DNA of 58,086 nucleotides from the NCBI GenBank assembly GCA_001802125.1, contig MGZK01000031.1, forward strand, positions 1 to 58,086, read 5' to 3'. Shown piece by piece: positions 1 through 58,086 of the stretch. The stretch comes from Geobacteraceae bacterium GWC2_55_20 (lineage in GTDB: Bacteria; Desulfobacterota; Desulfuromonadia; Geobacterales; Pseudopelobacteraceae). The notes beneath the pieces were generated by a model. The model saw only the letters and a list, made by a program, of their open reading frames with translations. It did no database searches and was not told the origin of the DNA. Within the stretch, counting starts at the first letter, position 1. Every line of letters starts with the position of its first letter. The position numbers were made by a program, and so were the translations under genes.

Positions 1-2
1 GA

Positions 3-428
3 TCTGGCGACGGGGTTGAACACCTGGTTTCGGTGATCACCGGCTACCTCCCGGAAGGGCCGGCAATGTTTCCGGATGATATCCTGACCGACATGCCGGA
101 AAAGTTCATTGTGGCCGAGATGATCCGCGAGAAGGTTTTTCGCCTGACCCGTGACGAGATTCCCTATTCGACCGCGGTCGTGGTGGAGAGTTTCATCGAG
201 CGCGAAAACGGGGTGATCGCCATTTCGGCGGCGATCATGCTGGAACGGGAAACGCAAAAAGGGATCATCATTGGCAAACGCGGCGAGATGTTGAAGCGGA
301 TCGGCAGCCAGGCCCGCCAGGACATCGAGCGCCTGCTCGACACCAGGGTGTTTCTGGAACTGTTCGTAAAGGTAGTGGAAAACTGGAGTGAGCGTCCCTC
401 CCAACTGAGAGAACTGGGGTACGAATGA
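3..428 (+). CDS. era: GTPase Era, C-terminal part (5' end outside window)
   Basis: The frame is open from base 3 and gives about 141 residues; the GTPase domain lies upstream of the window. What is visible is the linker after the G domain and the type II KH domain, with the GXXG-type loop GKRG in the stretch [19 protein letters not shown] and the usual Era ending ([11 protein letters not shown]). Era binds the 3' end of 16S rRNA through this KH domain and takes part in 30S maturation. The stop overlaps the start of der by 4 bases (ATGA), so the two ribosome-assembly GTPases are translationally coupled. Identification rests on the KH domain and on the neighbour. Confidence 0.93.
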
Positions 429-1780
429 AACCGTTAGTAGCAATTGTAGGTCGCCCCAACGTAGGTAAATCGACTTTTTTCAACCGTCTTCTGGGTCATC
501 GTCGCGCCATCGTGGACGATACTCCCGGTGTGACACGTGATCGCAATTACGCCGATATCACCCGCTTTGAAAAACCATTTATCCTGATCGATACCGGCGG
601 ATTCGAGCCGGTAACCGAAAACCGCCTGCTGCAGCAGATGCGCGAACAGTCCCGTCTTGCCATTGACGAGGCCGACGTGATCATTTTCATGATGGATGCC
701 AGAAGTGGCCTGACTCCGGCTGATATCGAAGTGGCCGGTATGTTGCGCAAAGTTAAAAAACCGGTCTTTTACGTAGTCAATAAAGTCGATGGAGAAAAGC
801 TGGAAAATGATTCGATGGAGTTCTATTCGCTGGGAGTGGATCAGCTGTACACCATTTCTGCCGAGCACAACCGGGGCGTGATCGACCTGGTGGAAAACAT
901 CATCGAGGTTTTTCCACCGGCCGATGCCGCCGATGCCGAGCAGAACGTAACGCGTATCGCCGTTGTGGGGCGTCCCAACGTCGGCAAGTCGTCTCTCGTG
1001 AACCGGCTGCTCGGTTATGAGCGGGTCGTGGCCAATCCGACCGCCGGCACCACCCGAGATTCGGTTGATACACCCTTTGTCTGCAATAAAAAACCTTACG
1101 TTCTGATCGACACCGCCGGTATCCGCCGCAAGGGCAAAACTACGGAAAAGCTGGAAAAATACAGCGTCTGTGATGCGCTGCGCAGCATTGAAAAGGCCGA
1201 TGTGGTTCTGATGGTGATCGATGCCGAGGAAGGGGTCACTGAACAGGACGAGCGTATTGCCGGATACATCCATGAGGCCGGCAAGGGCTGCGTTTTTGTG
1301 ATAAACAAGTGGGATGTCCTGGAAAAGGATAATGCCACCCTGGGGATTTACATCGACAAGATCAGAACCGGGTTCAAATATCTTGCCTATGCGCCGATTG
1401 TCTGTGTGTCCGCCAAGACCGGGCAACGTACCGGCAAGATCATAACCACCGTGGATGCCGTAATGGAGCAGTTCTGCAAGCGGGTTTCCACCTCCGAGCT
1501 GGTGCAGGTTTTCAACGAGGCTACCGACGCTCACCATGCCCCACTTTCGCACGGCCGCAGGGTTAAATTCTACTTTGCCACCCAGGTTGCCACACGTCCT
1601 CCCGCCTTCGTGATCTTTACAAACCAGCCCGAGAACATCCATTACTCATACGAACGCTATCTGATCAACAAGTTCAGGGAAGCCTTCGGTTTTGATGGCG
1701 TTCCCCTGCGAATCATGTTCCGTGGCAGGGACAAAACATCAACTTCATCCCGCGCGAAATCAGCCGGTTCCAGAACATGA
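425..1780 (+). CDS. der: ribosome-assembly GTPase Der (EngA)
   Basis: This 451-residue protein has two tandem GTPase domains, the hallmark of Der. The first P-loop is GRPNVGKST at residues 9-17, followed by a DTPGVTRD switch. The second P-loop GRPNVGKSS is near residue 182, and NKXD motifs (NKVD, NKWD) follow in each domain. A KH-like C-terminal domain comes after that. Der acts in 50S subunit maturation. The start ATG overlaps the era stop. The last residues ([18 protein letters not shown]) are a hydrophilic tail of no recognised function; Der tails vary between species. Confidence 0.96.
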
Positions 1781-1868
1781 TCAACCCTATAAAGGCTTTA
1801 CTTTGTGGGGAGTGTTACGGTACTATTCGTCAGTTTTTAATCCTTGTTCAACTTAGGAAAAGTCCCGC

Positions 1869-3539
1869 ATGAGCCTGGTAGGTAACCTCGAAGATCTCGG
1901 ACTCGGAGAAATTCTGCAGATTGTCAGTCTCAGCAGGAAGACCGGAGTCCTTTCCCTCAGCAGCAGGGGCAGGGATGGTTCGATATATTTCCGTAAGGGG
2001 CAGGTTGTCAGGGCATCATCCAGTACTTTTCAGCAGAGTCTTGGCGAGGTATTGATCCAAAAAGGGGTGATTGATATTGCCGTGCTTCGCAAGTCACTTT
2101 CTGTTCAGCAGGAACAGGGCTTCCGCGAACGCCTGGGTGTCATCCTGGTCAAGAATTTCGGCGTATCTCAGGATATTGTAGAAGAGGTCGTGCGTGAACA
2201 AATCGAGAATGTAGTATTTTCGCTTTTTGCCTGGGCGGAAGGTTCTTTTAAATTCCTGGTTCAGGACGAGATGGAAACCATAGACGGTACCATGATGGAT
2301 CCGTTGCAGTTCATGCTTGACCAGGGCTTGAATCCGCAGTTTCTGGCGATGGAGGGGACCAGGATTCTTGACGAGAAACGCCATGCCGCCGAAAGTGGAT
2401 TTGATGCTGATGGTTCCATGGAAGATGATGCCGATCTTGTTTTTGATCTGGTGGATGCGAGCGGTTCCAAACCATCCAGGCCGGATGAGGTGAAACAGTC
2501 GATTGTTGTGGTGGACGATGACGGACCCACCTTGCGTGCAATCACCGATGGATTGAGAGAATTCGGTTTTGTAGTGCATGCGCTGACCCGTAGTGAAGAT
2601 ACCCTGATCAAGGTTGATACACTTCATCGCGGCGGAGATCTGCCAATTGTCGTGATTGACCTGATCATGCCCAAAATGGACGGTTCAGGTGTTTTGGGCG
2701 GAATTGAACTGCTTGAACTGCTGCATAATAATTTCAAAAATCTCAGGATTATCGTAATTTCGGATTATCATCACGCCGATGCCGAAGTAAAAGTTCATGA
2801 TGCAGGTTATCCTTTTTTGCTGAAACCACGGCGGGTTGAAATCAACAACCAGACATTGCTGCAAAACTTTATCTCTCAGCTGCTTTTTAATATTCGAAAC
2901 ACGACGGATGCCGTGGATCTTGCCGGTTGCAAGGAACGTTACAATCTCGGCGATGAACTGCGTATCGAGATGGGGGATGACGAGGATGTTCCGTCTTCCA
3001 CTGAATCCGCCGCCAATAGCGGTGGGCTTTCGTTACTGCGTGGCATGCTGGAAGAGCTTAATAACCCGGAGTTGCAAGGTGGCGTTCTTCTGCTTGTGCT
3101 TCGTTTTGCGTCCGAGTTTTTCAACCGGGCGATTGTATTCACGGTGGAGAACAGCATCGTCTACGGTTCCGGACAGTTTGGTATTTCAGGCGGCAAGGCA
3201 GGCGGTGACGAAAGAGTCCGGGCAATTCATTTCCCATTGGATGCGGATTCTGTTTTTAAGAAGTCCCACCTGACCGGGCAGTCTGATGTATTCAAGCCGG
3301 CATTGACTGCGGTTGACAAACGGATATTCGATCAATTGGGTGGTGGAGTTCCGGAACAGGTATTTGTCGGCCCGATAGTCAGCCAATCAAGGTTAATCGG
3401 ATTTTTATATGGCGACAACCTGCCTGGCAGAGACCCTATTCCTGACACTGACTCTCTGGCAATATTCCTGTCTCAGGCCGGAATTGTGATGGAAAAAACT
3501 TTATTGGAAAGACGACTGCAAGAAAGGGTTAGCGCGTGA
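1869..3539 (+). CDS. DUF4388 - response-regulator receiver - GAF-like protein, first gene of Che operon
   Basis: This 556-residue cytoplasmic protein opens the chemosensory operon. Residues 1-160 match the DUF4388 pattern seen in many deltaproteobacterial signalling proteins (GNLEDLGLGEILQIVSLSRK, then GSIYFRKGQVVRA). Residues 210-325 form a receiver domain with acidic pocket D216-D218, phospho-acceptor D264 in VVIDLIMPKMDG and K319. Residues 385-550 resemble a GAF-type sensor fold. The receiver suggests phosphorylation by the CheA encoded two genes downstream; that is inference. The start follows AGGAAAA by 6 bases. The stop overlaps the GTG start of the next cheY. The role of DUF4388 is not known to me. 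Confidence 0.85.
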   Translation: MSLVGNLEDLGLGEILQIVSLSRKTGVLSLSSRGRDGSIYFRKGQVVRASSSTFQQSLGEVLIQKGVIDIAVLRKSLSVQQEQGFRERLGVILVKNFGVSQDIVEEVVREQIENVVFSLFAWAEGSFKFLVQDEMETIDGTMMDPLQFMLDQGLNPQFLAMEGTRILDEKRHAAESGFDADGSMEDDADLVFDLVDASGSKPSRPDEVKQSIVVVDDDGPTLRAITDGLREFGFVVHALTRSEDTLIKVDTLHRGGDLPIVVIDLIMPKMDGSGVLGGIELLELLHNNFKNLRIIVISDYHHADAEVKVHDAGYPFLLKPRRVEINNQTLLQNFISQLLFNIRNTTDAVDLAGCKERYNLGDELRIEMGDDEDVPSSTESAANSGGLSLLRGMLEELNNPELQGGVLLLVLRFASEFFNRAIVFTVENSIVYGSGQFGISGGKAGGDERVRAIHFPLDADSVFKKSHLTGQSDVFKPALTAVDKRIFDQLGGGVPEQVFVGPIVSQSRLIGFLYGDNLPGRDPIPDTDSLAIFLSQAGIVMEKTLLERRLQERVSA

Positions 3540-3916
3540 CTAGAAAAACAATCTTGATTGCAGATGACTCGGCAGCGATGCGGGCCATGCTCATATCAAT
3601 AGTTGAACCTCTTGGTGACTTCAGGGTCGTGGAGGCTTGCAGTGGTTTTGAGGCGCTGAGGCTGTTGCCGCGAGAGCAGGTTGACCTGATACTAACCGAC
3701 ATCAACATGCCGGACATAAATGGACTGGAGTTGATCAGTTATCTTCGCAACAACCCGAATTATACCCATATTCCGGTTTTCATAATTTCAACCGAGGGTA
3801 GTGCGAAAGATATAGAAAAGGGTAAACTTCTCGGCGCAAACGAGTATCTGATCAAGCCTTTTGATCCGGCGCATCTGCAGAAACTGATCGAGTCGTATCT
3901 GTATAAAGTCCATTAA
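3536..3916 (+). CDS. cheY: CheY-like response regulator (stand-alone receiver)
   Basis: This is a 126-residue single receiver domain: D10-D11 acidic pair, phospho-acceptor D55 in LILTDINMPD, S85/T86 switch region and K107 in LIKPFD. With no output domain it would act by protein contact, as CheY does, or as a phosphate sink. It starts at a GTG embedded in the stop codon of the preceding gene (GTGA), which implies coupled translation. cheA begins 19 bases after its stop. It is one of two single-domain receivers in this operon. Confidence 0.93.
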   Translation: MTRKTILIADDSAAMRAMLISIVEPLGDFRVVEACSGFEALRLLPREQVDLILTDINMPDINGLELISYLRNNPNYTHIPVFIISTEGSAKDIEKGKLLGANEYLIKPFDPAHLQKLIESYLYKVH

Positions 3917-3935
3917 ATTCCAGTCAGGGATTCAT

Positions 3936-6041
3936 ATGAGTGATCACGGCACAACCGCACATAACAAGGCCATCAAGGATTTTCTAGCTGAGGCGGAGGA
4001 AATAGTTGAACAGCTCGGAACCGAATTGGCCGACCTTTCCGACATGGCTGAAGGCGGTGACTTCAATCCTGACATACTTAATTCCATTTTCAGGGGCGCC
4101 CATTCCTTGAAGGGCCTGGCGGGGATGTTCGGCTTTACCGAGATCTCGGAACTGTCCCACAATCTGGAAAACCTGCTCGACTGGTTGCGGTTGGGTAAAA
4201 TTCCTCTGAATCAGCAACTGATGCCGGTCCTGTTTGATTCTCACGACCTTTTGACGTCTCTTGTGAGAACGCTTTCCGATGGTGAGAACCACAGCAAGTC
4301 CGATGAAATTGCAGCGTGCATTTCAAAGATCAATGCCCGTCTTGCACCTCCTGAAAAAACTGTCGGAAGCTCTCCTTTGGAGTCTCTCGGCTTATCCGAA
4401 CAGGTGACCGGAGCCTTGACGGAATATGAAGAGCATCGACTGCTTGATAATATCTCCAAGGGCCGCACTATTTTCAATGTCCACACTTCCTTTGACTTAT
4501 GCACGTTTGATCAGGAACTGTCGTCTGTAACCGATATTCTCAAGACTTGCGGAGAAGTAGTCAGCACATTACCCAGTGCGGGCGGGAACATCGAAACCCA
4601 TATAGACTTTGATATTCTTTTCGGATCAACACGCCAGCTTGCTGACCTGAAATGCATGGTGGAGAGCGATGCGGTTTCGGTGAGGCAACTGGGGGCTTCT
4701 ACAGCCGCAATTAACCCGACACCTTCCGAGCTTCCTCGCATATCAACCTTTGTTGCCCCGCCACCGGTTCCGGATATTAATACAGGTGTGACCGTTCAAC
4801 AGCCGGCGGTTGCTCCGGCTCCAGCAAGCGATGAGACAGCATTGAGCGCCAAAAGCATGAGCAGAACGGTGCGTGTGGATATCGGAAAGCTGGATGAGTT
4901 GATGAACATCGTGGGCGAGCTCGTGCTGGCGCACTCTACCATTGCGGGAGTCACTGCAAAGATGCGCAACGAAGGTTACTCGCGCATGGCGATCGAGCTG
5001 GGCAAGGCTGCCAAAGGTTTGGAACGCAAGCTTACCGATCTGCAGAAGGGGGTTATGGAAATACGCATGATCCCTGTTGGTCAGTTGTACGAAAAAATGT
5101 CACGAATAGTCCGCAAGATATCCAGGGAACAGGGTAAAAAAGTCGAACTGAAGTTTTTCGGCGCCGATACTGAGCTTGATAAACTGATTGTCGAGGACAT
5201 CTCCGACCCGATGATGCATATCATTCGCAATGCCATCGACCATGGCATCGAGTCACGCGAAACCCGCATTGCTCGCGGCAAGGACGAAAAGGGAACGATC
5301 CGGATATCTTCATTCCAAAAGGGTAACCACGTTGTTATCGAGGTTGAGGATGACGGTAACGGCATTGACGTGGAGAAGGTCAAAAACAAGGCGCTTCAGA
5401 AAGGATTGGTCAGCGATATCAGCTCCATGTCCGAGCGTGAGGCGATTGACCTGCTGTTCCTGCCCGGCTTCTCCACGGCTGACAAGGTTAGCGAGGTTTC
5501 CGGCCGTGGAGTCGGAATGGATGTCGTTAAAAACAACATCGCCGCAATATCAGGCATGGTGGATATCGAGACCCGCAAAGGAGAGGGAAGCCGCTTCATC
5601 ATCACGCTGCCGATTACACTGGCGATAATCAAGGCCTTGATAATCAGCTGCAGCGGCAGGACCTATGCTCTCCCGATTACCTCGGTTCTCGAATCACTGC
5701 TGATGACAGATCGTGAAATCATGACGGTTGAGCGTAAAGAGGTAATACAGCTACGCGAGTCAACCTTGCCGTTATTGCGGCTGGAGCGTTACTTTGACAT
5801 CAGCCGTTCCGTTGAGAGGCCGCATGAATTCTATGTGGTTGTTGTCGGAGTCGCGGAGAAACGTCTCGGTATCGTGGTTGACGATCTTCTCGGTCAACAG
5901 GATATAGTTATAAAACCGCTGGGAGAAGCGTTCAAACGTTTTCGAGGAATATCCGGCGCCGCCGACCTTGGAGACCAACGCACAATTCTCGTTCTTGACG
6001 TCGGTGGAATAGTCAACGAAACGATGCGCTCAGGAAACTGA
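3936..6041 (+). CDS. cheA: chemotaxis-type histidine kinase CheA
   Basis: The 701-residue protein has the classic CheA order. The Hpt domain carries phospho-acceptor H56 in RGAHSLKGLAGMFG. A long variable P2-like region runs to about residue 300. The P3 dimerisation helices start near residue 309 (RVDIGKLDELMNIVGELVL). The ATPase has the N box HIIRNAIDHG near 428, G1 VEDDGNGID and G2 GRGVGMDVV. A C-terminal CheW-like domain follows from about 590. There is no fused receiver, so phosphate must go to the separate receivers, CheB or the DUF4388 protein. It is cytoplasmic and expected to sit in an array with the two CheW proteins here. No receptor gene lies nearby. Confidence 0.97.
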   Translation: MSDHGTTAHNKAIKDFLAEAEEIVEQLGTELADLSDMAEGGDFNPDILNSIFRGAHSLKGLAGMFGFTEISELSHNLENLLDWLRLGKIPLNQQLMPVLFDSHDLLTSLVRTLSDGENHSKSDEIAACISKINARLAPPEKTVGSSPLESLGLSEQVTGALTEYEEHRLLDNISKGRTIFNVHTSFDLCTFDQELSSVTDILKTCGEVVSTLPSAGGNIETHIDFDILFGSTRQLADLKCMVESDAVSVRQLGASTAAINPTPSELPRISTFVAPPPVPDINTGVTVQQPAVAPAPASDETALSAKSMSRTVRVDIGKLDELMNIVGELVLAHSTIAGVTAKMRNEGYSRMAIELGKAAKGLERKLTDLQKGVMEIRMIPVGQLYEKMSRIVRKISREQGKKVELKFFGADTELDKLIVEDISDPMMHIIRNAIDHGIESRETRIARGKDEKGTIRISSFQKGNHVVIEVEDDGNGIDVEKVKNKALQKGLVSDISSMSEREAIDLLFLPGFSTADKVSEVSGRGVGMDVVKNNIAAISGMVDIETRKGEGSRFIITLPITLAIIKALIISCSGRTYALPITSVLESLLMTDREIMTVERKEVIQLRESTLPLLRLERYFDISRSVERPHEFYVVVVGVAEKRLGIVVDDLLGQQDIVIKPLGEAFKRFRGISGAADLGDQRTILVLDVGGIVNETMRSGN

Positions 6042-6046
6042 CAATC

Positions 6047-6847
6047 ATGTACAAGAGCTATTTCGGATTCAGGGAAAAACCGTTCAGCAAGACACCGGAC
6101 CCGCGTTTTCTTTTTTTGAGTCGCGTCCATGACGAAGCTCTGGCCCGGTTGGAATTTGTCGTCCGTGAACGTGAAATCGCGGTGCTTACCGGCGAAATCG
6201 GCTGCGGGAAAACAACCTTGTCGCGTGCGTTGATGGACCGCCTCGGAGACGGTTACAGGTTTTGCTACATTGTAAACCCGCGTCTCAACGCGATGGAGTT
6301 CCTGCGCACCTTTGCCAGGATTCTGAATGTAGAGCAGCCGGCTGACGCAAAAGATGCCCTGATCGATCAAATACATACCGCGGTGTATTCGTCCAACCAG
6401 GATGGCATCTGTCCGGTTCTGATTGTTGACGAAGCGCAAATGATCACGGACGGTGAAGTCTTTGACGAGATAAGACTTTTGACAAATTTTCAGCTCGATG
6501 ACCGCAATCTGCTTGGTGTTGTCATCATGGGCCAGCCGGAACTCAGGCAGATGATGTCCACCAGCCGTTTTGAGCCGCTCAGGCAGAGAATCTCGCTGCA
6601 TTATCACCTGCCGCCGCTTGCGCTGGATGAAATTATGGAGTACCTGGATTTCAGGCTTGAGGCTGCCGGTGGATCCAGCGGTCTTTTTACTCCTGATGCA
6701 GTTCAACGGATACATGAACTTACCGGCGGAGTGCCGCGTAAAATAAATACCATGGCGACCAACGCACTGCTGGTGGCCTTTGGAAGCGATGCGGCCCTGA
6801 TAGATTCGGATGTTATTAACGAAATCAAAGACGAACTGATGATTTAG
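6047..6847 (+). CDS. ExeA/GspA-like AAA ATPase inside the Che operon
   Basis: This 266-residue protein matches the ExeA-type AAA family: N-terminal YFGFREKPFSKTPDPRFLFL, Walker A GEIGCGKT at 49-56, Walker B VLIVDEAQ with D128-E129, and the family ending GGVPRKINTMATNALL. Relatives include ExeA/GspA, which help place the type II secretion secretin in the cell wall, and transposition proteins such as TnsC/MuB-like ATPases. It starts 5 bases after the cheA stop and precedes cheW, so it is certainly co-transcribed. It lacks the transmembrane segment and peptidoglycan-binding domain of full-length ExeA. Its role in a chemosensory pathway is unknown. Energy-dependent placement of the array or of an envelope machine is only a guess. 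Confidence 0.85.
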   Translation: MYKSYFGFREKPFSKTPDPRFLFLSRVHDEALARLEFVVREREIAVLTGEIGCGKTTLSRALMDRLGDGYRFCYIVNPRLNAMEFLRTFARILNVEQPADAKDALIDQIHTAVYSSNQDGICPVLIVDEAQMITDGEVFDEIRLLTNFQLDDRNLLGVVIMGQPELRQMMSTSRFEPLRQRISLHYHLPPLALDEIMEYLDFRLEAAGGSSGLFTPDAVQRIHELTGGVPRKINTMATNALLVAFGSDAALIDSDVINEIKDELMI

Positions 6848-6858
6848 GCGGTACGGAC

Positions 6859-7632
6859 ATGGATCTGGCTAAAATAAGAAAAAAATCCCTTCAATCCCAG
6901 GCGCAACCGGCACAGAACCCATTGCCGCGAAAAACCCCGGCCTCTGTCGTCATGCCTGCGAACCCCGAGACCATGGAAGATACCTCGAATCCGGATGATA
7001 CAGATTTTTTTAAAAACATAATTACACCAATCACCCCTGATTATAATACCCTGCAAACGCAAATATTCTCCGTTGCTCCGGGTCCTGAAAAGCCGGACAT
7101 TGTCAGGGATCCGATTGAAGTCATCATGGCCGGCAGAAGTGCTGCCGGATGTGATGAAGAAGTAGCGCTTGCGGATGAGGAGTTCATCATCGAAGCGGCA
7201 TCTGATCTGGAATTTCTCTGTTTCAGGGTTTCCGATGAGTTTTATGGCATCAATATCATGGATATCAAGGAAATTATCAAACCGCGTGAAGTTACCGAGG
7301 TTCCCCGTGCTCCGGCCTTTGTAACCGGGGTATTGTCGTTGCGCGGCACGATTATTCCGGTTATCGACATGCGCTTGCGGCTCGGTCTGGTTCGTGATCA
7401 ACTGACCGGTAAAGAGCGAATTGTTGTCATTAAAAAAAGCAACGACTCATTCAGTGGACTGCTGGTGGATGAGGTGATTCAGGTGGTAAGAATAAATAAG
7501 GATGCTGTTGAACCCGCGCCTGCAATTCTTGAAGGGATTGATCGTGATTTTGTCTTCGGAATTGGCCGTTCCGATGGCAGATTGTTGATAATTCTGAACC
7601 TTGAAAGTATTGCCGATATTCATTTGTGCTGA
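6859..7632 (+). CDS. cheW: CheW-like scaffold protein with long N-terminal extension
   Basis: This protein has 257 residues, against about 160 for a plain CheW. Residues 1-110 are polar, proline-rich and of low complexity, so probably a disordered tail. The CheW fold begins around residue 115 (LEFLCFRVSDEFYGINIMDI) and includes VPRAPAFVTGVLSLRGTIIP, the usual CheW signature. CheW links CheA to receptors. The added tail could bind another operon product, but nothing in the sequence shows which. The start has only a weak GGCGG site 7 bases upstream. Confidence 0.9.
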   Translation: MDLAKIRKKSLQSQAQPAQNPLPRKTPASVVMPANPETMEDTSNPDDTDFFKNIITPITPDYNTLQTQIFSVAPGPEKPDIVRDPIEVIMAGRSAAGCDEEVALADEEFIIEAASDLEFLCFRVSDEFYGINIMDIKEIIKPREVTEVPRAPAFVTGVLSLRGTIIPVIDMRLRLGLVRDQLTGKERIVVIKKSNDSFSGLLVDEVIQVVRINKDAVEPAPAILEGIDRDFVFGIGRSDGRLLIILNLESIADIHLC

Positions 7633-7642
7633 GGGGAGCCGT

Positions 7643-8041
7643 ATGCTGAAAAAGAGAATTCTCGTTGTTGAAGATGAAGAAAGCCTTCTTAAGCTTGAGA
7701 CTATTCTTCTGACGATAAAGGGTTTCGAAGTAGTCGGAGTTTTTAACGGTCAGATGGCGATTGATAAGCTGGCTACGGAAGATTTTAATCTGGTTCTTCT
7801 GGATATCATGCTTCCGGACATTGATGGTTTCGAGATCTGCCGGCACATCAGGCAAAACCCTCGAACCTCGACACTGCCGATAGTGATGCTGACCGCCAAA
7901 AAATCCCGGGAAGACCAGGAACGGGGTATGCTTTGTGGCGCAAATTCTTATCTGCACAAGCCGTTCAAGTCGGCCATGATCATTGAAGAAATCAACAGAT
8001 TGTTAAAAGACGATCAGAGTGGAAACTGTCATGGAAGGTGA
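7643..8041 (+). CDS. cheY: CheY-like response regulator (second receiver)
   Basis: This is a 132-residue receiver domain with E10-D11, phospho-acceptor D54 in VLLDIMLPDIDG and K106 in YLHKPFKS. An open frame extends 14 codons further upstream into cheW. The ATG at 7643 is chosen because it lies 4 bases after a strong GAGGGGAG site and starts at the canonical MLKKRILVVEDE. The end overlaps the next cheW. LDIMLPDIDGFEICRHIR resembles the receivers of full response regulators more than classical CheY, so it may not be the flagellar or motor output. Confidence 0.9.
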   Translation: MLKKRILVVEDEESLLKLETILLTIKGFEVVGVFNGQMAIDKLATEDFNLVLLDIMLPDIDGFEICRHIRQNPRTSTLPIVMLTAKKSREDQERGMLCGANSYLHKPFKSAMIIEEINRLLKDDQSGNCHGR

Positions 8042-8507
8042 TCTGAATGACATCCAGCTGGCATGTTTCAGCCTGGGGGACAAACTTTTTGCAGTGGATA
8101 TCATGCGGATCAGGGAAATACTCCTTCCCCAGAAGCTCTCCAGCCTTCCGCGCGCCTCCGAACTTCTCGATGGTGTAATCAACCTTCGCGGAAGTGTCAT
8201 TCCGGTGATGAACATGCGCAAGCGTTTCTCCATGCCCGCCGGTGAAAATATCAAAACCGGCAAGCTGTTGATTGTATCGCTTGCAAAACAGATGCTTGCG
8301 TTGATGGTGGATGACGTAATGGAGGTTATAACAGTTCCGGCCCGTGATATTAAACCACCGATTCTACTGTCATCCGATGTCGGCATGGAATATCTGGTCG
8401 GGGTCTGTCTGTCTAACGAGCGGGTTTTTATGATTTTGAATGTCGATTCGCTTTTAGGTTCAAGTGATCTTCCTCTCTCTAATCATATGAGCAAGTCTAC
8501 CAAGTAA
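8031..8507 (+). CDS. cheW: CheW-like scaffold protein
   Basis: This 158-residue CheW domain has no extension. It contains CFSLGDKLFAVDIMRIREI and the signature LPRASELLDGVINLRGSVIP. The ATG at 8031 is preferred because GGAAA lies 6 bases upstream. A GTG four codons earlier (8019) is possible; either start overlaps the end of the preceding receiver gene. Two distinct CheW proteins in one operon suggest two array subtypes or a CheW-only ring alongside the CheA-linked one; that is inference. Confidence 0.92.
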   Translation: MEGDLNDIQLACFSLGDKLFAVDIMRIREILLPQKLSSLPRASELLDGVINLRGSVIPVMNMRKRFSMPAGENIKTGKLLIVSLAKQMLALMVDDVMEVITVPARDIKPPILLSSDVGMEYLVGVCLSNERVFMILNVDSLLGSSDLPLSNHMSKSTK

Positions 8508-8547
8508 TACCAGAAACCAATCCCTGTATCTTCGGAGTTGACTTCAT

Positions 8548-10374
8548 ATGAAACTTCAGGAAATTGAAAACTCACTTCTGTCGGAAGACGAGGAAATACG
8601 GCGTTCGGCGCTTAAATCGCTTAAGGGTGTTTCCTTGAATGATTCCCTGGCTATTGTCATAACTGCCATGGGTGATGCAAGCTGGCGAGTTCGCAAGGAA
8701 GCGGTTGAAATTTTTATCTGCTCCGCGCCCGATGAAGCATCAATCGAAAAACTGCTTGAACTTCTCAGAAATGAAGATAATGCCGGCCTGAGAAATTCCG
8801 CTGCCGAAGCTGTTATCCGGCTTGGTTCCTCCGTTGCGGTTCCATTGATCAAAAAGGTTCAGGATGCGGACACCGATGTCAGGAAGTTTATTATTGATGT
8901 TATGGGCGCCATAGGAGATCCGGTCTTTGTCCAGCCACTGTTGAATGCGTTGAATGACTCCGATGTGAATGTAGCATCGGCCGCGGCCGAACATCTCGGC
9001 GCACTGGGGGACTCCAATGCAACAACGTCACTGGTAAACGCAATTGTCTCCAACGAATCGGTTCTGTTCAGATTCAGCGCACTTGAGGCCCTGGGCAAAC
9101 TCGCTCCGAGCGGATCCGTGCCGGATGAGATTCTTCAGCTTGCGGATCAGGATATTCTCCGCAAAGCTGTTTATGACTATCTGGGGAATACTTCCGATGT
9201 AAAGTCCGTATTATTTCTGTTGTGCGGTTTATCATGCCGGCAAAAGAGCGCTCGCGCCGCGGCAATAAAAGCCCTTTTCAGAATCAACAACCGCGCTTCC
9301 CATGAAGATCGTAAATTAATCTCGGAGCACTTGAGGGGTATGAGGGGGAGCGATATCGTTCCCGGCCTGTTGGAACTGTTTGATGGCCGTGACGCGGTGC
9401 TTATTGATGCTTTGATCTGGTGCAGTCATGTCACTGGAGATATCAGATTCGTGCCATTGCTTATTGAAACATTTGTTGTTGACCGTTTTGCAGTAGCTGC
9501 ACTATTGTCGCTAAAGTGTTTTGGTCAGGAAGGTGTGGCCGAGATTGTTGCCCGCTATTCCACCTCTGATGAAAATGCCCGTGCTGCCCTTTGTGTGCTG
9601 GTTGGCGAATGTGGTTATGCCGCATACGGTGATATGGTTAAAAGCGCTTTAAAGGACAACTATCCCGGTGTGCGGAAAGCCGCGGCGGTTACTGTCGGTA
9701 AGCTGGGACTGATTTCATCGATACCCGATCTGGTGGAATTAATTGACGATGCAAGTCAGGACGTCTGCTCGGCTGCTGTTGCAAGCCTGCAGGTGTTTGC
9801 CTTGCTCGATCGTGAAACGGTTCTGGGGGTTTCCCGTCGTTTGAGTGACTCCGAAGTGCCGAGCCATCGCCGCTACGCTTCACTTCTGCTTGCCTCGTTG
9901 GGCGAAAGCGAACGGTTGCTGTTGTTGGTCAATGATGAAGATCCCCAGGTACGCAGGGCAGCCGTGTCCGCGATTGGAACACTGAATGCCGGAACTGTGT
10001 CCCAGGTATTGAAAATGGCTCTGGCGGATGAATGCCCGGATGTTCGCATAGCCGCGGCCGGCGCTCTGGGGCAGATGAAGGAAAAGAGCGCCATCGAGGA
10101 TTTGGAAAAAGCACTTGAAGACGAGGATGCCTGGGTACAGTGTGCCGCCATGAAAGCAATTAATATGATTGCCCCGGAAAGCACCATGGAGATAGTAAAG
10201 CGACTTGGCGAGCGTGTTGAAGGATTGCTGATGATTACATGCCTCCAGATGCTGGAGTCAATCTGTACACCGGAAGCTTTGACCTTCATTAAGCAAGCGC
10301 TTGAGAGCAGAGATCCCGATGTTGTGCGCCAGGCCCGCATGTCTCTGGAAATCCATAGTACAAAAAACAATTAG
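8548..10374 (+). CDS. HEAT-repeat protein of the Che operon
   Basis: The 608-residue protein is helical repeats from end to end. About 15 units of roughly 30-38 residues follow the HEAT/PBS-lyase pattern, for example DASWRVRKEAVE, DADTDVRKFIIDVMGAIGD and DEDAWVQCAAMKAI. There is no signal peptide or membrane segment and no catalytic motif, so it is a cytoplasmic scaffold or adaptor. It sits between cheW and cheR, 8 bases before the latter, in the same operon. HEAT proteins bound to Che pathways are known from genome context in deltaproteobacteria, but I know of no partner. The start is the ATG 10 bases after GGAG. Confidence 0.88.
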   Translation: MKLQEIENSLLSEDEEIRRSALKSLKGVSLNDSLAIVITAMGDASWRVRKEAVEIFICSAPDEASIEKLLELLRNEDNAGLRNSAAEAVIRLGSSVAVPLIKKVQDADTDVRKFIIDVMGAIGDPVFVQPLLNALNDSDVNVASAAAEHLGALGDSNATTSLVNAIVSNESVLFRFSALEALGKLAPSGSVPDEILQLADQDILRKAVYDYLGNTSDVKSVLFLLCGLSCRQKSARAAAIKALFRINNRASHEDRKLISEHLRGMRGSDIVPGLLELFDGRDAVLIDALIWCSHVTGDIRFVPLLIETFVVDRFAVAALLSLKCFGQEGVAEIVARYSTSDENARAALCVLVGECGYAAYGDMVKSALKDNYPGVRKAAAVTVGKLGLISSIPDLVELIDDASQDVCSAAVASLQVFALLDRETVLGVSRRLSDSEVPSHRRYASLLLASLGESERLLLLVNDEDPQVRRAAVSAIGTLNAGTVSQVLKMALADECPDVRIAAAGALGQMKEKSAIEDLEKALEDEDAWVQCAAMKAINMIAPESTMEIVKRLGERVEGLLMITCLQMLESICTPEALTFIKQALESRDPDVVRQARMSLEIHSTKNN

Positions 10375-10381
10375 GGTATCC

Positions 10382-11260
10382 ATGTCTTTTAACTTTTCAA
10401 ATGGACACACGATGTCCGATGACGAATTCTGCCTGCTCCGTGATTGTATCTATGGTCACTGCGGTATCTATTTCGATTCAGACTCCAAATATATACTGGA
10501 AAAACGTCTTTCCGGACGCTTGAACGATCTAAATCTCCTGTCATTCTACGACTATTATCATTATTTAAAGTACAACCGTAATAAAGATCAGGAACTGATG
10601 GATATTATGGATGTGCTTACGACAAATGAAACCTATTTTTTCCGCGAATCATTTCAGTTGAAGGCATTTACGGATGAGATCATTCCAGAAATCATAAAAA
10701 TCAAGGGTGCCAGGGGCAATCGTTCGTTGCGCATCTGGAGCGCCGGCTGCTCAACCGGTGAAGAGCCGTATACAATCGCGATGCTGTTGAGCAGTATTCC
10801 GGAACTCAAGGGTTGGAATATTGAAATAATCGGTACGGATATAAGTCAAAGAGTTCTGCAGCATGCCAGGCGTGCCGTTTACGGCAAGGCATCGTTCCGT
10901 ACCACGGAAGACCATTACCTGCGGAGTTTCTTCATACCCCAGGAAGATGGTTACAAAGTAAATGATTCAATCCGTAAACTGGTAACAATCAGTCATCTCA
11001 ATTTATTTGACACCGGCCGCATGAACATGCTCGGCAAGATGGATATCATCTTCTGTCGTAATGTGATCATCTATTTCGACCGGGCCGCCAAAAAACGGGT
11101 TGTGGAGTCCTTCCACAATGCATTGTACGACGGTGGTTTCCTGCTTTTGGGGCATTCGGAATCTTTGATGAATGTCACTACACTCTTTACGTTGCGGCAT
11201 TTTAAAAACGACATGATTTATCAAAAGCCGGATCGGGTGTTTCCCGGGGGGGCCCTATGA
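10382..11260 (+). CDS. cheR: chemoreceptor methyltransferase CheR
   Basis: This is a 292-residue CheR. It has an N-terminal all-helical domain ([20 protein letters not shown]), then a SAM-dependent methyltransferase with motif [17 protein letters not shown], and [17 protein letters not shown] as the later conserved block. CheR methylates glutamates of receptors. The frame is open 27 codons upstream within the HEAT gene; the ATG at 10382 gives the usual family start. The stop overlaps cheB by 4 bases. Its presence implies methyl-accepting receptors encoded outside this window. Confidence 0.96.
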
Positions 11261-12324
11261 AAAGAATCAGGGTCGTTGTTGTTGATGATTCCGCGTTCAG
11301 CAGGCGCAGCATTACCAAGATGCTCGAAGATATGCCGGCCATAGAGGTTGTGGGGTATGCAACAAACGGTGAGGAAGGGATTCAAAAGGTAATTGCACTT
11401 AAGCCGGATCTGGTTACCCTGGACCTTGAGATGCCCAAGATGGATGGATTCACACTATTGCGTATCCTGACCACCCGTTTTTCGCTTCCTGTAATTGTAG
11501 TGAGCGCTTTGAGCGAAGCAGACAAGGTTTTTAAGGCATTGGAGCTGGGTGCTCTTGACTTTGTCGCAAAACCGAGCGGTACCGCTTCAATTGACCTGCT
11601 TTCAATCAAGGAGGATCTGCAGAAGAAAGTGCTCCAGATGGTGTCATGGAAACCGGGTGGGGCGTTGCGTACCAGATCCATTGCAGAGCCCGAACCACCG
11701 GTGATAAACATATCTCATACCGGTATAATCCCCATGGTAAAAAGCCAGACTATTGATATCGTGGCGATAGGCTCATCGACAGGAGGACCGCCGGCGCTTC
11801 AGCAGATATTTTCCGCATTCAAGCATAAATATCCATTTTCCATCGTTGTGTCCCAGCACATGCCTTCCGGATTTACCAGGGCGTTTGCCGACCGCCTCAA
11901 CAGGAGTTCGGTGTTTGATGTAAAGGAAGCGGCTGATGGTGATCTGGTTCTTCCGGGAAGGGTTCTGATTGCTCCCGGCGGCAAAAATATGATCTTTGAA
12001 GTTATCGGAAGCCAGGTGACTGCGCGAATTGTTGAACCGTCTGACGAAGACCGCTATGTGCCTTCGGTTGATGTGATGCTGGAATCCTGCTCCGGTATCT
12101 ATAGAAAACGGGTGGCAGCGGTAATTCTGACCGGCATGGGTAACGATGGCAGTCGCGGGGTTTGCGCGATCAAGAAAAACGGCGGTTATGTCATAGCAGA
12201 GTCGGAAGAGAGCGCGGTTGTTTATGGAATGCCGCGCGAAGCGGTTGCCACCGGCGTGGTAGACCGTGTGGTACCGTTACAGCGCGTCTCAAGTGAAATC
12301 ATCATGCATGGTGGATTAGCCTGA
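11257..12324 (+). CDS. cheB: chemotaxis methylesterase/glutamine deamidase CheB
   Basis: This 355-residue, two-domain CheB has a receiver with D10-D11, D56 in [13 protein letters not shown] and K105. A linker leads to a methylesterase domain whose catalytic triad is visible: S174 in IGSSTGG, H201 in VSQHMPSGF and D297 in TGMGNDG. Phosphorylation by CheA activates removal of receptor methyl groups. It closes the chemosensory operon. The next gene, the cytochrome, starts only 39 bases on in the same direction with no obvious terminator between, so read-through into it is likely. Confidence 0.97.
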
Positions 12325-12363
12325 TTTTGTTCAGGCTCTTTTCGTGTTTGGAAAGGTTAAAGG

Positions 12364-14523
12364 ATGAACGTGTCACTAATCATGGTCGTGCTTGGAATCC
12401 TGCTGACAGCTCCGGTTTGTCTGCATGCGGATTTCATGAAGACCATATATTTCAATTCCACTAACGCCGGCAAAGTACCGTTTGAACACGAAAACCACCT
12501 TCGTAATACCGGTAATAACTGTTCCGCCTGCCATAACAGCATCTATCATATTTTACGTAAAAACAACGCCGTGGTGACGATGGCCGAGATGGAAAAAGGC
12601 AAGTCATGCGGCGCCTGCCATAATAAAAGCAATCCCCGTACGCCGCAACTCAGCAGCTGCTCCACTTGTCATCCGGTTGATGCGGTAACGATTACGATCC
12701 CTGATTTCGGAGCACTTGTATTCAGTCATAAAAAACACCTGGGCATGTACAGTTGCGCTGATTGTCATGACGGGCTGTTCAAGACCAACCGGAGTAATCC
12801 TCATTACTCGATGCTGCAGATGGAGCAGGGTAAGTCCTGTGGAAGCTGTCATGAAGGCAAAACAGCATTCTCGGTCAAGGGTGACTGTGTCAAATGCCAT
12901 CAGGTCGGAGACATTACGCTGGCCGGAGGTTCGCTTTTCGGTCACAAAGTGCATCTAGACATGTCGTTTTCCTGTTCGGATTGTCACAACAAGCTTTTTA
13001 TCCCCGGACCAAACCGGGTAAGTCAGACGATGCTTGACATGGAAAAAGGGAAATCCTGTGGCGCGTGCCACGATGGTAAAACTGCCTTTTCGGTTAAAGG
13101 CGACTGTCAAAAATGTCATAAGAATGTGAAGAATATCTCTTTCAAGGCGTTTAATGCCAGCTTCAGCCATACTTCGCACCTCGGTTTTTTCAAGTGTGAT
13201 GAATGCCACAGTGCGATTTTTATCGGGGGAACCCGCAGTACACGGTTTACGATGCCGGATATGGAGAAGGGCAAGTCTTGTGGTGCCTGTCACGATACTA
13301 AGAGCGCATTCGGGGTTACCGGAAATTGCGAAAAATGCCACATCGGTAATCCTGCTGATGTTACATTTTCCATAAAAAATGCCGGGAAGGTTTTATTCAA
13401 CCACACCCGGCACCGCTCTCTGTTTGCTTGTGGTGATTGTCACAACGCTATAGTTGGCTCCGGAAGTTCTTCAAGACGTTACAGCATGGCTGAAATGGAT
13501 AAAGGAATGTCTTGCGGCGCGTGCCATGACGGCAAAACCGCTTTTGGTGTCAAGCAATGTGGTAAATGCCATGCTGTTAAAGAAATACTGTTTTCGAATG
13601 ACGCGCGTTTCAACCATGACCGGCATTTGACGGTTTACTCCTGCAACGATTGCCATAACCAGCCCTATAATGCCGGACCTGACAATAACCGCGTAACCAT
13701 GGCCCAGATGGAAAAGGGCGCATCATGCGGGAGTTGCCATGACGGCTCAACTGTGTTCAGTGTCAAGGGCGATTGCGAGAAATGCCATAAATCCACCGTG
13801 GATGTTACGTTCAAAGTGAAAGAAACCGGGGATACCACCTTTGGGCATGCCGTGCATGTGCCCATGTTCAAATGCACCGAATGTCATAACGGCATATTCA
13901 TTGCCGGAAAATCAAGCAAGCGTAACAGCATGGCTTCGATGGAAGCGGGAAACTCCTGCGGCGCATGTCATGACGGCAAGACGGCCTTCGGGGTCAAGGC
14001 TGATTGTCAGAAGTGCCATGTTGTGAAACAGGTCCACTTCCGTCCCGGTAGTGCGGTGTTCAGTCATACCCCGCATATCGCCGCCTACGGTTGCAAGGAT
14101 TGTCATCCGGCTCTCTACACCCCCGGACCTGGAAACAAACGTTTCAGCATGAACCAGATGGAACAGGGCAAATCCTGTGGCAGTTGTCATGACGACAGCA
14201 CCGCTTTCGGAGTCAAGTCCAATTGCCAGAAATGCCATCCGTCCAACCCCAGGACGATTCGCTACGAGCTTTCACCCAATACCGGAAATGTGGAGTTCAG
14301 CCATAAACCGCATTCTGAAAAAGGATATGTCTGCACTGACTGTCATTACAAAGTAGTCCCCTCCGGAAATTCCGATAAACGCTGGGTGATGAAAGAGATG
14401 GATCAGGGGAAATTCTGCGGAGTTTGTCACGGGTTCAGCATGGCATTCAGTGTCAAGGACCCGGCCGCCTGTGAGCGTTGTCACCAGAAGGAATCCGACT
14501 GGCGTCCCCAGCAAATGCAATAG
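12364..14523 (+). CDS. periplasmic 27-haem c-type cytochrome (nine tri-haem units)
   Basis: The 719-residue protein has a Sec signal peptide (MNVSLIMVVLGILLTAPVCLHA) and then 27 CXXCH haem-binding motifs by direct count, or one per about 26 residues. They fall in nine similar units of roughly 75 residues, each with a leading FSHxxH axial-histidine motif, then CxxCH, CG[AS]CH and CxKCH. CG[AS]CHDGKTAF and KGDCQKCH recur nearly unchanged. Each unit resembles a cytochrome c7 domain, so the protein is a concatenated c7 nanowire-like chain. Such proteins carry electrons across the periplasm in metal-reducing Geobacter. No lipobox or beta-barrel is seen. It lies between cheB and leuS. Confidence 0.95.
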   Translation: MNVSLIMVVLGILLTAPVCLHADFMKTIYFNSTNAGKVPFEHENHLRNTGNNCSACHNSIYHILRKNNAVVTMAEMEKGKSCGACHNKSNPRTPQLSSCSTCHPVDAVTITIPDFGALVFSHKKHLGMYSCADCHDGLFKTNRSNPHYSMLQMEQGKSCGSCHEGKTAFSVKGDCVKCHQVGDITLAGGSLFGHKVHLDMSFSCSDCHNKLFIPGPNRVSQTMLDMEKGKSCGACHDGKTAFSVKGDCQKCHKNVKNISFKAFNASFSHTSHLGFFKCDECHSAIFIGGTRSTRFTMPDMEKGKSCGACHDTKSAFGVTGNCEKCHIGNPADVTFSIKNAGKVLFNHTRHRSLFACGDCHNAIVGSGSSSRRYSMAEMDKGMSCGACHDGKTAFGVKQCGKCHAVKEILFSNDARFNHDRHLTVYSCNDCHNQPYNAGPDNNRVTMAQMEKGASCGSCHDGSTVFSVKGDCEKCHKSTVDVTFKVKETGDTTFGHAVHVPMFKCTECHNGIFIAGKSSKRNSMASMEAGNSCGACHDGKTAFGVKADCQKCHVVKQVHFRPGSAVFSHTPHIAAYGCKDCHPALYTPGPGNKRFSMNQMEQGKSCGSCHDDSTAFGVKSNCQKCHPSNPRTIRYELSPNTGNVEFSHKPHSEKGYVCTDCHYKVVPSGNSDKRWVMKEMDQGKFCGVCHGFSMAFSVKDPAACERCHQKESDWRPQQMQ

Positions 14524-14559
14524 AAACTTATTATTAAACCGTGGAGAAAGGAATACGCC

Positions 14560-17031
14560 GTGGAAGAGAAGTACTCGCCGAAAGATATTGAACAGAAATG
14601 GCAGATGAACTGGGAGAGCGAAAAAACCTTCAAGGCCAGGGAAGATAAGAATAAAGAGAAGTATTACCTGCTGGAGATGTTTCCATATCCGTCCGGCCGT
14701 ATCCACATGGGCCATGTCAGAAACTATTCGATCGGTGATGTTATCGGACGTTTCAAGCGGATGAGGGGCTTCAATGTACTGCATCCGATGGGATGGGACG
14801 CCTTTGGAATGCCGGCGGAAAACGCGGCAATCCAGAACAAGAGCCATCCGGCTACTTGGACTTATGAAAACATCGACTATATGCGCAAACAGCTCAAGAA
14901 AATGGGTCTTTCCTATGACTGGGAGCGCGAACTGGCGACCTGTGATCTTGACTATTATCGCTGGGAGCAGAAGATCTTTCTGGAAATGTATTCCCGTGGG
15001 CTGGCATACAAGAAAACCTCTTTTGTCAACTGGTGTCCCAAATGTGAAACGGTTCTGGCCAACGAGCAGGTTGAGGACGGCGGTTGCTGGCGCTGTGACA
15101 GCGAAGTAAACCTGAAGGAACTGGACCAGTGGTTTTTCAGGATCACCGATTATGCCGAGGAGCTGCTGGAAAACACTTTCAAGCTTCCGGGCTGGCCGGA
15201 GAGGGTTCTGGTCATGCAGCGCAACTGGATTGGCAAGAGTTTCGGTTGCGAGATTGATTTTCCGATTGAAAACGGCACTGGAGCGATCCGTGTATTCACT
15301 ACACGGCAGGACACGGTTTTTGGCGCTACCTTCATGTCGCTGGCTCCGGAACATCCGTTGGCAACCGAACTTGCCACTCCGGAGCAGGCCGAGGCGGTAT
15401 CCACCTTTATCGAGAAGATCAAGAAGACCGACCGCATCAAACGTACCGCCGATGACTTCGAAAAAGAGGGCGTGTTTACCGGTTCCTACTGTATCAATCC
15501 CCTGACAAAGGCGCGAATGCCGATTTTTCTGGCCAACTTCGTGCTGATGGATTATGGCACCGGTGCGGTTATGGCTGTGCCGACCCATGATCAGAGGGAT
15601 TTCGAGTTTGCAAAGAAATACGACCTGCCGCTCAAGGTTGTAATCCAGCCGCCTGACACCGCGCTTGAGCCGGCATCCATGCAGCAGGCTTTTACCGAGG
15701 TCGGCATAATGGTAAATTCGGCACAGTTCGACGGCATGCAGAGCGATGCGGCCAAGGAAGCCATAGCCGATTTTCTGCAGGCCGAGGGACATGGCTCGAA
15801 AACGGTCAATTATCGTCTGCGGGACTGGGGCATTTCACGTCAGCGTTACTGGGGCAACCCGATTCCGGTGATCTACTGTGACAGCTGCGGGGTGGTCCCG
15901 GTTCCGGAAAAAGACCTGCCGGTGGTACTGCCCAAGGATGTCGCATTCTCCGGTGAAGGCGGCAGCCCTCTGGCGCGGATGGACTCCTTCGTCAATTGTT
16001 CCTGTCCGAAATGCGGGAAAGCCGCGCGCCGCGAGACAGATACGATGGACACCTTCGTACAGTCCTCCTGGTATTTCCTGAGATACTGCTGCCCGGATTT
16101 CAAGGACGGAATCCTTGACCGTGAACGGGTTGACCACTGGATGTCCGTGGACCAGTATATTGGCGGAATCGAACATGCCGTGCTTCATCTGCTCTATGCC
16201 CGATTCTTTACAAAGGTGCTGCGTGACCTGGGGCATACCGCTGCCGACGAACCTTTCATCAACCTGCTGACCCAGGGGATGGTGATCAAGGACGGGGCCA
16301 AGATGAGCAAATCCAAGGGGAATGTCGTTGATCCGGATGCGCTTATTACAAAGTACGGCGCAGATACGGCCCGAATGTTCTCCCTTTTTGCGGCCCCGCC
16401 GGAAAAAGATCTGGACTGGAACGATCAGGGTGTGGACGGATCATTCCGTTTTCTCAACCGCATCTGGAAGCTGGTGTATGAGCACCTCGACGCCATCAGG
16501 GCAGCAGGCCGGGTGGATGTAGCATCCCTGACTCCGGAAGAGAGAAGCTTGCGCCGGGCGGTGCATAAAACCATCAGAAAGGTAACCGAAGATGTTGAAG
16601 AGCGTTTCCACTTCAATACCGCCATCGCATCGGTAATGGAGCTGCTCAATACACTTCAATCCTATGAACAATCAGCGTCCCGCTCTTCCGCGGTAATGAA
16701 AGAGGCTCTCGAGAGCGTGGTTCTGCTGATGGCGCCGTTCGTGCCCCATATAACCGAAGAGTTATGGCAGCACATGGGCAATACCGTGCCGCTGTCCGGT
16801 ACAGCCTGGCCCGAGTACGATCGGGACGCTGTTGTTGACGAAGAACTACTGGTTGTCGTTCAGGTCAACGGTAAACTGCGCTCGAAAGTCACGGTTGCGG
16901 CCGGAACCGGCGAGGAAGAGCTTAAGGCGCTTGCTCTGACCGATGAGAAAGTGCTGCTGTTCACGGAAGGCAAGACGGTTCGCAAGGTCATCTATGTGCC
17001 GGGCAAGCTTGTCAACATCGTGGTGGGGTAG
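14560..17031 (+). CDS. leuS: leucyl-tRNA synthetase
   Basis: This is an 823-residue class Ia synthetase. The HIGH motif appears as HMGH (residues 49-52, after PYPSGRI) and KMSKS at 581-585. The zinc-binding cysteines NWCPKCETV and an editing domain between them ([14 protein letters not shown]) are present. The GTG start is 8 bases after GGAGAAAGGA. It charges tRNA-Leu and hydrolyses mischarged products. It heads the usual leuS-lptE-holA order of this group. Confidence 0.98.
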
Positions 17032-17035
17032 GGCG

Positions 17036-17560
17036 ATGGCATTCAGAGCGTTTTTCCGTCTGCTGTTGCTCCCGGCCCTGGTATGGGTATTGAGCGGTTG
17101 TGGCTATCAGTTGACCAACTCTGCTTCGGATCGCCTTGTCACCGGTCAGAAAATATGGGTGCCATTCATCGGCAACGAGAGCGTCAGTCCGACCGCCCAG
17201 ACAGTCTTGCGTCGCGCCCTGTATGATGAAAGTCATGCGCTCAGAGGCCTGGTGGCGGCGGATAGCGAGGCATCGGCCGATCTTTTTGTCAAGGGCCGGC
17301 TGGTGTCGTATACCACCAAGGTGGTATCGTACAGTTCGGAGGACAGAGCCCGTGAAATCCGCCTGACGCTGGATGTTGAACTAGAACTGTACCGGCGGGG
17401 TGAGGCTGCCCCGCTCTGGAAAGGCATGCTGCAGGCATCCAAAACTTATCCTACCAATATTAACCTCGCCCTGCAGCGAAATGCCGAGGAAAGCGCCCTT
17501 GAAGCAGCGGCGCACATCATCGCCGGTAAGTTTGTGTCGGCTGTCGAGCAGAACTTTTAA
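17036..17560 (+). CDS. lptE: LPS-assembly lipoprotein LptE
   Basis: This 174-residue protein has a lipoprotein signal peptide ending in the lipobox LSGC (FFRLLLLPALVWVLSGCGYQ), the GCGYQL start common to LptE, and the conserved WVPFIGNES-like strand. LptE plugs the LptD barrel in the outer membrane during lipopolysaccharide insertion. An open frame runs upstream into leuS; the ATG at 17036 is chosen since it gives the signal peptide and lies 4 bases after the leuS stop. The position between leuS and holA is the family's standard location and supports the call. Confidence 0.9.
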   Translation: MAFRAFFRLLLLPALVWVLSGCGYQLTNSASDRLVTGQKIWVPFIGNESVSPTAQTVLRRALYDESHALRGLVAADSEASADLFVKGRLVSYTTKVVSYSSEDRAREIRLTLDVELELYRRGEAAPLWKGMLQASKTYPTNINLALQRNAEESALEAAAHIIAGKFVSAVEQNF

Positions 17561-17562
17561 GC

Positions 17563-18570
17563 ATGACTCCACTGGAATTTGAAACATCGCTTAAAAAAGG
17601 GCATCTCCCCACCGTATGCTATCTGTACGGAGAAGAGCCGTTTCTGGTGGAACGGGCGGTGCGCATGCTGTTGGAGCGGGCCATCGACCATTCGCTCAAG
17701 GATTTCAACCTCAACGTATTCTTCGGAAACGAATCAAAGGGAGTGGATATCCTCGATGCCGCCCAGACATTGCCGATGTTCGCGGATCGACGGGCCGTGC
17801 TGGTAAAACGGGCCGAACTTTTAAAGGCTGATGCGCTTGAAGTTCTGTTGCCCTACATCAAGAATCCGGCCGCTGGTACTTGTTTGATATTGACCGGCAG
17901 CAAAATTGACCAGCGTAAAAAGTTCTTTCTTGAGTTGAAGAAGCATGGGGAACTGATTGAGTATAAACGGCTTTATGATAACAAGCTGGCTGGGTTCATA
18001 CAAGGCGAAGCCAGCGTCCATGGAAAACCGATCGATTCCGCTGCCGCTGAGCTGTTATCGCACCTGATCGGAAACAACCTCCAGGAACTGTCGTCCCAGA
18101 TCGAGAAACTGGTGGTCTACGCCGGTACGAAACCACGCATAACAATCGATGATGTGCGCACCATGTCCAGCAGCAGCAAGGCCTTCAGTGCTTTTGAGCT
18201 TGCAAAATACCTGGGATTGCGTGATCTGCCCAACTCGATCAAGAGTCTGGATGCGCTTTTTCTGAATGGTGAAGAGGCCCCCATGCTGATTGGCGCGTTG
18301 ACACGCCATTTCCGTCAGTTATGGAGAGTCAGGGAGTTGATGGACAAGAAAATGCCCCAGGCCGATATCGGCAAAGAGCTTAACATCCATTCGTTTTTTC
18401 TGGGAGAGACGGTACAGCAGGCCCGTAACTTTTCGCGCAGCGAATTGAGAAATATCTTCAACGAGTTTTACCGGTGCGACATCGAATCCAAATCCGGTGG
18501 CCAGCCATACACGCTGCTGCATGGACTGACAATGACGATTTGTGGAATGAGAAGTCATAGCCCCGCTTAA
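17563..18570 (+). CDS. holA: DNA polymerase III delta subunit
   Basis: This 335-residue HolA has an N-terminal AAA-like fold (CYLYGEEPFLVERAV), a central region with LPMFADRRAVLVKRAE, and the C-terminal clamp-loader domain (ELAKYLGLRDLPNSIKSLD; LIGALTRHFRQLWRV). It opens the beta clamp as part of the clamp loader. It starts 2 bases after the lptE stop. It is the last core gene before the accessory block; the Fic remnant begins within about a dozen bases of its stop codon. Confidence 0.93.
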   Translation: MTPLEFETSLKKGHLPTVCYLYGEEPFLVERAVRMLLERAIDHSLKDFNLNVFFGNESKGVDILDAAQTLPMFADRRAVLVKRAELLKADALEVLLPYIKNPAAGTCLILTGSKIDQRKKFFLELKKHGELIEYKRLYDNKLAGFIQGEASVHGKPIDSAAAELLSHLIGNNLQELSSQIEKLVVYAGTKPRITIDDVRTMSSSSKAFSAFELAKYLGLRDLPNSIKSLDALFLNGEEAPMLIGALTRHFRQLWRVRELMDKKMPQADIGKELNIHSFFLGETVQQARNFSRSELRNIFNEFYRCDIESKSGGQPYTLLHGLTMTICGMRSHSPA

Positions 18571-18581
18571 CCTACCTACCT

Positions 18582-18860
18582 ATGATGAACGCGGAACTTG
18601 TTGCAGCCTGTGTCTGCCGTATCATCATTCCGAGTGTCTACAAAAACGAATACATTGCCTCGCTGAAACTGCCCTCCAACCACAAGGACCCTGCGGTATT
18701 CCCTCGCGTCATGGACGTGGATCAGGATTTCGTCAGCAGAATAGATTTCATCGATCCGGTCTCTGTCCGGCACATTCTGGAGCGCTGGATCGCGTTTGAA
18801 CGATATGCGGATACCGTCAAACTGATGATGCCGTCAAATTTTAACGATAATTATATTTGA
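18582..18860 (+). pseudogene. C-terminal remnant of a Fic-family protein
   Basis: This 92-residue frame begins abruptly at MMNAELVAACVCRIIIPSVY, which matches the part of Fic-domain AMP-transferases that follows the catalytic HPFxDGNGR motif (typically MNAELVAAGQCRIIIPTVYR). The catalytic motif and all the N-terminal part are missing, and holA ends 11 bases upstream, so the gene is a truncated leftover. In-frame upstream codons before the ATG do not continue the homology. The stop codon overlaps the -35 box of the hipBA promoter. It could still be transcribed, but a folded functional product is unlikely. Confidence 0.75.
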
Positions 18861-18893
18861 CATTTTAAGGCTATATGTAAATAATAATTATCG
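18845..18893 (+). promoter_or_regulatory. hipBA promoter flanked by two copies of a palindromic operator
   Basis: A -35 TTGACA (18857-18862) and a -10 AATAAT (18880-18885) are 17 bases apart. The inverted repeats CGATAATTAT (18845-18854) and ATAATTATCG (18884-18893) are exact mirror copies. Each contains the self-complementary core ATAATTAT, and they bracket the promoter with 39 bases between equivalent positions. The right copy overlaps the -10. This is the layout expected for autorepression by the HipB-like protein starting at 18896. The promoter and repeats are seen directly; HipB binding is inference from HipBA systems. Confidence 0.72.
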
Positions 18894-18895
18894 CT

Positions 18896-19234
18896 ATGAA
18901 TAAGAGAACCGTTACAATCTATCCGTCTTCGGCTAAGGAACTCGAAGCCTTGGGGCAGCGTCTCAAGGATGCACGGCTGCGCCGACGTTATTCCATGGAA
19001 ACGGTCTGTGCCAGGGCGGACATATCGCGTCCCACCCTCTACAAAGTGGAGAATGGCGACCCATCCGTTGCCATGGGAATATACGTGCAGGTGCTGCGTG
19101 TCCTGGGACTGGTTGAGGATCTGGGGGTAATTGCCAAGGAAGATGTCTTGGGCCGGCGTCTCCAGGATGAAGCACTCCCCCACAGGAAAAGGGCTCCCAA
19201 AAAGCTACAACAACCTGGCGGATCAAATGGCTAA
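18896..19234 (+). CDS. hipB: HipB-like antitoxin, XRE-type DNA-binding protein
   Basis: The 112-residue protein has one helix-turn-helix of XRE/Cro type at about residues 17-70 (LGQRLKDARLRRRYSMETVC, then RADISRPTLYKVENGDPSV) and a basic C-terminal tail (HRKRAPKKLQQP). It is followed by hipA with an 8-base overlap, the typical antitoxin-first order. It should bind and inhibit the kinase and repress the operon through the palindromes directly upstream. It is longer than E. coli HipB (88 residues). Confidence 0.88.
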   Translation: MNKRTVTIYPSSAKELEALGQRLKDARLRRRYSMETVCARADISRPTLYKVENGDPSVAMGIYVQVLRVLGLVEDLGVIAKEDVLGRRLQDEALPHRKRAPKKLQQPGGSNG

Positions 19235-20474
19235 AGTACAAGGCGAACAGATCTGGGTCTGGCTTGACGATCCATCATTCGGCCCTTTGCAGCGGATCGG
19301 CACTTTGTTCCGCGGAGACAGGGGAAGTGTGCGCTTTGCCTATGACCCGGTCTGGTTGAAGAAGGCGCATGCCTTCCCCCTTGATCCGGAACTGGATTTG
19401 ACTGCCGGCGAGTTCTATCCGGGCAATGCCAACTTCGGGGTTTTCATGGATTCCTGCCCCGACCGGTGGGGCCAGGTTCTGATGAAACGCCGGGAGGCAG
19501 TTGAGGCCAGGGAACAGGGCCGCACTCCAAGAACACTCGGAGCATGGGAATTCCTGCTGGGGGTCCAGGACTGTACCCGCATGGGGGCACTCCGATTCAG
19601 CCACCCGGACGCAGAAGCCTTTCTTGCTGATGAAGCACGCTCGGCGCCCCCGGTTGCCCGGATAGCCGAGCTTCAGGCCGTGGCCTTTGAGTTGACCAGG
19701 AAGAAGCAGGATGACCTGGACAAGATCAGGGAGTGGCTGAAGGTTCTGGTTGCTCCCGGTTCATCGCTTGGCGGCGCCCGCCCGAAAGCCAATCTGGTTG
19801 ATGAGGATGGCAGTCTCTGGATCGCAAAGTTCCCTTCAGCCGACGATGATTACGATGTCGCGCTTTGGGAAATGCTGCTTCAGGAACTTGCCAAGGAATG
19901 CGGGATCAACGTTCCCGCTTCCCGTCTCATGCAGATCGGGACCGGCTATCACACGTTCATGGTGCAACGTTTTGACCGGGTCGGCGTCTCCAGGCGTTTT
20001 TTTGCGTCAGCAATGACCATGACCGGACATCAGGACAGTGATGATGCCAGTTATCTGGAGTTGGCCGAGTTTATCGCCACCTGGGGCGAGCCTGATCATA
20101 TTCCCCGTGACCTTGAAGAGCTTTTTACCAGGGTTGTTTTCAACGTTGCTACCGCTAACCGCGACGACCATCTACGCAATCACGGTTTCATCAGGACTCC
20201 TTCAGGCTGGCGGCTTGCCCCGGCCTTTGACATGAACCCATCCTTCAAGAAAGATGAACATGTCCTGGCCCTGGATCTCTATACCCGACAGCCGGATATG
20301 GCGGTCGGGCTGGAAACAGCTGAATACTATCGTCTTGGAATGGATCAGGCACAGAAGATTGTCAGCCGGGTAGGCAAGATAGTCGCGGGGTGGAAGGTTC
20401 GTGCCAGGAGGCTCGGATTGTCAAATCATGAGATTGCCGATGCTGAGCACCTTTTCATGTCAAATTCTTTGTGA
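19227..20474 (+). CDS. hipA: HipA-family serine/threonine kinase toxin
   Basis: This is a 415-residue HipA. The N-terminal HipA domain (RIGTLFRGDRGSVRFAYDP) is followed by the kinase core with the P-loop SSLGGARPKANL around residues 178-189, catalytic loop NRDDHLRNHGFI and metal-binding APAFDMNPS. All key catalytic residues are present, so the kinase looks intact. E. coli HipA phosphorylates glutamyl-tRNA synthetase and causes growth arrest and persistence; the target here cannot be read from sequence. The frame is open 32 codons upstream inside hipB; the ATG at 19227 is chosen because it gives the usual start MAKVQGEQIWVWLDD. Confidence 0.9.
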   Translation: MAKVQGEQIWVWLDDPSFGPLQRIGTLFRGDRGSVRFAYDPVWLKKAHAFPLDPELDLTAGEFYPGNANFGVFMDSCPDRWGQVLMKRREAVEAREQGRTPRTLGAWEFLLGVQDCTRMGALRFSHPDAEAFLADEARSAPPVARIAELQAVAFELTRKKQDDLDKIREWLKVLVAPGSSLGGARPKANLVDEDGSLWIAKFPSADDDYDVALWEMLLQELAKECGINVPASRLMQIGTGYHTFMVQRFDRVGVSRRFFASAMTMTGHQDSDDASYLELAEFIATWGEPDHIPRDLEELFTRVVFNVATANRDDHLRNHGFIRTPSGWRLAPAFDMNPSFKKDEHVLALDLYTRQPDMAVGLETAEYYRLGMDQAQKIVSRVGKIVAGWKVRARRLGLSNHEIADAEHLFMSNSL

Positions 20475-20512
20475 TGTTTCGAATTAAGAAATTGTACACG
20501 CACAACTGCATT

Positions 20513-21826
20513 TCAGACAGGTTCTATGTTGAGCAGATATTTGAAAGCCGGGATCAGCCGTATTATTTTACCGTCAACCGAAAGCTCTTCCTCATCCTCA
20601 TAGGTGACGATCTCACCTCGATCCAATCCGGTCTCTTCCAGCGCCTTGATCAGTGAGCGCAATTCGCGGTTGCGTGTTCCCTCGTCACCCAAAGTATGCA
20701 CCACCTGGATCAATTTCGTTATCTTGCCGCCGGTACAGCAGGCAAAATCAACCTCAAGGCCATTGCCGGTCTTGTAGTAGTAAAGCTCATGACCCCGGCG
20801 TTTTAGATCAAGATAAACCTGATTCTCCAGGAGATGCCCAAGATTTTCACTGAAGCTGAATCCGACGGCGCCGGCCATCCCTGTGTCAATGGCATAGACT
20901 TTTTTCGGGCTTTTGATCTGCTCTTTCACGGAAAAGGCAAAGGAATCGAGGGTAAACATCAGATAGGCATCGCTGAAATAGCCCAGGTACTCCTTCACGG
21001 TCTTATCGTTGAGACTAACCAGCGCCGCCAGCTTGTTGAAGCTGTAAAGCGAGGATATATTCGACGCCAGGTAGAAGAAGAGATTCTCCAGATCAACGGC
21101 TTTCTTGATGTTGAACCGGGGTGCTATGTCCTGGTAGAGGATGTTTCTGGCATACATCACCAGAAGCTCTTTTTTTGTTTCCGGCAGGTCTACCGCGCTG
21201 GTCTCCGGGAACCCGCCAAAGCGAAGGTAGTCGTCAAGAAGTTTGCGCAGCCGGTTACGCTGTTTGGTCAGTGATACTGCGTCAGTGATGCTCAGTCCAT
21301 TGGCTGCGATAAACTCCGTGAAAGAAAACGGGTACACCTCCACCGGCATCGCCCGACCGGAAAGGAGGGTGATAAACTCCGATGTGAGCAGGTGCGAATT
21401 GGAACCCGTGACAATGAATTTTATCCCCTTCTGCTCGTACTTTGCCTTGACGAAGACCTGCCATTCAGGAAAGAAGTGCACCTCATCCAGGCAGCAGTAA
21501 ACCGGTCCCACCGGTGCAACCAGCTTCAGGTAATCATCATAGGCCCGCTCAAGGTAGGAAACATCGTTACGGTGACGGCTGAATTGAGGATTTTCCAGAT
21601 TGAGGAATAGTATATTCCGAGGAGGGATCCCCTTGTTGCGTATCAGGTGGTTAATCGTCTGCCGCACCAGCGTACTTTTGCCTGACCGACGCACACCTAC
21701 CAGCGCGATAATGTGGGGTAGATCCAGATATCCCTTTACCTTACCGAGAATGCCGCGTGAGACCCCTTCCTGGTAGAGGGTCCCATCCCAATGTGGGTTC
21801 TGGTCAACGATTACCGATTCAAACAT
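20513..21826 (-). CDS. AAA-family ATPase with DUF4143 domain
   Basis: The 437-residue protein has Walker A GVRRSGKST near residues 44-52, Walker B YCCLDEVHFFPEWQ, a sensor stretch FIVTGSNSHLL and a C-terminal DUF4143 region with a restriction-nuclease-like pattern (ENQVYLDLKRRG, then GNGLEVDFACC). This family is abundant in mobile and accessory DNA of bacteria and archaea; its function is not established. It is convergent with hipA (38 bases between stops). The start follows GGAG, and a good promoter lies just upstream, so it is a single-gene unit. Confidence 0.88.
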   Translation of the reverse strand: MFESVIVDQNPHWDGTLYQEGVSRGILGKVKGYLDLPHIIALVGVRRSGKSTLVRQTINHLIRNKGIPPRNILFLNLENPQFSRHRNDVSYLERAYDDYLKLVAPVGPVYCCLDEVHFFPEWQVFVKAKYEQKGIKFIVTGSNSHLLTSEFITLLSGRAMPVEVYPFSFTEFIAANGLSITDAVSLTKQRNRLRKLLDDYLRFGGFPETSAVDLPETKKELLVMYARNILYQDIAPRFNIKKAVDLENLFFYLASNISSLYSFNKLAALVSLNDKTVKEYLGYFSDAYLMFTLDSFAFSVKEQIKSPKKVYAIDTGMAGAVGFSFSENLGHLLENQVYLDLKRRGHELYYYKTGNGLEVDFACCTGGKITKLIQVVHTLGDEGTRNRELRSLIKALEETGLDRGEIVTYEDEEELSVDGKIIRLIPAFKYLLNIEPV

Positions 21827-21858
21827 ATATCACTCCGAACAAAACCTGTATTGTTCGT

Positions 21859-21886
21859 ATTATAGTCCGAATAATATTCATTTCAA
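21859..21886 (-). promoter_or_regulatory. sigma-70-type promoter of the DUF4143 ATPase gene
   Basis: Reading the minus strand, TTGAAA (21886-21881) and a perfect TATAAT (21864-21859) are separated by 16 bases. Transcription would start about 33 bases before the ATG at 21826, leaving room for the GGAG site. The match to consensus is strong in an AT-rich pocket. Confidence 0.65.
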
Positions 21887-22284
21887 GCAGAATTATCAGT
21901 CCATCATCCACCGTCATGCGGGCCGACCATACGTAGGGTCAAGGTGCGGGGTCTCCCATTAAATGGCTGCTGTCAACGGCATAAACATTCCCTATGCAAG
22001 AAAAAATGTTTTTTCAAGCCTTGCTGTTTTCAGTCACCGGCATCGTTACCATTCCCGTTATTTCTATCTTTTTCAATGTCAGCCCTTGCTGCACCAGTCA
22101 CCCATCAGGATCAAGGCGGTTGTCGAAGTAGTGGAGGTTCAACAGCCCCTTCCGCGTTTCGCGGACCAGAAAAACTTCGGTTCCAGGCCGTGTCCAATTG
22201 GTTGTTTCAGGTCTAGTGTTTGTTAACCAGCCCCTTGGTGGCTCACGGCGTGGGCAGTAAAGACGTCGATAACTGTTATAAAAT
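21887..22284. other. non-coding stretch between the DUF4143 gene and the IS110-family remnant
   Basis: About 400 bases without a convincing gene. Short frames here lack start signals and family features. The only structure seen is a perfect hairpin TCCGCG-TTT-CGCGGA at 22151-22165. The left end of the IS110-family element probably falls somewhere in this interval, but such elements often lack obvious terminal inverted repeats and I cannot place it. Confidence 0.4.
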
Positions 22285-22357
22285 GCTGGGTGGAGCGGCT
22301 GCCAATCAGGCTTAGTGGTTTTACCAACCCCAATGCAGGTTCACCGCTCCAGCCAGT
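22285..22357 (-). ncRNA. structured segment 3' of the IS110-family transposase, candidate guide (bridge/seek) RNA
   Basis: The arms GCTGGGTGGAGCGG (22285-22298) and CCGCTCCAGCCAGT (22344-22357) pair at 12 of 14 positions around a 45-base loop. The loop contains a further small GGTT/AACC hairpin. It lies directly after the transposase stop. IS110-family recombinases (the IS1111 branch in particular) carry a structured non-coding RNA at such a position that guides target choice. The pairing is seen; the guide-RNA role is inference. No target-binding loop has been matched to a flank. Confidence 0.35.
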
Positions 22358-22359
22358 TC

Positions 22360-23389
22360 CTATGTGAAAATCTTCTCTGGCATGAATTCAACCTGGTCCC
22401 GCATGACGTAGTACGATGCCCTTACCAGTTTGTGTGCCAATGCCGCGTGCGCAATCATGAAGTTGGTCTTTCTCAACTTGCGGTTGTAGTAGGCCCTGGC
22501 CTTGTCGTCGTAACGTCTGGCAAATTCCGCTGCCTCGGAGAAAGCCCAGGAAAGATACTTGTTGCCATTCGTTGCCATTCTTCTTGTTCCCTTTGCCCTT
22601 GGACTTGCCGTTGCTGGTCCATTGCGAAGAGACAACCCGGCAGTATGAGGCATAATTGCCGACCTTCTCAAAACGGGTAACCGGTCCGGTTTCAAGCATT
22701 ATGGTCAGCCCCAGAATCTTGCCGATGCCGGGCAACGTTACGAGGCCCTTGTAGGCATCCTTGAGCTCAAGCTTCTTTTCGAGGAACGTCTCGATGGTCC
22801 GTATCTGCCGGGTCAGGAAGTCAATTGAATCCTTGCTCACCTGACCGGCAAGAGCCAGATCCTCGTTATCGGCCAGTAGTGGATGGACACGGTTTTCACG
22901 AAGGCGCTTTATGTCGTTGGTCTTCATCTTCATGCCGCAATTTCTGGTGATGATGTTCTGAAGACTGATAAGCAACGACGATCTCAGTGATACCAAGTGC
23001 CCCCGCTTTCTGAGCAGGTCGCGAATCGGTCGTTCATCCTTCGGATAGATGTAGCCAGTCGGCAGTATGTTCAGTCGCAGCATCTCAGCCAACCAGAAGG
23101 CGTCGTGCTTGTCGTCGGCATGTTTGAGGCCGGAATATTTCTGGATGGCTGAAGGATTCGCCAGATGTACGGCGTATCCTTCAGCCATCAACCCATCTAC
23201 AAGCCAATACCAGTTGTAGGTCGATTCGACAACGATACCGGCAAGTTGATCGCGATACGGTTCGTACACTCGGAGAATAGTTGCCATGTCATTTGGAGTT
23301 TTCTCCTTGAATACGCGCTTACCACTTTCATCTACGATTGCCAAAAAGCTGTTGCTTGAATGCAGATCGATTCCAGAGTACAGTTCCAT
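22360..23389 (-). pseudogene. IS110-family transposase, frameshifted by a 10-bp duplication
   Basis: From the ATG at 23389 (8 bases after AGGAGG) the protein starts MELYSGIDLHSSNSFLAI, with the DEDD-type RuvC-like residues D8 in GIDLH, E in VVESTYNWYW and DD in KHADDKHDAFWL. The C-terminal transposase_20 domain follows (LVTLPGIGKILGLTIMLETG). After KKNGN the frame goes wrong. The correct continuation (KYLSWAFSEAAEFARRYDDK, then AHKLVRASYYVMRDQ) is in another frame and ends at 22360. A tandem copy of 10 bases at 22561-22580 accounts exactly for the shift; removing one copy restores one intact protein of about 340 residues. Confidence 0.88.
22561..22580. repeat. 10-bp tandem duplication that breaks the transposase frame
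   Basis: GTTGCCATTC occurs twice in direct succession. Ten bases is not a multiple of three, and the reading frame of the transposase changes precisely here. A slippage event is the simplest origin. Confidence 0.9.
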
Positions 23390-23495
23390 CGGGCACCTCC
23401 TGAGTGTGCTTTGCAAGATTGGACGTCTTACTGAGCATATCGGGAAGTATTTGCATCCGTTGATTCAGGGGGTGCCTTTTATATGATTATCAGGC

Positions 23496-23655
23496 TTCCA
23501 AGATAGCAAGTTTGGCCTCCATCTTATCAATTTGGAAGACTGACCCCACACATTGCCCTAAGGTTACAAATGTCTGAAACTCTAACCTGACCCCGGAGGT
23601 TTCCTGACCCCGGAGGTTTCCGAATGTCCCCTTAAGCCCCCCGTCCCCTTAAGCC
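23496..23655. repeat. non-coding stretch with short inverted and tandem repeats between IS110 element and protease gene
   Basis: An inverted repeat CTTCCAA (23496-23502) / TTGGAAG (23532-23538) is followed by two tandem copies of the 17-mer CCTGACCCCGGAGGTTT (23586-23602 and 23603-23619). Two copies of GTCCCCTTAAGCC (23626-23638 and 23643-23655) follow, also spaced 17 bases apart. No gene is seen. Repeated 17-base periodicity suggests local duplication at the edge of inserted DNA. Confidence 0.6.
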
Positions 23656-23664
23656 TCTCCAGGT

Positions 23665-25998
23665 TCACATCTCCTTCTTGGCATTCTCGTATGAAGGATC
23701 AAGCTGAAGTGCCTTTAAGAACAATTCTCGTGCTTTGTCCTTCCTCCCCTGTAGCTTTTCCCAATAACCCAGATGGTAGAAATTCTTCGCCTTCGCAGCA
23801 GTGTCTTCGGCAGAGAAAGAAATCATCGCTTGGTTCAGAAACTGTTGAGCCTCATTGAGCAACTGTTTTCTTTGATCCGAAGTAAGGTCTTTGGATAACT
23901 CAACTGTTTTGATTAAAACCCATCCCTTTGTGTCCAAGTAGTATGGATTTGCTGGCTCAGCCTCCACAGCAGAATTTATATACTCTAGTGCCAAGCCAAG
24001 ATAAACTTCTCGTTCAGCATAGGCATATGCCAGACTTTTCCATGTTTGCTGCTTATTTTTATTAAACGACTTCACTCTAGGCACATCCTTCTGCTGCTCG
24101 CACTCTAATATGCCTTTATAAGTGGTAATAAGTGCTTCTTCGTACCTTGTAATCTGCTCAGGACTGCCAGGTTTCTCTAATTCAGCTAAGACGCCAATAG
24201 ACAGTATCAGAAGTTCCCAAGCTTTTGTTAAGTGGCTGTCTAACTCTATGGCTTTCTTCGCTTTAGTATATGCACTCAAGTAATTACTATCTTTTCCGTA
24301 CATCAATGCGAGATAATAATAAGCATTAGCATTTTGTGGGTCAAGCTGGACAGCTCGCTCCATTGCATTCCTCGCATCACCCGATCGACCTTGTATTTTC
24401 ATCAGAGACCGTCCTGCCCAGTAAAAGGCAATAGCTTGTGAATGGTCCATTTGGATAGCGTTCTCAAATGCAGCTGCTGCATTGACGTAATCATTGCGGC
24501 TAAAATAGAGAGCTCCCAAAGTTAAATTCGCAGAATAAGAGGTATGGCCGCTCTGTTTGGCAGCAACTAATGCGATTTCTGCGACGTTAAACTTTTCTTG
24601 CGCCTTTTCTAATTTACCCATATTCTTTGCCTTGTTACCTTGTTCCCAGTAAGCAAGACCTACTAATATAAACATATTGCCGGCATAGTATTTATCTGTA
24701 ATGTCTTTCCAATATTGGTTGGCAGCTTCAATGTCCTTAGATTGCATCCACTCAGTGTAACCTAATTGAAACAAAAATTTGTCTTTCTCTTTGTCCATTT
24801 GTGGCATGTTGCTTTTAACTAGGAGAAGACCAGCTTGTAGTTCAGACTTGCCACGATTGTAGTTCTTCAGCGTGACCAATGACCGACCAAACCAATAATG
24901 ATACTGAACCATTGCTTGCGTCCTAGAGTCTTCTGATAAACCTTTGCTGGCAATTTCCTGTTTGGCAGTGCTGAATATTGCGTCAACGGCTGCACCCTTA
25001 GTGCTAGGATCGTCCAACATATCTTCAGCCTGATAAGCAGTCGCATTGCCTAACAGAAACAGATTTAAATACAAAGAAGGAGCAGCGAGTCGGGCCTGTT
25101 CTGCGTGCACAAGAGCCTTTTGCCACGGACTGTCTATCCCGTCGATATATCCATTAGTCAAAAGGGTAAATGCGATCTCGACATGAAGCATAATCTCTTT
25201 CTTAAGCCGTTCCTGGCTTGACAACTTGCCAAGAACTGCTTGGTTAAGCAAAAGATCTTCAGCGGCATTTATGTATTGCTTGTACTCACCACGCTGATAA
25301 TATTCCTGAACGCGGTCATAATAGATTTGGTAATCGTCTGTGATCTTCCATCCTTTTAATGTTTGAAGCACAACGTTAGAAGGTGTCGCGTAACCATATA
25401 TTCCAGCAGCACTTGTAATAACGCCAATAACGTCGCTGCCTTTGATCAAGGGACCACCGGAGTTCCCCTCCCCTGGACCGCCTGTAAAAGTTATCTGCTT
25501 CCCTTTAAATCCCGATATGACACCCTGTCCTACTGCCCATGGAGTGCCCGCATTGACAGGGAAACCGATGAAACTCACTTCTTCGTTCACTACAATTTCG
25601 GCATATCTATCTAGAGTCAGAACCAGTAAGTCTTCGGGAATCATGCCTTCGACGCATAAGACCGCCACTCCCTGGCCCTCACCTCCCTCCGTTCCAAGCT
25701 CTCTTGCAGAGAATTTATTGTTGGGATCTGTAAAGAAGACGACCTGAAGGTTTTGAGCTCCCTCAATTACGTGTGATGCCGTCACGATATAAGCTTCTTT
25801 CTTTTCAAGTCTCACTATGATTCCCGTACCAACCCGCTCCAACTCTTTGGTCTGGGGATCAATGGGTTTGTTCTGGGCGATGATCTTGACAATGCCAGGC
25901 TTTAGACTATCTATATTTTGGGCGCAAATGGGTGACGGGCACATCAACATTATTACCATAAGGAATATTGGGTAATACTTACATTTGCGAAGAATCAT
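23665..25998 (-). CDS. exported trypsin-like serine protease with C-terminal TPR repeats
   Basis: This is a 777-residue protein. A signal peptide (FLMVIMLMCPSPICAQ) is followed by an S1C/trypsin-like domain at about 30-215 with catalytic histidine in VTASHVIEG and serine in GEGNSGGPLI. Where HtrA-like enzymes have the aspartate (DVAVL), this protein reads GVAVL, so the third triad residue appears missing. Residues 230-777 are TPR-type helical repeats ending LQLDPSYENAKKEM. It overlaps the preceding gene by 20 bases and is the last of a three-gene operon. Base composition is visibly more AT-rich than the flanking core genes, which suggests acquisition. Substrate and role are unknown. Confidence 0.8.
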   Translation of the reverse strand: MILRKCKYYPIFLMVIMLMCPSPICAQNIDSLKPGIVKIIAQNKPIDPQTKELERVGTGIIVRLEKKEAYIVTASHVIEGAQNLQVVFFTDPNNKFSARELGTEGGEGQGVAVLCVEGMIPEDLLVLTLDRYAEIVVNEEVSFIGFPVNAGTPWAVGQGVISGFKGKQITFTGGPGEGNSGGPLIKGSDVIGVITSAAGIYGYATPSNVVLQTLKGWKITDDYQIYYDRVQEYYQRGEYKQYINAAEDLLLNQAVLGKLSSQERLKKEIMLHVEIAFTLLTNGYIDGIDSPWQKALVHAEQARLAAPSLYLNLFLLGNATAYQAEDMLDDPSTKGAAVDAIFSTAKQEIASKGLSEDSRTQAMVQYHYWFGRSLVTLKNYNRGKSELQAGLLLVKSNMPQMDKEKDKFLFQLGYTEWMQSKDIEAANQYWKDITDKYYAGNMFILVGLAYWEQGNKAKNMGKLEKAQEKFNVAEIALVAAKQSGHTSYSANLTLGALYFSRNDYVNAAAAFENAIQMDHSQAIAFYWAGRSLMKIQGRSGDARNAMERAVQLDPQNANAYYYLALMYGKDSNYLSAYTKAKKAIELDSHLTKAWELLILSIGVLAELEKPGSPEQITRYEEALITTYKGILECEQQKDVPRVKSFNKNKQQTWKSLAYAYAEREVYLGLALEYINSAVEAEPANPYYLDTKGWVLIKTVELSKDLTSDQRKQLLNEAQQFLNQAMISFSAEDTAAKAKNFYHLGYWEKLQGRKDKARELFLKALQLDPSYENAKKEM

Positions 25999-27139
25999 TT
26001 TGCGATAACCTCCTTACTTGCACAATCTCTTTGTAAAGTTTGTACATCCCGACTGTCGTGGTAATCACCCAGGAAATAATGATAACCAAGACACTTAACT
26101 TTTGACTCTGCCAAAATGTATCTAGATATGTCAAACGATGGTCTGTCGGAAATTTTCTGGAACCAGTCTTCAGGAGACCGGCGACACCACGAAGCTTGAG
26201 CCGTATCCCTTTTGCCATCGGATCCAGCGACATTTGAGTAATGCTAAATTTGTCCAGATAATCGAGGTCCACAGAATCCGGAGCTTTAAACCGGACTGTT
26301 TTAATCTGACTATAGTCCGGATAGGTTATTGTGCCTTCTCCGATCAAAGAGGTCTGAGGCCCGCCAATGCCTTCTTGATGGGTAAAGTCAATGCTTCTGA
26401 TTGGGAGTTCTTCCATTGAGAAAAAGTTTGTGTCTTTTGAACCGACCACGGCAAGTATAAGAGAGTGGGGCTGACCGGTAATCTCAACAGATGAATGATG
26501 ACTTGGAAGGCGTACCCTAAAGGTTAGAGAATCTGCTTCGTAGGGTATCTGGTTTATCCCGCTGAGTTGGCCCTGAATTGAAATTAGTAGGAATCGCTTC
26601 TGCATAGTGAGGACAGCGTTTGATTGCTGCTCGTCCACTCTGATAGTAAGGTTTGGATAAGAGGACTCGTTTGTTTCTAGTGTAACCCTAGCACCCGGCC
26701 GGCCCCACAAACCATCGAGGGTTCCTACAGTGCTTAAAGTCGGAGAATCTCTTTCTATAGTTACAGCCGGTTGCAACTCTTTACTCTTACCTGAAATCAC
26801 TATTGGAGAAGAAAACGCTAAAAGTGTCCAGGCTGACTCTGGATAACGGTCTTGTTCTATGAGATACTGCGCCGGATTTGCCATCTCAAGTCTTTCAGGA
26901 TGAATTTCGAGATGTTCGAATTTTTCAGCAGTCACGGACCTGACTTGAATAGGAGTTAATATCCGCTTCGATTCATTGCCTGAAATGTTGAAAACTACGC
27001 GGTTTACTGTGAGTTCTACTTGAACATGACTTGGAATGCGCCACGTCATTAGAATCAAAGTAGTCATTCCTACCAACAACGTTGGCAGAAATAGAATAAA
27101 AAGAATGAAACGTGTGCTTTTCTCCACAGCAACTCTCAT
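25979..27139 (-). CDS. two-pass membrane protein of unknown function
   Basis: I do not recognise this 386-residue protein. It has an N-terminal membrane segment (FILFILFLPTLLVGMTTLIL), a large extracytoplasmic beta-rich region of about 300 residues, and a C-terminal membrane segment (LSVLVIIISWVITTTVGMYKL) followed by a short basic tail. It overlaps its neighbours by 4 bases upstream and 20 bases downstream, so the three genes are translated together. The topology suggests a membrane anchor presenting an exported domain next to the protease. Function should not be assumed. Confidence 0.7.
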   Translation of the reverse strand: MRVAVEKSTRFILFILFLPTLLVGMTTLILMTWRIPSHVQVELTVNRVVFNISGNESKRILTPIQVRSVTAEKFEHLEIHPERLEMANPAQYLIEQDRYPESAWTLLAFSSPIVISGKSKELQPAVTIERDSPTLSTVGTLDGLWGRPGARVTLETNESSYPNLTIRVDEQQSNAVLTMQKRFLLISIQGQLSGINQIPYEADSLTFRVRLPSHHSSVEITGQPHSLILAVVGSKDTNFFSMEELPIRSIDFTHQEGIGGPQTSLIGEGTITYPDYSQIKTVRFKAPDSVDLDYLDKFSITQMSLDPMAKGIRLKLRGVAGLLKTGSRKFPTDHRLTYLDTFWQSQKLSVLVIIISWVITTTVGMYKLYKEIVQVRRLSQNDSSQM

Positions 27140-27978
27140 TTCCCAACTAACGGCTCGTGGTAAAAAGATACGGCTTGGCCGATAGCAGCATTTGAATCCA
27201 GAAAGTATCCTTTGATTACAACACGATAAGCGCCCCTCGCTGCCTTGGAGCTATTCCATCGGAAAACAAAGGGCCTACCTCCTCGTTGTCTAGAAAGGTT
27301 AATCGAATACAAGGCTAAAGTCCCTCCTTCTCTGTAAATGGAACAATTTAACCGAGCATCAGCGCTAGTCTTGAATGTAAATAGGTACTCATCCGCCTTG
27401 GTGGGGAGTTGTGACGAATAGAGAATAATTGGAGCCACACGTTCTAATGCACTCGGCTCCTGCCTGTCTAATCGAGCGAGTGCACCTAGGTCCGCAATAT
27501 TCATTCCACGAAGCTGTTTCAGAACATCCTCAGTGCTCCATTCGAAGCAATTGCTAAATCCAGGTGACCATGGGGCTGAAGGGTTAATCTTGTCCATCCA
27601 GTAATAAGATTTGTAGTCTAATTCACGAACTGTTAGGTAAACTTGCGAAGGCTTAGGCAAATAAAACTTCATCTTTAATCGATCTGGCATATGGTTAAAG
27701 TTTTCATTGCTGCTCACCAACGTTGAGATTAGCTCAATATCATAGCCTGCAACTGGTTTTGGTCTAACTCCCTCATACCGATTTCCTCTATATTGATATT
27801 CAAAGCCAGCATGGGCTAAAAAAGGCGTTAACAGCACGAAAGTGCAAAGGACGAAAATCACTGTAAATGACAAAACAGTTACTCGTGCACCTGTGGACAA
27901 CCTTCCCTTTGCCACAAGTGCATTCCTGTAGTTAGAGGTGTATGTTTTTATTCTATTGCTTGCGGTGGGTGCGAACAT
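27136..27978 (-). CDS. membrane-anchored or exported protein of unknown function
   Basis: The 280-residue protein has a polar N-terminus of about 30 residues, then a membrane segment or late signal peptide (TVIFVLCTFVLLTPFLAHA), then an exported region (FEYQYRGNRYEGVRPKPVAG). The frame is open to an ATG at 27999, but the ATG at 27978 is preferred: it lies 7 bases after AGGAG, and the upstream ATG has no such site. It is the first gene of the operon that ends with the protease. I recognise no domain; the end (FRWNSSKAARGAYRVVIKGY) reads like a beta-sandwich, as in Big/FlgD-like folds, which is only an impression. Confidence 0.7.
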   Translation of the reverse strand: MFAPTASNRIKTYTSNYRNALVAKGRLSTGARVTVLSFTVIFVLCTFVLLTPFLAHAGFEYQYRGNRYEGVRPKPVAGYDIELISTLVSSNENFNHMPDRLKMKFYLPKPSQVYLTVRELDYKSYYWMDKINPSAPWSPGFSNCFEWSTEDVLKQLRGMNIADLGALARLDRQEPSALERVAPIILYSSQLPTKADEYLFTFKTSADARLNCSIYREGGTLALYSINLSRQRGGRPFVFRWNSSKAARGAYRVVIKGYFLDSNAAIGQAVSFYHEPLVGK

Positions 27979-28593
27979 GCGTGTTCTCCTATTTAACATT
28001 AAAGGTCACATCAGATTAAAGAACCTTGGGGCCAAGGCATTGCGCACCTTGACGTCACAGTTACCGGCCAGAGCGTAATCCGGGAATTCTCGGGAATTCT
28101 GGGGACATCCATGATAAGTTTTGTCAAGGGGAAAACGGAGATTTCCCTTAACCTTCCGGATTGAATGACTCCCGGCGGCTTTTCACTGCAACCTGCCGTA
28201 ACTCGACCTTTTTCTTCTCTCAAAGGGTCAGCGTTGATCACGCGACCAGACATCCATTTGCTGCACTAAGGTCTGATACGGTTAGCGCTACCCCGCATCC
28301 CAGTGACCTCGAGGAGCTATGGGGACGCTGCTTGCGGGAGCTATGGGGAGCTATAACGCTGCTTGTTATTTTTCTATTTCGTCCGTAATCTGAATTCTGA
28401 GGCAGTTTATTAAATTACCCAATACAACTGGGTAACCGATTAGCCCCCCTTCTAACGCTTCCACACAAAATCAATCCCCCTCCCGCAACATCATCGCAAC
28501 CGTATAAGGTCGCTGACCCCCTACGAGTCCATCTTTTCCAAAGGCCTGCCAAACCGGATTGGCGTCGCGCAATCCCCCTGAGTCACCATCCGC
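27979..28593. other. non-coding stretch with several short direct repeats
   Basis: No gene is supported here. CGGGAATTCT is tandemly doubled at 28081-28100. GGAGCTATGGGGA occurs at 28313-28325 and 28337-28349, and ACGCTGCTTG at 28325-28334 and 28356-28365. The promoter of the three-gene minus-strand operon must lie near 28000-28060, but I see no good -10/-35 pair. This repeat-rich spacer mirrors the one at the other end of the operon (23.5-23.66 kb). Confidence 0.5.
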
Positions 28594-29069
28594 TCAAACA
28601 TTCCTGCAATAGATATCGATCGTCTTGCCATCGACCGTCAGCAACGCCTGACCGTTATCAACCTGCAACGGCAGCCTTGTCTGCCAGTGTTCCAGTTCGT
28701 TGGCCACCATGGTTAAGAAGCGTTGCGGCACCTGGTCCGGATTCAGACCCACCAGGAGCGGGACCGGCATGCGTTCGTAGCCTTTGTTGATGATGGTCAA
28801 GGCCACGTCGTCGCCGGAAATAAACAGAAACGCATAGACCAGATTGTCCGCCCAGAGAGTGATGGTCGTCCCGTACTTGAGCGCTTCGTTCGTCTTGCGC
28901 AAACGAGTCCGATCTCGGGTCCATAGTAAAGCTGCGGAATTCCGCGCATGGTAAAGAGTGCGCCGAGACAAAGCTTGGTGACCTGGATTGCCCAATCGAG
29001 CCCCGCACCGTCTCCAGTGTGTTTGGTCCGCGCGTCACTCATAATGCGCCGCTGCAGATCGTGGTTATA
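28594..29069 (-). pseudogene. C-terminal remnant of a GH13 alpha-amylase-family enzyme, deleted and frameshifted
   Basis: On the minus strand the upstream part reads YNHDLQRRIMSDA and then GALFTMRGIPQLYYGPEIG. These are the NHD and RGIPQLYYG blocks of GH13 enzymes such as cyclomaltodextrinases. Homology then jumps, in another frame, to RLRKTNEALKYGTTITLWAD and a C-terminal beta domain ending at 28594. The roughly 50 residues that normally separate these blocks are gone, and the junction near 28895-28915 shifts the frame. A stop lies in frame about 18 bases upstream of 29069, and the catalytic barrel is missing. It is a dead gene fragment at the right edge of the accessory block. Confidence 0.8.
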
Positions 29070-29352
29070 TCCAATTAGCCAGCCGATTCATTAGCCGTGG
29101 AGATGTAAACTTAATTATAATAAAATTAATTTAATTATTTTATACAGAGCGGTAACAGGGTGCAATCCCCCGAACGTTCATTTATTTTTAGTCTGAAATG
29201 GTTACTCTGCCGGGTTATCCTGAAAGATGGTATTCAGGTGACAGGCGGGCGGAGAGTCTGTGATTTGCATGCGACGAATCGGTTTACTTTCAATCCGTAA
29301 CTTTGGATTAAACCGTTTACAACGGATCGCGCTTTACATATTATGTCCAGCG

Positions 29353-29814
29353 ATGAATTCACCCGAGACACCTTGCATACGCCCGATGACCGAAGCCGAT
29401 CTTGACGCTGTTCTGCTGATTGAAAAATCATCGTTTCCGCTGCCGTGGAAGCGCGAACATTTCCTGCATGAAATCGGGGCGCCGCACTCCTATCCGTTCG
29501 TTGCCGAACTGGATGGGAGAATCGCCGGATATGTCTGCCTGATGTCACTGTTCGAAGAGGCGCAGATCCTGGATATCGCGGTTGCCTCTGACCAGCGCGG
29601 CAGCGGGCTTGGCCGGCTTTTGATGGAAAAGGCCTTAGATATTGCGAATGAGAAGGGGGCCGAACTGATGGCGCTGGAAGTGCGCGAATCAAGCGCGCCG
29701 GCGATCGGGCTCTACCAGGCGCTCGGTTTCAAGCGGGTCGGTATTAGGACGAATTACTACGAATCCAGGGAAAATGCGGTTTTGATGGAAAAAACTATCA
29801 AGGAGACAACCTAG
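29353..29814 (+). CDS. rimI: ribosomal-protein-alanine N-acetyltransferase RimI
   Basis: This 153-residue GNAT protein has acetyl-CoA loop QRGSGLGRLLMEKAL and the RimI-typical ALEVRESSAPAIGLYQALGF followed by KRVGIRTNYY. RimI acetylates the N-terminal alanine of ribosomal protein S18. The open frame extends 31 codons further upstream; the ATG at 29353 fits the family start best (IRPMTEADLDAV follows), though no clear ribosome binding site is seen. An AT-rich tract at 29105-29145 may contain the promoter. pyrK starts directly after the stop. Confidence 0.85.
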   Translation: MNSPETPCIRPMTEADLDAVLLIEKSSFPLPWKREHFLHEIGAPHSYPFVAELDGRIAGYVCLMSLFEEAQILDIAVASDQRGSGLGRLLMEKALDIANEKGAELMALEVRESSAPAIGLYQALGFKRVGIRTNYYESRENAVLMEKTIKETT

Positions 29815-30633
29815 ATGCAGTTCACAGCAATGATTCTTTCCAATGCGGAGGTCTCGCCCGGTTACTGGCGGATGCGTATGACCGCGCCTCCCGAATTCGC
29901 GTCCGCCGCGCCCGGCCAGTTCGTAATGGTGCGGGTCAACGGCGCCATCGATCCTCTTTTGCGGCGTCCCTTCGGTGTCTTTGACGTCGGCACCCACACT
30001 CCGGCCCACAGCGGCGCGGTTGCCCAGCCCTACCTGGAAATGCTTTACCGGGTGGTGGGGAAGGGCACGGCGATGCTTTCCGAGCTGCACGAGACCGACC
30101 TGCTGGACGTTCTCGGTCCGCTGGGCAAGGGCTTTGACATGGGCGATCCGGACGAGGAAAAGCTGATCGTGGGGGGCGGGGTAGGGCTGGCTCCGCTGTA
30201 CCTGCTGGCCAGGGAGCTGGTGAAGAAGTCGCCGGTGAGGCTGTTTGCCGGCGGCCGCACGCGGGACGATATCCTCTGCATCACCGAGTTCGAGCGCCTG
30301 GGGGTGGAGTGTTACACCGCCACCGAGGACGGCTCGCTGGGCGAGTGCGGACTGGTGACAGAAGCGCTGCTGCGCCGGCTGGATGCGCTGCAGGGCAGGG
30401 CCACCATCTACGCCTGCGGACCGCACGGCATGCTCAACGCGGTGGCGGGTATCGCCGCCGATCGTGGTATTCCCTGCCAGGTCTCGCTGGAAGGGTACAT
30501 GGCCTGCGGCGTGGGCGCCTGCCTGGGGTGTGTGGCTCCGGGACATCGGCATTCAGCCGAAACGCCGGATTTCCGCTGTGTCTGCACCGAAGGGCCGGTC
30601 TTTGAATCGGGCGAACTGAAGTGGAGGGATTGA
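29815..30633 (+). CDS. pyrK: dihydroorotate dehydrogenase electron-transfer subunit PyrK
   Basis: This 272-residue ferredoxin-reductase-type protein has an FAD-binding barrel ([10 protein letters not shown]), an NAD-binding part ([26 protein letters not shown]), and a C-terminal [2Fe-2S] site with cysteines in [10 protein letters not shown] plus a later FRCVC. It passes electrons from PyrD to NAD+ in the pyrimidine pathway, as in class 1B enzymes. pyrD starts one base after its stop, so the pair makes the heteromeric enzyme. Confidence 0.95.
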
Positions 30634-30634
30634 G

Positions 30635-31549
30635 ATGAAACCTGATATGACTGTTAATCTGGCCGGAATGTTGCTGCGCAACCCGGTCATGACCGCCTCC
30701 GGCACCTTTGGCTACGGCGAGGAGTTTGCCGAATATGTTGACCTGGAATCGATTGGAGCCTTCGTAACCAAGGGGCTTTCACTCAAGCCGCGCGCCGGCA
30801 ACCCGACTCCGCGCATCGTCGAGACCCCCGGAGGCATGCTCAACGCGATCGGCCTGCAGAACGTGGGCATCGATGCCTTCATCCTGAAGAAGGTACCCTT
30901 CCTCCGTTCGGTCAACACTCCGGCCATAGCCAACTTCTTCGGCAATACCGTCGATGAATACGCCGAATTGGCCGGCCGCCTGGATCAGATTCCGGAGGTG
31001 GCCGCACTGGAGGTCAACATCTCCTGCCCCAATGTCAAGCAGGGGGGCATCGTGTTCGGCACCGACCCGGATTGCGCCGCATCGGTGGTGTCGGCCTGCC
31101 GCGCAGTCACCAGAAAACCGTTGATCGTCAAGCTCTCCCCCAACGTGACCGACGTGGTCGCCATGGCCAGGGCCTGCGAAGACGCCGGCGCCGACTGCCT
31201 TTCTCTGATCAATACCCTGACCGGCATGGCCATCGATCTGAACAGCCGTCGTCCGGTGCTGGCCAATATCACCGGCGGCTTCTCCGGTCCGGCCATCAAG
31301 CCGGTCGCGCTGCGCATGGTCTGGCAGGTGGCAAAAGCGGTCAAGGTGCCGATCATCGGCATCGGCGGGATCATGAACGCCACCGATGCGCTGGAGTTCA
31401 TGCTGGCGGGAGCCAGCGCGGTTCAGGTCGGCACCGCCAGTTTCATCAACCCCGGCGCGGCCCAGAAGATTGCTGCAGACATGGAGGCCTGGCTGGTTGA
31501 AAACGGCGTGGACGATGTCAAGAGCCTGATCGGCGCGCTGGAAACCTGA
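30635..31549 (+). CDS. pyrD: dihydroorotate dehydrogenase (NAD+-type, class 1B) catalytic subunit
   Basis: This is a 304-residue FMN-binding TIM barrel with catalytic cysteine C131 in [12 protein letters not shown], the nucleophile of class 1B enzymes (class 2 has serine). The FMN/phosphate-binding stretch [24 protein letters not shown] and substrate loop [10 protein letters not shown] are present. It oxidises dihydroorotate to orotate and works with the adjacent PyrK. It is a soluble cytoplasmic enzyme. Confidence 0.96.
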
Positions 31550-31553
31550 ACCG

Positions 31554-32213
31554 ATGCTGGAGCTCTGGCTGTCATTCTCGATCGGCCTGGCCGGCAGCGG
31601 CCACTGCCTGGGGATGTGCGGCGGGATCGTGACCGCGCTGGCGCTTTCCAGGCGGGACTCCGGCGCGATCCAGCGTTTCTTCTTCAACCTGCTCTACCAT
31701 CTGGGAAGAATCGCCACCTATGCGATGCTGGGGCTGCTGGCGGCATTTGCCGTTCGGGTTGGAATGTTTGAAACGATCAGGCCGTATCAGGACCGACTGT
31801 ACCTGGCAGCCAATTTGTTCGTGGTTGCAATCGGTCTTTTTACGCTGTTTAACATACGTTCGCTCGGGATTTCCTCACTTGACAGCGCCGGATGGGGGGT
31901 CTCGCGGAAGTTGCTGCCGCGCTTCAGCGCCGACAGCCCGGTGCTGGCGGCGCTTCCCGCCGGTCTTGTAATGGGCCTGATACCATGCGGCCTGGTTTAT
32001 GGTGTTCTGATCTCCGCGGCCACCAGCGGTTCGGCGATCAAAGGGGGCGGCATGATGCTTGCTTTCGGTATCGGCACACTGCCGGCGCTCCTGGCATATG
32101 GCCAGGTGGCTTCAACCCTGTCCGCGCTGGGCCGGGGCGTATTTCAACGCTTCATGGGCGCTTTCGTGGCACTCCTGGGTATTGCCGGAGTCTGGAAACT
32201 ATTGTTCAAGTGA
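31554..32213 (+). CDS. TauE/SafE (UreH-like) multi-pass membrane protein
   Basis: The 219-residue protein has about six membrane segments, the family's GHCLGMCGGIVTALAL motif near the start and a second half motif MGLIPCGLVYGVL. This branch (often annotated sulfite exporter or UreH-like) resembles the membrane core of DsbD/CcdA; the paired cysteines and prolines could serve metal or thiol handling, often linked to cytochrome or metal-enzyme maturation. It starts 4 bases after the pyrD stop. The actual substrate is not known. Confidence 0.8.
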   Translation: MLELWLSFSIGLAGSGHCLGMCGGIVTALALSRRDSGAIQRFFFNLLYHLGRIATYAMLGLLAAFAVRVGMFETIRPYQDRLYLAANLFVVAIGLFTLFNIRSLGISSLDSAGWGVSRKLLPRFSADSPVLAALPAGLVMGLIPCGLVYGVLISAATSGSAIKGGGMMLAFGIGTLPALLAYGQVASTLSALGRGVFQRFMGAFVALLGIAGVWKLLFK

Positions 32214-32269
32214 CATTCAGAACTACGCGAAATCACTATTTTAATTAAACACCGGCAGGCGTCCGAAGA

Positions 32270-32297
32270 TTGACAGTAATCAAAACCGATGTATAAC
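32270..32297 (+). promoter_or_regulatory. sigma-70-type promoter for the IPT/TIG secreted protein
   Basis: A perfect -35 TTGACA (32270-32275) and -10 TATAAC (32292-32297) are 16 bases apart, about 65 bases before the ATG at 32364. A strong AGGAGG site follows at 32352-32357. Confidence 0.62.
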
Positions 32298-32363
32298 CAA
32301 CATAGGCTAGGTGGTTCATTTGAGTTTTATTCATGGCAGGCTTTGCAAGACAGGAGGTTTCAG

Positions 32364-35210
32364 ATGAGAAAGTTCAAGTCCGGTGTTATGCTTCTATTCA
32401 TTTTTCTGTTCAGTAATCTTTTCTTGATGGTTATGGATGCCAGTGCCGATGTTGTTTCCCGAAACGGCGATTTCAGCGCCGGCGGAGATCAGTGGAATAT
32501 CAATCCGGCTATTTCATCGACTTGGAGTCCCTTTGTGGCTGGCGCTGCCAATCTGCACCCGCCCGACAGTTATAACGGGGAGGTTATCTACCAGAATCTG
32601 AATGTGTCCGGAATCGGCGGCAAGATCTTCAATTTTGTATGCACTCTGACTAATGTCAGCGCTCCCCCAGGCAACACAATCGCGATTTATGTCGATTACA
32701 TCGACACGGAGACCGGATCAGATGCGCTTGTCTCGGAACGGCTTGTCAATCCTTCCAACTCAACCATAACCACAGCGACACCGGTTAACAGAAATTTTAC
32801 CTTTCCGGCTACGGCCCGCAAACTGGTCAAACTAAGAATTGTCAAAGAAGAATACGGCGAGTTTGTAATTGATGATATCCAGTTTGCATCCACAACCACT
32901 GTCACGGTCGGCTCTGTCCCCCAGATCACAGCCATTTCTGCAAATTCCGGAAACTATGGCAGCCCGTTGACCATCACCGGTACCAATTTTGGAGCAGTTC
33001 AAGGAAAAATAACGATCGGAGCCAGTTCCGGCGCCACCATAACCAGTTGGAGCAGCACCTCGATAGCGGCTACTGTCGTCGATCCGGCTCGCAGTGGCCG
33101 GGTGATCGTGGTGTCTGATTTTACCGAGAGCAATAACAACAATTCATATACGGTAACTTCCGCCAATTATACCGTTGACCTGATGGCGCAATCGGTACAG
33201 GCCGTCAAAGGTCAGAATGCTGAATTCGTCATGAATGTCGGATTGCACAATGGTTTTACAACCGTGGCCGGAATTAATTTCAGCGTCAGCGGCTTGCCGG
33301 TTGGCACGGTTTATTCCTTTGCACCGGTTCCGATCAGCAGAAGTGGCGGGGTGGTGCTGCGGATTGCAACCGGTACCATGACTCCGGGTATGTATAATCT
33401 GACGATTACTTCCAATGAAGCTTCATCGGTTGACCGGGTAACCAGCTGCATACTGACTATAACCACCACCAACCCGGCCAGTTTTGTGTTCAACTATTCG
33501 GATGGAGTTAATCCGTCAACACCGGTGTTATCTCTTCCGGTAACCGGCCAGAAACAGCTGGTCGTCGTTCCCTCCGCGCTGGACAGCAGCGGCCGGTCTA
33601 TCAGTGAACTCGTGGTTTCGAGCAGCAATCCTTCAGTTCTGGGAGTATACAAGAACACGATGGGGTATTATGACGTTTATTCTCTTGAAAACGGCAGTGC
33701 CAATCTGGTTGTCACCGCGCCTGATGGTGTTTCCGCCAGCCTGCCGATCACCATTGCGGTGCCTGCTGACCAGCGGATAGATATTTCACTTCTCCCAGAC
33801 ACGGTGACCAACAAAAATCTGACTCCGATCATGCTGAACACCACTTTTACATTTCTGACGGGACAGTGGTACGGCGCGGGTATCAACGGCATGATTACCC
33901 TGATAGACAGTACGCTTGATTTCAACTCCAACCCGCCACCTTACTATTACGGTGGTCAGTTCCTGGTGGATAACGACCAGACCCAAATGGGAACTTATCT
34001 GTTCAATGGCTCGATTTCCGCTGTCGGAGGTGGTTCTCTTTACACACGCGTTACTCCGCTCACAATCATCAATGATTCAACCTATGCCGGTCTGAATGTG
34101 GCCTTGCGGACGCTGGATTCATCGGTCATGCCGATGATGTACGAACACTTCACGGCCGAGTTCTACGACGCGGCCGGAGTCCTGCAGTTTTCCCGGACCC
34201 ATTTCAGCTATGACATGAACCCGGCTGCCATCGCCCTGGTCGGCGCCATACCACCGGGAAACTACAAGGTGAAAATCATTCCGATGAGTCCGGATATTTT
34301 GCCGCAATGGTATCCGAATGCGGACAGTGCCGCCGATGCCCAGTTGATAACCTTTACAGCTAATGTAAATGACGGTCCGCGCTATTTCTTTGTTCGTAAA
34401 GCGCCTGACACAACACCGCCGACTATTTCCGAATTTACCGTGCCATCGTCATCCAGCAGCCTGATTGTGACAGGAATTGTCCTCAACAGCTATGACGCGG
34501 ATGTTGCCGGCTACTGCCTCTCAGAAGTAAATGATGCAGCCGGATGCACATGGTTGGCGTCTTCACCGACCCAGCATGTTTTCAGCACATCCGGAGCAAA
34601 GACCCTGTATGCTTTTCTCAAGGATTCTACCGGCAATATTTCCATAACAGATGCGACATCGACAAAATCGCTTACCATAACACTTCAATACCCGCTGACA
34701 CTGGCTTTTGCCGGAACGGGCGGCGGACAGGTCAATGGCGCCATGTCCTGTGTGTCTGGTGAAGTCTGCAGTCCCGTGTCGATTCCGGAAACTCCGGCAG
34801 TATCCCTGGTGGCAACTCCCGACACCGATTCCACCTTTGGTGGTTGGAGCGGTTGCGGCAGCGTTTCAGGAACAACCTGTAACGTGACCGTGAATTCTGC
34901 CAAAACTGTTACGGTCTACTTCGATGCGGCCCCGCCGGTCAAGTTGCTGGACGGTTCCGCATCTGGTTTCGCCACCCTGCGGTTGGCCTATGACGCCGCA
35001 TCCGCCGATGCCCTGCATCCCAGCACCATTCAGGCCCGTTCGATCATTCTGCCGGACTTGCCGATATCCTTTGATCGTCCGGTCGGAGTGACGATAAAAG
35101 GCGGTTATGACGCTTTGTTTTCCACACCCAATGCCGGCGTTACGACCATCCAAGGGCCGGTGACGTTTAAAGGTGGCCCGGTGACGATAGAAAAACTGGC
35201 TGTCAAGTAA
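32364..35210 (+). CDS. large secreted protein with IPT/TIG and glycine-rich repeat domains
   Basis: This 948-residue protein has a signal peptide (VMLLFIFLFSNLFLMVMDASA). Residues 30-175 resemble a carbohydrate-binding-like beta sandwich. Residues 180-255 are an IPT/TIG Ig-like domain (ITAISANSGNYGSPLTITGT). Further Ig-like and fibronectin-like segments follow. Residues 777-855 match the bacterial repeat seen in Geobacter surface proteins (TFGGWSGCGSVSGTTCNVTV). A C-terminal region of 90 residues has no assignment. It is probably a surface or extracellular adhesin-like protein; ligand unknown. The ATG at 32364 is chosen over an earlier in-frame ATG at 32289 because of AGGAGG 6 bases upstream. 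A strong terminator follows, so it is a single-gene unit. Confidence 0.82.
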   Translation: MRKFKSGVMLLFIFLFSNLFLMVMDASADVVSRNGDFSAGGDQWNINPAISSTWSPFVAGAANLHPPDSYNGEVIYQNLNVSGIGGKIFNFVCTLTNVSAPPGNTIAIYVDYIDTETGSDALVSERLVNPSNSTITTATPVNRNFTFPATARKLVKLRIVKEEYGEFVIDDIQFASTTTVTVGSVPQITAISANSGNYGSPLTITGTNFGAVQGKITIGASSGATITSWSSTSIAATVVDPARSGRVIVVSDFTESNNNNSYTVTSANYTVDLMAQSVQAVKGQNAEFVMNVGLHNGFTTVAGINFSVSGLPVGTVYSFAPVPISRSGGVVLRIATGTMTPGMYNLTITSNEASSVDRVTSCILTITTTNPASFVFNYSDGVNPSTPVLSLPVTGQKQLVVVPSALDSSGRSISELVVSSSNPSVLGVYKNTMGYYDVYSLENGSANLVVTAPDGVSASLPITIAVPADQRIDISLLPDTVTNKNLTPIMLNTTFTFLTGQWYGAGINGMITLIDSTLDFNSNPPPYYYGGQFLVDNDQTQMGTYLFNGSISAVGGGSLYTRVTPLTIINDSTYAGLNVALRTLDSSVMPMMYEHFTAEFYDAAGVLQFSRTHFSYDMNPAAIALVGAIPPGNYKVKIIPMSPDILPQWYPNADSAADAQLITFTANVNDGPRYFFVRKAPDTTPPTISEFTVPSSSSSLIVTGIVLNSYDADVAGYCLSEVNDAAGCTWLASSPTQHVFSTSGAKTLYAFLKDSTGNISITDATSTKSLTITLQYPLTLAFAGTGGGQVNGAMSCVSGEVCSPVSIPETPAVSLVATPDTDSTFGGWSGCGSVSGTTCNVTVNSAKTVTVYFDAAPPVKLLDGSASGFATLRLAYDAASADALHPSTIQARSIILPDLPISFDRPVGVTIKGGYDALFSTPNAGVTTIQGPVTFKGGPVTIEKLAVK

Positions 35211-35228
35211 TGGCTCGGATAAGCTGAT

Positions 35229-35266
35229 AAAACCGCCCCCTCCATTGTACCGGTGGGGGCGGTTTT
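35229..35266 (+). terminator. rho-independent terminator after the secreted IPT/TIG protein
   Basis: AAAACCGCCCCC (35229-35240) pairs perfectly over 12 bp with GGGGGCGGTTTT (35255-35266), with a 14-base loop and the T-run built into the stem end. Confidence 0.9.
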
Positions 35267-35322
35267 ATTGAGTCACGGCGGTTGATTTGCCGTTTTCAGT
35301 TGCCAAAGAGGAGTGAACAGGC

Positions 35323-36456
35323 ATGGTATTAATCAGAAAAACGATGATCCTTCTGCTGATGGTTGTGTCGGCGCCATTTGCTGTCCTCGCCGCATCTCCG
35401 CCGTCCGCTTTTCTCAACGAGAACCTGTACCTGGAATCCGATGCAAATTCCGGACTCATCAAGTCCGGTGTAACGGTCTACCAGTTTGCCGCCGAGGGGC
35501 TAAAGCCGGGTGTCTGGTCAAAAGCCGGACAGGAATGGGCACACACGTCTACGTTCAAGGAAAAATCCACACGGAAGAAGAGTGTCGAGAAGGTTCAATT
35601 CGGATATGCAAAGCATGAGAATGCCAATGTTGCGGTAATTACGGCTATTATCATCAACTCAGAGAAACTGGACAAGCACTCGATTTACAGGCATGTTTCG
35701 GATATACTGCCGGACATGCCGAGCGTAAAGCATAACGCCGAGAACCAGCGCATCGAAATGCAGAAAAAGGCGGAGCAGGAGAAGTTCAAACATGATAGTA
35801 AGCCGGTCTACAATGAACTGCTGCCGATCGTCGGTAACCTGCGTCTTGATGATACGGTTGCCACCGCGGTTGATAAAATCAGGAAAATGCCGGGCGTTTC
35901 AAGTATTACCTGGCATAACGATTTAAGGTATATCTTCGTCAACGGCAAGTCTGTCGTTGCTCCCAATGCAATCGAGCTGCTTGCGAATAACGATAATTAT
36001 GATGAAGCGCTGGCCGGGTACGCGCTTGGGCGTTCGGCAAAACCCACCTGGAATCGCTACGAGTACAAGCTCAATATAGTTTTTGTGATGAACGATGTTA
36101 ATTTCAAATCGGACCTGTTGTACGTAGGCGGAGACGATCATCCCTACTTTTTCAAAAGTATGCACATGGAATCTACTTCGATTAAACCAGATCAGGTTTC
36201 CGAGCTGATGAGCATGTTCAAGGGCATCTGTAGCAAACTTCTGGTAAAATACGATAATTCAAGGGAGCTGGAATGTAGCGATTACCTGGAAAACAGCATA
36301 AAGGTCTTTTCCGGTGGCGGTAATGCTAATGATCTGAAATTGAATGTCCAATATGACAAATCCCAGTCGTTGTTCAAAAAGGAAATTGCGTCATACCTGG
36401 AGGGATTGAAAAACAAGCCGGTTGAAGCCGATGTGAATGGTTCCGGCGCAAAGTGA
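35323..36456 (+). CDS. exported protein of unknown function
   Basis: The 377-residue protein has a signal peptide (MVLIRKTMILLLMVVSAPFAVLAA). The mature part is soluble, lysine-rich in the middle (QKKAEQEKFKH, likely helical) and ends with EADVNGSGAK. I recognise no domain; repeated aromatic strands such as ITWHNDLRYIFVNGKSVV suggest a mixed alpha-beta fold. The start is the ATG 9 bases after GAGGAG. It stands alone between a terminator and the selC gene. Confidence 0.7.
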   Translation: MVLIRKTMILLLMVVSAPFAVLAASPPSAFLNENLYLESDANSGLIKSGVTVYQFAAEGLKPGVWSKAGQEWAHTSTFKEKSTRKKSVEKVQFGYAKHENANVAVITAIIINSEKLDKHSIYRHVSDILPDMPSVKHNAENQRIEMQKKAEQEKFKHDSKPVYNELLPIVGNLRLDDTVATAVDKIRKMPGVSSITWHNDLRYIFVNGKSVVAPNAIELLANNDNYDEALAGYALGRSAKPTWNRYEYKLNIVFVMNDVNFKSDLLYVGGDDHPYFFKSMHMESTSIKPDQVSELMSMFKGICSKLLVKYDNSRELECSDYLENSIKVFSGGGNANDLKLNVQYDKSQSLFKKEIASYLEGLKNKPVEADVNGSGAK

Positions 36457-36506
36457 TGTGACTGCTGTCTCCTGTCCGGAGATGGCGGCTGAACCGGAAA
36501 TACTGC

Positions 36507-36535
36507 TTGAGGAATCAGCAGCGGCATAGTACAAA
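36507..36535 (+). promoter_or_regulatory. probable selC promoter
   Basis: TTGAGG (36507-36512) and TACAAA (36530-36535) are 17 bases apart, and the tRNA starts 13 bases after the -10. Both boxes match consensus at four positions; context supports it. Confidence 0.45.
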
Positions 36536-36547
36536 AGGTTGCTATAC

Positions 36548-36645
36548 GGAAGAACAACGGTCGCTGGTGGGCCGCCCGGTCTTCAAAACCGGTGAGGGGG
36601 ATGAGAAATCTCCCTGGTGGGTTCGATTCCCATGTTCTTCCGCCA
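36548..36645 (+). tRNA. selC: tRNA-Sec (selenocysteine, anticodon UCA)
   Basis: This 98-base tRNA has an 8-bp acceptor stem GGAAGAAC/GTTCTTCC (36548-36555 and 36634-36641), discriminator G and encoded CCA. The anticodon stem is CCGGT/ACCGG with loop CTTCAAA, giving anticodon TCA at 36583-36585. A long variable arm follows (GAGGGGGATGAGAAATCTCCC), and the T loop reads GGTTCGATTCC. The 8-bp acceptor, long extra arm and UCA anticodon are specific to bacterial tRNA-Sec. It reads UGA as selenocysteine with SelB. selA, selB and selD are not in the window. Confidence 0.95.
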
Positions 36646-36656
36646 ATAATATTTTT

Positions 36657-36694
36657 CCGGGGAGCAGGCGGTTTCGCCTCTCCCCGGTTTTATT
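36657..36694 (+). terminator. rho-independent terminator of selC
   Basis: CCGGGGAG (36657-36664) pairs with CTCCCCGG (36680-36687), with an inner AGGCG/CGCCT stem, followed by TTTTATTT. It begins 12 bases after the tRNA's CCA. Confidence 0.9.
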
Positions 36695-36766
36695 TGACAC
36701 TCATCGCTTTTGCCGCCAACCGCGCACTTGCTTGTCCGGCTGCTGTGACAAGTCAGGCATGATTTG

Positions 36767-38617
36767 TCAGGAACTGGTAACGGCTCCTCTGTCAATTGCC
36801 CATTGAATCATTCCTTGTATGCGGTTGTGTAGCGAGGACATATCGACGGCGGGATCGTTTATGTCCACTTCCCTGGCTTGTGCCAGGCGGTGTTGCGCCC
36901 GTTGAATCTTGCCGGCATACAGATTCAATTCGGCAAGAAGGATGAGCATTTTTACATCGTCCTTCTTGAGTTTAAGGGCGTGTTTGACGGTATCGATCGC
37001 CTGCTGCAACCTGCCTGACGTCATGTAAGCCAAAGAAAGATTCATGAGTATTCTTGGTTCTGGCTGATGCGATGCCAGATAACTCTCGTACAGTTCAATC
37101 GCCGATTGCGGCATTTCCAGATCCAGATAGATGGCGCCGATCGTTACATACGGCTCGACATAATCAGGATTGAGCGCCAGTGACTTAACTAAGTGCAGTA
37201 AGGCCTGATCATACTTCCCCAATCTATAAAAGGCCTTGCCCATCGCATAGTGTGGCCTGAACTTGTTCGGGCTCTTCTTCAGAGTGTCGCTCCAGACCGA
37301 GATGCGGCTATGGAAAATATGGTTTCGCTTGACTGTCAATGCCCCAAAGACAAGCGACACCAGGCATAGACCAACAATAACCGCATTCCTCCAGAATATG
37401 CTGTCAATATTTACCACATGGTGCAGGTAGGCGACAATACCGGTGCAGAAGGCTATAGACGGCAGGTAGCTGTGATGCTCGAACATCAGGTCCGACATGG
37501 GCATGAAGGATGAGGATACCGAAATTGACAGGGGAAACCAGAAGATGGAGAAACAAGTCAGGTCGGTGCAGATGTTGCGTTCACGTCGTCGCAGCAGTCG
37601 CACACCCGCCACTACAAAAGCGATCCATACCAGGATTGAAATGATAATTTCAGGGTGATACAGGCTTTGGTAGAGTGGATAATCCGGATCAAAGTTTTGA
37701 TTGTAGGGGAGCACCAGCAGCCTGAAGTAGGAAAGGATGGCGCGCAGCTGTGTGATTGCATACTCGGATCTGCTGTAAATTCCACCGACGAGATCCGTTG
37801 CGGAGGATAACAAATTTTGGTTGTTGTCGATTTCATTGGCAAGATTGAGCAATATCAGGGGAGTCAAGCTCATGCTGGCGATATGGGGCGATAATCGTAT
37901 AAGAGTTTTACGAAGGGGCTTGTGCAACAGGATGGTATCGACCATGACAAGTGCTATCGGGACCGTCAGTACAATTTCCTTGGTCAGCAGCCCCAGAATC
38001 ATCGCCACAACTGACGCGACGTAGACGAACCTTCTGACGACAGCGGAACCATCGCTGCTCGACCGCAGGTATAACAACATCGTGGCCAGATAGAAGAATG
38101 TGCCGAGTGAAGTGAAGCGCTGTGTGATATAGGTGACCGACTGGGTCTGCAGTGGATGAACGAGAAAGATCAATGCCGCGAATAACGGTATGGTTAAATA
38201 TCGGTTCGCCCCGTTTTCATCGCTTCTGCGGCGAATTATTGACAAGAGCAGCTGATAGAGCATGATCGCGTTTGATATATGCACTGCAATGTTAAACAAA
38301 CGGTAAAATACGGGGCTTTTGCCCCCCAACAGGTAGTTCAGGCTGAACGACAGATAGGCAATTGGCCTGCTGGCAAAGCTGGTAGCCAGCTCAGGGTGTG
38401 AGAGCCGTGGCACGTAGTCCGATAAGAACTCATCGATATCAAGTAATTCGAAAAACATTTCAGGATCTTTGATCAACGGATTCTTTATTAAAAAGAAGCG
38501 GTCGTCAAAGACAAAGGGGTAGTGCAGCGTGAAACCATAAAGAGCGGCACCAATAATAATGAACATAAACCAATGCAAGGAACGCTGGGAGAAGATGTGC
38601 GTTAGCTTGTCATGCAT
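36767..38617 (-). CDS. TMTC-like multi-pass membrane protein with C-terminal TPR repeats
   Basis: The 616-residue protein has about eleven membrane segments over residues 1-400 and then TPR repeats (HYAMGKAFYRLGKYDQALLH; LMNLSLAYMTSGRLQQAID) to the end. FDDRFFLIKNP near the start resembles the acidic first-loop motif of GT-C glycosyltransferases, and the layout matches TMTC/DUF1736 proteins, some of which are O-mannosyltransferases in eukaryotes. A glycosyltransferase role is inference. The ATG at 38617 is preferred over one seven codons upstream because AAGGAG lies 9 bases before it. It follows the TPR lipoprotein gene on the same strand after a 105-base gap. Confidence 0.8.
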   Translation of the reverse strand: MHDKLTHIFSQRSLHWFMFIIIGAALYGFTLHYPFVFDDRFFLIKNPLIKDPEMFFELLDIDEFLSDYVPRLSHPELATSFASRPIAYLSFSLNYLLGGKSPVFYRLFNIAVHISNAIMLYQLLLSIIRRRSDENGANRYLTIPLFAALIFLVHPLQTQSVTYITQRFTSLGTFFYLATMLLYLRSSSDGSAVVRRFVYVASVVAMILGLLTKEIVLTVPIALVMVDTILLHKPLRKTLIRLSPHIASMSLTPLILLNLANEIDNNQNLLSSATDLVGGIYSRSEYAITQLRAILSYFRLLVLPYNQNFDPDYPLYQSLYHPEIIISILVWIAFVVAGVRLLRRRERNICTDLTCFSIFWFPLSISVSSSFMPMSDLMFEHHSYLPSIAFCTGIVAYLHHVVNIDSIFWRNAVIVGLCLVSLVFGALTVKRNHIFHSRISVWSDTLKKSPNKFRPHYAMGKAFYRLGKYDQALLHLVKSLALNPDYVEPYVTIGAIYLDLEMPQSAIELYESYLASHQPEPRILMNLSLAYMTSGRLQQAIDTVKHALKLKKDDVKMLILLAELNLYAGKIQRAQHRLAQAREVDINDPAVDMSSLHNRIQGMIQWAIDRGAVTSS

Positions 38618-38722
38618 GTCGGGAGACTCCTTTGGCATGCTTTACTGCAGGATTGCCTTTAATGAGAGCACCTTGGTGAACACAACCGGAATAGCGGAAT
38701 GGTCTGAAACATACGGCGTGGT

Positions 38723-40618
38723 TTACCGCTTTTTCGATTTCTTTTTGCGTACAGCCGCTTTCTTGGCGGCCCGGCTTTTTTTATTGCGAATGATCTGCTT
38801 TTTACCGGATGTTTTGCCTGATTTACGCAGTTGTTTTTTCACGGGCCGAGAGCTGTTATCCAGACTGCTTAGAAGCAGTTGCGGCCCGGCAAGAGCGGGG
38901 TCCGCTTTTTTTGCTGCCGCCAGCATCTCCCGCGATTCGGATAGAAGCCCGGTTTTCATATATGTCCGTCCCAGCGCGAACAACATTCTGGCGTTATCCG
39001 GTTGCAACTCGATTGCTTTTTTGTATTCGCTGACAGCCAGGCTATATTCCTTCTTGAATTCGTAAACTATTCCCAGGCGATAGTGGCGCTGCGGATCGTC
39101 GGGAGCCTTGTCCAGCCACTTTTTTACAAACGTAGTCAGGTCGTCATAGCGTTTCTGCTTGACATACATGGTGATCAGCGCATTCCTGGCCGCCTCATCC
39201 TCGCTGTTGAGCCTGAGAACCTCCCTGTAATGGTGTTCGGACTTGGCAGCCTGTGCTCTGAGCAGATAAATTCTTGCCAGCTCCCTGTGCCCCTCGATGT
39301 TTTCAGGATCCAGTTTGACCGCCGTTTCATACTCGTTGAGAGCTCGCTTCTGATCCCTGGTCCGATCATAGACACGGGCCAGATTCAGGTGATACAGGGG
39401 ATTGTCTCCTCTGAGACGGATCAATTCCCGGTATTGACCGGCCGCTTCGGTGAAGCTGCCGCGCCAGGTAAATATCTCTGCCAGTCGGCGATGAGCGTTG
39501 ACATTATCCGGTTCATTGGCAATTGCCAGGCGATACGCGTCTATGGCTTGATCGAGTTGCCCGATACGTTCATGAAGTAATCCCACATCATGGAACAGTG
39601 AGCCATCCTTGCTGCCGGACTTGATCAGCGCCGTGAATGTCACCATGGCATCGTCATCGCGACCGGCGGCCATTTGTGCCTTGCCAAGGTTATGCTGTAT
39701 TTCCGGCCAGGCCGGACGCCCCTTGAGCGCCGTCTGGTACGCGCCGATGGCCTGACCGTATTCGCGGGCCTTCATGTACTGGTCGCCTTTGAGGGCAAAA
39801 TCTTCGGGATCTATGGTTACATCCACACCTGCCAGAAGGTATTCCCTTCGTGCCGTTTCCCGGTCGCCGTTTTCCATCAGTACTTCTGCCAGCAGACGGT
39901 GCCCTTGTTTGTCCGTGGGGTTGGCGCCAATGTATGCTTGCAGCTCTTCAATCGCCTGGTCCAGACGGCCGGCTTTGCGCCAGGTATCGGCAAGCCCCAA
40001 CTTAAACCTGCCTTCCTTGGGTCTTAGTTTTTTCAGTATGAGAAATTCCTCTTCCGCCTTTATGTATTGCCCAAGCTGAAGATACGCTTTCGCAAGCCCT
40101 TCATGGATTGACGCATCATCCGCATATGCTTTCAATGCTTCGCTATAATGAAAGACCACCAGCGACGGGGTCGTGCCGTCACACAGGATTTGAGCCATGG
40201 CCAAGTGATAGCGTGGATCGGGATGCCCCATCAATCCTTGGGTCAGTTCGACCGATGCTTCTTCGTTCAGGCCGCGGTCATGCAGAATCAGTCCAAGATT
40301 GCCGTGGGCCTCTGCGATAGTGCCGTCTTTTTCCAGCGCCTCACGATAAAGGGATATTGCGGCATCGGATTTTGAGACTCTTTCCGCCTGCAGGGCTTTG
40401 ATGAAAAGTCCGGCACCCCCATTTGGACATGATTTGAGTATGGATTCTTCCTGTTTAGTGCGCTTGGCGGGATCTGTTATGGTTGAAAGCGTATTGAGGG
40501 TCGTACGTGCTTCCTGGCAGGTGTCTGGCCTCCCCAGTCCCCATCTGAAGCCGCAACAGCATGCGATTAAGGTGATCAGCGCAACTGAGCGTAACAGGGA
40601 GGTGTATGGATGTTTCAT
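38723..40618 (-). CDS. TPR-repeat lipoprotein with lysine-rich C-terminal tail
   Basis: This 631-residue protein begins with a lipoprotein-type signal ending LITLIAC (SVALITLIACCCG), then about 14 TPR units (for example AEAHGNLGLILHDRGLNEEA and HYRLGIVYEFKKEYSLAVSE). A final stretch of about 40 residues is very rich in lysine and arginine (KKSRAAKKAAVRKKKSKKR). TPRs suggest a protein-binding scaffold at the inner face of the outer membrane or in the periplasm. The basic tail could bind cell-wall polymers or acidic surfaces. The ATG at 40618 follows GGAGAG and overlaps the stop of the CHAP gene by 4 bases. Confidence 0.82.
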   Translation of the reverse strand: MKHPYTSLLRSVALITLIACCCGFRWGLGRPDTCQEARTTLNTLSTITDPAKRTKQEESILKSCPNGGAGLFIKALQAERVSKSDAAISLYREALEKDGTIAEAHGNLGLILHDRGLNEEASVELTQGLMGHPDPRYHLAMAQILCDGTTPSLVVFHYSEALKAYADDASIHEGLAKAYLQLGQYIKAEEEFLILKKLRPKEGRFKLGLADTWRKAGRLDQAIEELQAYIGANPTDKQGHRLLAEVLMENGDRETARREYLLAGVDVTIDPEDFALKGDQYMKAREYGQAIGAYQTALKGRPAWPEIQHNLGKAQMAAGRDDDAMVTFTALIKSGSKDGSLFHDVGLLHERIGQLDQAIDAYRLAIANEPDNVNAHRRLAEIFTWRGSFTEAAGQYRELIRLRGDNPLYHLNLARVYDRTRDQKRALNEYETAVKLDPENIEGHRELARIYLLRAQAAKSEHHYREVLRLNSEDEAARNALITMYVKQKRYDDLTTFVKKWLDKAPDDPQRHYRLGIVYEFKKEYSLAVSEYKKAIELQPDNARMLFALGRTYMKTGLLSESREMLAAAKKADPALAGPQLLLSSLDNSSRPVKKQLRKSGKTSGKKQIIRNKKSRAAKKAAVRKKKSKKR

Positions 40619-41217
40619 AGTTCTCTCCAAGTGAATGGCATGAAACGATTCAGAACTTCCCTGACCTTGTTGACGAACGTGTTGATCCGGCTGATACCGT
40701 TGTCTTCAGGCTGCTCTTCAGAAGGTGACCAGACCTGTGTTACTGCCGATAGCGCGACATTCTTACGTGAGCTGGTCTGGCTGTATTTATCCGTAACTCC
40801 GCAACAGAGAGCCCGCTTCCATTCATTCTCGTTTTTTGGACTCCATCTGCCTTTATATTCCTGATATGACAAATCTCCGCCAAAATTCATCTCGCTGACA
40901 TCGATTGCCGTTGCATTGCCCTGTTTGTCCAGGTGAACTTTTTCCACGTAGGCCACATGCCAATATCTTCCGAGGTCGAAAATGGCGACATCGCCTTCCG
41001 ATACTTCCGGGACTTCCCTGTTTTTGAGTGTTGTGATTTCCGTCACGTCATTTGGAACCGGAAATGAGGGTATCTTTGCTTTGACATAATCAACGCAATA
41101 TCCGTCCCTGATTACCCAGTCATTGCAGTTACAGCCGGCATGGCAACTCGTGCGTAGCGCAGCGATTACAACTGTTGTTGCAATTATCAAAAATGGTCTC
41201 ATGCTTGTACGTTCCAT
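40615..41217 (-). CDS. CHAP-domain (cysteine amidohydrolase-like) exported protein
   Basis: The 200-residue protein has an N-terminal signal segment (FLIIATTVVIAALRTSCHA). The CHAP fold follows: likely catalytic cysteine in DGYCVDYVKAK, GDVAIFDLGRYWHVAYVEKV with the histidine, and AIDVSEMNFGG as the third conserved block. CHAP enzymes cut peptidoglycan cross-bridges or other amide bonds. It is translationally coupled to the TPR lipoprotein (ATGA overlap). The start is uncertain: ATG 41217 has no clear binding site, and ATG 41202 is an alternative. Substrate is not known. Confidence 0.8.
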   Translation of the reverse strand: MERTSMRPFLIIATTVVIAALRTSCHAGCNCNDWVIRDGYCVDYVKAKIPSFPVPNDVTEITTLKNREVPEVSEGDVAIFDLGRYWHVAYVEKVHLDKQGNATAIDVSEMNFGGDLSYQEYKGRWSPKNENEWKRALCCGVTDKYSQTSSRKNVALSAVTQVWSPSEEQPEDNGISRINTFVNKVREVLNRFMPFTWREL

Positions 41218-41260
41218 ATTATTGTTTGATTATCTTCTCGCCTCAAATAACCATATTTTA

Positions 41261-41309
41261 ATCAGCAAAGCTTCCACCTGCCGGACAAGGAAGGGGAAGC
41301 TTTGCTGAT
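41261..41309. terminator. 15-bp perfect inverted repeat, probable terminator between pal-type gene and CHAP gene
   Basis: ATCAGCAAAGCTTCC (41261-41275) and GGAAGCTTTGCTGAT (41295-41309) are exact mirror copies with a 19-base loop. It sits downstream of the Pal-type gene (minus strand) and upstream of the CHAP gene. The following minus-strand bases (TTAAAATA) are only weakly T-rich, so its terminator role is likely but not certain. Confidence 0.55.
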
Positions 41310-41344
41310 GATGCAACGCGAGTCATGTAGATAACCGGGAAGCG

Positions 41345-41938
41345 CTATTTTACAATAACGAACTCATCGCGACGATTTTTAGCCCAGGCCGACTCATCAC
41401 TACCCTGAACAGCCGGTTTTTCTTTGCCGTAGCTGATAACGGAAAGGCGCTCGGGCTTGACTCCCATGGTGACCAGGTATTTTTGGGCAGCTTTGGCTCG
41501 ACGTTCGCCCAGCGCCAGATTGTATTCCGCCGAGCCGCGTTCGTCGCAGTTACCTTCGATGCGGACTTTTACCGATCTATCCTTCATCATTTCCGCCGCA
41601 TTTTTAGACAGTATGTCACGTGCGGAATCGGATACGTCGGCGGAGTCGAAATTGAAGTAGATCTTTTCCAGAGCCGACTGCAGTTGTTCTGTAGAAGACG
41701 ATTTCTGGGTCTGTTGAACAGGAAGCGGCTGGTCAGGCGTTTTTGTTGGGACAGGCGATGAAGCGTTTGACTGAGTGGAAGCGGTTGCAGCCGTTTTATC
41801 CGAACCGGCCTGCTTTACCGCCTGCGTCGGCGCAATCCCTTCATCCTTCTTGACAACTTCCTGTTTTGCACAGCCGGCCGTGATGAATACGGCAATAATA
41901 AATACGAAAACGGCATAAAACGGTACGCGCTTCTGCAT
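41345..41938 (-). CDS. pal: peptidoglycan-associated lipoprotein (Pal), OmpA-like
   Basis: This 197-residue protein has lipobox ITAGC (AVFITAGCAK), a serine/proline-rich linker, and an OmpA domain from about residue 90 with IYFNFDSADVSDSARDIL, the Pal-typical EGNCDERGSAEYNLALGERR and AWAKNRRDEFVI. Pal ties the outer membrane to peptidoglycan and works with TolB; tol genes are not adjacent here. AAGGAG lies 8 bases before the ATG. Because the tolQRAB genes are absent, a stand-alone Pal paralogue remains possible. Confidence 0.9.
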   Translation of the reverse strand: MQKRVPFYAVFVFIIAVFITAGCAKQEVVKKDEGIAPTQAVKQAGSDKTAATASTQSNASSPVPTKTPDQPLPVQQTQKSSSTEQLQSALEKIYFNFDSADVSDSARDILSKNAAEMMKDRSVKVRIEGNCDERGSAEYNLALGERRAKAAQKYLVTMGVKPERLSVISYGKEKPAVQGSDESAWAKNRRDEFVIVK

Positions 41939-42036
41939 GGTAAAACTCCTTGAAATATTTGATTTTAGATGAAAACAGGCAAACTTCGACGTCTGATCCG
42001 AAACAGGTGAATTTCCGGATATGTCTCTGGATAAGG

Positions 42037-42375
42037 CTATGCGAGAGTGATTGATATCGGGGGCGCTCGTGGAGGTAATGGGCTTGGCGACAACAGCGGT
42101 ACGGACGAATGGTGCGGATATGTTTCCGGGATGTACTCAACCGTAACTGGTAAAAGCGGGGTGGGGGGCGTTGCGATTACAGGGTCTATGTGAATTTTTA
42201 CGATGGTTTTCAGTACTGATTGGGCCGGTGTTTTGTCAAGAACCGCGCGCCGCATCGGTTTGGGTTTGTGCGGACGGGTCAGGTCGGGAACCCGTATTCC
42301 GGAAAAAACAAGAAACAGCGGGATCATCAGGATAATGAAACGGATCCATCGACTATGCTTTGCAAACGTACTCAT
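42037..42375 (-). CDS. small proline-rich single-pass membrane protein, hypothetical
   Basis: The 112-residue frame has one N-terminal membrane segment (FIILMIPLFLVFSGI) and a proline-rich remainder (PPTPLLPVTVEYIPETYP; PSPLPPRAPP). This layout recalls the N-terminal and periplasmic spacer of TonB-like proteins, but no TonB C-terminal domain follows. No clear ribosome binding site is present. The amino-acid pattern looks genuine, yet support is limited to composition and position. Confidence 0.45.
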   Translation of the reverse strand: MSTFAKHSRWIRFIILMIPLFLVFSGIRVPDLTRPHKPKPMRRAVLDKTPAQSVLKTIVKIHIDPVIATPPTPLLPVTVEYIPETYPHHSSVPLLSPSPLPPRAPPISITLA

Positions 42376-42477
42376 CGTGTCAACGTATCAGACTATTTGG
42401 TTCAATGCAAGTTGGTTGAATGTGAAACACAATTCTGACTCAGGTTAAATCGAACGGTATGAAATGTTTTTAACCAG

Positions 42478-42912
42478 TCACCCGTTACCGAGCATTTTTT
42501 TCATTTCCAGCACATTACCTCCGTTTGTCCGGCGATACTCCACCGAGTCCATCATTGATCGGATGATGTATATTCCGCGCCCTTTTTCATTCAGACTGCC
42601 GGGATCAAAGCATGGGCTCGGTATTGAACTCAGGTCGAAACCGCTGCCGGTGTCATAGACACGAATTGATATTTCACGGTCATTTACATTGATCCGGACA
42701 TGCACTTCTTTGTTCGGGTCGGTTGCATTGGCATGTTTGATGGCATTTACGATCGATTCGGTGAGCACAATGTTCAACTGGCTGGCAAGAATCTCACGGT
42801 CACAGACGGTGACATCGAATTCCCTGGCCATGTTTTCGCCGATCTTTCCTATCAACCCCAGATAGCGGGTCTGGTTTGGAATGGTTATTTCAAGGGCTAT
42901 CTTCTTTTTCAT
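42478..42912 (-). CDS. RsbW-type anti-sigma-factor serine kinase (HATPase_c_2)
   Basis: The 144-residue protein has a GHKL ATPase fold: N box LTESIVNAIKHAN, G1 box VYDTGSGFD and G2 box GRGIYIIRSMMD. This matches the RsbW/SpoIIAB class, which phosphorylates a STAS partner and otherwise binds a sigma factor or other target. The ATG at 42912 is chosen because GAGG lies 5 bases upstream; the frame is open further. It is the last gene of the operon and follows the STAS gene by 25 bases. The target it controls is not encoded here. Confidence 0.85.
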   Translation of the reverse strand: MKKKIALEITIPNQTRYLGLIGKIGENMAREFDVTVCDREILASQLNIVLTESIVNAIKHANATDPNKEVHVRINVNDREISIRVYDTGSGFDLSSIPSPCFDPGSLNEKGRGIYIIRSMMDSVEYRRTNGGNVLEMKKMLGNG

Positions 42913-42937
42913 AGCAGCCTCGCACCGGAACATATCT

Positions 42938-43273
42938 TCAGCGATTCTCCAACGCATCGTCAACGGTTGCGTATATATCAAAAACCCGATGAAGACGAGT
43001 CAGTTCAAACATTGATTTTACCTGGGTCTGAAGGCCGGAAAGTTTTATTGTCCCCTGGCGTGTCGAGGCGTTTTTGAACCCTGAAACCAGAACCCCCAAT
43101 CCGGAGCTGTCGATGAATCTTACTTCTTTCAGATCGACAATCACGTCTTTGGTGCCGGTTTCAAAAAGGTGATTCAATTCCGATTTCAGCTCTTCCGAGT
43201 TATTTGCGTCAAGACGTTCTTCTCTTACAAAAACGACAACTATTCCTTTGTTGGACTCGGTTTTAAGATTCAT
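42938..43273 (-). CDS. STAS-domain anti-anti-sigma factor
   Basis: The 111-residue single STAS domain has the phosphorylation site S56 in VRFIDSSGLGVLVSG. In partner-switching systems the unphosphorylated STAS protein captures the RsbW-like kinase and frees its target; a SpoIIE-type phosphatase reactivates it. Both partners are its direct neighbours: the phosphatase upstream (stop 14 bases before) and the kinase downstream. AGGAG lies 5 bases before the ATG. Confidence 0.92.
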   Translation of the reverse strand: MNLKTESNKGIVVVFVREERLDANNSEELKSELNHLFETGTKDVIVDLKEVRFIDSSGLGVLVSGFKNASTRQGTIKLSGLQTQVKSMFELTRLHRVFDIYATVDDALENR

Positions 43274-43287
43274 GCTGGCTCCTTATT

Positions 43288-46200
43288 TCAATTTATCTTT
43301 AATACCACCAGAGAGATGTCATCCTGAAACGTTCTGGAACCGGTAAAAGCTGACGCCGCGTCAAAGATAGAATCAATGATCTCTCTGGCCGATAAATGTG
43401 CCACACTCCCAAGATGAGCGCAAACTTTTTCGTTTCCGAACATTTCACCTTCGCTGTTAAAGGCTTCCGTCAATCCATCTGTATACAACAGTAGCACATC
43501 ACCGCTGACAAGTTCAATGTTACGCTCTTCAAAGATAACCGATGGTTTGACGCCGATTATCAGACCTTCCGTATCAAGTTCAATGCAGGCGCTTGACCCG
43601 GAGCGATGGATGATGGGGTGGTTGTGCCCGGCGTTGGAATAGGAAAGTTTGCCGCTTGCGGAATTGTATTTTGCATAGAACATGGATATGAATAATTCGG
43701 CCCTGGTAAGATCATCATGCAACTGGCTGTTGAGGATGTTCAATATGGAGCTGGCGCTGTAAGCCGAGTTTACCTGGGCTCTCAGAAGAGTACGAACCTC
43801 GGCCATGATCAGCGCGGCTCCGACACTGTGTCCCGAAACGTCGGCAATCATCAGGTCCACAGTATTTTCATTGCGAAGAAAGAAGTCATAGTAGTCACCA
43901 CCTACATGGGCGGCGGAGATGCATTTTCCAGCCAGCTCGACTCCGAATATTTCCGGGGCGTTGTCCGGAAGTAGTGAAATCTGTATCTGCTGTGCTATTT
44001 CCATGTCGCGCATCACACGGGCATTTTGCAGCAGAGCCCGTTCCTTTTGGTCACGTTCACGGTCTTTTGCATGCATTTCATGAACGATGGTTATCGCCTG
44101 CGCAAGTTGCCCGCAGAGGCTGGACAGCAGATTGATGAACTCCTGGGTGAACAGGCCGGCGATCGACTTGGAAAATACCGAGAGTATTCCAACCGCCTGT
44201 TCGCCTTCCCTTAAGATCGGAATGTGTGCAAATGAAATAATGCCCTCCGCCAGAGTGCGTTCCAGTGATAGTGTGTTTCCTGCCAGCCTGGCGTCGTTCG
44301 TGAAGTGAGCATTTCTGTCATGGTAGGCCATGTCGATATAAGGTGCACTTTCGGTATACCAGTGATTCTCGTTGATAAGTCTCCGGTTTGATCCCTGATA
44401 GCTGGTAACGGAAATGGAGCCGTTTTCATTTTTGAGTTGTATGATGGCCGCGTCGAGCTTGAATTCCTTCAGCAGCAGATTCAGCAGATCATCCATGATG
44501 ATTTGCAGATCGAGTGTGCGATTGATGATTTCGGAAGCCTTCAGCCTTACGAATAGTGATTCACGGCTCTGGTCGAGAGATGCTCTTACCGTGCTGTAAA
44601 TGTCGTAGACCGATTCCATGCGGGAACCCATGTCGGACAGAAAACTGTCCACGATCGCTCCGGCCGCGGCAGCTCCGACGGAGCCCGCCAATGTTTTCTC
44701 GGTATGCCGCTTCAGATTCGGAAGTTCGAATTCCGAAACGGCTCCATCCGAATTAAGTTCGCGATTGTTCGCATACAGGCTGATGGCGTTCTGCGCCTCC
44801 GTTTCCCCGATAAACTTGGCCATCAGTGTCACGAACTGTGCTTTAGTGACCGGTTTTGAAAGCCGTTTTTGTTCAGTCTGCCGATAGCCGCGTTCCCGCT
44901 CGAAGACGGCTATGTACTTTGATACCTGATCGCGTTCATTGTCTGTCTGCTTCAACATTAGCGAGCATGTTATATAGATGCTTATGTTGAACAGCATGCT
45001 CCAGAACAGTGAATGACTCCAGAGATCCATCCCCGAAAGACCGAACAGGGCGGTGGGCCTGAGCAGGGTAATTCCGAATGGACCTTCCGTCAGCAGGTCA
45101 GCCGGCAGCCAGCCGGACCTGCTGAATGATGGCAGCAGCAGCGTGTAAAACCAGATCATGAATCCTAACAGGATCCCGCCGATAGCTCCGGCCTTGTTAC
45201 CGCGCCTCCAGTAGAGACCGCCAAGCATGGCCGGCATGAATTGGGCCGCGGCCGAAAATGAAATCAGCCCCATATTGACCAGCATGTAAGAATCGCCAAC
45301 GATGCGGTGATAGAAGTACCCCATCATTATGACCAGAAATATGCCGAAGCGTTTGAGATTGATCAGCAGCACCGGGAACCAGACACGCGGTGTGCATCGG
45401 ACAATGATCGGCATGAAGATGTGGTTCAGGAGCATGGTCGATATGGCCACGGATTCAACCATCACCATGCCGGCGGCGGCGGAAAGACCTCCCAGAAATG
45501 CCAGTTGGGCAATGGCGCTGTTGCCGGTGACGAGCGGTATGCTGATAACGAAAAAGTCGGCGCCTTGATTGCTGCCGGTCGTCAGGATACCTCCCAGAGC
45601 AATCGGCATCACAAACAGGTTGATAAGAAACAGGTAGGCCGGAAAGAGCCACATCGCAGTGGATATATGCTTTTCATCGGAATTTTCTATGACCATCACG
45701 TGAAACTGCCGGGGCAGAAGCATGATTGCCCCCATTGAGAGGAACAGCATCGTGAAGGTGGGAATGCTGTCCGTGTTTCTGCTTGAGGTGTCAAAGGTAA
45801 AAAGCCGGTCAAATGCAGCGGGATCAAATGCCTTGAAACGCGTGAAGATGTCCGTAACGCCATCAAACAGAAAGTAGGTCACAAAAATACCAACACCAAG
45901 AAGGCTGATCAGTTTAATCAGGGACTCGAATGCAACCGCCGCGACCAGCCCTTCATGGCGATCGGACGAAACCAGTTTGCGTGCGCCGAAAATGATGCTG
46001 AAGATCGACAGAATCACAGCCAGAATAAGGCCGGTTGGCAGTTTCGCGCCTGAACCGAGCCGTGTGAGCGGGATGTCGTCGGCCTGCAACCCGCTTACCA
46101 GGAAAAAACTGTGGGAAACCGCCTTAATTTGCAGGGCGATATAGGGCATGATGCCGAGCACCGCGATAATCGTCACCAACGCGCCGAGCCAGAGCGATTT

Positions 46201-46536
46201 CCCGTAACGCAGGCTGATGAAGTCGGCAATCGAAGTGATGTTGTTCTCTTTACTGATCTTGACGATGCGACGAAGCAGGAAAAGCCAGGAAAAAGCCGCC
46301 AGCGAAGGTCCGAGATAGATCATCAAGAAATCTATCCCGGTGGTGGAAGCCTTGCCGACACTGCCGTAAAATGTCCAGGATGTGCAGTATACCGCGATGG
46401 ACAAGGAATATACGATGGGATTGGAGACGATGCTGCGGCCGATTTCCTTGCGATGGTGGGCATACCATGCCACCAGAAAGATAATCGCGGTGTAAAGTGC
46501 GGATATGGATGTAGCGTAGACGATTCCGGTATTCAT
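43288..46536 (-). CDS. sodium:solute-symporter - STAC - GAF - SpoIIE phosphatase fusion
   Basis: This 1,082-residue fusion has four visible modules. Residues 1-530 are an SLC5/SSS transporter with about 13 membrane segments (VYCTSWTFYGSVGKASTTG; RYGKSLWLGAL). Residues 600-630 have the STAC signature (HTEKTLAGSVGAAAAGAIVD), known from transporter-linked sensor kinases such as CbrA. Residues 670-820 are GAF-like. Residues 842-1082 are a PP2C/SpoIIE phosphatase with metal-site acids in GGDYYDFF, IADVSGHSVGAAL, LLYTDGLTEA and DDISLVVL. The start at 46536 overlaps the small membrane gene by 4 bases. Transporter kinases with this front half are known; here a phosphatase replaces the kinase. The ligand is not identifiable from sequence. 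Confidence 0.88.
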   Translation of the reverse strand: MNTGIVYATSISALYTAIIFLVAWYAHHRKEIGRSIVSNPIVYSLSIAVYCTSWTFYGSVGKASTTGIDFLMIYLGPSLAAFSWLFLLRRIVKISKENNITSIADFISLRYGKSLWLGALVTIIAVLGIMPYIALQIKAVSHSFFLVSGLQADDIPLTRLGSGAKLPTGLILAVILSIFSIIFGARKLVSSDRHEGLVAAVAFESLIKLISLLGVGIFVTYFLFDGVTDIFTRFKAFDPAAFDRLFTFDTSSRNTDSIPTFTMLFLSMGAIMLLPRQFHVMVIENSDEKHISTAMWLFPAYLFLINLFVMPIALGGILTTGSNQGADFFVISIPLVTGNSAIAQLAFLGGLSAAAGMVMVESVAISTMLLNHIFMPIIVRCTPRVWFPVLLINLKRFGIFLVIMMGYFYHRIVGDSYMLVNMGLISFSAAAQFMPAMLGGLYWRRGNKAGAIGGILLGFMIWFYTLLLPSFSRSGWLPADLLTEGPFGITLLRPTALFGLSGMDLWSHSLFWSMLFNISIYITCSLMLKQTDNERDQVSKYIAVFERERGYRQTEQKRLSKPVTKAQFVTLMAKFIGETEAQNAISLYANNRELNSDGAVSEFELPNLKRHTEKTLAGSVGAAAAGAIVDSFLSDMGSRMESVYDIYSTVRASLDQSRESLFVRLKASEIINRTLDLQIIMDDLLNLLLKEFKLDAAIIQLKNENGSISVTSYQGSNRRLINENHWYTESAPYIDMAYHDRNAHFTNDARLAGNTLSLERTLAEGIISFAHIPILREGEQAVGILSVFSKSIAGLFTQEFINLLSSLCGQLAQAITIVHEMHAKDRERDQKERALLQNARVMRDMEIAQQIQISLLPDNAPEIFGVELAGKCISAAHVGGDYYDFFLRNENTVDLMIADVSGHSVGAALIMAEVRTLLRAQVNSAYSASSILNILNSQLHDDLTRAELFISMFYAKYNSASGKLSYSNAGHNHPIIHRSGSSACIELDTEGLIIGVKPSVIFEERNIELVSGDVLLLYTDGLTEAFNSEGEMFGNEKVCAHLGSVAHLSAREIIDSIFDAASAFTGSRTFQDDISLVVLKIN

Positions 46537-46790
46537 TCGTCTTTTTTCTCGTCGGGGTTCTTGGTGTGTGAGGAAAATGACCGCATGAAGAGGTAGATGA
46601 CAAAGATCGAAAAGGCCCATCCGATTGTCAGATAGAGCAGCATCAATGGGAATCCGAACAGTGTGACCGGTTTGTTGAAGATGCGCAGGAACGGGAAGGT
46701 CATCATTATTATTCCCAGGACAAAGAATATTATCCACGATTCTCGCAGCTGCAATCTATGCATCACTCTGGAAAACAACCGTTTGATCAT
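46533..46790 (-). CDS. small two-pass membrane protein, probable partner of the symporter fusion
   Basis: The 85-residue protein has two membrane segments (IIFFVLGIIMMTFPFL and LLYLTIGWAFSIFVIYLFM) and a charged tail (HTKNPDEKKDE). Small two-helix proteins of this kind (DUF3311/DUF4212-like) commonly precede SSS symporters. It overlaps the genes on both sides by 4 bases, which indicates coupled translation with the kinase-like gene upstream and the symporter fusion downstream. Confidence 0.8.
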   Translation of the reverse strand: MIKRLFSRVMHRLQLRESWIIFFVLGIIMMTFPFLRIFNKPVTLFGFPLMLLYLTIGWAFSIFVIYLFMRSFSSHTKNPDEKKDE

Positions 46791-48349
46791 TGCTTCAGTT
46801 CCTCATATATTCTGCTGGCAAGACATTCGGTGGAACTCATCGAATCGAGGGTGATAATTCTGCCTTCGCCCGGCCCGGGTGGTTCAAATTCCGCCTGCTG
46901 TTGCCAGAGGAGTTCGATTCTTCCATCTGAAACGGATACTCCTCGTTCGGAACGCCGGATCAGTCTCCGCTTTTGTTCCTCTTCATCGCAGGATACCGAG
47001 AGGATCACAAAGTCAGCGCCATGCCTGACCGCCAAAGCAGCCAGCACGGAGCGGTCGGAGGCCCTTTTGAAGCTGGCGTCGATCAGAACCGAGCGGTTTG
47101 CGCGAAGTTCATTTCCAGCAAGCCGTTTCAGTTGGGCATAGACATCCTCGGTGACCGCTTTGTCGTACAACCCCTGTCCATACCGTTCATGAACCGATAC
47201 ACCTGGCATTTTTCCTGAACAGAATTTGCGGATTGAGTCGGAGTTATAAACTGAAATTCCCAGTTCGAATGCCAGCTGATCCGCCAGTTTGCTTTTGCCG
47301 CTCCCCATGGTCCCGCAGGTTATGAAAAGGGTCGGGCGCAATCGGCTTCTTTCGCAATAACCCCTGGCAAGCCGGAAGTAGCGTATGGCGCGTTCTTTTG
47401 CAATTTGCTTCATGCCCGTATCAATTGTCTCGTCGTTCAGAAGGAAACTCTCAACCTTTCCTCGAATAAAAGCCCTGTAAACCTTGTAGAAACCCGCAAG
47501 TTTCTCCAATTCAGGATCGCGGGATAATTTCAGGTAGGTTTTCAAAACGAGAGCCGACAGATCGCTGCGACCGTGAAAGTCTAGGTCCATCAGCAGAAAG
47601 GCGATATCTGCGGCTGTATCACAGTAACGAAAGCGTTCGTTGAATTCGATGCAGTCAAAAATATACACCCTGTCATCAACCAGGCAGATGTTTTCAAGGT
47701 GCAGATCACCGTCGCATTCACGGATGTAGCCCTGTTCCATCCTGCGGGTGAAGAGGGACTCGTTGGATTTTGCAAATCCCTCAACCCATGAACGTATTGC
47801 CTCCAGTTCGCTTGAAGGAAGAGTACTGGTTGTGTAACACTGCGCCTGTTCGAAGTTCTCGTTCCAGTTGGCCAGAATTTTGTCAATAGTTCCGAAGCCG
47901 GATATGTATCGCGAGGAGGCGATCCCGGCATGGAAGTCGGCTATTACGCCCGCAATTCTTTCGATCATCGCCGTTGTCACGCCATCTGCATCAATCAGTC
48001 TGTCCAGCATCCGCTCAGCAGGGAGCCGTTTCATCATCACGGCATAGTCCAATACCGTCCCGCTGCCGTTAAACGATGCACCGTCGCCGTCCGCACGGAG
48101 TTCGATAACCCCTTCGTAGATGTCGGGACAGAGGCGCCGGTTGAGACGAACCTCCTCATTGCAGTAAAAATGGCGCTTTTCGAGTGTGGAAAAATCCAGA
48201 AAACCGAAATCCACCGGTTTTTTAATTTTGAAAGCGTGGCTGTCGGTCAGGAAAATCCATGATACATGTGTTTGCACCAGTTCGACCGTAGCGGTACGAA
48301 CCGGGTAGTTTGCAGGAATCATCAACGATTTCAGTGTGGTAGGTTTCAT
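46787..48349 (-). CDS. two-domain kinase: aminoglycoside-phosphotransferase-like + P-loop (zeta/AAA_33) kinase
   Basis: In this 520-residue protein, residues 1-340 match an APH-type kinase (COG2187-like) with catalytic DGDLHLENICL and metal-binding YIFDCIEF. Residues 345-520 are a P-loop kinase with Walker A FITCGTMGSGKSKLA, related to zeta-toxin/gluconate-kinase-like proteins. Such double kinases are widespread but their substrates are not established; drug resistance should not be assumed. It is the first gene of the operon that continues into the symporter-phosphatase, STAS and RsbW-type genes, each coupled or close. Confidence 0.85.
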   Translation of the reverse strand: MKPTTLKSLMIPANYPVRTATVELVQTHVSWIFLTDSHAFKIKKPVDFGFLDFSTLEKRHFYCNEEVRLNRRLCPDIYEGVIELRADGDGASFNGSGTVLDYAVMMKRLPAERMLDRLIDADGVTTAMIERIAGVIADFHAGIASSRYISGFGTIDKILANWNENFEQAQCYTTSTLPSSELEAIRSWVEGFAKSNESLFTRRMEQGYIRECDGDLHLENICLVDDRVYIFDCIEFNERFRYCDTAADIAFLLMDLDFHGRSDLSALVLKTYLKLSRDPELEKLAGFYKVYRAFIRGKVESFLLNDETIDTGMKQIAKERAIRYFRLARGYCERSRLRPTLFITCGTMGSGKSKLADQLAFELGISVYNSDSIRKFCSGKMPGVSVHERYGQGLYDKAVTEDVYAQLKRLAGNELRANRSVLIDASFKRASDRSVLAALAVRHGADFVILSVSCDEEEQKRRLIRRSERGVSVSDGRIELLWQQQAEFEPPGPGEGRIITLDSMSSTECLASRIYEELKQ

Positions 48350-48490
48350 GGTGTCGGCTCACGTTCATTTGAAGAGTAACATCAAACCGGCCTGTCCGCA
48401 AGCGGTCACATGTCTTGAATATCGTTTGACCACGATAACGATTCATGTTAGTTTTTGAAACCAATTTACTCAGAAATGGAATGCTTCGAA

Positions 48491-50197
48491 ATGTCGTTGC
48501 GCCCGATCATACTTCTGTCCTGCCTGCTGCTGGCTTCTTGTGCCACCAGCATGCCCCAACCCGAAGATAACTCTTCAGCAGTCCACAAATCATTCGACAG
48601 CCATTCCCGCACTTTATACCTGTATTCACGCGCCAGGCTTGCTTCCCATGATGGTGATTATCCGTCCGCATTGAGCTTGCTGCGCGAGGCTATTGAACTT
48701 GATCCCGGTTCCGCGATGCTGCATGCCGAAGTAGCGGAAATCAAGCTGAAAATAGGTCAGGTGCCTGAAGCTCTGGAATACATCGAGAAGGCGATCAAGC
48801 TTGATCCCGACTATCGTCCTCCCTATGTCATCGCCGGCATCCTGATGTCATCGGCCGGCAAGGATTGGGAAGCGGCCGATTATCTGCGCAAGGCGGTCAA
48901 GCTGGACCCCTCCAAGGAAGATGCCTACCTGCATCTGGCACTTTCGCTGACGAGGCTGTTCGAGTATGAAGAAACCGTGGCAACGCTCAAGTCCCTGATA
49001 AAAGTGAACCCGGATTCTGTTCTGGGCTATTATTACCTGGGAAGAACCTACAGTCAGATGAAACTGTATCGTGATGCGCTCGGTTACTTCAAAAAAACAC
49101 TCGAATTGCGTCCGGAATTTGACCAGGCCGCGATTGACATGGCTGCCACCTATGAGTCAATGGGTGATTACCCGCAGGCCATCGAGAGCTATCGTGCCCA
49201 ACTCGGCCGGGATGAAACCAGGGGCGCGGTACTGCAGCGCTTGATTCAGCTGCTGATACAGCAGCGCCGTTTTCCGGAGGCGCTCGAACACCTGAAAAAT
49301 GCCGTGAAATCAGGTCTTGGTGGTCAGGAAACCCTGCGCAAGATCGGACTGGTTCACCTCGAACTGGAACAGTTTGACGAGGCGATTGCCGTTTTCGGTG
49401 AAATTCTGGAGAAAGACTCCTCCGCCCACCATATCAGGCTCTATCTCGGTATTGCATATGAGGAAAAAGGGGAGCTTGACAAGGCCTATGACGAGTTTAT
49501 AAAAATTCCAGCTGATGTAGCTCCTTATCCGGAGGCGGTCGGCCATATCGCCTTCATCCTCAAGGAAAAGGGCGACAATGACCAGGCCATCGAAATACTC
49601 AAGAAAGCCATTTCCACCAATGCCGGGCATGTTGAGTTGTACCTGAACCTGGCCGCACTATATGAATCCATTGGCAACGTTGACGGCAGCCTGGCATTTC
49701 TTTTTGAAAACGAACATCTGTTTCCCAAGGAATCGCGTTACCAGTTCCGTATCGGCGTGCTGCTGGACAAGCTTGGCAAACGCGCGGAATCCATCGAACG
49801 GATGAAGAAGGTGCTCGTTCTCAACCCGCGTGATGCACAAGCGCTTAACTACCTGGGGTATTCATACGCCGAGATGGGCATCAACCTGGAGGAAGCTCTC
49901 AAACATATCCAGCTGGCGGTTGAAATACGTCCCAATGATGCCTTCATACTGGACAGCTACGGCTGGGTCAACTTCAAACTCAAACGCTACGATGAAGCGG
50001 TCCGGCTGCTGGAGGATGCCTTCAGCCTGGTGGGTGACGATTCCACCATTGCCGAACATCTCGGGGACGCCTATGCCGCCCGGCGTGAATTCAGGAAAGC
50101 TCTCAAACAGTACCGCAAGGCGCTGGAGATCGACCCTGACCGCAAGGAACTGGCGGACAAGATTCGCAAGTTCAAAGGGGAGCATGGTGAAAAATGA
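48491..50197 (+). CDS. TPR-repeat lipoprotein
   Basis: The 568-residue protein has a lipobox LLASC (LLSCLLLASCATS) and about 15 TPR repeats (for example SALSLLREAIELDPGSAMLH; LNYLGYSYAEMGINLEEALK). It is an outer-membrane or periplasmic scaffold; related proteins appear in cell-envelope and secretion functions. The frame is open from 48455; the ATG at 48491 is preferred because the signal peptide starts there and GGAA lies 9 bases upstream. The stop overlaps the peptide-binding protein gene by 4 bases. Confidence 0.85.
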   Translation: MSLRPIILLSCLLLASCATSMPQPEDNSSAVHKSFDSHSRTLYLYSRARLASHDGDYPSALSLLREAIELDPGSAMLHAEVAEIKLKIGQVPEALEYIEKAIKLDPDYRPPYVIAGILMSSAGKDWEAADYLRKAVKLDPSKEDAYLHLALSLTRLFEYEETVATLKSLIKVNPDSVLGYYYLGRTYSQMKLYRDALGYFKKTLELRPEFDQAAIDMAATYESMGDYPQAIESYRAQLGRDETRGAVLQRLIQLLIQQRRFPEALEHLKNAVKSGLGGQETLRKIGLVHLELEQFDEAIAVFGEILEKDSSAHHIRLYLGIAYEEKGELDKAYDEFIKIPADVAPYPEAVGHIAFILKEKGDNDQAIEILKKAISTNAGHVELYLNLAALYESIGNVDGSLAFLFENEHLFPKESRYQFRIGVLLDKLGKRAESIERMKKVLVLNPRDAQALNYLGYSYAEMGINLEEALKHIQLAVEIRPNDAFILDSYGWVNFKLKRYDEAVRLLEDAFSLVGDDSTIAEHLGDAYAARREFRKALKQYRKALEIDPDRKELADKIRKFKGEHGEK

Positions 50198-51828
50198 GTG
50201 TCTCAACGGGCAGATGCCTGCTGTTTCTCCTTTTGTGCCTTTGCCTGACAGCCTGCGATAGTTCCGGGACTCACCAGCCCACAATCAAACGAGTTGAATC
50301 CACAACGCCGGTCACCGGCGATTCCCTGGTCGAGGGCACCATCGGTGAGGCTTCGACCCTGATCCCGGTGCTGGCCTCCGATTCCTCTTCCCATGCCGTG
50401 GCCGGCCAGATCTACAACGGGCTGGTCAAATACGACAAGAACCTTAAGATCACCGGTGACCTGGCCGAGTCATACGATATCTCTCCCGACGGCCTGACCA
50501 TCACCTTTCATCTGCGGCGCGGTGTCAAATGGCACGACGGCGCGCCTTTCACCGCCAGGGACGTGCTCTACACCTACCGCGTCATCATCGACCCCAAAAC
50601 TCCCACCGCCTATGCCGAGGATTTCAAACAGGTCAAAAACATCTCCGCGCCTGACGTCCATACCATCCGGGTGGTGTATGCCACGCCATTCGCGCCGGCC
50701 CTGGCTTCGTGGGCAACCAACATACTGCCGGCCCATCTGCTGGAAGGGCAGGATATCACCAAGAGTCCACTGGCGCGCAACCCGGTCGGCACTGGTCCAT
50801 ACCGTTTCAAGGAGTGGGTGGCAGGACAGAAGATCGTGCTGGAAGCCAATCCTGAATATTTCGAAGGCCGGCCCTACATCGACCGTTATATCTATCGCAT
50901 CATTCCCGATACCTCAACGATGTACATGGAACTGAAATCCGGCGCGCTCGACCTGATGGGTCTGACCCCGGTGCAGTATGCCCGCCAGACATCCGGTCGC
51001 AGATTTACCTCCCTGTTCAATAAATTCCGTTATCCCTCATCCGGCTATCTCTACATGGGTTACAATCTGCGTCATCCTTTGTTTGGCGACAAGCGCATCC
51101 GCCAGGCGATGACCGCCGCAATCAACAAGGATGAGCTGATCCAGGGGGTGCTGTTCGGCATGGGACAGAAGGCTCACGGCCCGATTGTGCCGGGGCGCTG
51201 GGCCTACAACCCGAATGTCAAGGATATCGCATACGACCCGAAACATGCCGCCGAACTGCTGGCCGAGGCCGGCTGGAAGGAAAAAAACAGCGAAGGGATC
51301 CTGGTAAGGGATGGCAAACCGTTCAAATTCACGATCCTGACCAACCAGGGCAACCAGCAGCGCCTGATGACCGCCCAGATCGTGCAGCAGCGCCTCAGGC
51401 AGGTCGGTATCGACGTCAGGATCCGCATCGTGGAGTGGGCCGCTTTTCTCAAGGAGTTCATAAACAAGGGCAATTTCGAGGTTGTCTTGCTGGCCTGGAA
51501 TATATCTCAGGATCCGGATATGTACGATATCTGGCACTCCAGTAAAACCAATCCGAGTGAACTGAATTTTGTCGGTTATAAAAATCCCGAGGTGGATCGA
51601 TTGCTGGTGGAAGGGCGTGGTACCTTTGATATCGAAAAGCGCAAGCGGGCCTACTTCCGCATCCAGGAGATCCTGGCAGACGAGCAGCCCTATACCTTCC
51701 TGTATGTGCCCGATTCTTTACCGGTGGTAAGCGCCCGCATTCGCGGCGTGGAACCTGCTCCGGCCGGTATCGGATATAACCAGATCAAGTGGTACGTACC
51801 GAAGAATGAGCAGGTTTACGTGCCGTGA
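50194..51828 (+). CDS. peptide/nickel-type ABC transporter substrate-binding lipoprotein
   Basis: This 544-residue family-5 solute-binding protein has lipobox LTAC (LLLCLCLTACDSS). Conserved SBP_bac_5 blocks include PDGLTITFHLRRGVKWHDG, NPVGTGPYRFKEWVAGQ and FGDKRIRQAMTAAINKDELI. It binds peptides or similar solutes outside the cytoplasmic membrane. The matching permease genes lie 2.9 kb downstream in the same direction, separated by genes on the other strand. The start overlaps the TPR gene stop. Confidence 0.93.
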   Translation: MSVSTGRCLLFLLLCLCLTACDSSGTHQPTIKRVESTTPVTGDSLVEGTIGEASTLIPVLASDSSSHAVAGQIYNGLVKYDKNLKITGDLAESYDISPDGLTITFHLRRGVKWHDGAPFTARDVLYTYRVIIDPKTPTAYAEDFKQVKNISAPDVHTIRVVYATPFAPALASWATNILPAHLLEGQDITKSPLARNPVGTGPYRFKEWVAGQKIVLEANPEYFEGRPYIDRYIYRIIPDTSTMYMELKSGALDLMGLTPVQYARQTSGRRFTSLFNKFRYPSSGYLYMGYNLRHPLFGDKRIRQAMTAAINKDELIQGVLFGMGQKAHGPIVPGRWAYNPNVKDIAYDPKHAAELLAEAGWKEKNSEGILVRDGKPFKFTILTNQGNQQRLMTAQIVQQRLRQVGIDVRIRIVEWAAFLKEFINKGNFEVVLLAWNISQDPDMYDIWHSSKTNPSELNFVGYKNPEVDRLLVEGRGTFDIEKRKRAYFRIQEILADEQPYTFLYVPDSLPVVSARIRGVEPAPAGIGYNQIKWYVPKNEQVYVP

Positions 51829-51879
51829 CTTTCTAACGTTCAATAACGCTAGTGAAAGTTGCCAAGAGTGCATTCATTC

Positions 51880-51923
51880 AACAGCAGAGGGGGAAACGGA
51901 CAACCGTTTCCCCCTCTGCTGTT
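51880..51923. terminator. strong bidirectional terminator
   Basis: AACAGCAGAGGGGGAAACGG (51880-51899) and its exact complement (51904-51923) form a 20-bp perfect stem with a 4-base loop ACAA. It lies between convergent genes ending at 51828 (+) and 51946 (-). No long T-run follows on either strand, so it may also act as an RNA stability element. Confidence 0.85.
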
Positions 51924-51945
51924 GAAGCTGTTGGGTGATGTCTTG

Positions 51946-52743
51946 CTAGCGAACCAGCTTGAACAGGTAGGCGAAGGTGCCGACCACCGATAAACCCGAA
52001 AGCATCGCGCCGGCGGAGCTCATGGTTGTCGCAATCTTGACCATGGCGCCGTCAATGCCCTCGGATTGGATACTGAAATCAAACTCCTCCACCAGCGTTT
52101 GCCATGCAGGATCCCACTGGTACATTTGCAGGTAGAGTTCCGAGCCTTTCCAGATCACGATGAAGAAGAACACCAGTACAAAGGAAAGTATGCCGTTGGC
52201 GATGGGAGAACCCTTTATTTCGTGATGTATTTTTAACACTACAAAAATGTTAACTATGGACAGGAACAGCCATACGGTATTTTCGGCCATACGGTAGTTT
52301 CTGAGCACGAACAGGCTGGGCTTGGGATTGAGGGAAACGAACACAATTCCCAAAATAATGGCGCCTAAGGTAGCCAGATAGATGGTTCTCTTTGACCCGG
52401 TGATATCCAGGGTTTTGGTAAACAGGAAATATTCCTGGAATCCGTGGCTGATCAACAGGATTGAAACCGCGCCGATGATGGTGTGCACGGCGGTTACCCT
52501 GAAATAACTCGATGCATATGGGTTCAGCAGGTAGGCCTGTCCCCAGAAGATCAGGAAGAAACCGATCGAGACGCTGGTCCAGAGCCTGGCATTTCCATAA
52601 CTGAAATAAAAGCTGATGATAGCCGCGATAAACCAGATAAAAATCAGCACCAGGTCGGACACATTATAGATGACCGGATTGTAGATTTTTGGCAGAAACG
52701 GGATGATTGTAGTCAAGTACTGAAAAAAACTCGTGAAATCCAT
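51946..52743 (-). CDS. multi-pass membrane protein of unknown function
   Basis: The 265-residue protein has about seven membrane segments (for example LVLIFIWFIAAIISFYFSYG and TIYLATLGAIILGIVFVSL) and little charged sequence. I recognise no family. The ATG at 52743 is chosen because AGGAG lies 6 bases before it; the preceding open frame needs a TTG. The next upstream gene on the strand ends 26 bases away, so the two form a unit. Confidence 0.72.
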   Translation of the reverse strand: MDFTSFFQYLTTIIPFLPKIYNPVIYNVSDLVLIFIWFIAAIISFYFSYGNARLWTSVSIGFFLIFWGQAYLLNPYASSYFRVTAVHTIIGAVSILLISHGFQEYFLFTKTLDITGSKRTIYLATLGAIILGIVFVSLNPKPSLFVLRNYRMAENTVWLFLSIVNIFVVLKIHHEIKGSPIANGILSFVLVFFFIVIWKGSELYLQMYQWDPAWQTLVEEFDFSIQSEGIDGAMVKIATTMSSAGAMLSGLSVVGTFAYLFKLVR

Positions 52744-52769
52744 AAACAACTCCTATCTGGGTATGTGAA

Positions 52770-53732
52770 TTAAAGTTTTTCTACTTCCAGGGAAATGGCA
52801 TTGCGCATCTCCTTGATCTTATTGGCACTGGCCAGAAGTATTGAACTTTTTTCCACGGCGTTTAGAAAATCACGCAACTTGGATTCGTCCTTCAGTGCCT
52901 TGATTCCGCCTGCATTCAACAGTTCCTTATCCACAAGAGTCTTGCCAAGCTTTCCAAGACTTGCATTCGCGATTGCAATAATTGCGGACTCAACTTCAGT
53001 GCTGTTTGCTGTTACAGGCGGCGGCTGGACTGTTGCGGCGGCAGCCTGTGGCTGAAAAATGTTCGCGGGTTCGGATGCTGCAAAAACATCTCCCTTTGCG
53101 GCTGCCCACAATGATCTGATGTTCACCTGTAGCGACAGATCCTGGTTCAATCCGTCAGATCCCCTGATGGCCATCAGGTCAACCGTTGCGCCGGGAAGCG
53201 TGGCAATCTGCTGCACTCTGGCCGGGGAACTTTCGATTGCATCGGCTGTGTCATCAAAAAAACCGACAGTTTCACCATCCCGATAGAGGATCATGCCAAC
53301 GCTTTGATCCGTTGAAATCTTGAGCGTGGCTGTCATGCGCTCATTTTTGATCCTCTCCCTGAGATTTTTGAAATCGATCATTTTCAATTCTTGCCGGTCA
53401 AGAACCTTCACGCCGCGAAGCAGCGCCAGCACTGCTTGATTGACTTCTTTTGTAAAACCATAAACATTAAAGCTGCCGCTGTCGGTCAGGATTATCTGAT
53501 CAACCAGTGCACGCAGAGCATCGGCATCTCTTTCCTCGATCTTGTTACGTCGCATGAGAACGCTGATCAGCTTGCCTTCTTCATAGATCAAGGCACAGTC
53601 CGAAGCGGGAAAGTCAAATATGGCACATCCGGTTAGTTTGCCGTTTTTCAGTTTATCGAGCGCTTCAGGGAGTTGCAGTTTGGCGATCGGGAAATTTTCG
53701 ACCAACGGTTTTCCTTTTGGCAGCAGAAACAT
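52770..53732 (-). CDS. cytoplasmic protein of unknown function with two internally similar halves
   Basis: The 320-residue protein has no signal peptide or membrane segment. Residues 20-60 and 133-162 both read as a strand-rich unit with a pattern hydrophobic-x-Y-x-x-G-x-x-V/I (ALIYEEGKLISVLMRR; GMILYRDGETVGFFDD). This recalls the DUF4388 pattern of the protein at 1.9 kb, but the match is short. A proline/alanine linker near residue 230 and a C-terminal helical region follow. AAGGAA lies 6 bases before the ATG. Function unknown. Confidence 0.7.
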   Translation of the reverse strand: MFLLPKGKPLVENFPIAKLQLPEALDKLKNGKLTGCAIFDFPASDCALIYEEGKLISVLMRRNKIEERDADALRALVDQIILTDSGSFNVYGFTKEVNQAVLALLRGVKVLDRQELKMIDFKNLRERIKNERMTATLKISTDQSVGMILYRDGETVGFFDDTADAIESSPARVQQIATLPGATVDLMAIRGSDGLNQDLSLQVNIRSLWAAAKGDVFAASEPANIFQPQAAAATVQPPPVTANSTEVESAIIAIANASLGKLGKTLVDKELLNAGGIKALKDESKLRDFLNAVEKSSILLASANKIKEMRNAISLEVEKL

Positions 53733-53802
53733 GATGAATTCCTTCTTGAATGGAGTCGCGGAGAGTTTCCGCCATTCGGACTACTCACAGGTAAGAAAAG
53801 AG

Positions 53803-53832
53803 GAAGAGGGACTGTGTAGTCAGGCCCTCTTC
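53803..53832 (-). terminator. rho-independent terminator of the small exported-protein gene
   Basis: Reading the minus strand, GAAGAGGG pairs with CCCTCTTC (53825-53832 and 53803-53810), followed by CTCTTTTCTT. It lies 25 bases after the stop of the gene at 53858-54154. Confidence 0.8.
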
Positions 53833-53857
53833 TCATAAAAGACTCTATGGGGCTGTA

Positions 53858-54154
53858 TCAGCAGCCGGCGGTCTTTCTGACATAGGTGATAACCTTGGTT
53901 CCTTTGTCAAAACGGATACGCAGCTCATCGCCTACACGGATTTTTTTGTCTTTCAGTTTTTCCAGCGTGGAAGCGTCGCGCACATGCAGAACTACACTTT
54001 CGTCATTCTTGCGATCCTGCATGGTTATTTCAGCTGCATTGCCTCGCATCTCGATTGACGAGATAGTGCCGACCATCTTGGATTCAGCGGCAAATACCAG
54101 TGAACTCCATGCGGATACCATCAACATTACCAGCATAACAATACGAATCTTCAT
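53858..54154 (-). CDS. small exported protein, hypothetical
   Basis: The 98-residue protein has a signal peptide (IVMLVMLMVSAWSSLVFAA) and a mature part of about 73 residues, probably an OB-like beta barrel (MVGTISSIEMRGNAAEITMQ; KIRVGDELRIRF). The ATG at 54154 follows GGAGG by 5 bases; an earlier in-frame start eight codons upstream has no such site. It ends at a terminator and appears to be a single-gene unit. Confidence 0.75.
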   Translation of the reverse strand: MKIRIVMLVMLMVSAWSSLVFAAESKMVGTISSIEMRGNAAEITMQDRKNDESVVLHVRDASTLEKLKDKKIRVGDELRIRFDKGTKVITYVRKTAGC

Positions 54155-54753
54155 GTTTTCCTCCGTGCTTGCCGACAAAGCGGCAGGATTCTTTCTTGTG
54201 GATATTCTGCGTGTCTTATAAGCAATGTTGAAATTGACCGGAATTTGACGCTAAAAGCAATCGGTCATTCAGTTATATGGCGTAATCATATTGGCATTGC
54301 GCCGAACTGCATTCATTTGAATTATTACGGCCAAGTACCCAACAGAGATTCAATGCGATTAATTTTATCAGTTGCATGTTTTTTATTTCTAATTAAGCAA
54401 TATATGTGCCGCTGTCGGGTGGTCCGCGCATATTGCTTAAATACTCGATAAAGCAAACAAAGTTGTGTACTGCCATCAATTGATGTTTTTTGCCGTATAC
54501 TGTCCTGTGTCCATACTGGAAAATTTTCGGCCATCGAAGGTTTAACGGGGGTGTAAATTGTGCTCCGCGACTGTGTAATAGTTATTCCATAACTGTGCCA
54601 GCGTCAAGCAACCATTTATATATTAGCCTATTCTATTTATTGCATGCCGTTGCCGTGCCTGTCGGCGGCCTTCATGATTGGATTGACAATCCGCCGATGT
54701 ACATGTTACGCAATGTTCGTTTTGGCTGCTGACATAGGTGAATTAAGGATGTC
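54155..54753. other. non-coding stretch upstream of the peptide permease genes
   Basis: About 600 bases with no supported gene. TAAGCAATAT (54394-54403) and ATATTGCTTA (54430-54439) form a 10-bp perfect inverted repeat with a 26-base loop. A consensus -35 TTGACA lies at 54683-54688 inside the palindrome GGATTGACAATCC, but the -10 expected 17 bases on (TTACGC) is poor. The interval must contain the promoters of the divergent neighbours. Confidence 0.45.
54394..54439. repeat. 10-bp inverted repeat in the intergenic region
   Basis: Arms TAAGCAATAT and ATATTGCTTA are exact complements with 26 bases between. It could be an operator or a structured RNA; position alone does not decide. Confidence 0.6.
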
Positions 54754-55734
54754 ATGACGACTTATCTATTAAAACGCATACTGCTGCTGATTCCGCTGAT
54801 GTTCGGCATCACGCTGATAACCTTCTCGGTTATACACCTGGCACCCGGAGAGCCGGTGGAGATGCAGATGGCGATGAATCCCAAGGTCGGCAAGGAGGCT
54901 CGGGAGCGGTTGACCAAGTTCTACGGCCTGGACAAGCCGCTGCACGAGCAGTATCTGAGCTGGGTCGGCAAGCTGGCCCGGCTTGACCTGGGACGTTCCT
55001 TTTCGCCCGACGGCCGCCCGGTCAAGGACAAGATCAAGGAACGCCTGCCGGTCACGATTTCGCTGAACATCATCGCCCTGATCCTGGAGTTCGGCCTGGC
55101 GATACCGATCGGCATCCTGGCCGCCACCCGCCGCGACACCTGGCTGGACAAGGGCATCACCGTATTTGTCTTTGTCGGTTTTGCCGTGCCGACCTTCTGG
55201 CTGGCGCTGCTTTTGATGTATCTCTTCGGCGTCCGACTGGGGTGGCTGCCAATTTCCGGACTGCATACGCTGGGGAGCGATTCCTGGGGAACCCTGCACT
55301 ACCTGTGGGACATGGCCAAGCACCTGGTCATGCCGGTGATGGTGGCCTCCTTCGGCAGCCTTGCCGGACTCTCACGCTACATGCGCTCGGCCATGCTGAA
55401 CGTGATCAGCCAGGACTACATCACCACGGCCCGCGCCAAGGGATTGCCGGAGCGGGTCGTGATCTACAAACATGCCCTCAGGAATGCGCTGCTGCCGCTG
55501 ATCACGCTGCTCGGTTTCTCGATTCCCGGACTGATCGGCGGCAGCGTCATTTTTGAAACCATCTATGCGATACCGGGCATGGGGCAGCTCTTTTACCAGG
55601 GCGTGATGTCGCGCGATTATCCGGTGGTGATGGGAATCCTGGTGATCGGAGCCTTCCTGACGCTGCTCGGCAACCTGATCGCCGATCTCTGCTATGCGCT
55701 GGCCGATCCGCGCATCCGGCACGGGGAGGGGTAG
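54754..55734 (+). CDS. dppB: peptide ABC transporter permease, DppB-type
   Basis: The 326-residue inner-membrane permease has six membrane segments. It shows the family start [20 protein letters not shown] with HLAPGEPVE and the EAA loop [20 protein letters not shown], which contacts the ATPase subunits. It makes the channel with the DppC-type protein directly downstream (3 bases between). The substrate-binding protein is at 50.2-51.8 kb. No ATPase gene is in the window. Confidence 0.92.
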
Positions 55735-55737
55735 GGC

Positions 55738-56592
55738 ATGGTCTTCAGACATTCCTATTTATACTCCATCTTCTGGCCGCGCCTGAAGCGCAACCGCCTG
55801 GCGCTGTTCGGCGGAGCGGTGGTGCTGGCGCTGTTCCTGATCTCCCTGGCGGCGCCGTTGATCGCCCCCTATGACCCCAACGCCATCAACGCCTGGAAAG
55901 TGCTGTCGCCGCCGTCATGGCAGAACTGGTTCGGTACCGACGAGCTCGGCCGGGACGTGCTCAGCCGGGTGCTGTTCGGTGCGCGGATCTCGCTCAAGGT
56001 CGGTTTTGTGGCGGTCGGCATCGCGGTTACGATCGGTACCGTGATCGGGCTGCTCTCCGGCTATTACAGCGGGGCGGTGGATTCCGTGCTGATGCGGCTG
56101 GTTGATATCATGCTCTGCTTTCCGGCCTTCTTCCTGATCCTGGCGGTGATAACCTTCCTGGAACCGTCGATCTGGTACATAATGATCGTGATCGGCCTGA
56201 CCGGCTGGATGGGGGTGGCGCGCCTGGTGCGGGCTGAGACCCTCTCAATTCGCGAGATGGACTACATCATGGCGGCGCGCTGCATCGGCTGCTCCAATGC
56301 CCGCATCATCTTCCGCCACATCCTTCCCAACGCGGTTTCGCCGGTGCTGGTCTCGGCCACTCTGGGCGTGGCCGGAGCCATCCTGACCGAATCGGCGCTG
56401 TCGTTTCTCGGCATCGGCGTCCAGCCTCCCACCCCCAGCTGGGGCAACATCCTCACCTCAGGCAAGGACTACATCGAATTCGCCTGGTGGCTGTCCCTGT
56501 TTCCGGGGCTGGCCATCCTGGTAACGGTGCTGGCCTACAACCTCTTGGGAGAGGGCATCCGTGACGCCCTCGACCCGCGCGTCAAACGCTGA
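55738..56592 (+). CDS. dppC: peptide ABC transporter permease, DppC-type
   Basis: The 284-residue permease has the DppC N-terminal cytoplasmic segment (FWPRLKRNRLALFGGAVV), six membrane segments, EAA loop MDYIMAARCIGCSNARIIF and the conserved end SALSFLGIGVQPPTPSWG. The stop overlaps the photolyase start. The ATP-binding DppD/DppF subunits expected next in most operons are absent. Confidence 0.92.
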   Translation: MVFRHSYLYSIFWPRLKRNRLALFGGAVVLALFLISLAAPLIAPYDPNAINAWKVLSPPSWQNWFGTDELGRDVLSRVLFGARISLKVGFVAVGIAVTIGTVIGLLSGYYSGAVDSVLMRLVDIMLCFPAFFLILAVITFLEPSIWYIMIVIGLTGWMGVARLVRAETLSIREMDYIMAARCIGCSNARIIFRHILPNAVSPVLVSATLGVAGAILTESALSFLGIGVQPPTPSWGNILTSGKDYIEFAWWLSLFPGLAILVTVLAYNLLGEGIRDALDPRVKR

Positions 56593-57971
56593 TGGCGGTA
56601 GATCCGCGCCGGATCAGTATCCTCAACGATATCCCGGTTTCTCCCGGTCCGGTGGTTTACTGGATGAGCCGCGACCAGCGCGTGGCGGACAACTGGGCGC
56701 TGATCCATGCCCAGAAGCTGGCGCTGGAGCGACAGGCGCCGCTGATCGTGGCCTTTGCCCTGGCCCCGTCCTTCCTGGGGGCTACCATCAGGCAGTACGG
56801 ATTCATGCTGAGAGGACTGGCTCAGGTCAGGCAACGCCTGGAACGGCTCAATATACCCTTTGTGCTGCTGCAGGGGGATCCTCCCGTGCAGGTCAGCCGG
56901 TTTGTCCGGCAAAATGCCGTCGGCGCGCTGGTGACAGACTTCGATCCGTTGCGCATCAAGCGTGCCTGGCGTGAAAAGGTGGCTGCCGATACAAACGTGG
57001 CCTGTATCGAGGTGGATGCCCACAATATCGTGCCCTGCCGGACCGCATCACCAAAACTGGAGTTCGGCGCCTACACACTCCGCCCCAAGATCAACCGGCT
57101 GCTGCCGGATTTCCTGACTGACATTCCCCTGCCCGTGCAACATCCGTACACATGGAAGAATCCCTCCAGCTCACCTTTTGACAAAGGGGGGAGCATTGAA
57201 CTGCTTGTCGAATCGCTGTCGATGGATCGCAGGGTAGGGGAGACGTCGGTTTCTCCTGGGGAAGCTTCTGCCCACAGGCATCTGCACGATTTTATCTCAA
57301 ACGGCCTGTCCCGTTATGACGATCTGCGCAATGACCCCAATGCCGGCGGGCAGTCGGGGCTTTCACCCTGGCTGCATTTCGGCCAGCTGTCGGCCCAGCG
57401 GGTCGCATTGGAGGCGGCCAGGGCGGCGGGAGGAAGCGCATCCGGCGATGCCTTTTTGGAAGAACTGATTATACGGCGGGAGCTTTCGGATAACTTCTGC
57501 TGGTATAACTTGAACTATGACCGGGTCGAAGGCTTTCCGGAGTGGGCCATGAAAACCATTGCGCAGCATTGCCATGACCGGCGGGAATACCTCTGTTCGG
57601 CCGAACAGTTCGAGAATGCCGCAACCCATGACCAGCTCTGGAATGCAGCCCAGATGGAGATGGTCACCAGCGGCAGGATGCATGGCTACCTGCGCATGTA
57701 TTGGGCCAAGAAGATCCTGGAGTGGACCGAGTCGCCGGAAGCGGCACTGGAGACGGCCATTTATCTCAATGACCGCTACCAGCTGGACGGACGCGATCCG
57801 AATGGCTATGCCGGCATCGCCTGGAGCATTGGCGGAGTGCATGACCGGGCCTGGGGCGAGCGGCCGGTGTTCGGCAAGATCAGGTATATGAATGACAGGG
57901 GCTGCCGTCGCAAATTCGATGTGGACAGGTATGCAGGCATGTGGCTGTTCAGTCGAACTGATCAGCCCTGA
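56592..57971 (+). CDS. class II DNA photolyase (CPD photolyase)
   Basis: This 459-residue FAD enzyme has the photolyase N-terminal fold (VVYWMSRDQRVADNWALIHA) and class II signatures: LSPWLHFGQLSAQRVA, FLEELIIRRELSDNFCWYN, HGYLRMYWAKKILEWT and DGRDPNGYAGIAWSIGG. It repairs UV pyrimidine dimers using blue light. Residues near 190-200 (NPSSSPFDKGGSIEL) are extra relative to the usual sequence and coincide with a short palindromic repeat. It overlaps dppC by one base upstream, and its 3' end overlaps the convergent transporter gene by 23 bases. Confidence 0.93.
   Translation: MAVDPRRISILNDIPVSPGPVVYWMSRDQRVADNWALIHAQKLALERQAPLIVAFALAPSFLGATIRQYGFMLRGLAQVRQRLERLNIPFVLLQGDPPVQVSRFVRQNAVGALVTDFDPLRIKRAWREKVAADTNVACIEVDAHNIVPCRTASPKLEFGAYTLRPKINRLLPDFLTDIPLPVQHPYTWKNPSSSPFDKGGSIELLVESLSMDRRVGETSVSPGEASAHRHLHDFISNGLSRYDDLRNDPNAGGQSGLSPWLHFGQLSAQRVALEAARAAGGSASGDAFLEELIIRRELSDNFCWYNLNYDRVEGFPEWAMKTIAQHCHDRREYLCSAEQFENAATHDQLWNAAQMEMVTSGRMHGYLRMYWAKKILEWTESPEAALETAIYLNDRYQLDGRDPNGYAGIAWSIGGVHDRAWGERPVFGKIRYMNDRGCRRKFDVDRYAGMWLFSRTDQP
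57161..57195. repeat. short palindromic repeat inserted in frame in the photolyase gene
   Basis: CCTTTTGACAAAGG (57174-57187), flanked by a C-rich left side and GGGGG on the right, contains the inverted arms CCTTT/AAAGG. It encodes SPFDKGG. Repeats of this look occur dispersed in many bacterial genomes and are found inside genes as in-frame inserts. Copy number in this genome cannot be judged from one window. Confidence 0.45.
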
Positions 57972-58086
57972 CAGAGCTTTCCCGGTAGGCGTCGAAAAAC
58001 ACCATTACGATTGCCAGGACCACCGGCCCGACCACCAGGCCGGCCAGGCCGAATGCCAGAAAGCCCCCCAGCACGCCGAAAACGAT
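57949..58086 (-). CDS. AI-2E-family (PerM/YdiK-like) transporter, C-terminal end (5' part outside window)
   Basis: The last 45 codons on the minus strand read IVFGVLGGFLAFGLAGLVVG and then PVVLAIVMVFFDAYRE, followed by a stop at 57949-57951. The glycine-rich last membrane segment with GLxVGPVxLA is typical of AI-2E/PerM family exporters. The rest lies beyond the window. The stop region overlaps the photolyase gene by 23 bases in convergent orientation. Substrate cannot be read from this fragment. Confidence 0.75.
   Translation of the reverse strand: MVFGVLGGFLAFGLAGLVVGPVVLAIVMVFFDAYRESSVRADQFD

Follow-up and report, generated by a model that had tools for sequence, protein, structure and literature searches.

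The 58,086-nucleotide stretch of DNA analysed in this study (Geobacteraceae bacterium GWC2_55_20, MGZK01000031.1; referred to as the window) carries a gene for a protein that begins as a transporter and ends as a phosphatase, encoded together with a STAS protein and a serine kinase. The question raised by this locus is whether a protein on-off switch could be reset by the state of a transporter or by the metabolism that lies behind it, and which regulator such a switch would release. A preliminary description had proposed that solute binding or transport sets the phosphatase activity and thereby an unknown target; taken as a whole, this interpretation is partly supported by the results presented below.

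Organization of the locus

The four genes that had been assigned to a minus-strand operon were all found in place and in the same orientation (Table 1). The 520-aa AAA_33 kinase-type gene is an additional member, located upstream of the CbrX-like gene: it shares 4 bases with the latter and is conserved together with it. The N-terminal half of its product is without a Pfam match and presumably resembles proteins of the aminoglycoside phosphotransferase family. The start of the fusion gene likewise overlaps the stop of the CbrX-like gene by 4 bases, an overlap retained in 48 of 59 relatives. The identity of the terminal gene as a GHKL serine kinase was upheld, but not its start: the reading frame continues back to a TTG at 42981, and since many relatives begin at 42912, the latter is most likely the start codon of a 144-aa protein.

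Table 1. Genes of the operon and domains of the fusion protein.
Feature	Position	Strand	Basis
AAA_33 kinase-type gene, 520 aa, first in operon	46787..48349	-	Pfam AAA_33 E 2e-22, residues 341-491
CbrX-like small membrane protein, 85 aa, two hydrophobic stretches	46533..46790	-	
Fusion, 1,082 aa, SLC5(SSS)-STAC-GAF-helical linker-PP2C/SpoIIE	43288..46536	-	
SLC5/SSS transporter domain, about residues 8-530	44947..46515	-	alignment with 10ed_A
STAC domain, about residues 558-637	44626..44865	-	inside CbrA alignment; four helices in model
GAF domain, residues 675-815	44092..44514	-	Pfam GAF_2 E 7.4e-12; 2qyb_A E 6.3e-55
Long helix joining GAF and phosphatase, residues 798-855	43972..44145	-	AF2 model
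PP2C/SpoIIE phosphatase domain, residues 890-1081	43294..43869	-	Pfam SpoIIE E 1.4e-50
STAS protein, 111 aa, phosphorylatable Ser56 in FIDSSGLG	42938..43273	-	Pfam STAS E 4.8e-22
RsbW-type GHKL serine kinase, 144 aa	42478..42912	-	HATPase_c_2 E 2.7e-24, over cut-off

No target gene for the switch was found within the operon, either in the window or in the relatives compared. In the window, the operon is followed by a gene for a 112-aa orphan and then by one for a Pal lipoprotein, and the ORF clusters located beyond the kinase in relatives are each present in at most 25 of the 78 loci compared. Promoter and terminator scans revealed no clear excess over shuffled sequence, and an Rfam scan of positions 36000-50300 detected tRNA-Sec and no other match.

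Domain structure of the fusion protein

Residues 8-634 of the fusion can be aligned with the SLC5-STAC portion of CbrA, the structure of which is solved (10ed_A, E 8.6e-78), and the C-terminal part is a SpoIIE-type phosphatase, as had been proposed. The Pfam SSF model gave no match at E 0.01; the symporter assignment is therefore based on the CbrA alignment, on TIGR03648 (E 4.2e-7, 28.8 bits; cut-off 320.75) and on the predicted fold, for which Foldseek matched SGLT1/2, a sialic acid symporter, NIS and CHT1 (CbrA, 10ed, is absent among the best 50 matches listed). The AF2 model is of moderate confidence (pLDDT 78, pTM 0.58). It places the STAC helices at residues 565-576, 578-589, 605-620 and 622-635, and shows the helix between GAF and PP2C as unbroken, with pLDDT <50 at 827-837; this helix is likely to be a coiled-coil signalling linker. 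Crystal structure 2QYB represents the Geobacter sulfurreducens counterpart of the GAF domain.

The phosphatase residues D881 (just before the Pfam stretch), D899, D1020, D1072 and D1073 are present in the window and in 20/20 aligned rows. Pfam detected neither HisKA nor HATPase_c in the fusion, with SpoIIE in their place, and the protein is thus not an SLC5/STAC histidine kinase. This agrees with the earlier proposal that a PP2C phosphatase has replaced the histidine kinase on a CbrA-like SLC5-STAC chassis.

The SLC5 fold of the proposed sodium:solute symporter was corroborated (10ed_A, Foldseek), but sodium as the coupling ion is doubtful. K208 of the fusion (45913-45915) corresponds to K196 of the CbrA Na2 site and is kept in 19/20 rows. 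Because this proton-coupling lysine of CbrA is conserved, the transporter is probably coupled to protons rather than sodium, an assignment for which this one residue is the basis. The solute pocket differs from the histidine pocket of CbrA at three of nine mapped positions (CbrA S53, A56 and F248 correspond to T52, T55 and S267), and the mapped positions are nearer to those of RpuS-type, Vibrio and Marinobacter proteins than to those of CbrA.

Partner proteins

The STAS protein scores above the TIGR00377 cut-off; its phosphorylatable serine, Ser56, was confirmed, and D55, S56 and S57 are kept in 57/57 rows. The kinase matches RsbW/SpoIIAB models below their cut-offs. Its N-box (E75/N79), G1 (D110-G112-G114) and G2 (G134-R135-G136) residues, numbered in the 167-aa ORF, are likewise present in 57/57 rows.

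The 85-aa protein resembles CbrX in position, gene overlap, size and the presence of two hydrophobic stretches. Comparison of one sequence and two profiles with PDB chains revealed nothing credible and no sequence link to Pseudomonas CbrX, and Pfam gave a sub-threshold DUF5381 match only. Residues W19, P33, F34, F38, P48, Y53 and W58 of this CbrX-like family are shared by 60/60 aligned rows, that of the window included, and the family also precedes SLC5-STAC proteins of other families. CbrX is reported to bind the SLC5 domain of CbrA physically and to be dispensable for growth on histidine (PMC13022988); an earlier paper ascribed its role to translational coupling, not to the identity of the peptide (PMC6591292). 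DUF3311 was matched weakly in 6/15 aligned CbrX-like members, and the same domain annotates a small gene of the mctP operon adjoining RpuS (PMC9100948); we regard this shared annotation as a lead only. Small hydrophobic ORFs are also located upstream of two Vibrio SLC5-kinases (L072, L074), where the CbrX-like profile misses them.

Distribution and co-inheritance

Full-length fusion matches recur across the class. A genome search for SSS-STAC-PP2C fusions, with their neighbours tabulated, revealed CbrX, STAS and RsbW genes adjoining in 55/66 loci: 47 carry all four neighbours and eight these three, while five are truncated at the end of a contig and six have none. A relative of the AAA_33 gene occupies the same place in 51/66 fusion loci (the 47 with all neighbours plus four cut downstream), in all four solo-phosphatase operons described below and in 3/5 fetched operons of f116. 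Comparison with locus L044 gave dN/dS values of 0.058 (fusion), 0.008 (STAS), 0.113 (RsbW) and 0.020 (CbrX), and these four genes are under purifying selection. Among plasmid records, 0/383 matching entries cover 80% of the fusion.

The suspicion of a frameshift or an assembly artefact draws on broken copies in some assemblies (L047, L065, L176, L177) and on a match in G494 that holds a stop. However, a single full-length open frame is present in the isolates Oryzomonas japonica Red96, Trichlorobacter thiogenes, Pelotalea chapellei and Geobacter sp. OR-1, and the fusion matches listed span the model. We consider this reading practically untenable and reject it on the strength of the many full-length copies, isolates included.

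Within the genus of the window, the best fusion match has E = 0 in 22/22 genomes with a strong RsbW match (a full-length fusion row is among the matches listed for 20 of the 22) and in 0/11 genomes without the kinase. Across the class of Geobacter relatives, 226 of the 244 genomes sampled have the kinase; 198 of these 226, and two of the 18 without it (G535, G580), show a fusion match at E = 0. With 28 kinase-bearing genomes devoid of such a match and these two showing one, the link is looser in the class than in the genus. In genus g254, 4/4 kinase-bearing genomes (five sampled) have an operon whose slot holds only a PP2C domain, without CbrX, SLC5, STAC or GAF; these solo phosphatases keep the catalytic motifs and fall into one clade with the fusions. 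In f116, the kinase is retained in all 12 genomes sampled and none of them has a fusion match at E = 0; no phosphatase adjoins STAS-RsbW in 5/5 fetched loci. This indicates that STAS-RsbW can run on other inputs. No CbrX-like ORF was found in the operons devoid of the transporter half (4/4 of g254, 5/5 fetched of f116).

Exchange of output domains and relation to known systems

In other parts of the phylum, 5/5 scanned relatives with readable output (a count that leaves out L135) carry GAF-HisKA-HATPase behind this front half, from which it follows that the output was exchanged. A CbrX-like ORF is located at 9/13 such histidine-kinase-type loci, including three of these five relatives.

The front of the operon resembles CbrX-CbrA of Pseudomonas (an SLC5-STAC-PAS-histidine kinase transceptor) in the SLC5 and STAC alignment over residues 8-634, the Na2-site lysine, the small two-helix protein encoded just upstream by an overlapping gene and the cytosolic sensor domain preceding the output; it differs in having GAF for PAS, PP2C for the histidine kinase, and STAS plus RsbW for the response regulator CbrB. 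The rear corresponds to the RsbU/RsbP/SpoIIE-RsbV/SpoIIAA-RsbW/SpoIIAB switches, in that genes for a PP2C phosphatase, a STAS protein with a DSSG serine and a GHKL kinase showing the N, G1 and G2 boxes stand together. Unlike in those switches, the phosphatase here forms the C-terminal end of a membrane protein resembling a transporter, and no SigB/F/G factor was seen in the operon or, above the cut-off, in the genome. The two-component systems RpuS/RpuR (pyruvate) and CrbS/CrbR (acetate) share the SLC5-STAC front, but these are histidine kinases with response regulators. An SLC5-STAC protein of pNGR234b, the replicon carrying RpuS (PMC9100948), is 39% identical to the fusion over 567 columns; it shares the lysine and has a small residue where CbrA has F248.

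The view that this is not a described system holds for the literature searched, apart from one partial precedent. The domain survey in a 2021 review, according to which descriptions of SLC5-STAC transceptors deal almost exclusively with histidine kinases, lists Actinobacteria SSS proteins with GAF, PP2C_SIG and HATPase_c (PMC7918813). These also join SSS to a SpoIIE-type phosphatase domain; unlike the present fusion they have HATPase_c, and the survey section presents them as SMART architectures, with no CbrX, STAS or operon described.

Proposed mechanism

The best explanation of the locus as a whole, which we consider probable, is a membrane-anchored partner switch. Together, the CbrX-like protein and SLC5-STAC would make up a CbrA-like unit, either a transporter or a transport-shaped receptor, that is probably coupled to protons, and the GAF domain would serve as a second, cytosolic input. 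A conformational change would be relayed to the PP2C domain by way of STAC and the long helix that joins GAF and PP2C; the active form of PP2C is probably a dimer. Active PP2C would remove phosphate from Ser56 of the STAS protein, and the dephosphorylated STAS would bind the RsbW-type kinase, whose held target would be freed; with PP2C off, the kinase would rephosphorylate STAS and recapture the target. The domains with their catalytic and phospho-site residues, the conserved operon, the co-inheritance in the genus, the relatives with other outputs and the PP2C-STAS-kinase operons without the front half are directly seen. The Ser56 cycle is modelled on the known SpoIIE/RsbU systems, coiled-coil control being described for RsbU-type phosphatases (PMC12143880). 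We infer the dimer, the direction of signalling and the state of the transporter as the input; transport or solute binding may thus set the phosphatase activity.

Several observations count against this explanation: the CbrA histidine and SLC5 data, the dispensability of CbrX and the translational-coupling view, the looser class-wide link, f116, the six fusion loci without neighbours, the missing CbrX sequence link and the moderate confidence of the model. For CbrA, histidine left the kinase activities unchanged in vitro and the effect of the SLC5 domain was confined to a modulation of kinetics; signalling persisted in a construct devoid of SLC5 (PMC7096432). The proposed sensor of CbrA is its cytosolic PAS domain (PMC7096432), and another study found its TM domains dispensable for signal detection (PMC6591292). 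By analogy, the GAF domain rather than the transporter could be the sensor of the fusion, an intracellular metabolite setting the phosphatase and SLC5-STAC acting as an uptake module and anchor with little signalling role. PP2C phosphatases under GAF control are known (PMC12143880), and the GAF region is present in 20/20 aligned fusions. However, the alignment of the same 20/20 fusions extends over the whole transporter and STAC region, and purifying selection acts on the gene. We regard GAF sensing as a serious alternative of lower probability than the transporter-gated switch. The g254 phosphatases lack SLC5, STAC and GAF alike and therefore do not separate the two inputs. It is far less probable that the true substrate is another STAS protein, the adjoining STAS-RsbW pair being merely co-transcribed: the genome has eight STAS and six SpoIIE matches and f116 keeps STAS-RsbW without the fusion, but the neighbours are found in 55/66 fusion loci (five more are cut), they are co-inherited in the genus, and in g254 just the phosphatase domain lies beside STAS-RsbW.

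Extended to the whole class, the transporter-gated switch would consist of a proton-coupled SLC5 transceptor, stabilised by a CbrX subunit, whose conformation is read out as serine dephosphorylation of STAS, releasing a target other than a SigB/F/G sigma factor; to this we give slightly less than an even chance. If true, CbrX-SLC5-STAC would be a general transport-to-signal adaptor for histidine kinases, GGDEF-EAL enzymes or PP2C phosphatases. Communication between transporter and output is an unsolved problem, and in the present fusion a related front half precedes an enzyme with an easily measured product, dephospho-STAS. Natural controls are available in the solo-phosphatase and kinase-only operons, in the versions with a histidine kinase and in the second copies that lack partners.

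Candidate targets of the kinase

The genome of the window has five sigma-70 matches over the TIGR02937 cut-off. A SigB/F/G-type target was rejected for this genome, as none of its four TIGR02980 matches exceeds the cut-off. With the kinase in 226/244 genomes, the lack of a SigB/F/G factor above the cut-off in the one genome tested points to an undescribed regulator there.

The stationary-phase factor RpoS is the partner-switch target in the CrsR-CrsA and HsbR-HsbA systems of Shewanella and Pseudomonas (PMC6482189), and the genome has an RpoS-like factor (C59) in addition to lacking a SigB/F/G factor above the cut-off. RpoS and RpoD were told apart by E-value strength, and RpoS is read from E-values only, because 0/244 genomes pass the TIGR02394 cut-off. 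On this scale, an RpoS-strength match is missing in 4/10 genomes of the genus without a kinase match vs. 3/23 with one, an association that is weak and runs the expected way. As evidence against RpoS, G246, G406 and G417, which have the kinase and an E = 0 fusion match, show a single match of RpoD strength, and an RpoS-strength match persists in 12 of the 18 genomes that lack the kinase. RpoS is thus an unlikely, though still plausible, target of the kinase, and as an obligate one it is weakened: the association looks non-obligate.

Operon organization and architecture of the fusion protein

All four genes named in the preliminary description, encoding the CbrX-like protein, the SLC5-STAC-GAF-SpoIIE fusion, the STAS protein and the RsbW-type kinase, were found on the minus strand at the places it had assigned to them. 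Overlaps of 4 bases join the upstream gene to the CbrX-like gene and the latter to the fusion gene; the second of these junctions has the same form in 48 of 59 relatives. The fusion and STAS genes are separated by 14 bases, and the STAS and kinase genes by 25 bases if the kinase begins at a conserved Met (42912). The 112-aa ORF downstream of the kinase had no family match and, among the loci compared, recurred outside its own genome only in L044.

Features of the window and of related loci
Feature	Position	Strand	Remarks
AAA_33 kinase-like protein (upstream gene)	46787-48349	minus	520 aa
CbrX-like protein	46533-46790	minus	85 aa
Fusion	43288-46536	minus	1,082 aa
GAF domain	fusion residues 675-815	minus	domain match
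SpoIIE/PP2C domain	fusion residues 890-1081	minus	E 1.4e-50
STAS protein	42938-43273	minus	111 aa
RsbW-type kinase	42478-42912	minus
ORF downstream of kinase	42037-42375		112 aa
Selenocysteine tRNA gene	36548-36645		ARAGORN and Rfam RF01852
Second fusion, own genome	L178:4650-7889		1,080 aa; contig C134
REC-PAS-SpoIIE regulator, own genome	L181:3248-4834		contig C124
Split fusion gene	L047:2613-5948
Split fusion gene	L177:1390-4036
CbrX-like ORF and SLC5-STAC-GGDEF-EAL gene	L183:3778-7165		Azoarcus sp. KH32C plasmid
Small hydrophobic ORF, Vibrio	L072:5769-5951
Small hydrophobic ORF, Vibrio	L074:5770-5952

The structure of the SLC5-STAC part of Pseudomonas CbrA (10ed_A) aligned with residues 8-634 of the fusion (E 8.6e-78), and 2qyb_A, entitled 'GAF domain region of putative membrane protein from Geobacter sulfurreducens PCA', with residues 662-840 (E 6.3e-55). 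The Pfam SSF model gave no match to the window fusion at E 0.01, and exceeded its cut-off in one relative, L129. The AF2 model (pLDDT 78, pTM 0.58) comprises transporter helices, a four-helix STAC domain at 565-635 (reportedly given its name by Korycinski et al. in 2015), the GAF domain, a long helix (798-855) containing a low-confidence stretch, and PP2C. Foldseek matched the transporter part to SGLT, sialic acid, NIS and CHT1 transporters and the phosphatase part to the phosphatase domains of RssB, Rv1364c, SpoIIE and SiaA; CbrA was absent among the best 50 matches of the model.

The PP2C aspartates 881, 899, 1020, 1072 and 1073 were present in 20/20 rows. Counting the window sequence as one row, D55, S56 and S57 of the STAS protein and the N-box Glu and Asn and the G1 and G2 boxes of the kinase were kept in 57/57 rows, and W19, P33, F34, F38, P48, Y53 and W58 of the CbrX-like protein in 60/60. 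Relative to L044, dN/dS was 0.058 for the fusion, 0.008 for STAS, 0.113 for the kinase and 0.020 for CbrX; some values against L007 and L008 were not computable, as synonymous sites were saturated.

Gene neighbourhood and co-inheritance

The search for such fusions and their neighbours that the preliminary description had proposed yielded 66 fusion loci in genome contigs (L072 and L074-L078 were excluded as SLC5-kinases or partial matches), 55 of them with CbrX, STAS and RsbW. The upstream gene was also present in 47, including L047 and L065, whose fusion genes are broken by stops or frameshifts, and absent from the stretch covered in 8, one of which (L024) is cut upstream. Contig ends truncate four loci downstream and one upstream. 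Six fusions (L040, L041, L057, L062, L064, itself cut downstream, and L067) lacked any such neighbours; L040, L041 and L062 are second copies in assemblies that also carry operon-type loci (L044, L007 and L014, respectively), and L057 lies near L040 in the PP2C tree. In some assemblies the fusion gene is interrupted by in-frame stops or frameshifts (L047, L065, L176, L177), and these copies are either pseudogenes or assembly errors.

Among the 244 class genomes, 242 matched the fusion alignment at E <= 0.001, a count that includes phosphatase-only matches. The best E was printed as 0 in 200, which alone does not prove a PP2C end, although the matches listed (1910 to about 1636 bits) extend over the whole model. 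The kinase was matched in 226 at 1e-20, a few matches being weak. A fusion E of 0 accompanied the kinase in 198 of these 226 genomes, versus 2 of the 18 others (G535, G580). In the window's genus (33 genomes), all 22 with a strong kinase match had a fusion E of 0, with a full-length fusion row among the matches listed for 20 (not G442 and G584), versus none of the 11 without the kinase (ten with no match, and G466, whose weak match belongs to a different switch). Since the sampled genomes are related, these counts reflect co-inheritance rather than independent events. The G466 locus (L175) carries a REC-SpoIIE protein, STAS and an RsbW-type kinase interleaved with other genes, and the window's system is absent from that genome. 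A phylum-wide sample of 395 genomes contained 274 with a match to the fusion alignment at E <= 0.001; among the matches listed, all start-to-end rows fell in the class.

Natural variants and other outputs

None of the five sampled genomes of genus g254 had a fusion E of 0, and one (G594) had no kinase match. In the other four (L170-L173) the operon reads upstream gene, solo PP2C (in an ORF of 254-276 aa), STAS and RsbW, and CbrX, SLC5, STAC and GAF are absent from all four. The PP2C motifs and DSSG are kept in 4/4, and the GRG box in three kinases (not found in L170). The PP2C tree places these solo domains, the fusions and the REC-PAS-SpoIIE protein of the window's genome in one clade (98/99), in which the solo group holds together (91/100) and the remaining branching is unresolved; loss of the front half in g254 is the simplest reading of the distribution, of which the tree gives no proof. 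In family f116, all 12 sampled genomes had the kinase and none a fusion E of 0; three of five fetched operons consist of upstream gene, STAS and RsbW and two of STAS and RsbW, with no CbrX or phosphatase nearby. Across these operons, therefore, CbrX occurs where the transporter half does and is missing where it is missing, and STAS-RsbW can exist without either. The upstream gene also remains with STAS-RsbW where CbrX and the fusion are missing (L165-L167), and because it is so kept it may be part of the switch.

In other families of this phylum, the front halves closest to that of the fusion covered about 3-850 of the model at near 1000 bits. Among 13 such loci scanned, all five with a readable output (L124, L126, L127, L129, L134) ended in GAF-HisKA-HATPase, and the CbrX-family profile recognized an upstream ORF at nine of the 13 (E about 1e-20 to 1e-27), including L127, L129 and L134. 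It gave no credible match in neighbourless fusions or in Vibrio or Marinobacter loci. At E about 1e-14 the profile also matched one ORF before an SLC5-STAC-GGDEF-EAL protein of Azoarcus and one before a relative from Cupriavidus. These matches link the small protein with the SLC5-STAC chassis and not with any particular output. The Azoarcus protein (L183) represents a third kind of output on this chassis. Directly upstream of Vibrio SLC5-STAC kinases (L072, L074) lie small hydrophobic ORFs, unrecognized by the profile, which are possibly a further CbrX-like family.

The nearest printed precedents are an architecture note on Actinobacteria (PMC7918813) and a mention of SLC5-STAC joined to histidine kinases or diguanylate cyclase (PMC7096432). 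The preliminary description had not recognized the system as a known one, and no description was found in the literature searched, whose coverage excluded most subscription papers. The system unites an SLC5-STAC chassis with a partner switch, a combination that appears to be new.

Proposed signalling and candidate target

In CbrA, whose transport is driven by protons, K196 occupies the Na2 site (PMC13022988, PMC7096432). The aligned residue of the fusion is K208 (19/20 rows), and lysine holds this position in 12/12 sequences of a mixed set including CbrA. When K196 and eight pocket residues of CbrA were mapped onto the fusion, six of the nine were identical, and S53, A56 and F248 were replaced by T, T and S. 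Judged from the lysine, the fusion is likely to be proton-coupled.

By analogy with the respective families, the SpoIIE-type PP2C would act on the STAS phosphoserine, with the RsbW-type kinase as antagonist. This step is probably governed via the helix linking PP2C to GAF (PMC12143880). Either the transporter or the GAF domain may be the sensor; CbrA data favour no more than a modulating role for SLC5 (PMC7096432), and according to one study CbrX acts solely at the level of translation (PMC6591292).

Five sigma-70 matches above the TIGR02937 cut-off were found in the window's genome, in agreement with G. sulfurreducens, for which a list of six sigma factors, among them RpoN, has been given (PMC2700814); SigB/F/G models gave no match above cut-off there. 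RpoS is a partner-switch target in Shewanella and Pseudomonas (PMC6482189), and might be the target here as well. Its presence was read from E-values, since no match in the 244 genomes reached the family cut-off; on this reading, an RpoS-strength match was missing in 4/10 genomes of the window's genus without a kinase match versus 3/23 with one, which weakly favours RpoS. However, three fully complete, kinase-bearing genomes (G246, G406, G417) showed an RpoD-strength match only, and 12 of the 18 kinase-less genomes had an RpoS-strength match.

The window's genome carries further SpoIIE proteins. The second fusion (L178), with no CbrX, STAS or kinase neighbours within the 13 kb fetched, may be a second input to the same STAS protein. 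The REC-PAS-SpoIIE response regulator (L181), whose phosphatase domain is nearer that of the fusion than those on contigs C106 and C14, is a candidate for another input. Further partner-switch clusters comprise Cache-HAMP-SpoIIE, STAS and a 298-aa HATPase_c_2 frame (L179, C106), and CBS-SpoIIE, a weak HATPase_c_2 match, at a guess RsbT-like, and STAS (L180, C14).
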